Shown here in pieces: positions 1 through 41,959 of a stretch of DNA of 41,959 bases. The DNA is from Candidatus Choladousia intestinigallinarum. GTDB lineage: Bacteria > Bacillota > Clostridia > Lachnospirales > Lachnospiraceae. Position numbers and translations under genes: made by a program. The stretch covers positions 1 through 41,959 of the forward strand of contig DVGR01000061.1 of the NCBI GenBank assembly GCA_018712605.1, in the 5' to 3' direction. The stretch's first letter is position 1; each line of letters starts with the position of its first letter. The notes beneath the pieces are model-generated. The model was not told where the DNA came from, searched no databases, and saw nothing but the letters and a program-made list of their open reading frames with translations.

Positions 1-1034
1 TGAAATATTTCTGTGAGAATGCACCGCAGTACCATATTGCTTGTGCGGGCTCTCTGCTGGGAATTGCCCTGGCAAAGCCGTCCTCCTTTCCGATGGGTAA
101 GGTTAATTTTATGCAGATTGATCCTATGACATTTACTGAATTTCTGATGGCTAACGGCGATGGAAATCTTGCCGGATATTTGGAGAGTATAGATGCCATT
201 AAACCGATTCCAGATGTCTTTTTCAATCCGCTTTATGAAAAATTGAAGATGTATTATGTAACCGGAGGTATGCCGGAATCTGTACTTATGTGGACAGAAG
301 CACGGGATATCTCAGCCATGCAGGGGGCCTTGTCCGGGATCATTAACGCTTATGAGCGGGACTTTGCCAAGCATCCCAATCTCAGTGAGTTTCCCAAGAT
401 CTCTATGATCTGGAAGTCTATACCGTCCCAACTGGCCCGGAAGAATAAGAAGTTTCTTTATAAGGTTGTCAAAGAGGGCGCAAGGGCCCGGGAATATGAG
501 GATGCTTTGCAATGGCTGGTAGATGCCCGATTGGTGCATAAGATCTACCGCAGTACAGCTCCAGGCTTGCCGGTGGCAGCCTACGATGCCTTGTCAGCGT
601 TTAAGATTTATCTGGTAGATGTAGGACTGCTGCGCCGTCTGGCACAGTTGGCGCCCACTGCCTTTGGTGAGGGGAATCGCCTGTTTACTGAATTCAAGGA
701 CGCACTGACTGAGAACTTTGTGCTTCAGACCTTGCTCACTCAGCTTGAAGTGGTTCCCCGTTATTGGAGCCAGAATAATCCTCCTTACGAAGTTGATTTC
801 CTTATTCAGCGGGAGAATGACATTTTTCCTGTAGAAGTTAAGTCGGAGGCAAACAGAACCAGCAGAAGTCTGAAGAAATTTAAAGAGCGGTTTCCGAATC
901 AAGTAAAACTCCGTGTACGGTTTTCTTTGGATAATTTGAAGCTGGATGATGATGTCTTAAATATTCCTTTGTTTATGGCTGACCAAACAGATCGATTGAT
1001 TGGATTGGCAATGGAAAAATCAGGTTATTTATGA
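1..1034 (+). CDS. DUF4143 / AAA_14-type ATPase, C-terminal part (5' end outside window)
   Basis: The frame is open from base 3 (bases 1-2 are a split codon), so the gene begins upstream and only its C-terminal ~343 residues are here. The stretch around bases 30-150 encodes the AGSLLG...SFP.GKV and MTFTEF sequence typical of the AAA_14 to DUF4143 junction. The C-terminal part (bases ~780-860) has VDFLI followed by FPVEVKS, a PD-(D/E)xK-like nuclease fold signature common in this family. Members are predicted ATPases of unknown role that are widespread in gut anaerobes and often scattered as accessory genes. The internal ATG at 93 is not the true start, because similarity to the family continues upstream of it. 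The gene ends 44 nt before the next gene, with no clear terminator between. Confidence 0.85.
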   Translation, partial: KYFCENAPQYHIACAGSLLGIALAKPSSFPMGKVNFMQIDPMTFTEFLMANGDGNLAGYLESIDAIKPIPDVFFNPLYEKLKMYYVTGGMPESVLMWTEARDISAMQGALSGIINAYERDFAKHPNLSEFPKISMIWKSIPSQLARKNKKFLYKVVKEGARAREYEDALQWLVDARLVHKIYRSTAPGLPVAAYDALSAFKIYLVDVGLLRRLAQLAPTAFGEGNRLFTEFKDALTENFVLQTLLTQLEVVPRYWSQNNPPYEVDFLIQRENDIFPVEVKSEANRTSRSLKKFKERFPNQVKLRVRFSLDNLKLDDDVLNIPLFMADQTDRLIGLAMEKSGYL

Positions 1035-1081
1035 TAGAATAAAACAATAAGGAGATTAGACTACGGGCGGAGGGATGAGTG

Positions 1082-3157
1082 ATGAAAAGAGTTATGGAAC
1101 AAAGAGAAGGCCGTACCTGGGGTCGGTTTGTGCTGCCGCTGCTGGTTCTTGTGCTGAGCCTTTGGTGGGGCAATGTGGCCTTTGCGGAGGAAACTGTTGA
1201 GCTGCACTATGGGGGCGGTCTGGATTATGACATGGCAAATGAGATCGTAAATATAGTCAACCAGGAGCGGTCGGCTGCGGGACTGAGTACTCTTACCCAG
1301 ACCGGGGACCTTCAGAATTTAGCCATGATCCGTGCTATGGAGAGTGCGCTGTACTTTTCCCATACCAGGCCGGACGGGACCAGAGGGCTGGATATTATGG
1401 GAACGTCAGGGACCAGGGCAGAGAACATTAGTGTGGGATTTACGAGTGCGGCAAGCGCTATGAACGGCTGGATGAACTCGCCAGGCCACCGGGCGAATAT
1501 TTTAAATGACAGTGTGTCGCAGATCGGTGTTGGCTGTTTCTATGCCAATGGCGCATGGTATGGGGTACAGCTTTTTAGAAGCGGATCGGGGGGAAGCGGC
1601 AGTGTTCTTTCTGGGTATGCCAATAAAGCTATTGCAGTAAAAGCGCGGCCCTCTGTACTGGAGCTTTACGTGCAGGAATCCAGTACTTCTTTCTCCGCCG
1701 ATGCGGTGGTAAAGCTGACGGCAGGAGGAGCTGGGAAGGGCGTGGTTGTTTTGAACCGCAATACTGCCATCGCAAGCCGGAGATTCCTTACGCTGTATGC
1801 CAGCTCCCCGGGCTTGACCTGGAAGTCGGACGGAAGCTTTACGATTGGAATTTGTTCCAGTGTCGTAGGGGCTACTTTATATGGGCAAAAGTGCGGAAGC
1901 AGCCAGACCCTTACTTTGACCTGCGGCACACGTTCTTTTGCGACGCAGGTTTCAATCGCCCATAATCCAGAAGCAGGGACGAACTGTGAGAAGGATATAA
2001 AATGTACAGTGTGCAGACAGGTTTTGGAAGCTAAGAGCGGCCACAGCGGAAGTGTATCCTGTACAGAGTATACTGCCTGCACAAAATGCGGCAAATCGAT
2101 TCCGCCGGCCGGCCATCAGCCCGCTTCGGCTGCCACCTGCACCAAAGACAGCCGCTGCAAAGTCTGCGGTGTAGTTCTGACGAAAGCCTACGGACATAAC
2201 TATGCGGGTGCGAGCTGCCGCAGCGAGGGTACCTGTACCAGGTGCGGGCAGAGATCCTATTCATACGGGGATCACGTGATGGGTGCGTGGACCTACAGCA
2301 GCGACAAGTCCTATCGGACCCGCAAATGTACGGTCTGCGGATATTCGGAGAGAGAACAGCTTGTCAAGCCCACTGTAAAGGTAAGCAGCGTGAAGATCAA
2401 AGGAAAGACCAGCGTAGCCCCAGGGAAAAAGATTACGTTGACGGCATCTGTGTCTCCCTCCAACGCTGCCAATAAAGCGGTGACCTGGAGTTCCAGCAAT
2501 ACAAAATATGCCACGGTGTCTTCCAAGGGCGTGGTGACGGCCAAGGCGGCGGGAGCTGGCAAGACGGTTACTATCACGGCCAAGGCCAAGGATGGCAGCG
2601 GCAAAAAAGCCACGTTTAAGGTTAAGATTACCAAGGCAGTAAAAGTAAAAGCTTTAAAGATCAAAGGAAAGACCAGTGTGCTTGCGGGAAAGAAAATCAC
2701 CCTGAAAGCATCCGTGTCTCCCTCTAATGCCTCCAACAAGGCGGTAACCTGGAGCTCCGGCAACAAAAAATATGCCACAGTGTCCTCCAAGGGCGTGGTG
2801 ACGGCCAAGGCAGCGGGAGCTGGCAAGACGGTTACTATCACGGCCAGGGCCAAGGATGGCAGCGGCAAGAAGGCCACTTTTAAGGTCAAGATCAAAGGGG
2901 CAGTGAGCAAGATCACGCTGAAGGGTTCAAAAACCCTGAAGGCTGGCAAAAAAACCACCATAAAAGCCACGGTAAAAGTAGGGAAGGGCGGAAGCAAGGC
3001 GCTTCAGTGGAGCAGCAGCAACAAAAAATACGCCACGGTATCTTCCAAGGGCGTGGTGACGGCTAAGGCAGCGGGAAAGGGAAAAACGGTTGCCATCACG
3101 GCCAAGGCTAAAGACGGCAGCGGCAAGAAAGCCACGATCAAGATAAAAATAAAATAA
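1082..3157 (+). CDS. Secreted CAP-domain protein with Cys-rich repeats and three Big2 Ig-like domains
   Basis: Residues 1-35 form a signal peptide ending in VAFA. A CAP/SCP-PR1 domain follows (about 48-165) with the family motifs HTRPDG, GWMNSPGHRANIL and a final GVQLF. Residues ~300-415 hold repeated CxxC pairs spaced by GH or GDH, a probable metal-binding or disulfide-rich linker seen in surface proteins of this family. The tail (about 430-691) is three tandem Big2 (BID_2) domains rich in Lys, each with TWSSSN-type and YATVSSKGVVTAKAAG-type strands. No LPXTG or anchor is visible, so the protein is probably secreted or held by the basic Ig domains. I chose ATG 1082 over the in-frame GTG 1079 because GGAGGG at 1069-1074 is 7 nt before it. 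The ligand is unknown; CAP proteins are non-enzymatic in most described cases. Confidence 0.9.
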   Translation: MKRVMEQREGRTWGRFVLPLLVLVLSLWWGNVAFAEETVELHYGGGLDYDMANEIVNIVNQERSAAGLSTLTQTGDLQNLAMIRAMESALYFSHTRPDGTRGLDIMGTSGTRAENISVGFTSAASAMNGWMNSPGHRANILNDSVSQIGVGCFYANGAWYGVQLFRSGSGGSGSVLSGYANKAIAVKARPSVLELYVQESSTSFSADAVVKLTAGGAGKGVVVLNRNTAIASRRFLTLYASSPGLTWKSDGSFTIGICSSVVGATLYGQKCGSSQTLTLTCGTRSFATQVSIAHNPEAGTNCEKDIKCTVCRQVLEAKSGHSGSVSCTEYTACTKCGKSIPPAGHQPASAATCTKDSRCKVCGVVLTKAYGHNYAGASCRSEGTCTRCGQRSYSYGDHVMGAWTYSSDKSYRTRKCTVCGYSEREQLVKPTVKVSSVKIKGKTSVAPGKKITLTASVSPSNAANKAVTWSSSNTKYATVSSKGVVTAKAAGAGKTVTITAKAKDGSGKKATFKVKITKAVKVKALKIKGKTSVLAGKKITLKASVSPSNASNKAVTWSSGNKKYATVSSKGVVTAKAAGAGKTVTITARAKDGSGKKATFKVKIKGAVSKITLKGSKTLKAGKKTTIKATVKVGKGGSKALQWSSSNKKYATVSSKGVVTAKAAGKGKTVAITAKAKDGSGKKATIKIKIK
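2390..3157 (+). repeat. Three tandem Big2-coding DNA repeats (~260 nt period)
   Basis: The coding sequence for the Big2 domains repeats with a period of about 264 then 258 nt. For example, the segment that starts with GCCACGGT and reads into GGGCGTGGTGACGGC recurs near 2510, 2774 and 3031, almost identical over tens of bases. Copies 1 and 2 are the most alike. This is an in-frame internal duplication and a likely site of copy-number change. Confidence 0.8.
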
Positions 3158-3176
3158 TGGAATCCTAAAATTTCCA

Positions 3177-3205
3177 TTGACAAATAAAAAGATCAATGGT
3201 ATGCT
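3177..3205 (+). promoter_or_regulatory. Sigma-A-type promoter of the T-box leader
   Basis: TTGACA at 3177-3182 and TATGCT at 3200-3205 are separated by 17 nt. This places the transcript start near 3212, just ahead of the T-box leader. Confidence 0.65.
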
Positions 3206-3211
3206 TTAGTG

Positions 3212-3501
3212 GAATAAAGCGAAACCGATGAGAAAGAGTAGTAAGCTGACACAGGAGATCACAGAGAGCTGCCGGCGGTGGGAAGGCAGTATTGAATGGT
3301 TTGCTGAATGGACTTTCGAGGGCAGCCTGAACGGGGAATCCTCAGTAGGCGCTGACGGGAACCGGAGCCGTTATGAATCCGGAGTGTATAATTTAATTTA
3401 TTTTATTGTACATGGCAGAGTGGACATTTCGTCAAGTTGAGTGGTACCGCGATAATAAGATTTTATTACCGTCTCAGGCAGAGAGCCTGGGGCGGTTTTT
3501 T
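3212..3501 (+). promoter_or_regulatory. T-box leader, probable tryptophan specifier (TGG)
   Basis: The leader shows the T-box landmarks in order. An AGAGTAG stem-I bulge motif lies at ~3235, AGAGAGCTG and GGTGGGAAGGCAG of the distal stem-I loop lie at ~3264-3290, and a specifier context GAA-TGG-ACT has TGG at 3309-3311. The T-box core GAGTGGTACCGCG is at 3439-3451. A terminator hairpin follows: 3468-3479 pairs with 3485-3496 (12 bp including G-U pairs, 5-nt loop) and ends in T6 at 3496-3501. Uncharged tRNA is expected to favour the antiterminator and turn on the ABC importer downstream. The TGG specifier fits the known link between Trp T-boxes and trpXYZ-type transporters. The tRNA-acceptor-binding bulge reads TGGT, which would suit an A discriminator best. 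Confidence 0.88.
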
Positions 3502-3610
3502 ATGATATAGGAAAGTTCTCACTTTCCTATATCATAAAAAGCGCTTCGCGCGGCGATGCGCACTTTTGTTCTTTGTTTAGGAAACTTCGTTCCTACAGAG
3601 TAAAAGCTCC
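3501..3610. repeat. Inverted repeat and hairpin-rich intergenic element
   Basis: Immediately after the T-box terminator, 3501-3516 and 3521-3536 form a perfect 16-bp inverted repeat with a 4-nt loop. A GC-rich segment GCGCTTCGCGC (3541-3551) and a further hairpin TAGGAA/TTCCTA (about 3579-3596) follow. The module has no coding potential and stands between the leader and its gene, so an inserted intergenic palindromic element is likely. Only one copy is present in the window, so repetition elsewhere is not shown. Confidence 0.5.
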
Positions 3611-3688
3611 GCATGGATTGCGCTGCGGGATTCTTTTTAAAGTCCCGAATTCTTGACCCTCATCTGCCTTCAGGAAAGGAGAATCATT

Positions 3689-4693
3689 ATGAAAAAGAGA
3701 AACATGTTATTAGCAGCCGTTTTAACAGGATGTATGATGGGATCCCTGGTTTCTGTCCCAGCTATGGCGGAGGAAGATTCTTATACCATTGGTATCTCAC
3801 AGTTTGCGGAGCATGGCTCTTTGGATAACTGCCGGGAAGGTTTCCTGGAGGGATTAAAAGAAGCAGGTATTGAAGAAGGGGTAAATCTGGAAGTGATTTT
3901 CGAGAATGCCCAGTCTGACACGGGCACGGCCAGTACGATTTCCGACAGCTTTGTCTCCCAGGGGGTAGATATGATCTGTGCCATTGCCACCCCAAGCGCC
4001 ATGAGCGCTTACAATAGCTGCATGGAGGCGGATATCCCGGTGATTTACACCGCAGTGTCCGACCCGGTAGGGGCGGGACTTGCAAATGAAGATGGGACTT
4101 CCGTGGGAAATATTACGGGAACAGCGGATCAGCTTCCGGTGGAGGAGCAGCTTCAGATGATCCGTGCCCTTATGCCGGATGCCGAGAGCATCGGGATTCT
4201 CTATACCACCAGCGAGGCCAATTCTCTCAGCACCATTGAGCAGTATAAGCAGGCGGCAGGGGAGTACGGATTTGAGATCGTTGAATCCGGGATCAATACC
4301 ATTGCCGATATAGAGATGGCGGCTGCGGATCTGGCGGGAAAGGTAGACTGTATCAACAATCTTACGGACAATACGGTGGTGTCGGCTTTGCAGACGGTGC
4401 TGGCAGCAGCCAATGAAGCAGGAATTCCTGTATTTGGATCTGAGGTGGAGCAGGTAAAGAACGGATGCATGGCTTCCATGGGGATTGATTATATAGAGCT
4501 TGGGAAGCAGACAGGTGCTATGGCGGCTCAAGTGCTCAAAGGAGAAGCGGCGGCTTCAGACCTGGAGTATCAGGTATGCTCCGGCGCAAGCCTGTATGTG
4601 AATACAGCGGCGGCAGAGGGAATTGGCTTTGAGTTGGATGAAGAGTATATTGCGGATGCGGCAGAAGTGTTCGCTGAGATTACGGTAGAGTAG
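3689..4693 (+). CDS. ABC importer substrate-binding protein (TrpX-like, COG2984 type)
   Basis: This protein of 334 residues is the extracytoplasmic solute receptor of the importer. It opens with a signal sequence (MKKRNMLLAAVL). LTGC at about residues 14-17 could be a lipobox, but VPAMA at ~29 could equally be a signal peptidase I site, so the mode of anchoring is open. The mature part begins YTIGISQFAEH, followed by a periplasmic-binding-protein type 1 fold (ABC_sub_bind family) with VDMICAIATPSA and AVSDPVGAGL. ATG 3689 is chosen because AGGAAAGGAG lies just upstream at 3672-3681; the longer frame from 3653 has no such site. It is followed after 10 nt by the permease. The Trp-specifier T-box upstream points to tryptophan or a close analogue as substrate, by inference only. 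Confidence 0.85.
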   Translation: MKKRNMLLAAVLTGCMMGSLVSVPAMAEEDSYTIGISQFAEHGSLDNCREGFLEGLKEAGIEEGVNLEVIFENAQSDTGTASTISDSFVSQGVDMICAIATPSAMSAYNSCMEADIPVIYTAVSDPVGAGLANEDGTSVGNITGTADQLPVEEQLQMIRALMPDAESIGILYTTSEANSLSTIEQYKQAAGEYGFEIVESGINTIADIEMAAADLAGKVDCINNLTDNTVVSALQTVLAAANEAGIPVFGSEVEQVKNGCMASMGIDYIELGKQTGAMAAQVLKGEAAASDLEYQVCSGASLYVNTAAAEGIGFELDEEYIADAAEVFAEITVE

Positions 4694-4703
4694 GAGTCGT
4701 TTT

Positions 4704-5588
4704 ATGGTTTTGCTATTAAGTGTTCTGGAGCAGGGAATGATCTATGCGATTATGGCCCTGGGCGTATATATCACATATAAAATCCTAGATTTCCCGGACC
4801 TTACCGTGGATGGCAGCTTCCCTATGGGAGCTGCCATTACGGCTGTTATGATCAGCCGGGATATGAATCCTCTTCTGACCCTTCCGGTATCCTTTGGGGC
4901 AGGGGTTTTAGTAGGGATCTGTACCGGTCTGATTCATGTAAAGCTGAAGGTCAGGGATCTCCTTTCTGGAATTATTATGATGACGGGGCTTTATTCCATA
5001 AACCTGGCCGTGGCAGGCCGGGCGAATCTCCCCATCTATAATAAGACCACGATTTTTGAAAATGATTTTGTGAAAAAGTACTGTCCCGCATTTTTAGAAG
5101 ACTTCGACAAGGTGATTATTATTGCGGTGATTATGTTGATCAGCAAATATCTTCTGGACTGGTATCTCAGGACAAAGTCTGGGATGATGCTCCGGGCAGT
5201 GGGAGACAACGACAGGCTTGTCACCTCTCTGCATGTAGATAAAGGGTTTGTGAAGATTGTTGGGCTGGCGGTAGCCAATGGCCTGGTTTCCCTGGGAGGA
5301 TGTATTTTTGCTCAGCAGCAGCGGTACTTTGACGTGAGCATGGGAACCGGAACGGTGGTAATCGGACTTGCCAGCGTCATTATCGGTACCAGCCTGTTTC
5401 GGAAGGTTACGGTGCTGCGGGTGACTTCCAGCGTGGTGATCGGATCTGTCATTTATAAAGGGTGCGTGGCCTTGGCTATCAGCCTGGGACTTCCCTCCAC
5501 TTATATGAAGGTGGTTACGGCTGTACTGTTTTTACTGATCCTGGTTCTGGGGACAGAGAGGAAAAGGAAGGTGAAGGTCAATGCTTGA
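4704..5588 (+). CDS. ABC importer permease (TrpY-like, COG4120 type)
   Basis: This is an integral membrane protein of 294 residues with 8 or more hydrophobic segments, from the N-terminal LLLSVLEQGMIYAIMALGVY to the last near VVTAVLFLLILVLG. It belongs to the branched-chain-amino-acid-permease-like family (BPD_transp_2): PDLTVDGSFPMGAAI near the start and GLASVIIGTSLF near the C-terminal end are typical. It would form the homodimeric pore for the receptor encoded upstream. GGAG at 4693-4696 lies 7 nt before the ATG, and its 3' end overlaps the ATPase gene by 8 nt, so translation is coupled. The C-terminus is strongly basic (ERKRKVKV). Confidence 0.88.
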   Translation: MVLLLSVLEQGMIYAIMALGVYITYKILDFPDLTVDGSFPMGAAITAVMISRDMNPLLTLPVSFGAGVLVGICTGLIHVKLKVRDLLSGIIMMTGLYSINLAVAGRANLPIYNKTTIFENDFVKKYCPAFLEDFDKVIIIAVIMLISKYLLDWYLRTKSGMMLRAVGDNDRLVTSLHVDKGFVKIVGLAVANGLVSLGGCIFAQQQRYFDVSMGTGTVVIGLASVIIGTSLFRKVTVLRVTSSVVIGSVIYKGCVALAISLGLPSTYMKVVTAVLFLLILVLGTERKRKVKVNA

Positions 5589-6354
5589 TTTAAAGGGAAT
5601 TCATAAATATTACAATCCGGGAACGGTAAATGAGATGTGCCTCTTTCAGGATTTTAACCTTCACATTGACGATGGGGAATTTGTGGCTGTGGTAGGCAGC
5701 AATGGTTCCGGAAAAACCTCACTGCTGAATATTATCTGCGGCAGCATTTTGGTGGACTCTGGACAGATTCTGATGAACGGCAAGGATATCACCAATCAGA
5801 AGGAATATAAGAGAATGGGCAGCATCGGAAGGGTATTCCAGAATCCGGCACTGGGGACATGCCCTTCTATGACGATTCTGGAAAACCTTTCTCTGGCTGA
5901 GAATAAGGGGCGCCCCTACAACCTGACCAGGGGAGTGGACAGGAAAAAACGCAGCGCTTATAGAGAACTTCTTTCTGCTTTGAATCTTCATCTGGAGGAT
6001 AAGCTGGACATCCGAGTGGGATCCCTCTCAGGAGGACAGCGGCAGGCCCTGGCTCTTCTCATGGCGACTATGACGCCGGTGGACTTTCTGATTCTGGATG
6101 AACATACGGCGGCCCTGGACCCGAAGACAGCAGAGATTAATATGAAGCTGACCGATCAGATTGTCCGGGAAAAGAAGCTGACCTCTATTATGGTGACCCA
6201 TAATCTCCGCTACGCCATCGAATATGGCAGCCGGATTTTGATGATGCATCAGGGAAAGGTAATCTTGGACAAGAGGGGCGAAGAGAAGAAAAAGCTCCAG
6301 GTGGAGGATGTACTCTCTATGTTTAATGAGATCAGTATTGAATGTGGAAACTAA
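5581..6354 (+). CDS. ABC importer ATPase (TrpZ-like, COG1101 type)
   Basis: This cytoplasmic nucleotide-binding subunit has 257 residues. Walker A is GSNGSGKTS (about residues 39-47), the Q-loop lies near RVFQNP (about 88), the signature is LSGGQRQALAL (about 147) and Walker B is LILDEHTAALDP (about 169). A switch His is in MVTHN (about 206). In the D-loop region DEHTAALDP, His-Thr replaces the usual Pro-Thr, which is common in this subfamily. It ends the operon; a hairpin terminator follows at 6400. Substrate is inferred only from the T-box and family. Confidence 0.9.
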   Translation: MLDLKGIHKYYNPGTVNEMCLFQDFNLHIDDGEFVAVVGSNGSGKTSLLNIICGSILVDSGQILMNGKDITNQKEYKRMGSIGRVFQNPALGTCPSMTILENLSLAENKGRPYNLTRGVDRKKRSAYRELLSALNLHLEDKLDIRVGSLSGGQRQALALLMATMTPVDFLILDEHTAALDPKTAEINMKLTDQIVREKKLTSIMVTHNLRYAIEYGSRILMMHQGKVILDKRGEEKKKLQVEDVLSMFNEISIECGN

Positions 6355-6399
6355 ACGTACATCAGGAAAATGTGCTTTTAGAATGGACTTATACAGCAG

Positions 6400-6434
6400 C
6401 CGCATGGGAATAAGAGAAAACCCATGCGGTTTTT
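6400..6434 (+). terminator. Rho-independent terminator of the ABC importer operon
   Basis: CCGCATGGG (6400-6408) pairs perfectly with CCCATGCGG (6421-6429) over a 12-nt loop and is followed by TTTTT. Confidence 0.85.
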
Positions 6435-6485
6435 GTATGGGATAAGATTGTGCAGAAAATTATACAATATTTACCCGGATCTTTC

Positions 6486-6514
6486 TTGACGGATAGGGCA
6501 CAATACTTTATATT
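6486..6514 (+). promoter_or_regulatory. Promoter of the pyruvate formate-lyase operon with overlapping palindrome
   Basis: TTGACG (6486-6491) and TATATT (6509-6514) are spaced 17 nt apart. An inverted repeat ACAATA/TATTGT (6500-6505 and 6511-6516) covers the -10 box, and a similar ATACAATATT lies upstream near 6463. This could be an operator for a redox or growth regulator; the regulator is not identifiable from the sequence. Confidence 0.6.
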
Positions 6515-6564
6515 GTAGGCATAAGGAGGTTATGTGGAGCTAACTAAAAGTAAGGAGGATGTCT

Positions 6565-8664
6565 ATGAGACAGGAATGGGCTTCATTCAGAGGAGGAGTC
6601 TGGGAAAAAGAGATTAACGTGCGGGATTTCATTCAGAAGAATTACACGCCATACGAGGGGGACGAGAGCTTTCTGGAGGGTCCCACGGAGGCTACCAGGG
6701 AATTGTGGGAACAGGCATTGAAGCTGTCTGAGGAAGAGAGGAAAAAAGGCGGCGTCCTGGATATGGATACTCACATTATTTCCACCATTACTTCCCATGG
6801 CCCCGGATATCTGAACAAAGATAAGGAAAAGATCGTAGGCTTTCAGACAGACAAGCCTTTTAAGCGGGCGCTTCAGCCAAACGGGGGAATCCGCATGGCC
6901 ATAAAGGCGTGCGAGGAAAACGGGTATCATGTAGACCCGGAAATCGTGGAGTTTTACACAAAATATCGCAAGACCCACAATGACGGTGTATTTGACGCAT
7001 ATTCCCCGGAAATGCGAAACTGCCGTTCCAGCCATATTATTACAGGTCTTCCCGATGCGTATGGGCGGGGAAGAATTATCGGAGATTACAGGCGGGTAGC
7101 CCTGTACGGAGTGGATCGGCTGATTGAGGACAAGGAAGAGCAGAAGGCCGGGACACGAAGCAATATGTATGAAGATGTCATCCGTACCAGAGAAGAGCTT
7201 TCCGAGCAGATTAAAGCTCTGAAAGAGCTGAAACAACTGGGAAAGATTTATGGATATGATATTTCCGGGCCTGCCAGGAACGTACAGGAGGCGATCCAGT
7301 GGCTGTATTTCGGCTACCTGGCAGCCATCAAGGAGCAGAACGGGGCGGCAATGTCTCTGGGGCGTACATCCACCTTCCTGGATATTTATGCTGAGAGAGA
7401 TCTGAGAGATGGAACCTTTACCGAGGCGCAGATTCAGGAGTTCGTGGATCACTTTGTCATGAAGCTGCGTCTTGTGAAATTTGCCAGAACCCCGGAATAC
7501 AACGCTCTTTTCTCAGGAGACCCTACCTGGGTGACGGAATCCATCGGCGGTATGGGGATCGACGGAAGGAGTATGGTTACAAAAATGTCCTACCGTTATC
7601 TGCATACCCTTACGAACCTGGGGCCTGCGCCGGAGCCGAATCTGACGGTTCTGTGGTCCGTAAGGCTGCCAAGGAATTTTAAGAGGTTCTGCGCCAGGAC
7701 CTCCATTGCCTCTTCTTCCATTCAGTATGAGAACGATGATCTTATGCGGGTGACCCATGGAGACGATTACGCCATTGCCTGCTGCGTGTCCTCCATGAGA
7801 GTGGGAAAAGAAATGCAGTTTTTCGGAGCTAGGGCGAACCTGGCCAAATGTCTGCTCTATGCCATCAACGGCGGTGTGGATGAGATTACCAAGAAACAGG
7901 TAGGTCCCAAATACCGTCCCATTACTTCGGAATACCTGGATTATGACGAGGTGATGGAACGCTACAATGACATGAGCCGCTGGCTGTCCCATGTCTATGT
8001 AAATGCCCTGAATATTATTCATTATATGCATGACAAGTACTGCTATGAGCGGATACAGATGGCCCTCCATGACAAGAACGTGACGAGATGGTTTGCCACA
8101 GGTATTGCAGGCCTGTCTGTGATCACGGACTCACTTTCTGCCATTAAATACGCCAAGGTAAAGACGATCCGTGACGAGAACGGCATTGTGGTGGATTTTG
8201 AAGTTGAGGGCGATTATCCCAAATATGGAAATGATGACGACCGTGCAGATGAGATTGCCTACAAGATTGTAAAAGATTTTATGCACTATGTGGGTACTAC
8301 TCAGACCTACAGAGGCGGTATTCCCACTACGTCTATCCTGACGATCACCTCCAACGTGGTTTATGGAAAAAATACTGGGGCCACGCCGGATGGAAGAAAA
8401 GCGGGAGAGCCTTTTGCTCCCGGCGCCAACCCTATGCACGGAAGAGATAGCCATGGGGCGGTGGCATCTTTAAGTTCTGTGGCCAAGCTTCCTTTCAAGG
8501 AGGCACAGGACGGGATTTCCAACACCTTTTCCATTATCCCTGGAGCGCTGGGAAAAGAGGATGTGGTTATGCTGGATTCCCTGAGTCTGGACGATCTGAG
8601 CTTCTCCCTGGAACCGGACTGCGCCTGCTGCGAGCCGAACCTGACCATGGAAGGGGAGGAATAA
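6565..8664 (+). CDS. pflB: Pyruvate formate-lyase catalytic subunit lacking the glycyl-radical domain
   Basis: This protein of 699 residues matches PflB over almost its whole length. The adjacent catalytic cysteines are Cys406-Cys407 in IACCVSSM, within the family landmarks IQYENDDLM and [17 protein letters not shown]. The substrate loop [14 protein letters not shown] and the late LGKED motif are also present. Intact PflB continues after LGKED into a ~60-80-residue domain carrying the radical glycine. Here the frame instead runs through a short Cys-containing acidic tail (EPDCACCEP) and stops. The missing domain is encoded separately 45 nt downstream. The start at 6565 is preferred because AAGGAGG (6552-6558) abuts the alternative ATG 6559 but sits 6 nt from 6565. 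Product: conversion of pyruvate and CoA to acetyl-CoA and formate, cytoplasmic, oxygen-sensitive, presumably active only together with the small protein. Confidence 0.93.
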
Positions 8665-8709
8665 TGACGCACCCAGAATGAATTTCAAATAGACAGGAGG
8701 ACTTTAAAT

Positions 8710-8952
8710 ATGAATATCAGCGATGCACAGATTGACAACCTGGTAAATCTTTTGGATGGCTATGCGGAAAAAGGAGGCCATCATCTGAATGTGAATGTTT
8801 TTACAAGGGAGACTCTGCTGGATGCCCAGGCTCATCCGGAGAAATATCCGCAGCTTACGGTACGTGTATCAGGCTATGCTGTCAACTTTAATAAGCTCAC
8901 TAAGGAGCAGCAGGACGAGGTAATCTCCAGGACCTTCCACAAGGAAATGTAG
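8710..8952 (+). CDS. Stand-alone glycyl-radical domain subunit of pyruvate formate-lyase (GrcA/YfiD-like)
   Basis: This 80-residue protein equals the C-terminal radical domain of Pfl[28 protein letters not shown] and RVSGYAVNF are all in canonical order, with the radical site at Gly55. It has its own AGGAGG (8695-8700) 9 nt before the ATG and begins with an extra MNISDAQ absent from continuous PflB proteins. It lies between the catalytic subunit and the activating enzyme, so all three should be made together. In E. coli, YfiD/GrcA is a spare radical domain that rescues oxygen-cleaved PFL. Here it appears to be the only radical domain for the adjacent enzyme, because that one has none of its own. 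Confidence 0.92.
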
Positions 8953-8955
8953 GAA

Positions 8956-9735
8956 ATGGGAGAGGACTGCAGCCTGAGGGGACAAATTCATTCTACAGAG
9001 AGCTTCGGGACCGTTGATGGTCCCGGGGTTCGTTTTGTTGTCTTTTTCCAGGGCTGCCCCATGCGGTGCCTGTACTGCCACAATCCTGATACCTGGAAAA
9101 TGGGGGCGGGCACGGAACGGACCGTGGAGGAGCTTTTAAACGACTACAGAAGGAATGCGGCTTTTTACAAGTCGGGAGGAATCACTGCCACAGGGGGAGA
9201 ACCTCTGATGCAGCTTCCCTTTCTCACGGCTCTATTTGGAGCGGCCAAAAAAGAAGGCATCCATACCTGCCTGGATACCTCCGGGATTCTGTACGGGCGG
9301 GAACGGCAGGAGGAATTTGAGAAGCTGTTTCAGGTTCTGGATCTTGTGCTCTTAGATATCAAGCACAGCAGCGAGGAAGAGCATAAAAAGCTTACCAGCC
9401 AGAGCCAGAAGCATATTTTGGAGTTTGCCAGGGCGCTGGAGCGTGCAGATATTCCCATGGTAGTCCGCCATGTTGTAGTGCCGGGAATTACCGATGAGGC
9501 AGAACACCTGCGCCGTCTGGGAAGGATGCTGGCGGGCTTTGGGAACCTGAAAGGGCTTGAGGTTCTTCCCTACCATACTATGGGGACTGCCAAGTATGAG
9601 AAGATGAACCTGCCTTATCCGCTGTCAGGAGTAGAGAGCCTGGATGAGGACAAGGCGAAAAGAGCCAGAGGAATTATTTTGGAAGCTTTCAGCCAGGCTA
9701 GGATGCAGATGCGTTGTTCACAGTCCGGCCCCTGA
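8956..9735 (+). CDS. pflA: Pyruvate formate-lyase activating enzyme (radical SAM)
   Basis: This protein of 259 residues contains the radical SAM cluster motif CPMRCLYC (Cys34, Cys38, Cys41) and, upstream, GTVDGPGVRFVVFFQGC, which is characteristic of PflA. ATGGEPL (about residues 75-81) is the SAM-binding GGE motif, and the C-terminal LPYHTMGTAKYE is the usual closing motif. It uses SAM and a reduced [4Fe-4S] cluster to abstract hydrogen from the radical glycine. Its substrate here must be the 80-residue protein whose stop codon lies just 3 nt before this start. The initiation region overlaps the end of that gene (AAGGAAATG), indicating coupling. No terminator is evident after it. Confidence 0.95.
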   Translation: MGEDCSLRGQIHSTESFGTVDGPGVRFVVFFQGCPMRCLYCHNPDTWKMGAGTERTVEELLNDYRRNAAFYKSGGITATGGEPLMQLPFLTALFGAAKKEGIHTCLDTSGILYGRERQEEFEKLFQVLDLVLLDIKHSSEEEHKKLTSQSQKHILEFARALERADIPMVVRHVVVPGITDEAEHLRRLGRMLAGFGNLKGLEVLPYHTMGTAKYEKMNLPYPLSGVESLDEDKAKRARGIILEAFSQARMQMRCSQSGP

Positions 9736-9759
9736 GCAGCCGGTATTTCTATCTGCGTC

Positions 9760-9806
9760 TTGACAAAGGGCGGATAGAATGCTATATTAGTTAGCATAAA
9801 CTAACT
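9760..9806 (+). promoter_or_regulatory. Promoter with DtxR/IdeR-like operator
   Basis: TTGACA (9760-9765) and TATATT (9783-9788) are 17 nt apart. An inverted repeat AGTTAG (9789-9794) / CTAACT (9801-9806), in a longer TTAGTTAG...CTAAC context, begins directly after the -10 box, a position for repression. The half-sites resemble the TTAGGTTAG-type boxes bound by iron-sensing DtxR-family repressors. The downstream genes belong to families often found beside ferrous-iron transport genes, which fits iron control but does not prove it. Confidence 0.6.
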
Positions 9807-9810
9807 TTTT

Positions 9811-9868
9811 CGGCGAAGGGCCGATTCTTTTTACATATGAAGTTAGAAGGATCTAACTAAAAGCAAGG
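9811..9868 (+). promoter_or_regulatory. Leader hairpin and second AGTTAGA/TCTAACT palindrome
   Basis: A small hairpin TCGGC/GCCGA (about 9810-9825) followed by TTCTTTTT resembles a weak attenuator. It is followed by a perfect 7-bp inverted repeat AGTTAGA (9841-9847) / TCTAACT (9852-9858). The 16 nt at 9853-9868 (CTAACTAAAAGCAAGG) recur with one change at 6540-6555 in front of the pyruvate formate-lyase gene. A shared operator or leader element is possible. Confidence 0.4.
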
Positions 9869-9882
9869 GCGGGAGGGATTCT

Positions 9883-10173
9883 ATGAGCGTTGTTATCATT
9901 GGAGGAAATGAATGTATGGTTTGTCAGTATGAAGGAATCTGCAAAAAACACGGATGCAAGGCTAAGGTTTTTGCGAAGGAAAGCGGAGCGATCCGGAAGA
10001 AGCTGGGATGCCCTGATTTCTTTATTCTATTTACAAATACGGTCTCCCATAAAATGGTAAGAAGTACGCTTCAGGAAGCTAAAAGGAATAATATTCCTGT
10101 GCTGCGCTGCCACAGCAGCAGTGCTGCCGCTCTCCAGGAACTGTTAAGGGCACATTGCAGCGTATGCGCATAA
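9883..10173 (+). CDS. DUF2325 family protein
   Basis: This is a small protein of 96 residues beginning MSVVIIGGNE, the typical DUF2325 opening. CMVCQYEGICKKHGC supplies four cysteines and a histidine that may bind a metal. The rest is a Rossmann-like half (FFILFTNTVSHKMV, IPVLRCHSSS). GGGAGGG (9869-9876 region) lies at a normal distance from the ATG. It begins the operon with DUF3793 and flavodoxin genes, a set recurring in Clostridia near iron-acquisition genes. Its biochemical role is not known. The stop lies about 120 nt before the chosen start of the next gene. Confidence 0.8.
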   Translation: MSVVIIGGNECMVCQYEGICKKHGCKAKVFAKESGAIRKKLGCPDFFILFTNTVSHKMVRSTLQEAKRNNIPVLRCHSSSAAALQELLRAHCSVCA

Positions 10174-10295
10174 TTCCGGTGCAGACGGCAGAGACTATAA
10201 TGCGCAGAGATTCGGAAAGGAATTACTGGCAAGCGAGTCTTGAACTGTGGGTGCAAGGTCATGGTGAAGGATCAAAGATGACGGAGGTGAGGGCG

Positions 10296-10871
10296 ATGGG
10301 AACCGAGGGAGTCAGGTTTGCTGTGGGGCGGCAATGCGCTCCTGTACTGGCGGGAGTGAAACCGTCCAATCTGCTGATTATGGAAAAAGGCCACGAAGAA
10401 CTGCTTGGCTGGGAGTTAAAGGGAACCCGGCTGGCCAGATGTCTTTTGTACACTTCCCAGAGAAAAGATTACTGGCTGCTGTTTGAGCCTGCAAAGGTAA
10501 AGGCGGTCATGGGAGATCCGCAGAATGAAAGCTTTCTTCTAAGCCAGGGATATGAGAGGAGCTTAAGTCTCGCAGGAATGCTGCTGCAGTTCAGAAGCCG
10601 TTTTGCAGGATACAAAGAGGGAAGAGACGGTTTTCCCCATGAAATGGGGCTGCTGCTTGGGTATCCCTTGAAGGACGTTTTGGGATTCATTGAGCATGAA
10701 GGCAGAGATTTTAAGCTTTCCGGCTACTGGAAGGTTTACGATGATGTGGATTACGCACAGGCCATTTTTGAACTGTATCAGTACGCAAAGCAGGCTGTTC
10801 TGCAGCTTTGCAGGCAGGGAGCGGAACTTTCGGACATCTGCCGTGTCTGCAGAGAGAACATACAGGCATAA
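10296..10871 (+). CDS. DUF3793 family protein
   Basis: This protein of 191 residues contains CAPVLAGVKPSNL near its start, matching the C.P.LAG.K..NL opening of DUF3793, plus GLLLGYPLKDVLGFI and GYWKVYDDVDYA later. The frame is open from 10155, but GGAGGTGA (10283-10290) placed 8 nt before ATG 10296 and the usual family length favour 10296. ATG 10278 with GAAGG upstream is a second choice. The family has no established function. In clostridia it travels with flavodoxin and DUF2325 genes, as here. Cys and His residues are few, so it may be a partner or adaptor rather than a metal enzyme; this is speculation. Confidence 0.82.
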   Translation: MGTEGVRFAVGRQCAPVLAGVKPSNLLIMEKGHEELLGWELKGTRLARCLLYTSQRKDYWLLFEPAKVKAVMGDPQNESFLLSQGYERSLSLAGMLLQFRSRFAGYKEGRDGFPHEMGLLLGYPLKDVLGFIEHEGRDFKLSGYWKVYDDVDYAQAIFELYQYAKQAVLQLCRQGAELSDICRVCRENIQA

Positions 10872-10903
10872 AAATTTTAAATATAGCAGGAGGAAAAAAG
10901 AAA

Positions 10904-11335
10904 ATGGATCAGATTATTGTAGCGTTTTGGAGCGGTACAGGAAACACAGAGGCTATGGCAGAGATGGTTGGAAAAGGCGTGGAGGAAGCCGGAAAAACTG
11001 CCAAAGTAGTTTCCATCGAAGATATTACTGTGGAAGAACTGTCAGAGCAGGCTGTTTTTGCCCTTGGGTGCCCCTCTATGGGAGATGAAGAGCTGGAAGA
11101 GACCATTGTGGAGCCTTTTGTGGCTGAGCTTGAGAAAAAAGTCAGCGGAAAAACCATCGGCTTGTTTGGGTCTTATGGATGGGGCGATGGAGAATGGATG
11201 AGAAACTGGGCAGAGCGGATGCAGAAGGCCGGGGCTGCTGTTGTGGACTCTGAAGGGGTCATCTGCAATGAAGCGCCGGATGATGAGGCAGAAGAGGCAT
11301 GCAGAGGGCTTGGGAGAAAGCTGGCTGCAATCTAA
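10904..11335 (+). CDS. Flavodoxin (short chain)
   Basis: This 143-residue FMN electron carrier has the phosphate-binding loop WSGTGNTEAMA (about residues 8-18). A first aromatic-loop region is CPSMGDEELEE, and the later FGSYGWGDGEWM contributes the second FMN-contacting loop. AGGAGG (10888-10893) lies 10 nt before the ATG; the longer open frame back to 10808 overlaps DUF3793 and is not used. As the third gene behind a promoter with an iron-type operator, it probably replaces ferredoxin when iron is short. That is the classical logic for flavodoxin but is inferred here. Its partner enzyme could include the adjacent activating enzyme PflA, which in E. coli is reduced by flavodoxin. Confidence 0.93.
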   Translation: MDQIIVAFWSGTGNTEAMAEMVGKGVEEAGKTAKVVSIEDITVEELSEQAVFALGCPSMGDEELEETIVEPFVAELEKKVSGKTIGLFGSYGWGDGEWMRNWAERMQKAGAAVVDSEGVICNEAPDDEAEEACRGLGRKLAAI

Positions 11336-11363
11336 GCTCTTCTGATTTACATAACGTTTAAGG

Positions 11364-11407
11364 AAGGATGTTAAGGCTCGTTTTTGGGGCTTTAACATCC
11401 TTTTTTT
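11364..11407 (+). terminator. Rho-independent terminator after the flavodoxin gene
   Basis: AAGGATGTTAAGGCTC (11364-11379) pairs with the GGGGC...CATCCTT arm (11386-11402) and runs into a stretch of seven or more T residues. Confidence 0.88.
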
Positions 11408-11440
11408 GACGGCAGATCTGAAAATACTGTGGGAAAACTC

Positions 11441-11471
11441 TTGACTTAGCCTGTACTCCAAGTTGTATTCT
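11441..11471 (+). promoter_or_regulatory. MerR-type promoter with 19-nt spacer
   Basis: TTGACT (11441-11446) and TATTCT (11466-11471) are separated by 19 nt. The spacer region is a partly palindromic CTTAG...TACTCCAAG. Over-long spacers with such CTT-AGxxTxxACTC-AAG operators are the hallmark of MerR-family activators. No merR gene is present in the window, so the regulator would act in trans. Confidence 0.55.
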
Positions 11472-11523
11472 ATAAATAACTGAGAATACTTTTCGAGACT
11501 GACAAAGGAAGGGGAATGAAAAG

Positions 11524-12003
11524 ATGAGTGAGACGAAAAAGCTGGTAGCTTATTTTTCCTGCAGCGGCGTTACGGAAGAGGTGGCTGAAAACCTTGCCAG
11601 TGCAGCGGGGGCTGATCTTTTTAAGATACAGCCGGCGATCCCTTATACCAGGAAGGATCTGGACTGGATGGACAAAAAAAGCCGGAGCACCCTGGAGATG
11701 AAGGATCCGGCAGCCAGGCCGGACATTGCCGGGAGGGCAGCCAATATGAAAGAATACGATGTAATATTCGTGGGATTTCCAATCTGGTGGTATACAGCCC
11801 CCAGGATTATACAGACATTTCTTGAAAGCTATGATTTTAAAGGGAAAACCATCGTGCCCTTTGCCACCTCCGGAGGCAGCGGACTAGGAGATACGGCAAA
11901 AAGTCTTCAGACCTCCTGCCCTGGGGCCAGGATTCTGGAAGGAAGGCTTTTGAACGGCCGTCAGGATCCGGCGTCTCTGGCAGAGTGGGCCGGGACTTTT
12001 TAA
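11524..12003 (+). CDS. Flavodoxin-family protein (Flavodoxin_4 type)
   Basis: This protein of 159 residues has the N-terminal FMN loop YFSCSGVTEEVA (about 10-21), then FKIQPAIPYT, YDVIFVGFPIWWYTAPRII and FATSGGSG. These are the landmarks of the Flavodoxin_4 group, which in Firmicutes are NAD(P)H-linked or stress-induced FMN proteins rather than classical electron-transfer flavodoxins. AAGGAAGGGG at 11504-11515 precedes the ATG. The gene is monocistronic behind a MerR-type promoter, suggesting induction by an electrophile, aldehyde or thiol stress, inferred from promoter architecture only. The Cys at residue 13 in the FMN loop replaces the usual Thr or Gln and might be redox active. Confidence 0.88.
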   Translation: MSETKKLVAYFSCSGVTEEVAENLASAAGADLFKIQPAIPYTRKDLDWMDKKSRSTLEMKDPAARPDIAGRAANMKEYDVIFVGFPIWWYTAPRIIQTFLESYDFKGKTIVPFATSGGSGLGDTAKSLQTSCPGARILEGRLLNGRQDPASLAEWAGTF

Positions 12004-12065
12004 AGAGAAAAATACCCGTTCCTCCGCTGAAATCTGCCAACGGCGCCTATATTACAATATAATGC

Positions 12066-12114
12066 AAAAAGAGGCTGCGGCAGCCGGATAAAACAATCCT
12101 GTCTGCCGCAGCCT
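12066..12114 (-). terminator. Terminator of the cold-shock gene (minus strand), possibly bidirectional
   Basis: AGGCTGCGGCAG (12072-12083) pairs perfectly with CTGCCGCAGCCT (12103-12114). Read on the minus strand it is followed by CTTTTT (12066-12071 on the plus strand is AAAAAG). The convergent flavodoxin gene also has no other terminator, so the hairpin may serve both. Confidence 0.8.
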
Positions 12115-12149
12115 GCTTGGCATGTTCGTTCTTAAATTGGTAAGACGGA

Positions 12150-12350
12150 TTAAAGCTTTACAACATTAGAAGCCTGCATTCCGCGAGCACCTTCAGTCAG
12201 ATCATAAGAAACGGCCTGGCCTTCTTCGAGAGTCTTGAAGCCTTCTCCCTGGATGGCTGAAAAATGTACAAATACGTCAGCTCCATCCTCTCCTGTGATG
12301 AATCCATAGCCTTTCTCTGCATTAAACCATTTTACTGTACCCTTGTTCAT
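12150..12350 (-). CDS. Cold-shock protein (CspA family)
   Basis: This 66-residue single CSD domain is an RNA-binding chaperone of nucleoid and mRNA. RNP1 is KGYGFI (residues 13-18), RNP2 is VFVHF (about 26-30), and the N-terminal [13 protein letters not shown] is invariant. AGGAGG lies about 8 nt before the ATG on the minus strand. The gene has a consensus promoter at 12486-12514, a 5' untranslated leader of about 130 nt containing a 20-bp hairpin, and a terminator behind it. It is a free-standing, highly expressed type of gene. Long leaders are typical of cold-regulated csp mRNAs, so post-transcriptional control is likely. Confidence 0.96.
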
Positions 12351-12380
12351 AGCTGGTACCTCCTACTTAAATTACCTGAT

Positions 12381-12467
12381 ACTGGTCAAAAAAAATTTCA
12401 CTAACTATTATAGATTATAAAGGCATTCATTTCATGATCTATAATAGTTAGTGAAATATTAACCAGT
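12381..12467 (-). promoter_or_regulatory. Long hairpin in the csp 5' leader
   Basis: Positions 12396-12415 and 12437-12456 are perfectly complementary over 20 bp around a 21-nt loop. An outer pair ACTGGT (12381-12386) / ACCAGT (12462-12467) extends the structure. It starts about 12 nt after the predicted transcript start and ends ~30 nt before the ribosome binding site. No U-tract follows on the minus strand in the right place, so a temperature- or stability-controlling structure is more likely than a terminator. Confidence 0.6.
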
Positions 12468-12485
12468 AAATCTTTTAGCAAATTT

Positions 12486-12514
12486 ATTATAGGCTTTTAT
12501 AAGAATACTGTCAA
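12486..12514 (-). promoter_or_regulatory. Consensus promoter of the cold-shock gene
   Basis: On the minus strand TTGACA (12514-12509) and TATAAT (12491-12486) are separated by 17 nt, a perfect sigma-A consensus. Confidence 0.85.
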
Positions 12515-12557
12515 GTAAAATCTATGAAGAACGCAAAAAAGTAACACAAAAATTCAT

Positions 12558-12588
12558 TTGACAGAAGTATAGGCACTTGCAAGATAAT
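12558..12588 (+). promoter_or_regulatory. Possible promoter of the DUF1275 gene
   Basis: TTGACA (12558-12563) and GATAAT (12583-12588) are separated by 19 nt, longer than optimal. It is divergent from the csp promoter. Confidence 0.4.
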
Positions 12589-12631
12589 CCAGAGTATGTT
12601 AAATTTATGACAATATCTCGGAGGGTTACGG

Positions 12632-13375
12632 ATGAGAGGGGGAATTAAAATGTCAGGAAAGATTCACAACTGGGAACAGAAACTTGACTTTTTTCATCTA
12701 GATGGTGTGCATGGCCAGACGCAGATGTCTGATTCTCTTTTGGTGGCTATTTTGCTGTGTATTTCCGGAGGTTTTCAGGATACTTACACCTACAACTGCC
12801 GGGAAGGCGTGTTCGCGAATGCACAGACAGGAAATATGGCGCTGCTGGGACAGAATCTTGCCATGGGAAATTGGCCTATGACCCTGCGGTATCTGGTTCC
12901 CGTGGCCGCTTTTGCAGCAGGAATCTATTTTTCCCAGAAAATACGGCTGCGTTATAAAGAGCGGCAGATGATTCACTGGAGACAGATTGTTATTCTGCTG
13001 GAAATCATCGTGCTGTTTCTGACGGGATTTCTTCCCCAGGAGTGGAATCTCCTTGCCAACATTATGGTTTCCTTTGTCTGCGCCATGCAGGTGCAGAGCT
13101 TTCGGAAAGTGATGGGGAACTCCTATGCCACCACTATGTGCATTGGAAACCTGCGGATTGCCACAGAGCTTTTCTGCAACTACCGGGCCACAGGCCAGCG
13201 GGAAGTTCTGAAAACGAGTCTTTTGTATTTCAGCCTCATTGCCGTATTTATTGCCGGGGCAGCGGCAAGGGGTGTGATGACTTTGCGTCTGCAGGAAAAG
13301 GCCATCTGGCTTTGCTGCCCTGTCCTGCTGGCGGCTTTCGTGATAATGTTTATAAAAAATCGGGATTTGATGTAA
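12632..13375 (+). CDS. DUF1275 (YoaK-type) integral membrane protein
   Basis: This protein of 247 residues has about six hydrophobic segments. It carries the family signature TYNCREGVFANAQTGNMALLG in the first third and GNSYATTMCIGNLR in the second half, an internal repeat of the TGN-type motif. DUF1275/YoaK proteins are uncharacterised membrane proteins of bacteria and fungi, some linked to stress responses. CGGAGGG (12619-12625) is 6 nt before ATG 12632. ATG 12650 with GAGGGGGA before it is an alternative that removes six residues. Monocistronic; no terminator is obvious before the riboswitch promoter at 13404. Confidence 0.88.
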   Translation: MRGGIKMSGKIHNWEQKLDFFHLDGVHGQTQMSDSLLVAILLCISGGFQDTYTYNCREGVFANAQTGNMALLGQNLAMGNWPMTLRYLVPVAAFAAGIYFSQKIRLRYKERQMIHWRQIVILLEIIVLFLTGFLPQEWNLLANIMVSFVCAMQVQSFRKVMGNSYATTMCIGNLRIATELFCNYRATGQREVLKTSLLYFSLIAVFIAGAAARGVMTLRLQEKAIWLCCPVLLAAFVIMFIKNRDLM

Positions 13376-13403
13376 TTATTTTTGTGAAAACGCAAAAATA
13401 AGA

Positions 13404-13432
13404 TTGTAAAATCAGGGGCAGTGTGGTAAAAT
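13404..13432 (+). promoter_or_regulatory. Promoter of the riboswitch-controlled Hdr-Flx-fumarate reductase operon
   Basis: TTGTAA (13404-13409) and TAAAAT (13427-13432) are 17 nt apart, giving a transcript that begins about 40 nt before the riboswitch P1 stem. Confidence 0.6.
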
Positions 13433-13481
13433 GTCCTAAATGTTATTTTTTTAACAGCAATACATGATAAAATTGACAATC

Positions 13482-13663
13482 ATACATAAGTTTCTGTAAA
13501 GAATTAATAGGGAATCCGGTGAGAATCCGGAGCGATCCCGTCACTGTGTATGCGAGCTTCCTTTTATGCCACTGCGGAGAAAGACAGCTTCTAGGGGAAA
13601 TGTCTGTAATCTGTGGGAAGGGAAAGGCGGCGATGACCTAAGCCAGGAGACCTGCTTATGTAT
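13482..13663 (+). promoter_or_regulatory. Cobalamin (B12) riboswitch
   Basis: The conserved cobalamin aptamer features occur in order. AATAGGGAA then a CCGGTGAGAATCCGG hairpin, CCCGTCACTGT (about 13536-13547), GCCACTG (13568-13574), GGGAAGG, GGCGGCGATGA and the B12 box AGCCAGGAGACCTGC (13641-13655) are all present. P1 closes perfectly: ATACATAAG (13482-13490) with CTTATGTAT (13655-13663). Downstream lie U-tract hairpins fitting a transcriptional OFF switch, so adenosyl- or another cobalamin would reduce expression of the operon starting at 13901. Class and ligand preference (adenosyl versus aquo/methyl) cannot be told by eye. Confidence 0.95.
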
Positions 13664-13715
13664 CAGGATGTTTCATCTACGGTGTATAGATGGTTCTTGT
13701 ATAGATGAGGAAAGA

Positions 13716-13754
13716 GAATTTCGGACGGCGCCATAACCGGGAGGATTCTTTTTT
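13716..13754 (+). terminator. Candidate expression-platform terminator of the riboswitch
   Basis: GAATTTCGG (13716-13724) pairs with CCGGGAGGATTC (13737-13748), with G-U pairs and a small bulge, and is followed by six T residues. It lies about 50 nt after P1, where the OFF-state terminator is expected. Confidence 0.55.
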
Positions 13755-13826
13755 GATGCGGACTGCAGCGGTACCGGCTAAGATCGGTTTAAGTGCAGTA
13801 CGATTTTTTACATGGACTTTTGAAAT

Positions 13827-13851
13827 ACAGCCGTACGGCTGTTTTTTTACA
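13827..13851 (+). terminator. Second hairpin with U-tract in the leader
   Basis: ACAGCC/GGCTGT with a GTAC loop, followed by seven T residues, stands only ~50 nt before the first gene. It may be a second regulated or leaky terminator. Confidence 0.6.
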
Positions 13852-13900
13852 TATCGACATGTTAAAAAAATAACAATAAAAATCAGGAAGGGAGATTTCT

Positions 13901-14770
13901 ATGAAGTACAGCTATTATCCGGGTTGTACCCTGAAAAACAAAGCAAAAGATCTGGACGCTTATGCCAGAGCTTCTGCAAGGGCGCTGGGATTTGAACTGG
14001 AAGAGATTGAGACCTGGCAGTGCTGCGGCGGAGTATATCCGTTGGGTACCGACGAGATCGCAACCAAGCTTTCTTCGGTGCGCGCTCTGAACGACGCCAG
14101 GGAAAAAGGCCAGGATCTGGTAACGGTCTGTTCTGCCTGTCATCATGTGATCAAACGTGTCAATGATGACATGAAACATGTGGAGGATATTCAAACCAGA
14201 GCGAATAATTATCTGCAGCTTGACGAGCCGTATACAGGCGAGACCCGTGTGCTGCACTATCTCGAAGTCCTGCGCGACGTGGTAGGCTTCGATGAACTGA
14301 AGAAAAAAGTAGTGAACCCGCTGAAGGGCAAAAAGATTGGCGCTTATTATGGCTGCCTGCTTCTTCGACCGAGCAGCATTATGGGATTTGATAATCCGGA
14401 GAATCCGAAGATCCTGGAAGATTTCATCCGTGCCATCGGTGCGGAACCGGTTCTGTATCCATATAGAAATGAGTGCTGCGGCGGATACATATCTCTGAAA
14501 GAGAAAGAAATGGCAAAGAATCTGTGCCATGACATCGTGGAGAGCGCGGAAGGCTTTGGAGCGGAAATGCTCATTACCGCCTGTCCTTTGTGTATGTACA
14601 ATCTGAAAAAAAGCACAGACGAAAAGCTTCCGGTGGTTTACTTTACGGAGCTTCTGGCGGAGGCGCTGGGCGTGAAGGACGAAGCGGAGGAGCTTATGAA
14701 GCATGCGGTTGACGCCACCTGGGGAGATACCGGTTGCGAAGCATGTGCGAAAGGGGTGGAGAACGCATGA
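13901..14770 (+). CDS. hdrB: HdrB-like subunit (CCG-domain, noncubane Fe-S)
   Basis: This protein of 289 residues is built from two CCG domains as in heterodisulfide reductase subunit B. First domain: YYPGC (Cys9), WQCCGG and CSACHH. Second domain: YYGCLLL, ECCGGY and CPLCMYN. These cysteines in HdrB hold two noncubane [4Fe-4S] clusters that form the disulfide- or thiol-reacting site. Bacteria lack the CoM-CoB heterodisulfide, so the natural acceptor here must be different; the fumarate reductase encoded downstream is the obvious candidate. GGAAGGGAG precedes the ATG. First gene of the riboswitch-controlled operon; its stop overlaps the next start (ATGA). Confidence 0.92.
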   Translation: MKYSYYPGCTLKNKAKDLDAYARASARALGFELEEIETWQCCGGVYPLGTDEIATKLSSVRALNDAREKGQDLVTVCSACHHVIKRVNDDMKHVEDIQTRANNYLQLDEPYTGETRVLHYLEVLRDVVGFDELKKKVVNPLKGKKIGAYYGCLLLRPSSIMGFDNPENPKILEDFIRAIGAEPVLYPYRNECCGGYISLKEKEMAKNLCHDIVESAEGFGAEMLITACPLCMYNLKKSTDEKLPVVYFTELLAEALGVKDEAEELMKHAVDATWGDTGCEACAKGVENA

Positions 14771-15156
14771 GTACCGTGAATAAACAGGCCGAGCAGATCA
14801 AAGAGATCAGCGGCGTAAATCCTTTAAAATGCATGAAATGCGGAAAATGTTCTGCGTCCTGTCCATCCTACAATGAGATGGATATCAAGCCTCATCAGTT
14901 TGTATCTTATGTCGTCAATGAAGATATTGAGTCGCTGGTTCAGTCGAAGTCTCTGTGGAAATGTCTCTCCTGCTTTGCCTGCGTAGAGCGCTGCCCGAGA
15001 GATGTCAAACCGGGTAAGCTGATCGACGCTGCAAGACAGATCGTGGTTCGCCAGAGGGATCAGGATTATCTGTCCCCGAACGAGATTCCGGAGCTTCTGG
15101 ATCCGGATGTACCGCAGCAGCTGCTTGTCAGCGCATTTAGAAGATACAGGAGGTAG
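14767..15156 (+). CDS. hdrC: HdrC-like iron-sulfur subunit
   Basis: This protein of 129 residues has two ferredoxin-type [4Fe-4S] motifs, CMKCGKCSASCPS (about 18-30) and CLSCFACVERCPRD (about 62-75), as in HdrC, which wires HdrA to HdrB. The ATG overlaps the HdrB stop in ATGA; the longer frame upstream lies inside hdrB and is rejected. The C-terminal part is short, without extra domains. The next gene begins 5 nt after its stop. Position between HdrB and HdrA supports one soluble HdrABC complex. Confidence 0.92.
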   Translation: MSTVNKQAEQIKEISGVNPLKCMKCGKCSASCPSYNEMDIKPHQFVSYVVNEDIESLVQSKSLWKCLSCFACVERCPRDVKPGKLIDAARQIVVRQRDQDYLSPNEIPELLDPDVPQQLLVSAFRRYRR

Positions 15157-15161
15157 GCCGG

Positions 15162-17150
15162 ATGCAAAGAATAGGAGTATTTGTCTGCCACTGCGGAAGC
15201 AATATTGCCGCTACGGTAGATGTGAAAAAAGTAGCCGAGATGGCTCTGATGGAGCCGGGCGTTGTCCATGCGGAAGATTACCAGTATATGTGTTCCGAAG
15301 CCGGACAGGCCAAAATCCAGGCAGCAATTCAGGAGAAAAACCTGACGGGTATCGTGGTATGTTCCTGTTCTCCGCGTATGCATGAGACCACATTCAGAAA
15401 TGCCGCACAAAGGGCAGGGCTGAATCCGTATATGGTGGAGATTGCCAACATCCGTGAGCATTGCTCCTGGATTCATAAAGACATGGAAGAGGCAACGAAA
15501 AAAGCAGTGATCCTGATGCGGGCTGCCATTGCCAAAGTAAATCTGAATACACCGCTGAAACCGGGCGAGAGCCGTGTAACCAAACGTGCGCTGGTCATCG
15601 GAGGCGGTATCGCAGGGATTCAGACTGCGCTGGATATCGCAGATGCGGGATATAAAGTAGATATCGTGGAGAAAACGCCCAGTATCGGCGGAAGAATGTC
15701 GCAGCTTGACAAGACCTTCCCCACTTTGGACTGTTCCGCATGTATCCTGACGCCGAAGATGGTAGAGGCAAACGCCCATGAAAATATTACCATCTATACA
15801 TATAGCGAGGTGGAAAAGGTATCCGGATTCGTAGGGGACTTTGTCGTTGACATCCGCAAGAAAGCCAGAAGCGTCAACATGGACAAATGTACCGGCTGCG
15901 GTGTCTGCCAGGAAAAATGTCCGTCAAAGAAAACGCCGAGCGAGTTTAACCGCGGGCTGAATACAAGAAGTGCAATTTACACACCCTTTGCTCAGGCCAT
16001 CCCGAACGTGCCGGTCATCGACCGTGAAAACTGCATCAAATTCAAAACAGGAAAATGCGGCGTCTGCGCAAAGGTTTGTCAGGCGGGAGCCATCGAGTAC
16101 GACCAACAGGATGAGATTATTACTGAGAAATATGGCGCAATCGTTGTAGCGACCGGATTCGATATGATCAAGTTGGACAACTATGACGAATATGCGTACA
16201 GTCAGAGCAAGGACATCGTTACCTCTCTGGAACTGGAGCGTATCATGAATGCAGCCGGCCCGACAAAAGGCCATCTGGAGAGACTCTCCGACGGCAAAGC
16301 GCCGAAGGAAATGGTATTTATCCAGTGTGTGGGAAGCCGCTGCGCAGACAACAGAGGAAAGAGCTATTGCTCCAAAATCTGCTGTATGTATACGGCAAAA
16401 CACGCGATGCTGATTCGCGATAAATATCCGGACGTCAATGTGACTGTATTCTATATCGACGTTCGTACACCAGGTAAAAACTTCGACGAGTTCTACAGAA
16501 GAGCCGTGGAAGATTACGGTGTGAATTATATCAAAGGTCAGGTCGGAAAAGTCATTCCGCAGCCAGGCGGCAAGCTGCTGGTTCGCGGCGTAGACCTGAT
16601 TGATAACAAGCAGATTCTGAAGGAAGCGGATATGGTTGTTCTGGCGGCGGCAATTGAGCCGAACCCGGACGTAAGAAAGATTGCAACCATGCTGACTGCA
16701 AGTATCGATACCAACAACTTCCTGACAGAAGCGCACGCGAAGCTTCGTCCGGTAGAATCGCCCACCGCAGGTATTTTCCTGTCCGGTGTATGCCAGGGCC
16801 CGAAGGATATTCCGGAGACGGTATCTCAGGCGGGAGCGGCTGCTGTCAAAGCAATCGGCCTTCTGGCAAAAGATAAACTGATGACCAACCCCTGTACCGC
16901 GCATTCCGATGAACTTCTGTGTAACGGATGTTCCCAGTGCGCGAACGTCTGCCCCTACGGAGCGATTTCCTATGAGGACAGACTGGTCAACGATCATGGT
17001 ATCCGTGAGACACGCCGTATCGCAGTGGTCAATAACGCACTGTGCCAGGGCTGCGGTGCTTGTACCGTAACGTGTCCGTCCGGAGCTATGGACCTGCAGG
17101 GATTCTCAAACAGACAGATTCTGGCGGAGGTAGATGCAATATGTCAATAG
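15162..17150 (+). CDS. hdrA: HdrA-like flavoprotein, predicted electron-bifurcating subunit
   Basis: This protein of 662 residues is full length for HdrA. The N-terminal domain (1-130) has VCHCGSNI, a later Cys and VVCSCSPRMHETTF, the ligands of the HdrA N-terminal cluster. The FAD-binding Rossmann motif is GGGIAGIQTALDIADAGY (about 147-164), followed by GGRMSQLDKTFP and LDCSAC. Ferredoxin motifs follow at about 245-258 (CTGCGVCQEKCP) and 290-305 (CGVCAKVC). C-terminal ones lie at about 587-600 (CNGCSQCANVCP) and 627-640 (CQGCGACTVTCP). In methanogens HdrA FAD splits electron pairs between ferredoxin and the HdrB acceptor. In this operon the electrons should come from FlxA through MvhD/FlxD. 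All cysteines are Cys codons; no selenocysteine was seen. Confidence 0.93.
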   Translation: MQRIGVFVCHCGSNIAATVDVKKVAEMALMEPGVVHAEDYQYMCSEAGQAKIQAAIQEKNLTGIVVCSCSPRMHETTFRNAAQRAGLNPYMVEIANIREHCSWIHKDMEEATKKAVILMRAAIAKVNLNTPLKPGESRVTKRALVIGGGIAGIQTALDIADAGYKVDIVEKTPSIGGRMSQLDKTFPTLDCSACILTPKMVEANAHENITIYTYSEVEKVSGFVGDFVVDIRKKARSVNMDKCTGCGVCQEKCPSKKTPSEFNRGLNTRSAIYTPFAQAIPNVPVIDRENCIKFKTGKCGVCAKVCQAGAIEYDQQDEIITEKYGAIVVATGFDMIKLDNYDEYAYSQSKDIVTSLELERIMNAAGPTKGHLERLSDGKAPKEMVFIQCVGSRCADNRGKSYCSKICCMYTAKHAMLIRDKYPDVNVTVFYIDVRTPGKNFDEFYRRAVEDYGVNYIKGQVGKVIPQPGGKLLVRGVDLIDNKQILKEADMVVLAAAIEPNPDVRKIATMLTASIDTNNFLTEAHAKLRPVESPTAGIFLSGVCQGPKDIPETVSQAGAAAVKAIGLLAKDKLMTNPCTAHSDELLCNGCSQCANVCPYGAISYEDRLVNDHGIRETRRIAVVNNALCQGCGACTVTCPSGAMDLQGFSNRQILAEVDAICQ

Positions 17151-17584
17151 AAGCAAAGGAAGAATTCAGACCGAAAATCGTAGCGTTCTGCTGTAACTGG
17201 TGCAGCTACGCAGGCGCCGATCTGGCAGGCAGCAGCCGTTTGGCTTATCCTGCCGATGTAAAGATTATCCGCGTACCCTGCTCCTGTCGTGTGAATCCGA
17301 TGTTTATCCTGCGTGCTTTTGAAAAGGGCGCGGACGGAGTGATCCTCTGCGGATGCCACCCGGGAGACTGCCATTACAGTACCGGTAACTATTACGCGAG
17401 AAGACGTATGACGCTGTTGTTCTCCATGCTGGATTATCTGGGCGTGGAAAACGGACGTACCCGTGTGGAATGGGTATCGGCAGCGGAAGGCGTGAAATTC
17501 TCTACTACCATGAATGAATTCGTAGAAAAAATTTATTCTCTCGGTAAGAATGTAAGATTGGGGGATTTGAGATGCAGGCAATAA
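17141..17584 (+). CDS. flxD: MvhD/FlxD-like [2Fe-2S] electron-transfer subunit
   Basis: This protein of 147 residues is of the MvhD family (hydrogenase iron-sulfur subunit, delta). CCNWCSYAGADLAG near the N-terminus, RVPCSCRVNP, and CGCHPGDCHYSTGNYYARRR are the family's ordered cysteine motifs that bind a [2Fe-2S] cluster. MvhD docks on HdrA and passes electrons from a hydrogenase, formate dehydrogenase or Flx module. Its start at 17141 overlaps the hdrA stop by 10 nt, and its end overlaps the next gene by 13 nt. No hydrogenase gene is in the operon, so the electron donor should be the Flx subunits that follow. Confidence 0.92.
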   Translation: MSIEAKEEFRPKIVAFCCNWCSYAGADLAGSSRLAYPADVKIIRVPCSCRVNPMFILRAFEKGADGVILCGCHPGDCHYSTGNYYARRRMTLLFSMLDYLGVENGRTRVEWVSAAEGVKFSTTMNEFVEKIYSLGKNVRLGDLRCRQ

Positions 17585-18546
17585 TTGATCGCGCGAAGGA
17601 ATTGCTGGCTGACGGAACGGTAGCCCGCGTTCTCGGCTGGAAAGCCGGAGACCTGCCCTACAATCCGGAACCGGCTTACTTCGAGAAAGAAGAAGACTTT
17701 AAAGATTTTGTATATAACGGCTTCTGCGGAGCGAATCTGAGTAAGCTCATGATTGAAGCCTGCAAGCTGGAAGGAAAAACCATGGTTTGCCTGAAACCCT
17801 GCGATACCTACAGCTTCAACCAGCTTTTGTCAGAGCACCGCATAGACCGCGAGAAAGCGTATATCGTGGGCGTGGGCTGCAAGGGCAAGCTGGATATCGA
17901 GCGCATGAGAAAAATGGGCATCAAGGGAATCAAGAGCATCAGCGGCGCGGAGATGACGGATGACTGCGAAACACTGACCATCCAGACCATCTACGGCGAA
18001 AAAACCTGCAAATACGCGGACGCTATGCTGGAAAGGTGCCATGTGTGCAAGGGGAAAGAGCATAAAATCTATGACGAAATCATCGGCGAGTCCAAAGATA
18101 CTCAGGATGCAGAACGTTTTGCGGAGGTGGAGCGTATCGAGGCCATGAGTCCGGAAGAAAAATTTGCTTATTTCCAGAAGGAATTAAGCAAATGTATCCG
18201 CTGTAATGCCTGCAGAAATGCCTGTCCGGCCTGTAGCTGCCGCAAATGCGTCTTTGACAGCACCAAGTTTGACAGCGCGCAGAAAGCCAACGTGGATTCT
18301 TTTGAAGAAAAAATGTTCCATATCATTCGTGCTTTCCATGTGGCAGGAAGATGTACCGACTGCGGCGAATGCAGCCGCGTATGTCCGCAGGGCATTCCGC
18401 TTCATCTGTTCAACCGCAAGTTCATCAAAGATATCGATGAATTTTACGGAGAGTATCAGGCAGGAGAAGAAGTGGTAGAGAAAGGACCGCTGACCAGCTA
18501 TACGTTTGAGGACGTAGAGCCGGGTATCGTGGCAGAAAGGGGATAA
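17572..18546 (+). CDS. flxC: FlxC-like iron-sulfur protein (FrhB/FdhB-like N-terminus plus dicluster ferredoxin)
   Basis: This protein of 324 residues. The N-terminal half (about 1-190) resembles the FrhB/FdhB-related domain with CLKPCDTYSF, GVGCKGKLD and RCHVCKGKEH. Then come CIRCNACRNACPACSCRKC (about 204-222) and CTDCGECSRVCPQGIP (about 262-277), two [4Fe-4S] ferredoxin sites. GGGGGA lies before the ATG, which overlaps flxD. This arrangement beside HdrABC, MvhD and two more redox subunits matches the FlxABCD-HdrABC module described in Desulfovibrio and other anaerobes, where FlxBC link a flavin NAD(H)-oxidising subunit to FlxD. The letter assignment (B or C) is by similarity of layout, so it could be reversed. 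Confidence 0.82.
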   Translation: MQAIIDRAKELLADGTVARVLGWKAGDLPYNPEPAYFEKEEDFKDFVYNGFCGANLSKLMIEACKLEGKTMVCLKPCDTYSFNQLLSEHRIDREKAYIVGVGCKGKLDIERMRKMGIKGIKSISGAEMTDDCETLTIQTIYGEKTCKYADAMLERCHVCKGKEHKIYDEIIGESKDTQDAERFAEVERIEAMSPEEKFAYFQKELSKCIRCNACRNACPACSCRKCVFDSTKFDSAQKANVDSFEEKMFHIIRAFHVAGRCTDCGECSRVCPQGIPLHLFNRKFIKDIDEFYGEYQAGEEVVEKGPLTSYTFEDVEPGIVAERG

Positions 18547-18549
18547 TGT

Positions 18550-19590
18550 ATGTATAAGATAGCGAAAGAAAATCTGTCGGCATTATTCCAGAAGATTGCC
18601 GAGAGTCAGGAATTATACCTGCCCATCGAGAATTGCGGCCAGGTGAATTACGGGGTTTGGACGGAGGATGCCGACGTCAATCTGGACGTTTTAAAAACCG
18701 TCAAATCTCCCAAGGATGCATTTTTTCCGCAGAGTGAAAATCTGTATACCGTAAAAAGAACCGGAAAGAAGCTTTCTGTCGAACCGGAAGCGCTGAAAGA
18801 ACAGAAATTTGTGGTATTCGGTATGAAAGCCTGCGATGTGCAGGGTGTGGAAGTACTGGATAAAGTCTTTTTGGCAGAACCGGTCGATACCTTTTATCGT
18901 GCCAGAAGAGAGCATGGAACCATCGTGGCTATGGCCTGCCATGAGCCGGAGGAAACCTGCTTCTGCAAGGTGTTCGGCATCGACTGCGCGGATCCGAAGG
19001 CGGACGTCGCAACCTGGATGGTGGACGGCCAGCTTTGCTGGAAAGCGCTGACAGAGAAGGGCGAGGCGCTGACAGAGACAGTCAAAGAGCTGCTGACGGA
19101 GGATGCGGCCATGGATGAAAAAGTGGAAGCGGAGAAAGCGACCATCCACAGCATCACAGAGCAGCTTCCCTATATGGCTCTTTCACTGGAAGGCTGGGGC
19201 GGCGACGCTCTCGATGCCAAATTCAACTCCCCGCTCTGGGAGGAACTGCATAAACCATGTCTGGCCTGCGGCACCTGTACCTTCGTGTGTCCGACCTGCC
19301 AGTGTTATGATATCAAAGATTACGATACGGGACACGGCGTTTCGCGCTACCGCTGCTGGGATTCCTGCATGTACTCTGACTTTACCATGATGGCTCACGG
19401 CAACAACCGTACCAGCCAGATGCAGAGATACCGCCAGAGATTCATGCACAAGCTGGTGTATTTCCCGGCAAACAACGACGGCATGTTTTCCTGTGTGGGC
19501 TGCGGCCGCTGTGTGGAAAAATGTCCGCAGTCGCTGAATATCGTGAAAGTCATCAAAGCCTTTGCGAATCAGGGAGGTGAAAACGCATGA
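18550..19590 (+). CDS. flxB: FlxB-like 4Fe-4S dicluster protein (AsrA-like)
   Basis: This protein of 346 residues is like anaerobic sulfite reductase subunit A/FlxB. The N-terminal ~230 residues include CDVQGVEVLDKVF and the Cys-rich ACHEPEETCFC. Two ferredoxin motifs follow, CLACGTCTFVCPTCQCYD (about 237-254) and CVGCGRCVEKCPQSL (about 315-329). RYRCWDSCMYSDFTMMAHG between them is typical of the family. It should carry electrons from FlxA to the rest of the complex. Its stop overlaps the next start (ATGA). No sulfite reductase catalytic (siroheme) subunit is present, which argues for Flx rather than Asr function. Confidence 0.87.
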   Translation: MYKIAKENLSALFQKIAESQELYLPIENCGQVNYGVWTEDADVNLDVLKTVKSPKDAFFPQSENLYTVKRTGKKLSVEPEALKEQKFVVFGMKACDVQGVEVLDKVFLAEPVDTFYRARREHGTIVAMACHEPEETCFCKVFGIDCADPKADVATWMVDGQLCWKALTEKGEALTETVKELLTEDAAMDEKVEAEKATIHSITEQLPYMALSLEGWGGDALDAKFNSPLWEELHKPCLACGTCTFVCPTCQCYDIKDYDTGHGVSRYRCWDSCMYSDFTMMAHGNNRTSQMQRYRQRFMHKLVYFPANNDGMFSCVGCGRCVEKCPQSLNIVKVIKAFANQGGENA

Positions 19591-20441
19591 GTGAATGTAC
19601 CTGTCATACCAATTACACCCTGGATACCTTGATTCCGAAGGTAGGTGTGATTACGGATATCCGCGAGGAAACGCCGGATGTAAAAACCTTCCGCGTCAAC
19701 GCGCCGGACGGCGGAAAACTGTTCGAGCATATGCCGGGGCAGTGCGCCATGCTTTGTGCGCCGGGCATCAGCGAGGGAATGTTCTCCATAACCTCGTCCC
19801 CGACCAATAAGGAATATCAGGAATTCAGTATTAAAAAGTGCGGTATGCTGACAGATTACCTGCACAGCCTGCAGGTAGGAGATGAGATCACTGTCCGCGG
19901 ACCGTACGGAAACCATTTCCCGGTAGAGGATAAATTAAAGGGCAAAGACCTTCTGTTCATCGCCGGAGGTATCGGACTTGCGCCGCTTCGTTCGGTTATC
20001 AATTATGTTCTGGATAACCGGGCAGATTACGGAACGGTAGATATCGTATACGGCTCCCGTTCCGCTGACGACCTGGTACAGTTAAAAGAAATCCAGGAAG
20101 TCTGGATGAAAGCGGAAAACGTCAATGTCCATCTGACCATTGACCGTGAGCAGGAAGGCTGGGACGGCCATGTGGGATTTGTTCCGAATTATGTAAAAGA
20201 ACTGGGGTTTGACGTGAACAAAACAGCGCTGATTTGCGGACCGCCGATCATGATCAAATTTACACTGGCGGGACTGCAGGAGCTGGGATTCTCCACCGAG
20301 CAGGTGTACACCACTCTGGAGCTGCGTATGAAATGCGGTATCGGCAAATGCGGCCGCTGCAACGTAGGCTCCAAGTATGTCTGCAAAGACGGACCGGTAT
20401 TCCGCTGTGATGAACTGAACGAACTGCCGAACGAGTATTGA
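19587..20441 (+). CDS. flxA: FlxA-like FAD/NAD(P)H oxidoreductase subunit (AsrB/ferredoxin-NADP reductase-like)
   Basis: This protein of 284 residues has a ferredoxin-NADP+ reductase fold. The FAD-binding barrel has GMFSITSSPTN (equivalent of the RxYS motif, with Ser-Ile-Thr). LLFIAGGIGLAPLRS (about 129-143) begins the NAD-binding domain, and ICGPPIMIKF is the C-terminal nicotinamide motif. A C-terminal [2Fe-2S] site is CGIGKCGRCNVGSKYVC (about 252-268). It should oxidise NADH or NADPH and feed the FlxBCD-HdrABC chain. This is the entry point for electrons in the absence of a hydrogenase. It ends the first block of the operon; a 269-nt structured gap follows before the reductase genes. Confidence 0.9.
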   Translation: MSECTCHTNYTLDTLIPKVGVITDIREETPDVKTFRVNAPDGGKLFEHMPGQCAMLCAPGISEGMFSITSSPTNKEYQEFSIKKCGMLTDYLHSLQVGDEITVRGPYGNHFPVEDKLKGKDLLFIAGGIGLAPLRSVINYVLDNRADYGTVDIVYGSRSADDLVQLKEIQEVWMKAENVNVHLTIDREQEGWDGHVGFVPNYVKELGFDVNKTALICGPPIMIKFTLAGLQELGFSTEQVYTTLELRMKCGIGKCGRCNVGSKYVCKDGPVFRCDELNELPNEY

Positions 20442-20700
20442 TTTGATGCCAGGGTCAAAAGGTCAGGCTTTTCATGCTTGCATGAAAAAGCATGACTTTG
20501 GGACCCGCCAAAACATGAAAAAGTAGCCCGATAGGGCGGATTTTGAATGTTTTTAGGATTGCGGGAGCATGAAATGCGCAGCAATCCGTGGGCATCAAAG
20601 ACATTTAATAGTGCAGGAGGATAGGGCGAACGCCCTCAAGCGAAAGCTGCGAAGCAGCGTGAGCCTGCACTTTGAAACGGTATAAAGATGAAAGGAAATG
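20442..20700. repeat. Highly structured intergenic element (two closed multi-hairpin modules)
   Basis: Module A runs from TTTGATGCC (about 20441-20450) to GGGCATCAAA (about 20590-20600), which pair as a closing stem. Inside are GGGTC/GACCC, a TTTTCATG/CATGAAAA hairpin, a GCCCGATAGGGC hairpin and GGATTGC/GCAATCC. Module B is closed by AGTGCAGG/CCTGCACT (about 20612-20672). It contains AGGGCG/CGCCCT and GCTGC/GCAGC hairpins. There is no open reading frame of note and no clean U-tract. It separates the Flx genes from the reductase genes in an otherwise tightly packed operon. I take it as an inserted repeat-type element or an RNA processing/stability element. Confidence 0.6.
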
Positions 20701-20710
20701 GTATTGAAGC

Positions 20711-21385
20711 ATGGAAAATATGGTAAACGTATATTTTTTCGGTAAGAAATACACCGTACCTGCGGATCTGACGATCATGACAGCCATGGAATATGCCGGC
20801 TACACTCTGAAAAGAGGCTGCGGATGCCGTCATGGTTTCTGCGGTGCCTGTGCTACGATCTACAGAATCAAAGGGAAAAACGAGCTGAAAACCTGTCTGG
20901 CATGTCAGACACAGGTTCAGGAAGGGATGTATGTGGCAAGCATTCCCTTCTTCCCTACAGATAAGAGAACCTATGACATTAATGAGATTCGTCCGAATCA
21001 GCAGATCATGATGGAACTGTACCCGGAAATCTACAGCTGTATCGGATGCAACGCCTGTACAAAAGCCTGCACCCAGGATCTTAACGTTATGCAGTACATC
21101 GCCTACGCGCAGAGAGGCGACTTTGAGAAATGCGCGGAGGAATCCTTCGACTGCGTAGCCTGCGGCTGCTGTTCCGTAAGATGTCCGGCGGGCATCTCCC
21201 ATCCGATGGTAGGCCTTCTGGCGAGACGTCTGACAGGAAAATATATTGCTCCCGAAAGCGAGCACCTGACCAAACGGGTAGAAGAGGTAAATGCAGGAAA
21301 ATACGACGATCTGATTGAGCAGATTATGCAGAAACCGATTACCGAAATGCAGGAACTTTACAATAACAGAGACATTGAGAAATAA
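20711..21385 (+). CDS. Fumarate reductase iron-sulfur subunit (soluble FrdB/TfrB-like)
   Basis: This protein of 224 residues. The N-terminal ferredoxin domain holds a [2Fe-2S] site: GCGCRHGFCGACA (about 36-48) and a later CLACQ (about 65-69). The C-terminal domain has CIGCNACTKAC (about 109-119) and CVACGCCSVRCPAG (about 148-161). Both are CxxCxxCxxxC, so two [4Fe-4S] clusters are predicted, unlike classical FrdB/SdhB, whose second C-terminal site binds [3Fe-4S]. No membrane-anchor subunit is encoded nearby, so the enzyme is expected to be cytoplasmic and not quinone-linked. The only SD-like sequence, AAAGGA, lies 14 nt before ATG 20711, a weak initiation site. Confidence 0.88.
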   Translation: MENMVNVYFFGKKYTVPADLTIMTAMEYAGYTLKRGCGCRHGFCGACATIYRIKGKNELKTCLACQTQVQEGMYVASIPFFPTDKRTYDINEIRPNQQIMMELYPEIYSCIGCNACTKACTQDLNVMQYIAYAQRGDFEKCAEESFDCVACGCCSVRCPAGISHPMVGLLARRLTGKYIAPESEHLTKRVEEVNAGKYDDLIEQIMQKPITEMQELYNNRDIEK

Positions 21386-21397
21386 GGAGGGCAGAAT

Positions 21398-23008
21398 ATG
21401 TATACACCATATCCGGAAAATATGATGGAATCCGTTAAGAAGGTGGAGGCTACCAGAGCAGAACGTATGGCGACAGAGCCGAGACGTCTGACTGCAGATG
21501 AAAAAGATGCCCTCTTGAAAGAATTTCATCCGGACTACAGACCAGAAGCTTTTGAAGAGATCAAGGTTGGCCAGAACAAAGGACAGAAAGCCCCGCTGGA
21601 ATTGGCAGCGATGCTTCACTCCAATAGCCGTATTTACGGGGAACACATTGATCTTGGCAAAGTGGATTATGACGTGGATGTGCTTGTCATCGGCGGCGGC
21701 GGTGCGGGCTCTTCCTGTGCCATCGAGGCGCACAACGCAGGCGCGAATGTCATGATTGTAACCAAGCTTCGTATCGGTGACGCCAACACCATGATGGCGG
21801 AAGGCGGTATTCAGGCTGCTGATAAAGAAAATGATTCTCCCGTTCAGCATTATCTGGACTGCTTTGGCGGCGGACATTTTGCGGCAAAACCGGAACTGGT
21901 TAAGAAGCTGGTTATGGAAGCTCCGGACGCAATTAAATGGCTGAATGAGCTGGGTGTGGAATTCGACAAGGATGCAGACGGAACCATGATTACCACTCAT
22001 GGCGGCGGAACATCCAGAAAGAGAATGCATGCGGCAAAGGATTATTCCGGTGCGGAAATCATGCGTACCGTAAGAGATGAAGTGCTGAACCTGGGTATTC
22101 CAGTTGTAGAATTTACCGCTGCGGTAGAGCTGATTAAGGATGATAAAGGCCAGGTTGCGGGAGCTGTTCTTCTGAACATGGAGACCGGAGATTACTCTGT
22201 TGCGAAAGCGAAAACCGTTGTCATCGCAACGGGCGGAGCGGGAAGAATGCATTATCAGGGATTCCCGACTTCCAACCACTACGGAGCGACGGCGGACGGA
22301 CTGATCCTGGGCTACAGAGCCGGTGCGCCGCTTCTGTATCAGGATTCCATTCAGTATCATCCGACGGGAGCGGTTTACCCGTCCCAGATTCTGGGCGCTC
22401 TGGTAACAGAAAAGGTACGTTCCGTGGGAGCGCAGCTGGTAAATGCCAACGGAGAAGCTTACATCCATCCGCTGGAGACCCGTGACGTGAATGCTTCCGG
22501 CGTTATCCGCGAGTGTAAGGAAGGCCGCGGCGTCGATGTGCCGGGCGGACAGCAGGGCGTATGGCTGGATACCCCGATGATTGAGATTCTCGGAGGCGAG
22601 GGCACCATTGAAAAGAGAATTCCCGCTATGTTCCGTATGTACATGAACTATGGAATCGATATGAGAAAAGTGCCGATTTTGATTTACCCGACCCTTCATT
22701 ATCAGAACGGCGGACTGGAAATCAACGCAGATGGATTTACGAACGCAATCCCGAACCTTCTGGTAGCGGGAGAAGCAGTGGGAGGAATCCACGGAAGAAA
22801 CCGTCTGATGGGCAACTCTCTGCTGGATATCATCGTATTCGGCAGAAATGCAGGAAAAGCTGCGGCTGCGAAAGCAAAAGAAGTGGAACTGGGAACCATG
22901 AATCTGGATCACGTGGAAGCATATGCAAAAGAACTGGAAGAAGCCGGCCTTCACACTGGCGACGTATCCCCGCGTCTTCTGCCGAAATATGCCCGCCACG
23001 AGAGATAA
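21398..23008 (+). CDS. Fumarate reductase flavoprotein subunit (soluble FrdA/TfrA-like, no covalent-FAD His)
   Basis: This protein of 536 residues. An N-terminal extension of ~90 residues precedes the FAD dinucleotide motif VIGGGGAGSSCAIEA (about 97-111). Active-site residues of the fumarate reductase family are present: His321 in QYHPTG, Arg362 in TRDVNAS, His434 in LHYQNGG and Arg469 in HGRNRL. At the position where FrdA/SdhA carry the His that binds FAD covalently, the sequence is ANTMMAEGG with Asn130, so FAD should be non-covalent. In E. coli FrdA, loss of that His removes succinate oxidation but keeps fumarate reduction, which favours the reductive direction here. AAGGAGG lies before the ATG. 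Aspartate oxidase is an alternative, but the FrdB partner and fumarase neighbours argue against it. Confidence 0.88.
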   Translation: MYTPYPENMMESVKKVEATRAERMATEPRRLTADEKDALLKEFHPDYRPEAFEEIKVGQNKGQKAPLELAAMLHSNSRIYGEHIDLGKVDYDVDVLVIGGGGAGSSCAIEAHNAGANVMIVTKLRIGDANTMMAEGGIQAADKENDSPVQHYLDCFGGGHFAAKPELVKKLVMEAPDAIKWLNELGVEFDKDADGTMITTHGGGTSRKRMHAAKDYSGAEIMRTVRDEVLNLGIPVVEFTAAVELIKDDKGQVAGAVLLNMETGDYSVAKAKTVVIATGGAGRMHYQGFPTSNHYGATADGLILGYRAGAPLLYQDSIQYHPTGAVYPSQILGALVTEKVRSVGAQLVNANGEAYIHPLETRDVNASGVIRECKEGRGVDVPGGQQGVWLDTPMIEILGGEGTIEKRIPAMFRMYMNYGIDMRKVPILIYPTLHYQNGGLEINADGFTNAIPNLLVAGEAVGGIHGRNRLMGNSLLDIIVFGRNAGKAAAAKAKEVELGTMNLDHVEAYAKELEEAGLHTGDVSPRLLPKYARHER

Positions 23009-23027
23009 AAAGGAAGGAGGTCATTCG

Positions 23028-23870
23028 ATGCGTGAAATAGAAGTAAGTCGGCTGACGGATGTGATCGAAGAGCTTTGTATCGAAGCCAATAACCATCTGC
23101 CGAAGGATGTCAAATGTGCCATTCAGGACTGCCGTGCCTGCGAGGACGGAGAGATTGCCAGGGGCGTTCTGGACAACATCATAGAGAACTTTGAAATTGC
23201 CGATCGGGAAAACGTTCCCATTTGTCAGGATACCGGTATGGCCTGCGTGTTCCTGGAGATTGGACAGGACGTGCATTTTACGGGTGGAGATCTGACGGAT
23301 GCCATCAACGAAGGTGTGCGCCGCGGATATGACAAAGGATATCTTAGAAAATCCGTTGTAAAGGATCCGGTTCGCCGTGGAAATACAGGAGACAATACAC
23401 CGGCCATGATTTATACGGAGATTGTTCCAGGCGAAAACGTAAAGATAACCGTTGGCCCCAAGGGCTTCGGAAGTGAAAATATGAGCCAGATTCGTATGTT
23501 CAAGCCGTCCCACGGGATCGAGGGAATTAAGAACTTTATCCTGGAAGTAGTGGAAACAGCAGGCCCCAATCCCTGTCCGCCGATGGTAGTGGGTGTAGGA
23601 ATCGGAGGAACCTTCGACAAATGCGCCCTCCTTGCCAAGAAAGCGCTGATGCGTCCGCTGGATTCTGAAAATCCGGATCCCTATTACGCAGATCTGGAAA
23701 AAGAAATGCTGGAGAAAATCAATAAGCTGGGTATCGGCCCCCAGGGCTTTGGCGGAAAGACCACAGCCCTTGGAGTCAACATCGAGACGCTACCCACCCA
23801 CATTGCGGGAATGCCCTGTGCGGTGAATATTAACTGCCACGTGACCCGGCATAAGACGGAGGTGATTTAA
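23028..23870 (+). CDS. Class I fumarate hydratase, alpha subunit (two-subunit type)
   Basis: This protein of 280 residues corresponds to the N-terminal catalytic half of class I [4Fe-4S] fumarase. CAIQDCRACEDG, NVPICQDTGMACVF, RGNTGDNTPAMIYTEIVPG and GGTFDKCALLAKKAL are family motifs. The cluster cysteines include those in QDTG-preceding IC, NPCPP and FDKC. ATG 23028 lies behind AAGGAGG; the longer frame upstream overlaps the reductase gene. Together with the next gene it interconverts malate and fumarate, supplying the acceptor for the reductase just upstream. L-tartrate dehydratase has the same architecture, but the fumarate reductase context supports fumarase. Confidence 0.9.
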   Translation: MREIEVSRLTDVIEELCIEANNHLPKDVKCAIQDCRACEDGEIARGVLDNIIENFEIADRENVPICQDTGMACVFLEIGQDVHFTGGDLTDAINEGVRRGYDKGYLRKSVVKDPVRRGNTGDNTPAMIYTEIVPGENVKITVGPKGFGSENMSQIRMFKPSHGIEGIKNFILEVVETAGPNPCPPMVVGVGIGGTFDKCALLAKKALMRPLDSENPDPYYADLEKEMLEKINKLGIGPQGFGGKTTALGVNIETLPTHIAGMPCAVNINCHVTRHKTEVI

Positions 23871-23872
23871 TC

Positions 23873-24436
23873 ATGGAAAAACGGATACAGCTTCCACTGA
23901 CAAGAGAACTGGCCAGAACCCTGGAGGCGGGAGATACGGTATACGTAACCGGCACTATCTATACCTCCCGGGACGCAGGGCATAAGAGGATGTGCGAGGC
24001 CCTGGCAAGGGGGGAAAAGCTTCCCTTTGACCCGGAAAACGCAACTATTTACTATGTGGGTCCCACACCGGCCAAGCCGGGACAGGTGATCGGCTCCGCT
24101 GGACCCACCACCAGCGGCCGTATGGATGCGTACGCTCCTACCATGATGAGAGCCGGAGCCAGAGGGATGATCGGAAAAGGCGCAAGACTTCCGGAGGTCA
24201 TAGAGGCGATGAAGGAATGCGACGGTGTTTACTTTGGAGCCATCGGGGGGGCCGGAGCACTTTTGGCAAAGTGCATAAAAAAGAGCGAGCTGATCGCCTA
24301 TGAGGATCTGGGAGCGGAGGCTTTGAGAAAACTGTACGTGGAGGATATGCCTCTGGTAGTGATCATCGACAGCCAGGGGAGAAATCTATATGAAGAGGGC
24401 AGAAAGGCATACTTAAAAGCCTGTCAGGAGAAATAA
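23873..24436 (+). CDS. Class I fumarate hydratase, beta subunit
   Basis: This protein of 187 residues is the C-terminal swivelling domain of class I fumarase as a separate chain. DTVYVTGTIYTSRDAGHKRM, YVGPTPAKPGQVIGSAGPTTSGRMD and GKGARLPEV are the defining motifs. It begins 2 nt after the alpha-subunit stop behind GGAGGTGA. Tight spacing implies equal production of the two chains. Codon choices here look closer to the flanking host genes than those of the Hdr/Flx genes, by eye. Confidence 0.92.
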   Translation: MEKRIQLPLTRELARTLEAGDTVYVTGTIYTSRDAGHKRMCEALARGEKLPFDPENATIYYVGPTPAKPGQVIGSAGPTTSGRMDAYAPTMMRAGARGMIGKGARLPEVIEAMKECDGVYFGAIGGAGALLAKCIKKSELIAYEDLGAEALRKLYVEDMPLVVIIDSQGRNLYEEGRKAYLKACQEK

Positions 24437-24468
24437 AGAATTTCTGGCCGCAGGGAGGGACGGAAAAG

Positions 24469-25047
24469 ATGCAGAGAGAAGAACTTGAGAAATACTGTAA
24501 AGACCAGGGGGCTTATGCGGCAAAAGTGATTTCTGTGAAGGAGATTGAATTTGACCCGTCCTTCCGCAAATACTGCGAAGATAATGTGTGCGGGCAATAC
24601 GGCAGGAATTATGCCTGTCCCCCTTATGCGGGGACGCCTCAGGAATTGAAGGAGAGAGCCTGTGCTTTTAGGCAGGCAGTCGTGTTTCAGACGGTAACGC
24701 CTCTGGAAGGGGGAATGACGGAGGATAGCCTTCAAGCTGCCAAAAATCAGAATAACCAGGTGGGAGACGCAATTCAAGAGAGGCTGGAGACAGAGAAGCG
24801 CAGGAGTCTTCGTGCCAGAGCCGGGCAGTGCAGCTACTGTACGGAGTGCGAAGCCTTGAAGGGAAAGCCCTGCACGTATCCCCCTAAGGGACAGATTTCT
24901 CTGTCGGCTTTCTGTGTAAATGTAGCCTCTCTGGCTGAGACATGTGGGATGAAGTTTCAAAACGGGGAGAATACCCTGACTTATTTTGGAGTAATTTTCT
25001 TCGGGGATCTGGAGGAAGAGTCCAAGAAGAAAGAGGATCCCGTATAA
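24469..25047 (+). CDS. DUF2284 predicted metal-binding protein
   Basis: This protein of 192 residues has the DUF2284 cysteine pattern: CGQYGRNYACPPYAGT near residue 43, CSYCTECEALKGKPCTYP near 122-139 and a later ETCGM. At least eight conserved Cys suggest one or two Fe-S clusters or zinc sites. A GGGAGGGACGG site precedes the ATG. It lies 32 nt after the fumarase beta gene on the same strand with no terminator between, so it probably belongs to the riboswitch-controlled operon. Function is unknown; a role in maturation or electron transfer for the complex would be a guess. Confidence 0.82.
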   Translation: MQREELEKYCKDQGAYAAKVISVKEIEFDPSFRKYCEDNVCGQYGRNYACPPYAGTPQELKERACAFRQAVVFQTVTPLEGGMTEDSLQAAKNQNNQVGDAIQERLETEKRRSLRARAGQCSYCTECEALKGKPCTYPPKGQISLSAFCVNVASLAETCGMKFQNGENTLTYFGVIFFGDLEEESKKKEDPV

Positions 25048-25060
25048 AGAACAGAGTAAC

Positions 25061-25104
25061 AAAAAAGACGTATGCGGGCCCGGAACTATCGTTCCGGGCC
25101 CGCA
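25061..25104 (-). terminator. Terminator of the pyrophosphatase gene, possibly bidirectional
   Basis: A perfect 14-bp GC-rich stem, 25073-25086 with 25091-25104 around a TATC loop, is followed on the minus strand by a U-tract (AAAAAA at 25061-25066 on the plus strand). The converging operon probably also stops here. Confidence 0.85.
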
Positions 25105-25153
25105 GTGATGTTATTCACGTTAATATCTTGACTTCAATATCTTTTGATTCATA

Positions 25154-27232
25154 CTAGAATATGGATAAGGCTACAAACAGGGAAGACAGCAGGGAGGCCA
25201 CCAGGGAAACCACAGTAATCTGGGTATTGATGGAAGGGCCAGCTGTATCCTTGAAAGGATCGCCCACGGTGTCTCCGGTAACGGCGGCTTTGTGAGCTTT
25301 GGAGCCTTTTCCGCCTTCATTTCCTGCTTCTATGTATTTCTTGGAGTTATCCCACAGGCCGCCTGCGTTGGACATAAACAGAGCCAGCAGAAGTCCGCTT
25401 ACGATGTTTCCAAGAAGGAATCCGCCGATAGCCAGTACGCCGCCGATGAAGCCTACGATAATTGTCGAGAGGATAGCCATAGCGCCGGCGGGAATCAGCT
25501 CTCTCAGGGCGCCGGTGGTGGCGATGTCTATACACTTGTCGTAGTCCGCCTTTACCCCGGGCTTGCCTTCCTTTAATCCCTTGATTTCCCGGAACTGCCG
25601 GTGAATTTCCGCTACCATACGCTGCGCATTCTTATCCACGCCAAGAATCAGCATTGCGGAGAATACGGCAGGTACGGCTGCACCGATCAGAACTCCGAAG
25701 AAAACGGTGGGATCCATGATGTCAAAGCCTGTGATCAGCTCCCGGCCCAGGCTGGCCAGAGTTGCGTTTACTTCGGACATATATGCTCCCAGAAGGGAGA
25801 TAACCGTTAGGCCGGCTGCGCCGATGGAAAATCCTTTTGTCACGGCCTTTACCGTATTTCCGGCGCTGTCCAGTTCATCGGCAATGCGGATCGTCTCTTC
25901 GCCCAATCCTCCCATCTCGGCCAATCCTCTGGCGTTGTCTACGATGGGGCCGTAAGCGTCGTTTCCGATAATCATGCCTACGATGGAAAGCATGCCCACG
26001 GCAGCCATGGCAATGCCGAACAGTGCATAAGTGGTTCCCATGGGTTCACAGAGCTTATAAGCTACCAGTGCGGAGACTGCGATTCCGATCATAGCCGGCA
26101 GTGCGGAAATAAATCCATAAGAGACGCCGGAGAGAACCGTGAAAGCAGAACCGGACTGTGAAGCTTTTGCCACTTTCTGGACGATGGGTTTGCTGTCATC
26201 TGTAAAGTAATCAGTAGTAAGGCCGATCACCACGCCTACCAGGAGGCCTACTGTGGAGGCGCCCCAGATCCGCCAGTCAAAGCCCTCTATTAAATAGGTA
26301 GCCAGAGCGGAGAGAAGGACGAAAATTCCTGTAGTCACATAGGTAGAAGAATTCAGAGCCTTTGTGGGATTGCCGTTTTTGCCGATTCTGGCGCTGGCAA
26401 TACCCAGGATGGAAGCGATCAGGCCAAGAGCGGAATAACAGAACACCATAGAAGCGCCTGCCTGTTCATATCCCGTAAGAGACTGGGAGATAACAAGAGC
26501 CGAAGTCATGGCAGCTACGTTGGAATCAAAGAGATCAGCGCCCATACCGGCTACATCGCCTACGTTGTCGCCTACATTATCTGCGATTACGGCAGGATTT
26601 CTGGGATCATCCTCCGGGATGCCCAGCTCCACTTTACCAGTAAGGTCTGCAGATACATCGGCTGTCTTTGTGAAGATTCCTCCGCCGGCTTTGGCGAAAA
26701 GTGCCAGGGAACTGGCGCCAAAGGAAAAGCCCAGCAGAATAGAGGCGTCTGAGGTGATCATCAGAACGGCCATGACGCCCAGGAGACAGAAGCCCACAAC
26801 GGCCAGTCCCATAACGGCGCCGCCCCTGAAGCCTACCAGAAACGCTGGCTTAATGCCTTTCTCGGCAGCTTCCGCTGTACGGGCATTGGCCAGGGTGGCT
26901 ACCAGGATTCCGATTTTACCAGCGATGGCCGAAAGAATCGTGCCTGCGATGTACGCCAGGGCCATAGAAAGATTATCCAGAAACTTTCCCTGCCATATGG
27001 GCTGCGGCAGAATCAAAAAGATGATAATGGCTGCTACCCCGGCAAAAATCGTCAGTATTTTGTATTCTCGGGCCATAAATGTATTTGCGCCGTCTTTGAT
27101 CAGCCGGGAAACCCTGAGAATCTCTTTGTTCACAGCTTTCTGCTGTTTAACCCACAAATACAGATAAGCCGCAAAGGCAAAAGCAACAATAATTGCCAGG
27201 AAACAGATTGCGTAGATAAACGACGGGACCAT
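25154..27232 (-). CDS. hppA: Membrane-bound proton-pumping pyrophosphatase, K+-independent type
   Basis: This protein of 692 residues has about 16 hydrophobic segments. The catalytic loops are DVSADLTGKVE, then EDDPRNPAVIADNVGDNVGD (about 215-235). Further Asp/Lys-rich motifs lie near the C-terminus (GDTVGDPFKDTAGPS). It hydrolyses pyrophosphate and pumps cations across the cytoplasmic membrane. The residue that sets K+ dependence is Lys462 in GNTVKAVTKGF, with Thr465 three residues on. K+-dependent enzymes have Ala here, so this belongs to the K+-independent, normally H+-pumping class. AAGGAGGGGG precedes the ATG. Its own promoter and terminator flank it. Confidence 0.95.
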   Translation of the reverse strand: MVPSFIYAICFLAIIVAFAFAAYLYLWVKQQKAVNKEILRVSRLIKDGANTFMAREYKILTIFAGVAAIIIFLILPQPIWQGKFLDNLSMALAYIAGTILSAIAGKIGILVATLANARTAEAAEKGIKPAFLVGFRGGAVMGLAVVGFCLLGVMAVLMITSDASILLGFSFGASSLALFAKAGGGIFTKTADVSADLTGKVELGIPEDDPRNPAVIADNVGDNVGDVAGMGADLFDSNVAAMTSALVISQSLTGYEQAGASMVFCYSALGLIASILGIASARIGKNGNPTKALNSSTYVTTGIFVLLSALATYLIEGFDWRIWGASTVGLLVGVVIGLTTDYFTDDSKPIVQKVAKASQSGSAFTVLSGVSYGFISALPAMIGIAVSALVAYKLCEPMGTTYALFGIAMAAVGMLSIVGMIIGNDAYGPIVDNARGLAEMGGLGEETIRIADELDSAGNTVKAVTKGFSIGAAGLTVISLLGAYMSEVNATLASLGRELITGFDIMDPTVFFGVLIGAAVPAVFSAMLILGVDKNAQRMVAEIHRQFREIKGLKEGKPGVKADYDKCIDIATTGALRELIPAGAMAILSTIIVGFIGGVLAIGGFLLGNIVSGLLLALFMSNAGGLWDNSKKYIEAGNEGGKGSKAHKAAVTGDTVGDPFKDTAGPSINTQITVVSLVASLLSSLFVALSIF

Positions 27233-27439
27233 AAAACCCCCTCCTTTGCATTAAAATATGGTAACGGTACCTTTCGCATGCCGGAGACGCAGATACAAAT
27301 TTGCGCAATTAATTCAGATCCGATCTGTCTGCGAATCCTGCAGCGGGGAACTGTTACAAATATCTTGTAAAAAAGCGAAATATTCGGAATTTTATCCAGA
27401 ATACCGAAATAAATTACCGAACCTTTCCTCATTATAGTG

Positions 27440-27468
27440 ATTATATACCAAAAAAACCAGGAATTCAA
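27440..27468 (-). promoter_or_regulatory. Promoter of the pyrophosphatase gene
   Basis: On the minus strand TTGAAT (27468-27463) and TATAAT (27445-27440) are 17 nt apart, giving a leader of about 200 nt before the start codon. No known leader motif was recognised in it. Confidence 0.65.
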
Positions 27469-27498
27469 GAAGAAAAACTGACGAAAATTCCTGACAAC

Positions 27499-27540
27499 AC
27501 AAAAAACCGGAAACGTCTGTTGGACGATCCGGTTTTTGTG
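27499..27540 (-). terminator. Terminator after the esterase gene
   Basis: CCGGA (27508-27512) pairs with TCCGG (27528-27532), extended by A-tract/T-tract pairing on both sides. The minus-strand transcript ends in a run of six U residues. Confidence 0.75.
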
Positions 27541-27548
27541 GCATGGAA

Positions 27549-28325
27549 TTAAATTTTATGGACAGGCATCTGGGCATATGGGTCGGTTCGTGGAATCCAG
27601 TCTAGGAACTGCTCCAGCTTAAGATCCCAGTAACGCCATTCATGCTCAAACTCTGGAGGATTATCCCAGCAATGAGAATAGCCCTTTTCCTCCAGCTCCA
27701 GATGAAAGGCGGCAACTGAATCATACAGAAAATCCTTCTGCCCGCAGCACATAAACAACTTGGGAAGTTTTGTCTGCTGCGACCTGCATGTTTCAAGAAT
27801 ACTGTGGAGATTCAGGCAGTTTAGACTTCCGCCGATCAGGTTGGTGTCACTGCCTATCTCAACTGCCGGAGAGAAGGCTCCGGCAGCGCAGATTTCGGAG
27901 GGTCTGGTTAATGCGTGTACCAAAGTCCCGTATCCGCCCATGGACGCCCCGGCAATGTAGGTATCCCTGGGATTTGATGAGACAGGAAAATTTCCGCAGA
28001 TAAATTCAGGCAGCTCTTTTGCTATGAAATCATAATATTTATTTTCTGTTCCTGCGTTCATATAGCACATATTTTCGGCATTGCACAGAACCATGGCGAT
28101 TCGTTTTTCTTCCGCATAGCGCTCTGCGGAGGTATAGCGCAGCCAGCTCTTATAATCATTTCCGTATCCGTGAAGAAGATACAGAACGGGATATTTGCAG
28201 ACTGGTGTATGGCAGGGCGGCTGTTCCAGGTCAAAGTCACAGGAACTGACGGTAGGAAGAATGACAGCGATATCTACGCTGCGTCTGAGGGAATAAGATA
28301 CAAAGTTACATAACAACTGTGCCAT
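27549..28325 (-). CDS. Putative esterase (esterase D / tributyrin esterase family)
   Basis: This cytoplasmic alpha/beta hydrolase has 258 residues. LYLLHGYGND (about 48-57) gives the oxyanion loop, GASMGGYG (about 124-131) contains the nucleophile Ser, and the C-terminal HEWRYWD supplies the catalytic His. An Asp in FLYDSV or nearby would complete the triad. There is no signal peptide. Related proteins hydrolyse short-chain acyl esters or S-formylglutathione; substrate here is unknown. AAGGAGGAG lies before the ATG on the minus strand. It starts 57 nt after mecA with no strong terminator between, so the two may be cotranscribed. Confidence 0.85.
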   Translation of the reverse strand: MAQLLCNFVSYSLRRSVDIAVILPTVSSCDFDLEQPPCHTPVCKYPVLYLLHGYGNDYKSWLRYTSAERYAEEKRIAMVLCNAENMCYMNAGTENKYYDFIAKELPEFICGNFPVSSNPRDTYIAGASMGGYGTLVHALTRPSEICAAGAFSPAVEIGSDTNLIGGSLNCLNLHSILETCRSQQTKLPKLFMCCGQKDFLYDSVAAFHLELEEKGYSHCWDNPPEFEHEWRYWDLKLEQFLDWIPRTDPYAQMPVHKI

Positions 28326-28382
28326 GGCAGGCTCCTCCTTAAATTGTATTTTTGGGGCACCGCATTCTTGAATTTTTATATT

Positions 28383-29156
28383 TCAGCCTAAAAGGCTTAA
28401 ATTTTGGAGAGCGTTTTCAGGTATAGTAACTTCCATATGCTCCGTAAAGTGCGCGTCCATCCCGGCACTGAATTTACAGGGAAGGGCATATTCGGAGAGA
28501 ACATTGCATACCTTGTTGAATTGCTCCGCTGTACTGGAGGCTTTTTTCAGAATCAGATAAAATTCGCCGCTTTCAGGATTCTTATATAAAGTGTTGGGAC
28601 CTGAAAAAACGGGGCCGAGAATTCTGGAAGCCCGGATTACATCATCCAGGGAACGGAAGAGGTAGAATCTGGTAAGATTGATCACTTCCTCGTCTTCTTC
28701 CACAGAAACGGCGGAAGGCTCCTCTGCCGGGCTTTCCTGCTCTGTATTCTTAGAGGCAGCACGTTTTTTCGCCTCGGATATCTTCTTAATCAGACCCAGA
28801 ATATCGTCTGCGCCTTCGATTCTGTCCATCAGGTCAGAGAAAGAATAACCGCTGTCCCCGTCCTGTTCTTCGGGAGAAAAACGGGCAAATCTCGTGTCCA
28901 GCTCCTCCGGATCCTCTACTTTGGTGATAATGAGAATAATAGAGTCCATAGATACGGGAATTGCTTCTATCACAAGCGGCATATTGTCAGCTTCAAAACC
29001 AAAGTCCTGGGCCGCAACGCGCATCATATCCTGAAACAGAGCTCTTGTTTTTTCGGAACCATAAGCCAGCTCGCTCAGTTTGATTTCACGGTTGGCCAGA
29101 TCCTCTTTTGTCAGGGTACAGCGAATCTGTTTGTCATTGATTTTTTCAATTTTCAT
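28383..29156 (-). CDS. mecA: Adaptor protein MecA (ClpC adaptor)
   Basis: This protein of 257 residues begins MKIEKINDKQIRCTLTKEDL and continues to the DMMRVAAQDFGFE region, the N-terminal substrate-binding domain of MecA. A low-complexity acidic linker (about 110-150) leads to a C-terminal domain with NLTRFYLFRSLDDVIRAS and YALPCKFSAG, which contacts ClpC. Such adaptors deliver substrates to the ClpCP protease. AAGGA precedes the ATG by about 10 nt. It has its own promoter about 100 nt upstream. The linker is typical in length for clostridial forms. Confidence 0.93.
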   Translation of the reverse strand: MKIEKINDKQIRCTLTKEDLANREIKLSELAYGSEKTRALFQDMMRVAAQDFGFEADNMPLVIEAIPVSMDSIILIITKVEDPEELDTRFARFSPEEQDGDSGYSFSDLMDRIEGADDILGLIKKISEAKKRAASKNTEQESPAEEPSAVSVEEDEEVINLTRFYLFRSLDDVIRASRILGPVFSGPNTLYKNPESGEFYLILKKASSTAEQFNKVCNVLSEYALPCKFSAGMDAHFTEHMEVTIPENALQNLSLLG

Positions 29157-29255
29157 TCAATCACATCCTTACCCATTATTTGAATCGTTGAATCTGCTGC
29201 CGACTGTGTCCGGTATTCGCCGGAGACAAAAGCAGCTGCGTCTGTTCTCACTACT

Positions 29256-29285
29256 ATTATATACGCATTTTAATAAATATGTAAA
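29256..29285 (-). promoter_or_regulatory. Promoter of mecA
   Basis: On the minus strand TTTACA (29285-29280) and TATAAT (29261-29256) are 18 nt apart, leaving a leader of roughly 90 nt. Confidence 0.65.
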
Positions 29286-29396
29286 GTAAATACTTGGAGT
29301 GCAGCAGGCTCCTTTTGCACTGTAAGACTTTAAATGAGCCTGCGGATGCTACAGATTACGGGGAAACTGAGAACTGATCTGTAACAGAAAAAGAGC

Positions 29397-29425
29397 TTGC
29401 AAAATCTTAACTTATTGTATATAAT
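29397..29425 (+). promoter_or_regulatory. Promoter of a candidate non-coding RNA
   Basis: TTGCAA (29397-29402) and a consensus TATAAT (29420-29425) are 17 nt apart. No protein start follows within 500 nt, so the transcript is probably untranslated. Confidence 0.65.
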
Positions 29426-29431
29426 AGTCAC

Positions 29432-29705
29432 AGAAAGGCTATATGGGAAGTTTTGGAAAGAAAGGAGGATTTTCCCAGAGCTGATTTAATATCATATCTT
29501 TGAGACTGGCGGGGCAGGTGTAATCCTGCTATACCGATCTGATTCATTTCATTATTTATTCAACGAGTGCGGTACATTCCGCTCAATTTTGCTGTACGAT
29601 CCCTGATTTTTTGTAGCAGTCGAGCCATGGGCCAAACGGCTGAATCGTTACGAGTTTTAAGTAAACATATAAAGAACCATATATCCTTTCCAAACTTCTT
29701 TTACG
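29432..29705 (+). ncRNA. Candidate structured non-coding RNA of about 270 nt
   Basis: The stretch begins at the predicted start of the promoter above and is closed by a long-range stem: 29447-29460 (GAAGTTTTGGAAAG) pairs with 29686-29698 (CTTTCCAAACTTC) with a single bulge. CTATATGG (29439-29446) can alternatively pair with CCATATAT. Inside are local hairpins CAGG/CCTG (~29515-29528), GAGTGCGG/CCGCTC (~29564-29584) and a GCC/GGC stem near 29622-29642. A short T-run (CTTCTTTT) follows the stem. No reading frame with a ribosome binding site is present. I could not assign it to 6S RNA, SRP RNA, tmRNA or RNase P by eye; 6S RNA or the raiA motif are families to test. Confidence 0.45.
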
Positions 29706-29829
29706 CATTATAATCAAAAACCCTTTATTTTGCAAGCAAATTACAGCAGAAGTCTGCAGGGAATTTTTGCATCGGAAAATTTTGAAAAAATTTAAACGAT
29801 ACGTCTGTTTCCGGCAGAATGAACTTTAA

Positions 29830-30014
29830 ATACCTGGCAGAAGCCCGCAAGCCCCAAACGGGAGATTACAGGTATTCTTGTGTATGGTGATGGCTGCACG
29901 GCAGCCATGTCCGTATAGAATCAATGTGGCGTACATAAAATGGAAGCGGCGGACTGATATATCACGAAAGCACCTCTGCCCTTTGGATGTACGCACAGGA
30001 AAGGCAGAGAGGTG
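29830..30014 (+). promoter_or_regulatory. Structured leader upstream of a small protein gene
   Basis: Three hairpins and a possible switch are visible. ATACCTG (29830-29836) pairs with CAGGTAT (29869-29875). ATGGCTGC (29890-29897) pairs with GCAGCCAT (29901-29908) over a 3-nt loop. TGTGGCGTACAT (29925-29936) pairs with ATGTACGCACA (29987-29997). Within the last loop CACCTCTGCC (29971-29980) can pair with GGCAGAGAGGTG (30003-30014), which would form a pseudoknot or an exclusive alternative and covers the possible GTG start of the next frame. No known riboswitch consensus was recognised. The bases between 29706 and 29829 show nothing I can name. Confidence 0.4.
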
Positions 30015-30284
30015 GAAAAAAATAAAAAGAGAGACAACCACAGACAGCCCCGAAAGCATCCTGGACGAATGATAAGGGACAGGAAAGCCATAGCCTTTAT
30101 GCGGGAGCTTCGGGAATACGAAAGAGAAGGAACGTCCCTATATTTAGAGGGAAAGCCCAGCAGGCCGGAAGAGATCGTCTCAGCCTGTATGCTGGCGGAA
30201 GAGACAAACTATATGCGTGATTTTATCGGGGATGAAGACCAGAGGATCCGGAAAATCAATTTTATCAGGATAAAAGAAAAATAG
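30012..30284 (+). CDS. Small hypothetical protein, basic and charged
   Basis: The frame gives 90 residues from GTG 30012, but the true start is uncertain: ATG 30069 (72 residues) and ATG 30099 (62 residues) are in frame, none with a strong ribosome binding site. The C-terminal part from FMRELREYEREG through KPSRPEEIVSACMLAEETNYMRDFIGDE reads like a folded helical protein with a mixed charge pattern and a lone Cys. The N-terminal extension is very basic and low in structure, which suggests a downstream start. I do not recognise a family. No signal peptide or membrane segment is present. It is preceded by a structured leader and followed by the promoter of the GH18 gene. Confidence 0.5.
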   Translation: MEKNKKRDNHRQPRKHPGRMIRDRKAIAFMRELREYEREGTSLYLEGKPSRPEEIVSACMLAEETNYMRDFIGDEDQRIRKINFIRIKEK

Positions 30285-30364
30285 AAGAGAGAAAGGAGGA
30301 GCGCCTGCAGATGTCCGTTATCCCCTGTGACAGAAGCAGAATATCTTATTTTTTTATGAAAATA

Positions 30365-30393
30365 ATGACGATTCCTGGGAGACCTGATATAAT
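30365..30393 (+). promoter_or_regulatory. Possible promoter of the GH18 gene
   Basis: ATGACG (30365-30370) and TATAAT (30388-30393) are 17 nt apart; the -35 box is weak, the -10 box is consensus. The 200 nt between the previous gene and this one also hold a CTGCCG/CGGCAG hairpin (~30434-30459) without an immediate U-tract. Confidence 0.5.
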
Positions 30394-30491
30394 TACGTGA
30401 ACGGCTGCACCGAAGCAGTCTGTGTAAAAGGACTGCCGGAAAAGAACAAAACGGCAGCCTGCAAATGTTTTTAAGGGGGACGTACAGCAAA

Positions 30492-32186
30492 ATGAAAAGA
30501 AAGAAAATGCTTGCGGGAGCAGCGGTTCTGGCCTTTGCGGCGGCGCTGGCAGCCGGGATTTTTCTCATAAGAAGATATATGCCTACTTCCGAACGAATGA
30601 GCGGGGAAGAATATTTTGGCGCCCTGGATAACGGGGAGGCGGCAGTGATCGTGGAAGACCATCTGGCCCAAGAGAGAGCCCTGGTTTATGACGATGGGAT
30701 TTATGTGGACTATGCTCTTGTTCAGAATGAACTGAACAGCAGATTTTACTGGGATGCATCCGAAGAGCTGATGCTGTATACCACTCCCTGGGAAATATAT
30801 GAGATTCCCATGGGGGGAAGCACGTATACAGCAGGAAGTGAGACGAGGGATGCCGGACAGGAAATTTTAAGAAGCGCTTTCGGAAGTATGTATATGTCCT
30901 TGGACTTTTTGTGCCAGTATACAGATATAAAATATGAAAGCTTCAGTGAGCCGAGCCGGGTGGTGATCACTTTAGGCAGCCGGGAGGTGACTACGGCGGA
31001 GGTTAAAGGAGACACGGCGGTTCGCTATCAGGGGGGGATTAAGAGCCCTATCCTTACGGAGGCGGAAAAGGGCAGCCTGGTAACGGTACTGGAAGAAATG
31101 GATCAGTGGTCTAAGGTGCTTACGGAGGACGGGTACATTGGATATATAAAGAACAGCCGACTCAGGGACTTTTATCCCACTCAGAGAGACACTTACTGGG
31201 AAGGGGAAGAGTATACCAGCCTTTCTCTGGATGAGAGGGTAAATCTTGTGTGGCATCAGATCAATTATCCGGAGATGAACCAGAACCTTTCAGAAGACAC
31301 GGCCAATATGACAGGTGTAAACGTGATTTCTCCTACCTGGTATTTCCTTTCCGACAATGAAGGAAATGTAGATTCCTATGCGGATTTGGCTTACGTGGAA
31401 GAGGCCCATGATAAGGGACTCCAGGTATGGGCGCTGATCAGTAATTTCAGCGAGAATGTCAGCACCACAGAGCTGCTGGCCTCCAGACAGGCCAGACAGA
31501 AGGTGCAGGAGTATCTGATTTCACAGGCCCAGGAACTGGGATTTGACGGCATTAACATAGATTTTGAAGGCATTGCCGAGGAAGCGGGGCCCTCCTACGT
31601 GCAGTTTATGAGAGAGCTTTCCATACTCTGCCGGCAGAATGGTATTTATCTTTCAGTGGATGTTCCGGTTCCTATGGACTTTTCCAGACATTACAACAGA
31701 AAAGAGCTGGGAGTGGTCTGCGATTACGTAATTATGATGGGATATGACGAACACTATGCCGGATCGGATCTTGTGGGAAGCGTTGCCTCCATGGACTTTG
31801 AGATTACGGGAATCCAGAACATGCTTACGGAAGTGCCCAAGGAAAAGCTGGTCAGCGCCATTCCTTTTTACTCAAGACTATGGTATACGGAGACTCTGGC
31901 AGACGGAAGCGCATCTGTGACCAGCGAAGCGGTTACCATGGATCAGGCGGAACAGCTTCTGCAGGAAAACGGGGCTTCTGCATCCTATGACGAGTCCACA
32001 GGACAGCAGTATGCTCAGTGGACGGATGCGCAGGGGAGACTCTGCCAAATCTGGCTGGAGGATGAAAACTCTGTAGCGGCCAGGGCCGCTCTGGTTTCTG
32101 AATATGACCTGGGGGGCATTGCGGCTTGGGTGCTGGGGAACCAGCAGGATTTTGTGTGGGAAACCATCACGGAAAATATTCAGTAG
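30492..32186 (+). CDS. Membrane-anchored glycoside hydrolase family 18 protein with SH3 domain
   Basis: This protein of 564 residues. A basic start and one hydrophobic helix (about 7-26) anchor it outside the membrane. An N-terminal domain resembling copper-amine-oxidase-like or stalk domains leads to a bacterial SH3 domain (about 185-225, ending DGYIGYIKNSRL). A GH18 barrel follows (about 255-560). The catalytic DxxDxDxE motif is DGINIDFEG, with the acid at about Glu359, and YYN-type MMGYDEHY and AWVLG are at the expected later positions. It belongs with YaaH/CotE-like peptidoglycan or spore-wall N-acetylglucosaminidases. ATG 30492 has AAGGGGGA upstream; the frame back to 30465 lacks a site. 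Confidence 0.88.
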   Translation: MKRKKMLAGAAVLAFAAALAAGIFLIRRYMPTSERMSGEEYFGALDNGEAAVIVEDHLAQERALVYDDGIYVDYALVQNELNSRFYWDASEELMLYTTPWEIYEIPMGGSTYTAGSETRDAGQEILRSAFGSMYMSLDFLCQYTDIKYESFSEPSRVVITLGSREVTTAEVKGDTAVRYQGGIKSPILTEAEKGSLVTVLEEMDQWSKVLTEDGYIGYIKNSRLRDFYPTQRDTYWEGEEYTSLSLDERVNLVWHQINYPEMNQNLSEDTANMTGVNVISPTWYFLSDNEGNVDSYADLAYVEEAHDKGLQVWALISNFSENVSTTELLASRQARQKVQEYLISQAQELGFDGINIDFEGIAEEAGPSYVQFMRELSILCRQNGIYLSVDVPVPMDFSRHYNRKELGVVCDYVIMMGYDEHYAGSDLVGSVASMDFEITGIQNMLTEVPKEKLVSAIPFYSRLWYTETLADGSASVTSEAVTMDQAEQLLQENGASASYDESTGQQYAQWTDAQGRLCQIWLEDENSVAARAALVSEYDLGGIAAWVLGNQQDFVWETITENIQ

Positions 32187-32216
32187 GAAAAACCCGCCTT
32201 TGCCAGGGATCGCTAC

Positions 32217-32245
32217 TTGCGCCCCATAAGGAAATGATTTATAAT
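32217..32245 (+). promoter_or_regulatory. Probable promoter of the PLP-glycosyltransferase-ATP-grasp operon
   Basis: TTGCGC (32217-32222) and a consensus TATAAT (32240-32245) are 17 nt apart, about 57 nt before the first start codon. Confidence 0.5.
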
Positions 32246-32301
32246 CAAACCCAGTGAAGGATGGAGCCGTAAAAGCAGTGCGAAAGCGGGAGGAAGAGTG
32301 T

Positions 32302-33270
32302 ATGGAGACGCCTATTTTACGTATGGCGGGGAATCCAGAGGATTCCAATGAACTGTATATAAAAAGAGAGGATTTGCTGCCTTTTTCCATGGGCGGAAAT
32401 AAAGTGCGGATTGCGGAAGCGTTTTTCAGGGATATGAAACAGAAAGGATGCAGCTCCATGATTATTTACGGCAGCCGTCATTCTAATCTGTGCCGTGTTC
32501 TGTCTGCTCTCTGCCGAAGCCGGGGAGTCCCCTGTGTGATGATCTGCTCCCATGAGGAAGGGGAAGAGCAGGAGATTACAAACAATACCGTATTGGTGGA
32601 CTGGACGGGAACCGAGATCGTACACTGCAGGAAGCAGGAGATCGCTGCTGCCGTAGAGGATGTTATGAAGCGGCTTACGGCAGAGGGGAAGACGCCCTAC
32701 TACATTTTCGGAAACAAGTACGGGACTGGAAATGAGGGAACGGCAGCCAGCGCGTATGCGGAGGCCTACAGGGAGATTCTGGAATATGAAGGGCGGCAGG
32801 GTTTTTCCTTTGACTATATTTTTCTTCCGTCAGGGACAGGAGCCACTCAGAGCGGTCTCATCTGCGGAAAGCTTCTTATGGGAGGCAGGGCTTCTGTCAT
32901 GGGAGTTATGATCTCATCCAGAGAATATGAGCGGGCCAGGGAGGTGATCCGTGAGGGAATCGTCTCTTATTTTGAGAGGGCAGGAAAGATTTTGCCCGGG
33001 GATTACCAGCAGGAAATCCATCTGCTGGATCAGTACCGCCAGGAGGGATACGGCAAATACGATAAAAGAATTGAAGACTGCATCCGGGAGGTATACTGCC
33101 GGGATGGAGTAGCCCTGGATCCCGTATATACGGCCAAAGCGTTTTGGGGAATGAAAGAATACCTGAGAGAGAAACAGGTTAAAGGAAAGAAAGTCTTATT
33201 TCTCCATACAGGGGGAGGGCCCTTGTTTTACGATTATTTAACCAAGAGGGAGAAAGCTTCTCTTTTGTGA
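32302..33270 (+). CDS. PLP-dependent enzyme of the ACC deaminase / D-cysteine desulfhydrase family
   Basis: This protein of 322 residues is a fold-type II PLP enzyme. LYIKREDLLPFSMGGNKVR (about 18-36) holds the PLP lysine in GGNK, and LPSGTGATQSGLICGK (about 178-193) is the phosphate-binding glycine loop region. YGSRHSNLCR occupies the substrate-Ser/Asn loop (SNHxR in relatives). GGAGG (32289-32293) is 8 nt before ATG 32302. It heads a tightly spaced set with a glycosyltransferase, an ATP-grasp ligase and two SMR-like proteins. It could make or cleave an amino acid (for example a 2,3-diamino acid or D-amino acid) used by the ligase. Product unknown. Confidence 0.8.
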   Translation: METPILRMAGNPEDSNELYIKREDLLPFSMGGNKVRIAEAFFRDMKQKGCSSMIIYGSRHSNLCRVLSALCRSRGVPCVMICSHEEGEEQEITNNTVLVDWTGTEIVHCRKQEIAAAVEDVMKRLTAEGKTPYYIFGNKYGTGNEGTAASAYAEAYREILEYEGRQGFSFDYIFLPSGTGATQSGLICGKLLMGGRASVMGVMISSREYERAREVIREGIVSYFERAGKILPGDYQQEIHLLDQYRQEGYGKYDKRIEDCIREVYCRDGVALDPVYTAKAFWGMKEYLREKQVKGKKVLFLHTGGGPLFYDYLTKREKASLL

Positions 33271-33286
33271 GGAGCCGGAGTAAACT

Positions 33287-34291
33287 ATGCTGATTTCTAT
33301 AGTAATACCGTGTTATTATTCGGAAAAAACCATTCGTAAGGTTACGGAGATGGTGATGGCGGAATTTGCCGCCCAGGATAAATATACCTGTGAGTTTGTC
33401 CTTGTAAACGATGGGTCTTCGGATGGGACGTACCGGGAGATCCATAAGCTGGGAGAGGAATATCCCAATGTCTGCGGGGTAAATCTCATGCGGAATTTTG
33501 GACAGCACAATGCGCTGATGGCCGCTCTCCACTATACGAATGGGGATTATATACTGGGAATGGACGACGATATGCAGACCCATCCTTCCCAGATCTTTAA
33601 GCTGGTTCATAAAATGGAAGAGGGGTTCGACCTGGTTTACGGGATCTATCCTGAAAAAAAGAATTCCCCTCTGAAAAATCTTACAAGTAAACTGAATGAG
33701 GTCACTTCCAGGGTTATGCTGAAACGGCCTAAGGAGATCAGATCCAGCAATTTCTGGATTATCACCCGGAAGGTTCGGGATGAGGTGGTCAAATATAATA
33801 GTTTTAACCCATACATTGACGGTATTTTTTATCGGGTGACCCATAACATTGGCAATGTGGAGGTGGAACATTTTAAGAGAGAATACGGCACTTCCAATTA
33901 CACACTGAAAAAACTGGTAAATCTTTGGCTTGCGTACTGGAACTTTTCGGTAATTCCTTTAAGGATCTCTTTTTTTCTGGGGATGTTTTCCGCCTTTGCA
34001 GGAGCGGTGATTGCCCTGCTGGTGGTGATCAATAAGATGATCCATCCAAATATGACCGTGGGGTGGTCCTCCACTCTCTGCGTGATGGTAGTGTTTTTCG
34101 GGCTGATCCTGATGGTTCTGGGAATCGTTGGAGAGTATTTGGGGAAAATTATTTTGATTTTAAATGATACCCCTCAGTACATAGTGAGAGAGACCATAAA
34201 CAGCAGGAAAGGGCTGAAGGAGCAGATCCAAAGTCTTGTGGCGGCAGCCAGCGGGCCGGGAAATGGAGAAGATGCAAAAACATCTGTGTAA
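33287..34291 (+). CDS. Family 2 glycosyltransferase, ArnC / polyprenyl-phosphate sugar transferase-like
   Basis: This protein of 334 residues. The GT-A domain (1-210) opens ISIVIPCYYSE and contains FVLVNDGSSDGT and GDYILGMDDDMQTHP, the nucleotide-sugar and metal-binding DxD-like residues. Two C-terminal transmembrane helices follow (about 228-255 and 265-290), then VGEYLGKIILILNDTPQYIVRE, the typical tail of ArnC/GtrB-type enzymes. These transfer a sugar from a nucleotide donor to undecaprenyl phosphate on the inner membrane face. Paired SMR-like proteins downstream would then be flippases for the product, as ArnE/ArnF are for ArnC. 16 nt separate it from the PLP enzyme gene. Confidence 0.88.
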   Translation: MLISIVIPCYYSEKTIRKVTEMVMAEFAAQDKYTCEFVLVNDGSSDGTYREIHKLGEEYPNVCGVNLMRNFGQHNALMAALHYTNGDYILGMDDDMQTHPSQIFKLVHKMEEGFDLVYGIYPEKKNSPLKNLTSKLNEVTSRVMLKRPKEIRSSNFWIITRKVRDEVVKYNSFNPYIDGIFYRVTHNIGNVEVEHFKREYGTSNYTLKKLVNLWLAYWNFSVIPLRISFFLGMFSAFAGAVIALLVVINKMIHPNMTVGWSSTLCVMVVFFGLILMVLGIVGEYLGKIILILNDTPQYIVRETINSRKGLKEQIQSLVAAASGPGNGEDAKTSV

Positions 34292-34314
34292 AGGCAGTGA
34301 AGAATGGAAGAAGA

Positions 34315-35550
34315 ATGGAAGATAGAAGCAAAAGAATGAAAAAGAAAATTATGATATTGGGAGCCAGCGTGTACCAGGTTCCCCTGATCCGTGCGGCAAA
34401 GGCCATGGGGCTTGTCACCCTTGTGGCCAGCATTCCCGGAGATTATCCGGGATTTGAGCTGGCGGATAAAGTGTACTATATCAATACGAGAGACAAAGAA
34501 GAAATCCTGAAGGTATGTCAGGAAGAGAAGATTGACGGTATCTGTACCACGGGAACGGATGTGGCGGTATCTACCATCGGATACGTATGCGAGAAGATGG
34601 GCCTTTCGGGGCTTTCTGAAGAAGCGGCCCATCGGGCCACTGATAAAGCGGCAATGAAAGAGGCTTTTTTTGCGGAAGGCGTGTCTGCGGCAAAATTTTA
34701 TAAAGCACGTACTTTTGAGGATGTGGAATGGGCTGCCAAAGAGCTTGGATTTCCTGTGGTGGTAAAAAGGGTGGACAGCTCTGGAAGCCGGGGGATTTCT
34801 ATTGTAAAAGAGCCGTCAGGGCTGAAAGAAGCCTATAGTTGTGCGCTGGAGCGTTCTGGAAAGGATTATGTCCTGGTAGAGGAGATGCTTGGAGGAACGG
34901 AGATCGGAGTAGACGGAGTGGTGCAGGATCATAAGCTGGTTTTCTTTGCGCCTCACGAGAAATTCGTCTATCACAGCCAGAAGATTACCATTCCTGAGGG
35001 GCACGGTTTTCCGTACCGGGGCTCTGAGAAGGTACAGAAAAGGCTTCAGGAAGAAATGGAGCTGGCGGTAAAGGCTCTGGATCTGGACAACTGTTCCGTG
35101 AATGCCGATGTGTTTGTGGACGGGGAACAGGTGTGGATTATAGAGATGGGCGGGCGCACAGGCGCCACCTGCATCCCAGAGCTGATTTCTATGTATTACG
35201 GATTTGATTTTTATAAGAAAATTCTTCAGAATGCCCTGGGGGAGAAGCTTGATTTTTCGCCGGAGCGTCAGGGGATTCACTGTATGGCCAAGCTTTTAAT
35301 GAGCCCGGTGGATGGAAGGATTACGGGCATCGATTATGAGGGAATTGAGAACCTTCGCAGGGAGGGGATTGAGATTGCCCTGGATTATCCGGTTGGACAC
35401 CCGGTAGAGATTATGCAGAACGGTACCACAAGAATCGGCCATGTGGTAGCTAGGGCCGGCAGCGTAGAAGAACTGGATAAGATTGTTGCCAGGGTGTACG
35501 GCTGCATAGAGGTGAACGGTGTTTCACTGGAGGAATTATGGGAAAAATAA
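34315..35550 (+). CDS. ATP-grasp family carboxylate-amine ligase
   Basis: This protein of about 411 residues. The N-terminal pre-ATP-grasp Rossmann part has IMILGASVYQVPLIRAAKAMG. The central ATP-grasp domain includes FPVVVKRVDSSGSRGI, the ATP-binding lysine and glycine-rich loop, and VLVEEMLGGTEIGVDG. WIIEMGGRTGATCIPEL supplies the catalytic metal-binding Glu/Asn-type motif. Such enzymes join a carboxylate to an amine with ATP. In this cluster a plausible job is attaching an amino acid to a sugar or to another amino acid. Start: ATG 34315 has GGAAG before it; GTG 34297 and ATG 34336 are also in frame. The 3' end overlaps the next gene by 13 nt. Confidence 0.85.
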   Translation: MEDRSKRMKKKIMILGASVYQVPLIRAAKAMGLVTLVASIPGDYPGFELADKVYYINTRDKEEILKVCQEEKIDGICTTGTDVAVSTIGYVCEKMGLSGLSEEAAHRATDKAAMKEAFFAEGVSAAKFYKARTFEDVEWAAKELGFPVVVKRVDSSGSRGISIVKEPSGLKEAYSCALERSGKDYVLVEEMLGGTEIGVDGVVQDHKLVFFAPHEKFVYHSQKITIPEGHGFPYRGSEKVQKRLQEEMELAVKALDLDNCSVNADVFVDGEQVWIIEMGGRTGATCIPELISMYYGFDFYKKILQNALGEKLDFSPERQGIHCMAKLLMSPVDGRITGIDYEGIENLRREGIEIALDYPVGHPVEIMQNGTTRIGHVVARAGSVEELDKIVARVYGCIEVNGVSLEELWEK

Positions 35551-35909
35551 AAGATTATATTTTTCTGCATCTGAGTGTGGTTTTGTTTTCTTTTACCAGC
35601 GTCTTTTCCAAGACGGCGTCCAATCAGTATAATGAGGGCGGATTTGGGAATCCCATGCTCTATGTATTCGTGTTCCTGATGTTTTTTGACTGTCTCGTTT
35701 ACGCTCTGTGCTGGCAGAAGGTGATCAAACGGTTCGATCTGAATATTGGATATGCCAACCGCAGCGTGTATCTGCTGTGGAGTCAGATTTGGGCGGTGCT
35801 TTTCTTTGGAGAAAATCTGACGCCCAGAAATATCATCGGGCTTCTGGTGGTGCTGACGGGAGTGGTGATTGTATCCTTAAGCGGGGAGAAGAGGAAGGAA
35901 GAGGCGTAG
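35538..35909 (+). CDS. Small four-helix EamA/SMR-like transporter, subunit 1 (ArnE/F-like)
   Basis: This protein of 123 residues has four predicted membrane helices (about 8-26, 41-60, 72-90 and 97-115). LLWSQIWAVLFFGENLTPRNIIGLLVVLTGVVIV is the EamA-type C-terminal half. AGGAATTATGG precedes the start inside the ATP-grasp gene. It pairs with the similar protein encoded 3 nt downstream, as ArnE pairs with ArnF. Flipping of an undecaprenyl-phosphate-linked sugar is the most sensible role given the ArnC-like neighbour; drug export is the alternative. Confidence 0.82.
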   Translation: MGKIKDYIFLHLSVVLFSFTSVFSKTASNQYNEGGFGNPMLYVFVFLMFFDCLVYALCWQKVIKRFDLNIGYANRSVYLLWSQIWAVLFFGENLTPRNIIGLLVVLTGVVIVSLSGEKRKEEA

Positions 35910-35912
35910 AAA

Positions 35913-36248
35913 ATGGAACCATATTTACTAATCATGTTTGCGGCGACTTTTTTTACCGCCATCTCCCAGGTGCTGTTAAAACAGAGCGCAGGGAAGAAAT
36001 ACTCCCGGTGGATTTTTGAATATCTCAACTGGAGAGTGATTACAGCTTATGGAATCGCCTTTACGGTACTTCTTGCCAATACATATGCCTATACGAAGGT
36101 GGATATGAAATACGGGGCCGTGATCGATACCTTCAGTTATGTCTTTGTGATGCTTCTTTCTTGGCTTCTTTTGAAAGAGCGTTTTTCCAAGGGACAGCTG
36201 CTGGGAAATCTGATTATCATTGCCGGGGTGCTGATTTATACACTCTGA
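35913..36248 (+). CDS. Small four-helix EamA/SMR-like transporter, subunit 2 (ArnE/F-like)
   Basis: This protein of 111 residues has four helices. FTAISQVLLKQSAGK in the first helix contains the SxxLLK signature common to SMR and ArnE/F proteins, and VMLLSWLLLKERFSKGQLLGNLIIIAGVLI is the C-terminal half. It differs in sequence from subunit 1, so an antiparallel heterodimer is likely. It is the last gene of the tightly spaced cluster. A 108-nt gap with a GCAGCCGG/CCGGCTGC hairpin (about 36305-36342) but no U-tract separates it from the deacetylase gene. Confidence 0.82.
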   Translation: MEPYLLIMFAATFFTAISQVLLKQSAGKKYSRWIFEYLNWRVITAYGIAFTVLLANTYAYTKVDMKYGAVIDTFSYVFVMLLSWLLLKERFSKGQLLGNLIIIAGVLIYTL

Positions 36249-36356
36249 CAGAACGGCGGGAATATAATGGCGGGAAAAGCAATATAGTTATGATAAATGA
36301 CGGGCAGCCGGGAAAGGCTTTCGTGCTTCTCTTCCGGCTGCGGAAACGGAGTGTGA

Positions 36357-37175
36357 ATGGAAACCAAAAAGTTGAGAAGGTTTCCCGGAAACATCCTCAT
36401 AACTGCCTTGCTTTTTGCTGCCGCTTTTTTGTGCGGCCAGTTGGCGGCCAGAGTCAGGGAGCGGGCTTTGGCGGAAACGGTCCCTGTTTTTGCGGAAGGA
36501 AGCTGGGGGCTTAGCTTTCAGGGAGAAGGGGAGACGCCCGTAGGGAATGTGAGCCTCCAAGAGCTAGAGGGATATGATGCATATTACGTAAGAGATACGG
36601 AAGATAAGATTCTTTATCTTACTTTTGACTGCGGGTATGAGAATGGAAATACGCCCAAGATTTTGGACGCTTTGAAAAAGCATGGGGCGAAAGCTACTTT
36701 TTTTGCAGTGGGAAATTTTCTCTCAGATAATCCGGAGCTGATCCGGAGGATTGTAAAGGAGGGGCACACCATCGGCAACCACTCTATGGATCATCCTGAC
36801 ATGAGCCAGATTGCCAGCCGGGAAGCTTTTGCTGCGGAGTTAGAGCCGGTGGAATCTTTATATCAGGAGATTACCGGCGAAGAGATGAAGCCTTATTTCC
36901 GGCCGCCCCAAGGGACGTACAGCGAGAGCAGCTTAAAGCTGGCAAAAGAGCTTGGGTATAAGACTTTTTTCTGGAGCCTGGCATACGTGGACTGGTATCA
37001 GGATCAGCAGCCCACCAGGGAGGAAGCCTTTGAAAAGCTTTTGGGCAGAATCCATCCCGGGGCCATTGTGCTGCTGCACAATACCTCTGATACTAATGGA
37101 GAGATCATGGATGAGCTTCTGACTAGATGGGAGGAGATGGGTTACTGCTTTGGAACCTTGGATGATTTTTGCTGA
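36357..37175 (+). CDS. PdaA-like polysaccharide deacetylase
   Basis: This protein of 272 residues. One N-terminal hydrophobic helix (about 10-28) is a signal or anchor. The NodB deacetylase domain has TFDCGYENGNTPK (motif 1, with the PdaA-type Asp-Cys-Gly-Tyr), HTIGNHSMDHPD (metal-binding His pair), RPPQGTYS (motif 3) and a late IVLLHNTSD. PdaA removes the acetyl group from N-acetylmuramic acid on the way to muramic delta-lactam in the spore cortex, so the host may be spore forming. GGAG lies before the ATG. It is followed by a basic amino acid decarboxylase whose start lies 38 nt after its stop. Confidence 0.9.
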   Translation: METKKLRRFPGNILITALLFAAAFLCGQLAARVRERALAETVPVFAEGSWGLSFQGEGETPVGNVSLQELEGYDAYYVRDTEDKILYLTFDCGYENGNTPKILDALKKHGAKATFFAVGNFLSDNPELIRRIVKEGHTIGNHSMDHPDMSQIASREAFAAELEPVESLYQEITGEEMKPYFRPPQGTYSESSLKLAKELGYKTFFWSLAYVDWYQDQQPTREEAFEKLLGRIHPGAIVLLHNTSDTNGEIMDELLTRWEEMGYCFGTLDDFC

Positions 37176-37213
37176 TGCCGAGAAGGAAGGAAAGAAAAAA
37201 GGGAGAAGCACAG

Positions 37214-38626
37214 ATGAAGGATCTATATACGCTTTTAGAAGAACGTTCCAAGTCGGAGGAATATCCTTTTCATATGCCTGGACATAAACGCAGGATAGAG
37301 ATGTTCAGCCATCCGTACCAGGTGGATATTACCGAGATTGAAGGATTCGATAACCTCCATCATCCTAAAGGAATCCTGGCAGCGGCGCAGGAGAGAGCGG
37401 CGGCTTTTTTTGGAGCCGAGGAAACATATTTTCTCATTAATGGAAGCACCTGTGGGATCCTGGCTGCGATGGCTTCCTGCATCCGTCCGGGCGAGATTCT
37501 GCTGATGGGGCGAAATTCCCATAAGTCGGCTTATTTTGCCGCAGAGCTTGCAGGAGCTCATGCAGTATATCTGTATCCCAAAATGGATTCTGCCAGGGGG
37601 ATTTATGGAAGTGTTCTTCCTGAACAGGTGGAGGAGGCCATGGAGCAGGCGGGGGAGGTAAGAGCTGTGTTTCTGACCTCACCCACCTATGACGGCGTGG
37701 TTTCTGATATCGGTGCCATTGCAAGGAGGGTTCATGCCCGGGGCGGCATTCTCATTGTGGATGAGGCTCACGGGGCTCATTTCGGGCTTCATCCCTATTT
37801 TCCCAGGGAAGCGCTTGCCTGCGGGGCGGATCTGGTCATCCAGAGCCTTCACAAGACTCTGCCATCCCTGACGCAGACTGCTCTTCTGCATGTGCAGGGG
37901 GAAAGAGCGGACAGAGAACGGCTGCGGAGATATCTGGGAGGTTTTCAGAGCAGCAGTCCCAGTTATGTGCTTATGGCCTCCATAGACCGCTGCATAGGAA
38001 CTCTTGAAAAGAGAGGGCCATCCTATTTTGACGAGTATGTGGAAATGCTTCTGGATACACGAAGACAGTTGGGGGAGCTTAGGAGGCTGCACCTGGTGAC
38101 GGGACGGGAGAAGGAGCTTTCCTGTTTTGCCTATGACCGGTCGAAAATCGTGATTTCTCTGGAGAATACAGAGTGGTCTGGAGAAGAGCTGATGGACAGG
38201 CTGCGAAGAAACTACAGGCTGGAATTGGAGATGAGCGCTCCGGGCTATGTCACGGCCCTGACCTCCCCTGGGGACAGCCGGGAGGGCTTCGGGCGCCTGG
38301 CGGAGGCTTTGAGGGAACTGGACGATACGGCGAAGCCAGGGAAAAAGAGATGGGAATTCTGGGGAGGCCAGGAACCAAACGAGGTGGTTTGGCCTCTTTG
38401 CCAGGCAGTGAACAGGCCCTGGGAGAGGATTCCTCTGGAAGAATGTCAGGGGAGAATCTCTGCGGAATACGTTTACCTGTATCCTCCCGGCATCCCTATT
38501 CTGACTCCCGGGGAAAGGATTTCAAAGAGATTGGAAGGGAAGCTTTTGGAGTTAAAAAGAAACGGGTATTCTCTTGAGGGAATGGATGATTTGGAAGCAG
38601 AAGCGCTGCGGGTAATAAAGGAGTAA
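37214..38626 (+). CDS. Orn/Lys/Arg decarboxylase family PLP enzyme (YaaO-like)
   Basis: This protein of 470 residues is of the short fold-type I branch lacking the N-terminal wing domain. FHMPGHKRR near residue 20 is diagnostic. IVDEAHGAHFGLHPYFP contains the PLP-contacting Asp and His, and SLHKTLPSLTQTALLH contains the PLP lysine. GTGG-type FLINGSTCGILAAM binds phosphate. It probably decarboxylates arginine, lysine or ornithine to a polyamine precursor; substrate cannot be told. It corresponds by position to yaaO in Bacillus, which lies ahead of tmk and holB. The start at 37214 follows GGGAGAAG. Confidence 0.88.
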   Translation: MKDLYTLLEERSKSEEYPFHMPGHKRRIEMFSHPYQVDITEIEGFDNLHHPKGILAAAQERAAAFFGAEETYFLINGSTCGILAAMASCIRPGEILLMGRNSHKSAYFAAELAGAHAVYLYPKMDSARGIYGSVLPEQVEEAMEQAGEVRAVFLTSPTYDGVVSDIGAIARRVHARGGILIVDEAHGAHFGLHPYFPREALACGADLVIQSLHKTLPSLTQTALLHVQGERADRERLRRYLGGFQSSSPSYVLMASIDRCIGTLEKRGPSYFDEYVEMLLDTRRQLGELRRLHLVTGREKELSCFAYDRSKIVISLENTEWSGEELMDRLRRNYRLELEMSAPGYVTALTSPGDSREGFGRLAEALRELDDTAKPGKKRWEFWGGQEPNEVVWPLCQAVNRPWERIPLEECQGRISAEYVYLYPPGIPILTPGERISKRLEGKLLELKRNGYSLEGMDDLEAEALRVIKE

Positions 38627-38629
38627 GAA

Positions 38630-39241
38630 ATGGGACTTATTTTTTACGTGATGGGGAAAAGTTCTTCTGGAAAAGACACAATTTATCAGGATGTGCTTTC
38701 CAGAGAAGAACTGAAGCTGAAGCCTTTTGTGATGTATACAACAAGGCCTATTCGGGCTAGGGAGACGGATGGAGTACAGTACCACTTTGTCACAGAGGAA
38801 AAACTGCGGCAGATGCAGCGGGAAGGACAGGTGATTGAACTTCGCTCCTATGACACGGTGCATGGAATCTGGTACTATTTTTCCGCCCATGGGGAATTTA
38901 TTAATTTAGAGGAAAATGATTATCTTGCCCTGGGAACCCTAGAGTCTTATGAGAAGATGAAGCAATATTACGGGGAGGGGAGGATGGTTCCGATTTATAT
39001 CGAGACGGATGACCTTCTGCGTTTAGAACGTTCCATCAAGCGGGAAAAGAAGCAGGAATTTCCCAATTATGATGAGGTGTGCCGCCGCTATCTGGCAGAT
39101 CAGCAGGACTTTTCTGAAGATAAGATTAAAAAGGCCGGCATTGAGAAACGATTTTCCAATAATGAGGACAGACAGGTGTGCATGGATCAGGTGGCAGAAT
39201 ATATAAAGCAGAGAATCGGCGGAGAAGCTTTTGGCGATTGA
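38630..39241 (+). CDS. Guanylate kinase-like P-loop protein in the tmk position
   Basis: This protein of 203 residues. The P-loop GKSSSGKDT (about 9-17) departs from the usual GPSGAGKGT. MYTTRPIRARETDGVQYHFV (about 37-56) is a clear nucleotide-monophosphate-binding segment of guanylate kinases, with both Arg and the Tyr. The downstream VDxQG-type motif of true Gmk is replaced by LALGTLESYEKM. The lid region RLERSIKREKK is present. So it is a divergent paralogue, with nucleotide kinase activity plausible but specificity unknown. It lies 3 nt after the decarboxylase gene and before holB, where Bacillus has thymidylate kinase. Confidence 0.75.
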   Translation: MGLIFYVMGKSSSGKDTIYQDVLSREELKLKPFVMYTTRPIRARETDGVQYHFVTEEKLRQMQREGQVIELRSYDTVHGIWYYFSAHGEFINLEENDYLALGTLESYEKMKQYYGEGRMVPIYIETDDLLRLERSIKREKKQEFPNYDEVCRRYLADQQDFSEDKIKKAGIEKRFSNNEDRQVCMDQVAEYIKQRIGGEAFGD

Positions 39242-39244
39242 TGC

Positions 39245-39273
39245 TTCACACAAAACCAAGGGTGTGTTATACT
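39245..39273 (+). promoter_or_regulatory. Possible promoter of holB
   Basis: TTCACA (39245-39250) and TATACT (39268-39273) are 17 nt apart. The -35 box is weak. Confidence 0.4.
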
Positions 39274-39326
39274 TGAACAGAGTTTAGTGCACTGGCACGG
39301 TCATTTATTTTTTCGGAGGTAACGGT

Positions 39327-40325
39327 ATGGCGGGTTTTGAACATATAATAGGACATAAGCAGGTGATCCATCATCTGAGAGGAGCGCTGGAGACAGGGAA
39401 GATCAGTCATGCCTATCTGTTTGCCGGAGAAAAAGGATCTGGAAAGAGGACGGTGGCAGAGGCTTTTGCGGCGGCTCTTCAGTGCGAGAATAGCCAGGAC
39501 AGGCCCTGCGGCGTCTGTCATTCCTGCCGGCAGGCGGCAGGAGGAAATCATCCGGATATTATCACGGTGACCCATGAAAAGCCTGCCAGCATCGGCGTAG
39601 AAGATATAAGGGAACAACTGGTAGGGGATATGCAGATCCGGCCTTACAACGGCCGCTATAAAGTCTACCTTGTGCCCGAGGCAGAGAAGCTTACGGTGCA
39701 GGCGCAGAACGCCCTCCTGAAGACCATTGAGGAGCCTCCGTCGTATGCGGTGGTGCTTTTGCTGACGGACAATGAGCAGATACTTCTGGATACCATAAGA
39801 TCCAGATGTGTGCTTCTGCAGATGAAGCCGGTGCCGGATGAACAGGTAAAGGAATATCTCATGGAGCATATCCAGGTGCCGGATTATCAGGCGGATATCT
39901 GTGTGGCTTTTGCCCAGGGGAATATAGGAAAAGCGGTGCGTCTGGCCAGCTCGGAGGATTTTAATTTGATCAAGGCTTCGGCTATGCACCTGATCCGCAA
40001 TGCTGGAGTTATGGAGATCAGCGAGATTATTGAGGCGGTCAAGGGTGTGCAGGATTTTAAGATATCCATTCAGGATTATCTGGATATTCTGGCTCTCTGG
40101 TACAGGGACATGGTTTATTTCAAAGCCACCAGGGATTTTGACGGCCTGGTTTTCAAAGATCAGATCCGGGGCATACGTGAGACTGTGAAGGTCTGCTCTT
40201 ATGAGGGAGTGGAGGAAGTGATGAAGGCCATTGAGACAGCCAAGAGACGTCTGGCCGCCAATGTGAACTTTGATTTGACAATCGAGCTGCTGTTCCTTGT
40301 CATAAAGGAGAATATACATGGTTAA
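39327..40325 (+). CDS. holB: DNA polymerase III subunit delta'
   Basis: This clamp-loader subunit has 332 residues. The P-loop is GEKGSGKRTVAEAF (about 29-42). Zinc-module cysteines are in CENSQDRPCGVCHSC. LTVQAQNALLKTIEEPPSYAVVLLLTDN is the conserved clamp-loader block, and DTIRSRCVLLQ is the SRC sensor motif. The product helps load the sliding clamp at the replication fork. GGAGG lies before ATG 39327. Its last 8 nt overlap the PSP1 gene, the same order as holB-yaaT in Bacillus. Confidence 0.95.
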   Translation: MAGFEHIIGHKQVIHHLRGALETGKISHAYLFAGEKGSGKRTVAEAFAAALQCENSQDRPCGVCHSCRQAAGGNHPDIITVTHEKPASIGVEDIREQLVGDMQIRPYNGRYKVYLVPEAEKLTVQAQNALLKTIEEPPSYAVVLLLTDNEQILLDTIRSRCVLLQMKPVPDEQVKEYLMEHIQVPDYQADICVAFAQGNIGKAVRLASSEDFNLIKASAMHLIRNAGVMEISEIIEAVKGVQDFKISIQDYLDILALWYRDMVYFKATRDFDGLVFKDQIRGIRETVKVCSYEGVEEVMKAIETAKRRLAANVNFDLTIELLFLVIKENIHG

Positions 40326-41235
40326 GATAGTTGGAGTAAGATTCAGGAATGCGGGGAAAGTTTACTACTTTGACCCGAAAAATTATAAGATCCGGCCTTC
40401 CGATCATGTGATCGTGGAGACTGCCCGGGGAATTGAGTATGGCACCGTGGTAGGCAGAGTCCGTGAAGTGGAAGAAGAGAAGGTGGTGCAGCCTTTGAAA
40501 CCCGTGATCCGGGTAGCTACCCAGGAGGACGACCAGAGGGCCAGGAAAAACCGGGATAAGGAAAAGGACGCTATGCGTATCTGCCTGGAGAAGATACGCA
40601 AGCACGGGCTGGAAATGAAACTGATTGACACAGAGTATACCTTTGACAATAATAAAGTCCTGTTTTATTTTACGGCAGATGGGAGGATTGATTTCCGTGA
40701 GCTTGTGAAGGATCTGGCTGCAGTTTTTAAAATGCGGATTGAGCTGCGGCAGATCGGGGTACGGGACGAGACGAAGATTCTGGGCGGGATTGGGATCTGC
40801 GGAAGACCCCTTTGCTGCAGCACCTTTCTTTCCGAATTTGCCCCTGTATCCATTAAAATGGCCAAGGAACAGAATTTGTCTCTGAATCCGACCAAGATAT
40901 CAGGGGTCTGCGGCAGGCTCATGTGCTGCCTGAAGAATGAAGAGGAGACATACGAATATCTGAACAGCCGCCTTCCGTCACCGGGGGATACGGTGACTAC
41001 TGTGGATGGCTTAAAGGGCGAGGTGCAGAGCGTCAATGTGCTGAGACAGCGGGTGAAGGTGCTCATTGACATAAACGATGAGAAGGAGCTTCAGGAGTTC
41101 AGCGCCCGGGATTTAAAGTTTAAGCCCAGAAGAAGAAAAGAGAAATCCAGGGATAAGGGAGCTGTGGATAAGGAATTGAAGCAGTTGGAAGCTCTGGATA
41201 AAAAGGAAGGAAAATCGAAGCTGGATGAAGATTGA
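40318..41235 (+). CDS. ricT: PSP1-domain protein RicT (YaaT)
   Basis: This protein of 305 residues. The PSP1 core has VIVETARGIEYGTVVG, FYFTADGRIDFRELVKDLA, and the Cys-rich GGIGICGRPLCCSTF and GVCGRLMCCLKNEEETY. In RicT these cysteines help hold [4Fe-4S] clusters of the Ric (Y-) complex, which guides RNase Y mRNA processing and affects development and sporulation. The C-terminal tail (about 262-305) is lysine and glutamate rich. It starts inside holB and its end overlaps the next gene by 11 nt. Confidence 0.93.
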   Translation: MVKIVGVRFRNAGKVYYFDPKNYKIRPSDHVIVETARGIEYGTVVGRVREVEEEKVVQPLKPVIRVATQEDDQRARKNRDKEKDAMRICLEKIRKHGLEMKLIDTEYTFDNNKVLFYFTADGRIDFRELVKDLAAVFKMRIELRQIGVRDETKILGGIGICGRPLCCSTFLSEFAPVSIKMAKEQNLSLNPTKISGVCGRLMCCLKNEEETYEYLNSRLPSPGDTVTTVDGLKGEVQSVNVLRQRVKVLIDINDEKELQEFSARDLKFKPRRRKEKSRDKGAVDKELKQLEALDKKEGKSKLDED

Positions 41236-41959
41236 GCTGAAAGAAGGAGAACGTCTGGATGACCTGAACCGGAACGGGTTTCGGATTATCCAGAATGAAA
41301 AGCTGTTTTGTTTTGGCATGGACGCCGTACTCTTGAGCGGTTTTGCCAGAGTCAGAGAAGGGGAGCGGGTTCTGGATTTAGGGACAGGCACCGGAATTAT
41401 TCCCATTCTTCTGGCGGCGAAGACAGAGGGAGAAAGCTTTTCCGGACTGGAGATTTCGGAGAAAAGTGTGGATATGGCGGTGAGAAGCGTGGTTTTGAAT
41501 GGGATTGAAGACCGGGTATCCATTATTCAGGGCGATATTAGAAAGGCCGGGGAGCTGTTTGCCCCGGCTTCCTTTGATGTGGTGACTTCTAATCCTCCTT
41601 ATATGACAGAGCATCACGGTCTGATTAACCCTGACCTGGAGAAAGCGGCGGCGCGCCATGAGATTTTTTGTACCCTGGAGGACGTGGTTGCGGCGGCTGC
41701 CAGGCTTTTGAAGACCGGCGGAAGATTTTATATGGTACACCGGCCCTTCAGGTTGGCAGAGATTATCCGAACACTGTCAGAGTATCGCCTGGAACCGAAA
41801 CGGATGCGACTGGTTTATCCATATGCGGACCGGGAACCAAATATGGTTCTTATAGAAGGTGTCAGGGGAGGACGTCCCAGGATGACAGTAGAAAAACCGC
41901 TGATTGTGTACCAAGCCCCAGGGAAGTACACACAAGAGATTTTGGATACATATGGATAT
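41225..41959 (+). CDS. tRNA1(Val) (adenine-N6)-methyltransferase-like protein YabB/TrmN6, 3' end outside window
   Basis: This has 245 codons without a stop; usual length is about 245-255, so only the last few residues are missing. RLDDLNRNGFRIIQNEKLFCFGMDAVLL at the start is typical of the YabB group. VLDLGTGTGIIPILLA (about 50-65) is SAM motif I, and VVTSNPPYM (about 118-126) is the NPPY catalytic motif of N6-adenine methyltransferases. The late YPYADREPNMVLIEG is also family specific. The ATG at 41225 overlaps ricT. Order holB-ricT-yabB is conserved in Firmicutes. Confidence 0.92.
   Translation, partial: MKIELKEGERLDDLNRNGFRIIQNEKLFCFGMDAVLLSGFARVREGERVLDLGTGTGIIPILLAAKTEGESFSGLEISEKSVDMAVRSVVLNGIEDRVSIIQGDIRKAGELFAPASFDVVTSNPPYMTEHHGLINPDLEKAAARHEIFCTLEDVVAAAARLLKTGGRFYMVHRPFRLAEIIRTLSEYRLEPKRMRLVYPYADREPNMVLIEGVRGGRPRMTVEKPLIVYQAPGKYTQEILDTYGY

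What the first reader, a model, noticed from the sequence alone, without database searches (positions are those of the whole stretch)
13404..25047. Cobalamin-riboswitch-controlled HdrABC-FlxABCD-fumarate reductase-fumarase operon
The sequence shows a full HdrB/C/A set, an MvhD/FlxD protein, three Flx-like redox subunits, a soluble fumarate reductase pair, both fumarase chains and a DUF2284 protein on one strand with minimal gaps, behind a clear B12 riboswitch. From known families, HdrA bifurcates electrons, FlxA oxidises NAD(P)H, and methanogen thiol:fumarate reductase shows that Hdr chemistry and fumarate reduction can be linked. I infer a cytoplasmic electron-bifurcating fumarate reductase: NAD(P)H to fumarate plus ferredoxin reduction, with fumarase making the acceptor from malate. 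The riboswitch would turn it on at low corrinoid, when corrinoid-dependent acetogenesis or the methylmalonyl-CoA route is blocked. I am not aware of this combination being described as a unit, but could not search.
Basis: partly seen in the sequence, partly recalled or inferred. Interest (0 to 1): 0.92.

Follow-up and report, generated by a model that had tools for sequence, protein, structure and literature searches.

The report
B12-riboswitch-controlled bifurcating fumarate reductase operon
A probable acetogen carries a gene set that may use fumarate as an electron dump while saving extra energy, and unlike nearly all relatives compared it sits behind a vitamin B12 sensor, hinting that the cell turns to fumarate when its B12-dependent way of making acetate runs short of B12.

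Summary
In detail: a full-length cobalamin riboswitch and a terminator-like hairpin precede hdrBCA-flxDCBA-frdBA-fumAB-DUF2284. The enzyme system is not new: the same gene set is the 'succinate operon' of Pseudoclostridium thermosuccinogenes, with ferredoxin-coupled fumarate reduction already proposed (PMC7282089, passages read). The core order holds in 65 of 65 loci with enough flank, the window included. Blautia luti, which carries it, shows fumarate reductase activity and frdAB transcript (PMC12773636, passages read).

What looks new is the riboswitch. It precedes this operon in 5 of 9 readable same-genus loci and 0 of 54 others, ahead of three different first genes and from at least two dissimilar aptamer groups. 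The window aptamer is 92% identical to that of G150, against 68-77% for four operon genes. The genome has a Wood-Ljungdahl cluster and no methylmalonyl-CoA mutase match, so acetogenesis is the likelier B12-dependent alternative. Rex-like NADH operators occur in 42 of 63 leaders. Bifurcation, complex formation and B12 response remain inferred.

The parts
13404..13432 (+). promoter-like site (TTGTAA, 17 nt, TG-TAAAAT)
   Evidence: consensus scan, (9 of 12 matches; weak on its own); -10 region similar in G150 leader
13441..13456 (.). Rex-box-like palindrome TGTTATTTTTTTAACA just downstream of the -10 hexamer
   Evidence: Rex motif TTGTTAANNNNTTAACAA from PMC9600882; one protein with a Rex-type DNA-binding domain in own genome
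13471..13673 (+). cobalamin riboswitch aptamer (RF00174)
   Evidence: 99.4 bits; 187 of 203 identical to G150 leader
13827..13849 (+). intrinsic terminator-like hairpin plus U run, presumed expression platform
   Evidence: 20 of 23 identical in G150; folds in both leaders
13860..13875 (.). second Rex-box-like palindrome TGTTAAAAAAATAACA, upstream of the hdrB ribosome-binding site
13901..14770 (+). hdrB, two CCG motifs
   Evidence: CCG cysteines invariant in 61 of 61 rows kept
14767..15156 (+). hdrC, two [4Fe-4S] ferredoxin-like motifs
15162..17150 (+). hdrA, FAD/Fe-S subunit, candidate bifurcation site
   Evidence: (full-length match to methanogen HdrA 5odc, E=3e-204; E359 and K413 align with 5odc E356 and K409)
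17141..17584 (+). flxD (MvhD/FlpD family)
17572..18546 (+). flxC, Fe-S subunit
   Evidence: Fer4_8; name from position in the flx set
18550..19590 (+). flxB (sulfhydrogenase-beta/AsrA-like Fe-S subunit)
19587..20441 (+). flxA, FAD- and NAD-binding subunit with DHODB-type 2Fe-2S domain
20444..20597 (+). Clostridiales-1 RNA element (RF01699), a dispersed repeat lying in the operon, probably not a functional part
20711..21385 (+). frdB, 2Fe-2S plus two 4Fe-4S motifs, no CCG domain
21398..23008 (+). frdA, fumarate reductase flavoprotein with N-terminal extension of about 90 aa and short C terminus
23028..23870 (+). fumA, class I fumarase alpha chain
   Evidence: PRK06246 over cut-off
23873..24436 (+). 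fumB, class I fumarase beta chain
24469..25047 (+). DUF2284 protein; in this place found by tblastn only here and in G150 among the loci compared

Best explanation
The operon encodes a soluble electron-bifurcating fumarate reductase. FlxA oxidises NADH; electrons pass via FlxBC and FlxD to the HdrA flavin, which sends one electron to ferredoxin and the other through HdrC and HdrB to FrdB and FrdA, reducing fumarate to succinate. FumAB, and in many relatives a linked malate dehydrogenase, supply fumarate. Reduced ferredoxin can then feed CO2 reduction or Rnf (Rnf not looked for in this genome). Expression is gated by NADH through Rex-like operators and, in this genus, by corrinoid through a cobalamin riboswitch that stops the leader transcript when B12 is ample. 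The operon would thus be on when the corrinoid-dependent Wood-Ljungdahl sink is limiting. Shown by sequence: parts, order, conservation, aptamer constraint, presence of the Wood-Ljungdahl cluster. Inferred: direct HdrB-to-FrdB transfer, bifurcation, off-switch polarity, physiological logic.
For: Core order in 65 of 65 loci with enough flank. Divergent FrdBA (52-62% identity) sit beside Hdr genes in 20 of 39 stretches from other Bacillota genomes (hdrB in 18, hdrA in 2 cut stretches), with different neighbours, including fum-hdrCB-frdBA with no hdrA or flx in the stretch (L235, L237, L239), which points to HdrBC as the contact. HdrA matches structural HdrA full length; HdrB cysteines 61 of 61. 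FrdA residues at complex II active-site positions (H321, R341, H434, R469) in 89 of 89; N130 replaces the FAD-linking His in 89 of 89 (roles recalled). Best fold match E. coli FrdA 1kf6. Linked mdh with Arg at the specificity position in 41 of 41 (two by eye); AspT-like permease in L064. Riboswitch; 5 of 9 vs 0 of 54; aptamer 92% vs genes 68-77%; at least two aptamer groups, three architectures. acs cluster, acsB 35 of 47, MCM 0 of 47 in genus. Rex-like sites in 42 of 63 leaders vs 5.6 (sd 2.1) in shuffles. B. luti has the operon (L033) and measured fumarate reductase and succinate (PMC12773636).
Against: No biochemistry. HdrB keeps intact disulfide-type clusters, so a thiol/disulfide step is possible. 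13 of 67 loci lack a nearby fumA. Of 39 divergent FrdBA stretches 17 show no hdr gene and 2 only a weak hdrC-like match, so Frd does not always need Hdr (some stretches are cut short). The riboswitch is absent in most relatives, including Blautia luti and B. schinkii, and in 4 same-genus loci, so B12 control is not essential to the system. In B. luti (no riboswitch) phosphinate, which blocks formate supply to the Wood-Ljungdahl pathway, is reported not to affect fumarate reductase activity. RNA folding shows the terminator forming with or without the aptamer and no antiterminator was found. Of the three other-architecture leaders, L188 and L185 have a terminator-like site on the sense strand (that of L185 with a poor U run) and L189 none. 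The conserved tract is not the aptamer alone: terminator 87%, terminator-to-hdrB 82% and the first 60 nt of hdrB 83%. acsB does not separate riboswitch-bearing from riboswitch-lacking genomes.
Confidence: 0.67

Rival explanations
1. FrdAB and Flx-Hdr share an operon but not a complex: Flx-Hdr reduces a small disulfide or DsrC-like carrier while bifurcating, and FrdAB takes electrons from another carrier.
For: HdrB has both complete CCG motifs; 17 of 39 divergent FrdBA stretches have no hdr gene.
Against: 65 of 65 co-linearity with frdB next after flxA; fum-hdrCB-frdBA loci with no hdrA or flx in the stretch; FrdB has no CCG domain to use thiols itself.
Confidence: 0.15
2. The cobalamin riboswitch is a hitch-hiking or decayed leader without regulatory meaning for fumarate reduction.
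For: Absent from 54 of 54 readable leaders outside the genus and 4 of 9 within; no antiterminator found; window and G150 share the leader although their proteins lie on distant branches of a midpoint-rooted tree.
Against: Aptamer 92% identical between window and G150 while promoter and spacer are 73-76% and genes 68-77%; at least two dissimilar aptamer groups in front of three different first genes.
Confidence: 0.2
3. The complex is NADH-driven but not bifurcating, or it runs in reverse (succinate oxidation).
For: B. luti crude extract shows methyl-viologen-linked fumarate reductase and its authors model a plain NADH-dependent enzyme (PMC12773636).
Against: HdrA is a full-length bifurcating-type subunit with aligned E359/K413; the FAD-linking His is replaced by Asn in 89 of 89, which favours reduction (recalled); Rex-like operators upstream.
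Confidence: 0.12

Closest known systems
'Succinate operon' of Pseudoclostridium thermosuccinogenes (PMC7282089, passages read; cites Koendjbiharie and van Kranenburg 2019 preprint, title only seen)
   Same: fumarate hydratase, seven Flx-Hdr locus tags and two fumarate reductase tags in one operon, with a possible succinate transporter; ferredoxin-coupled fumarate reduction already proposed; up about 4-fold under CO2 limitation, not significantly for every subunit
   Different: fumarase listed first rather than last; no riboswitch mentioned in the passages read; I did not compare that genome directly
FlxABCD-HdrABC of Desulfovibrio vulgaris (Ramos et al. 2015; seen only as a cited reference)
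   Same: the Hdr-Flx module itself
   Different: no fumarate reductase or fumarase in that unit (recalled)
Fumarate reductase of Blautia luti (PMC12773636, passages read)
   Same: L033 is a B. luti genome with the same operon and a 90% identical FrdA; its two other matches are 31-32% identical. Succinate made, enzyme active, frdAB transcribed
   Different: no cobalamin riboswitch upstream in L033; the terms Hdr, cobalamin and B12 do not occur in the paper's main text
Methanogen thiol:fumarate reductase TfrAB
   Same: FrdA scores best to the TfrA model in NCBIfam (333 bits, cut-off 718)
   Different: below the TfrA cut-off; FrdB lacks the CCG domain, HdrB being separate
8-methylmenaquinol:fumarate reductase SdhABE
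   Same: HdrB resembles SdhE (151 bits), a CCG protein paired with a fumarate reductase
   Different: far below the 500-bit cut-off; HdrC, HdrA and Flx present here

Membership tests
FlxABCD-HdrABC | HdrA with FAD and Fe-S domains over full length | tested here: met
   residues 3-659 on 5odc_A, E=3e-204; 791 bits to HdrA2 but below the NCBIfam cut-offs for methanogen HdrA models
FlxABCD-HdrABC | HdrB with two CCG motifs, HdrC with two 4Fe-4S motifs | tested here: met
FlxABCD-HdrABC | FlxD (MvhD), FlxB, FlxA with NAD/FAD/2Fe-2S domains, FlxC | tested here: met
   FlxC by position and Fer4 domain only
FlxABCD-HdrABC | NADH-dependent ferredoxin reduction | not testable with these tools
   needs purified protein
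P. thermosuccinogenes-type fumarate reductase operon | fum, seven flx-hdr genes and frdBA in one operon | tested here: met
   against the description in PMC7282089; direct sequence comparison not made
Fumarate reductase flavoprotein | catalytic His/Arg positions of the complex II family | tested here: met
   alignments; H321, R341, H434, R469 in 89 of 89
TfrAB thiol:fumarate reductase | TfrB with CCG domain | tested here: not met
   no CCG in FrdB; TfrA model below cut-off
SdhABE (8-methylmenaquinol:fumarate reductase) | SdhE equivalog score | tested here: not met
   151 bits against 500
Cobalamin riboswitch RF00174 | score over gathering cut-off, full-length model | tested here: met
Cobalamin riboswitch RF00174 | ligand-dependent expression platform | tested here: inconclusive
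   terminator-like hairpin present and conserved but no alternative structure found
Rex regulon | TTGTTAANNNNTTAACAA-like operator and a Rex protein in the genome | tested here: met
   the protein by one Pfam domain only
Rex regulon | binding of Rex to the operator | not testable with these tools
   needs a gel shift or ChIP

The most novel reading that the evidence does not exclude
In one genus of probably acetogenic Lachnospiraceae, cobalamin riboswitches were recruited at least twice to the bifurcating fumarate reductase operon. They make corrinoid supply choose between two electron sinks: B12-dependent Wood-Ljungdahl acetogenesis and B12-independent, ferredoxin-yielding fumarate reduction. 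B12 would then control an alternative catabolic route, not B12 uptake, B12 synthesis or a B12-free isozyme.
Probability: 0.5. Interest if true: 0.74.

Novelty: new variant of a known kind. Interest (0 to 1): 0.57.

Why it matters
If right, B12 supply would steer such acetogens between acetate and succinate, two metabolites with different fates in their communities. The fumarate branch would also yield extra ATP through ferredoxin, about 0.56 ATP per succinate if Rnf and ATP synthase run at the stoichiometries used in PMC12773636 (my inference). Blautia luti carries the same enzyme set, so the question of how soluble clostridial fumarate reductases get their electrons can be tested in a cultured strain, and the published energy balance of that species, which assumes a plain NADH-dependent enzyme, may need revision.

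Tried and rejected
A strict regular expression for the B12 box found a riboswitch only in the window among the 80 genome-contig loci plus window. I distrusted it and replaced it with a profile (nhmmer) trained on 48 other aptamers. That profile recovered the window and the four same-genus leaders and added one hit in the 80 loci at E<=0.001, downstream of the operon in L044. A further hit (L056) had E=0.028 and was not counted. For 14 loci (L033-L035, L041, L044, L056, L077, L078, L082, L091, L097, L184, L187, L192) Rfam itself confirmed no cobalamin riboswitch except that of L044.

A first claim that 15 of 15 family genomes lack the riboswitch was weakened on checking. None has a hit upstream of frd, but at least G044 and G057 have contigs that end before the operon start, and the search scored only part of the candidates in most genomes (90 at most per genome). 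In G013 a riboswitch lies about 6 kb downstream of frdA.

The Clostridiales-1 element was first considered as an operon-specific sRNA. It was rejected: 61 matches in the own genome, 48 over the cut-off, and 0 to 61 matches among the 11 genomes searched.

Methylmalonyl-CoA logic was rejected. A simple terminator/antiterminator switch was looked for by folding and not found. A first count of linked malate dehydrogenases (6) was an artefact of dropping matches whose stretch held a stop. The recount gave 41 loci: 39 by pattern and 2 read by eye as having the same Arg. NCBIfam calls this protein L-lactate dehydrogenase (one member scanned); I read it as malate dehydrogenase from the Arg position, a recalled rule. 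In one search rows with an in-frame stop in the matched stretch were dropped before counting (61, 72 and 89 rows kept for hdrB, hdrA, frdA). Other duplicates were not looked for.

PMC6776011 (passages) gave nothing on Hdr-linked fumarate reductase. The AlphaFold model of FrdA is of moderate confidence (mean pLDDT 75.9) and was used only for the fold match.
Full report
OBSERVATION. Rfam places a full-length cobalamin riboswitch at 13471-13673 (99.4 bits). The genes hdrB, hdrC, hdrA, flxD, flxC, flxB, flxA, frdB, frdA, fumA, fumB and a DUF2284 gene follow on the + strand up to 25047. A hairpin with a U run lies at 13827-13849, between aptamer and hdrB. The one large gap, 20442-20710, contains a Clostridiales-1 element and no predicted + strand terminator.

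CONSERVATION OF THE ENZYME SET. With same-genus and family stretches added and two recognised duplicates removed, 65 loci had at least 8 kb upstream of frdA. All 65 (the window and 64 others) show hdrB-hdrC-hdrA-flxD-flxC-flxB-flxA-frdB-frdA in order. Of 67 loci with enough downstream sequence, 33 have fumA at once, 21 after an insert of 0.6-3 kb and 13 have none nearby. One such insert, in L064, is an AspT-type permease, as might export succinate. A dehydrogenase gene lies within 1.5 kb upstream of hdrB in 43 of 69 loci with hdrB (two duplicates included). NCBIfam calls the member scanned lactate dehydrogenase, but 41 of 41 loci counted without duplicates carry Arg at the position that, as I recall, marks malate dehydrogenase (two read by eye). 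In many relatives the unit is thus malate dehydrogenase, fumarase and fumarate reductase plus Hdr-Flx: the reductive arm from oxaloacetate to succinate.

WIDER RELATIVES. In a spread of 398 phylum genomes, 39 have this FrdA, the own one at 100% and the others at 52-62% identity. I fetched 39 stretches for the other 38 genomes, two of them from G290; some are cut by contig ends. In 18 of 39 hdrB lies in the stretch, in two more (cut) hdrA, in two only a weak hdrC-like match, and in 17 no hdr gene. Arrangements include hdrCB with further HdrA-like genes, flxD and frdBA (L209-L215 and others); fum-hdrCB-frdBA with no hdrA or flx (L235, L237, L239); frdBA followed by hdrBCA-flxD (L230, L234, L240, L241); and hdrCBA-flxDCBA-frdBA (L242). 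Those without hdr stand, for example, beside a gene that reads as malic enzyme (L217) or pyruvate carboxylase (L224; both by eye). I take this as evidence that Hdr is one electron input to FrdBA and that the input module is exchangeable. The fum-hdrCB-frdBA loci are the best hint for direct contact of HdrBC with FrdBA.

PROTEINS. HdrA aligns over its whole length with methanogen HdrA of known structure (5odc, E=3e-204), with E359 and K413 at the places of 5odc E356 and K409 (their role near the bifurcating flavin is recalled). HdrB has both CCG motifs, invariant in 61 of 61 rows kept. FrdA keeps complex II active-site positions and has Asn130 where relatives with covalent FAD have His (alignments; 89 of 89; roles recalled). 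FrdA has an N-terminal extension of about 90 residues and a short C terminus. Its predicted fold (mean pLDDT 75.9) matches E. coli FrdA best. FrdB has no CCG domain.

PRIOR WORK. [quoted passage not shown] The enzyme idea is therefore not new. PMC12773636 (passages read) reports succinate, fumarate reductase activity (504 mU/mg on glucose with methyl viologen), malate dehydrogenase activity and high frdAB transcript in Blautia luti. It suggests that, without a functional Wood-Ljungdahl pathway, succinate might be an alternative sink on sorbitol, second to lactate; [quoted passage not shown] L033 is a B. luti genome with this operon and one close FrdA. The terms Hdr, cobalamin and B12 do not occur in that paper's main text.

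THE RIBOSWITCH. In the window's genus, 14 of 47 genomes have frdA. Rfam searches of the 13 others found a cobalamin riboswitch 7.4-9.0 kb upstream of frdA in four: G150, G173, G177 and G195. With the window that is 5 of 9 same-genus loci whose leader can be read; G153, G172, G190 and G152 lack it, and five are cut by contig ends. It is absent in front of the operon in 54 of 54 other readable leaders (profile search; recount; four of these have only 399-526 bp upstream, and some may belong to the same genus unrecognised). Fisher p is about 2e-5, not corrected for relatedness. No hit lies upstream of frd in 15 family genomes, though at least two of these are cut too short, nor in the 39 divergent stretches, not all of which reach the operon start. 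The riboswitch precedes hdrB in the window and G150, malate dehydrogenase in G177 and G195, and an [FeFe]-hydrogenase-like gene (by eye) in G173. The window and G150 aptamers are 92% identical. Those of G173, G177 and G195 share only 49-53% with them and are nearest to riboswitches found before spoIVA (74-83%). I read this as at least two recruitments; it rests on pairwise identity, not on a tree. Between window and G150 the aptamer is 187/203 identical, promoter 42/55 and spacer 111/153, terminator 20/23, terminator-to-hdrB 42/51, the first 60 nt of hdrB 50/60, and whole hdrB, hdrA, frdA and fumA 68-77%. This pattern indicates selection on the aptamer.

WHY B12. The five own-genome riboswitches stand before this operon, a region with a periplasmic-binding protein and FecCD permease, an SBP_bac_5 transporter, a hemB-like (by eye) to cobU-cobS region and spoIVA. 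The own genome has CODH, acsB, two CdhD-type corrinoid protein subunits, a pterin-binding methyltransferase and the corrinoid reactivator RACo side by side. acsB is in 35 of 47 genus genomes, all five riboswitch-bearing ones included (G177 by a partial match). Methylmalonyl-CoA mutase was found in 0 of 47 (E<=1e-20; many are incomplete assemblies). The most likely reading is a choice between two sinks. When corrinoid is short the Wood-Ljungdahl pathway is limited and the fumarate branch is released. The weakness is that riboswitch-lacking genomes also have acsB, and that B. luti (an acetogen, PMC12773636) and B. schinkii (an acetogen, recalled) lack the riboswitch. Other B12-dependent enzymes were not searched for.

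REX. Within 700 bp upstream of the operon start, 42 of 63 leaders have a site within three mismatches of TTGTTAANNNNTTAACAA, against a mean of 5.6 (sd 2.1) in 50 shuffles. The motif is that given for Clostridiaceae Rex in PMC9600882 (passages read). The window has two perfect TGTTA-N6-TAACA sites flanking the riboswitch; 13 such sites occur in the 1.56 Mb of loci read. One protein with a Rex-type DNA-binding domain is in the own genome. NADH control of an NADH-consuming sink fits.

MECHANISM AND LIMITS. NADH to fumarate is downhill enough to pay for ferredoxin reduction (potentials recalled), so 2 NADH + fumarate + oxidised ferredoxin to succinate + reduced ferredoxin is plausible. Shown: parts, order, constraint, context. 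Inferred: complex, bifurcation, B12 polarity, physiological switch. The expression platform is unresolved: the terminator folds in both leaders and no antiterminator appeared; among the other three leaders L188 and L185 have a terminator-like site on the sense strand, that of L185 with a poor U run, and L189 none.

NOVELTY. The enzyme is a known kind. B12 control of it did not show in the listings for cobalamin riboswitch with fumarate reductase, with Wood-Ljungdahl or for cobalamin, riboswitch and heterodisulfide reductase; these are listings of open PMC papers only, and I did not read those papers.

CHANGES ON CHECKING. 

Noticed in passing
window 20444-20597; own genome and genus: Rfam's Clostridiales-1 'sRNA' behaves as a dispersed repeat with inverted ends (TGATGCC...GGCATCA): 61 matches in the own genome, 36-46 in three genus mates and 0-3 in the other seven of 11 genomes searched. 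None was found between flxA and frdB in the 13 other loci with a gap over 120 bp, nor in the close relative G172.
   Followed up: partly
L011, L165, L166, L176, L182: A cobalamin riboswitch stands about 0.4 kb ahead of spoIVA (sporulation) in five genus genomes (Pfam for the own one; the others by eye); in L165, L166 and L182 it follows a folD-like frame. A B12 link to sporulation would be odd and testable.
   Followed up: partly
window 13471-13880 against L195: Window and G150 share leader and DUF2284 tail gene, yet their HdrA/FrdA lie on distant branches: possible replacement of operon genes under a kept leader.
   Followed up: no
L185 (reverse strand) 4633-6210: In G173 a monomeric [FeFe]-hydrogenase-like gene (by eye) is the first gene of the riboswitch-led hdr-flx-frd operon, suggesting H2 as input or output.
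   Followed up: no
window 20611-20670: A second hairpin (GTGCAGG...CCTGCAC) follows the Clostridiales-1 element before frdB; origin unknown (seen).
   Followed up: no
window 6559-12003: Upstream are pyruvate formate-lyase, a radical SAM protein (its activase by position), DUF3793 and two flavodoxins; a T-box leader lies at 3219-3479 and a membrane pyrophosphatase gene converges at 25154-27232.
   Followed up: no
L243, L246: Divergent FrdBA sit beside a protein with several CxxCH motifs (L243) or a ferredoxin-like gene (L246) (by eye), so this FrdA family may use other donors or other acceptors.
   Followed up: no
L097 13505-13597: A glycine riboswitch lies downstream of the fum genes in G152's operon region.
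   Followed up: no
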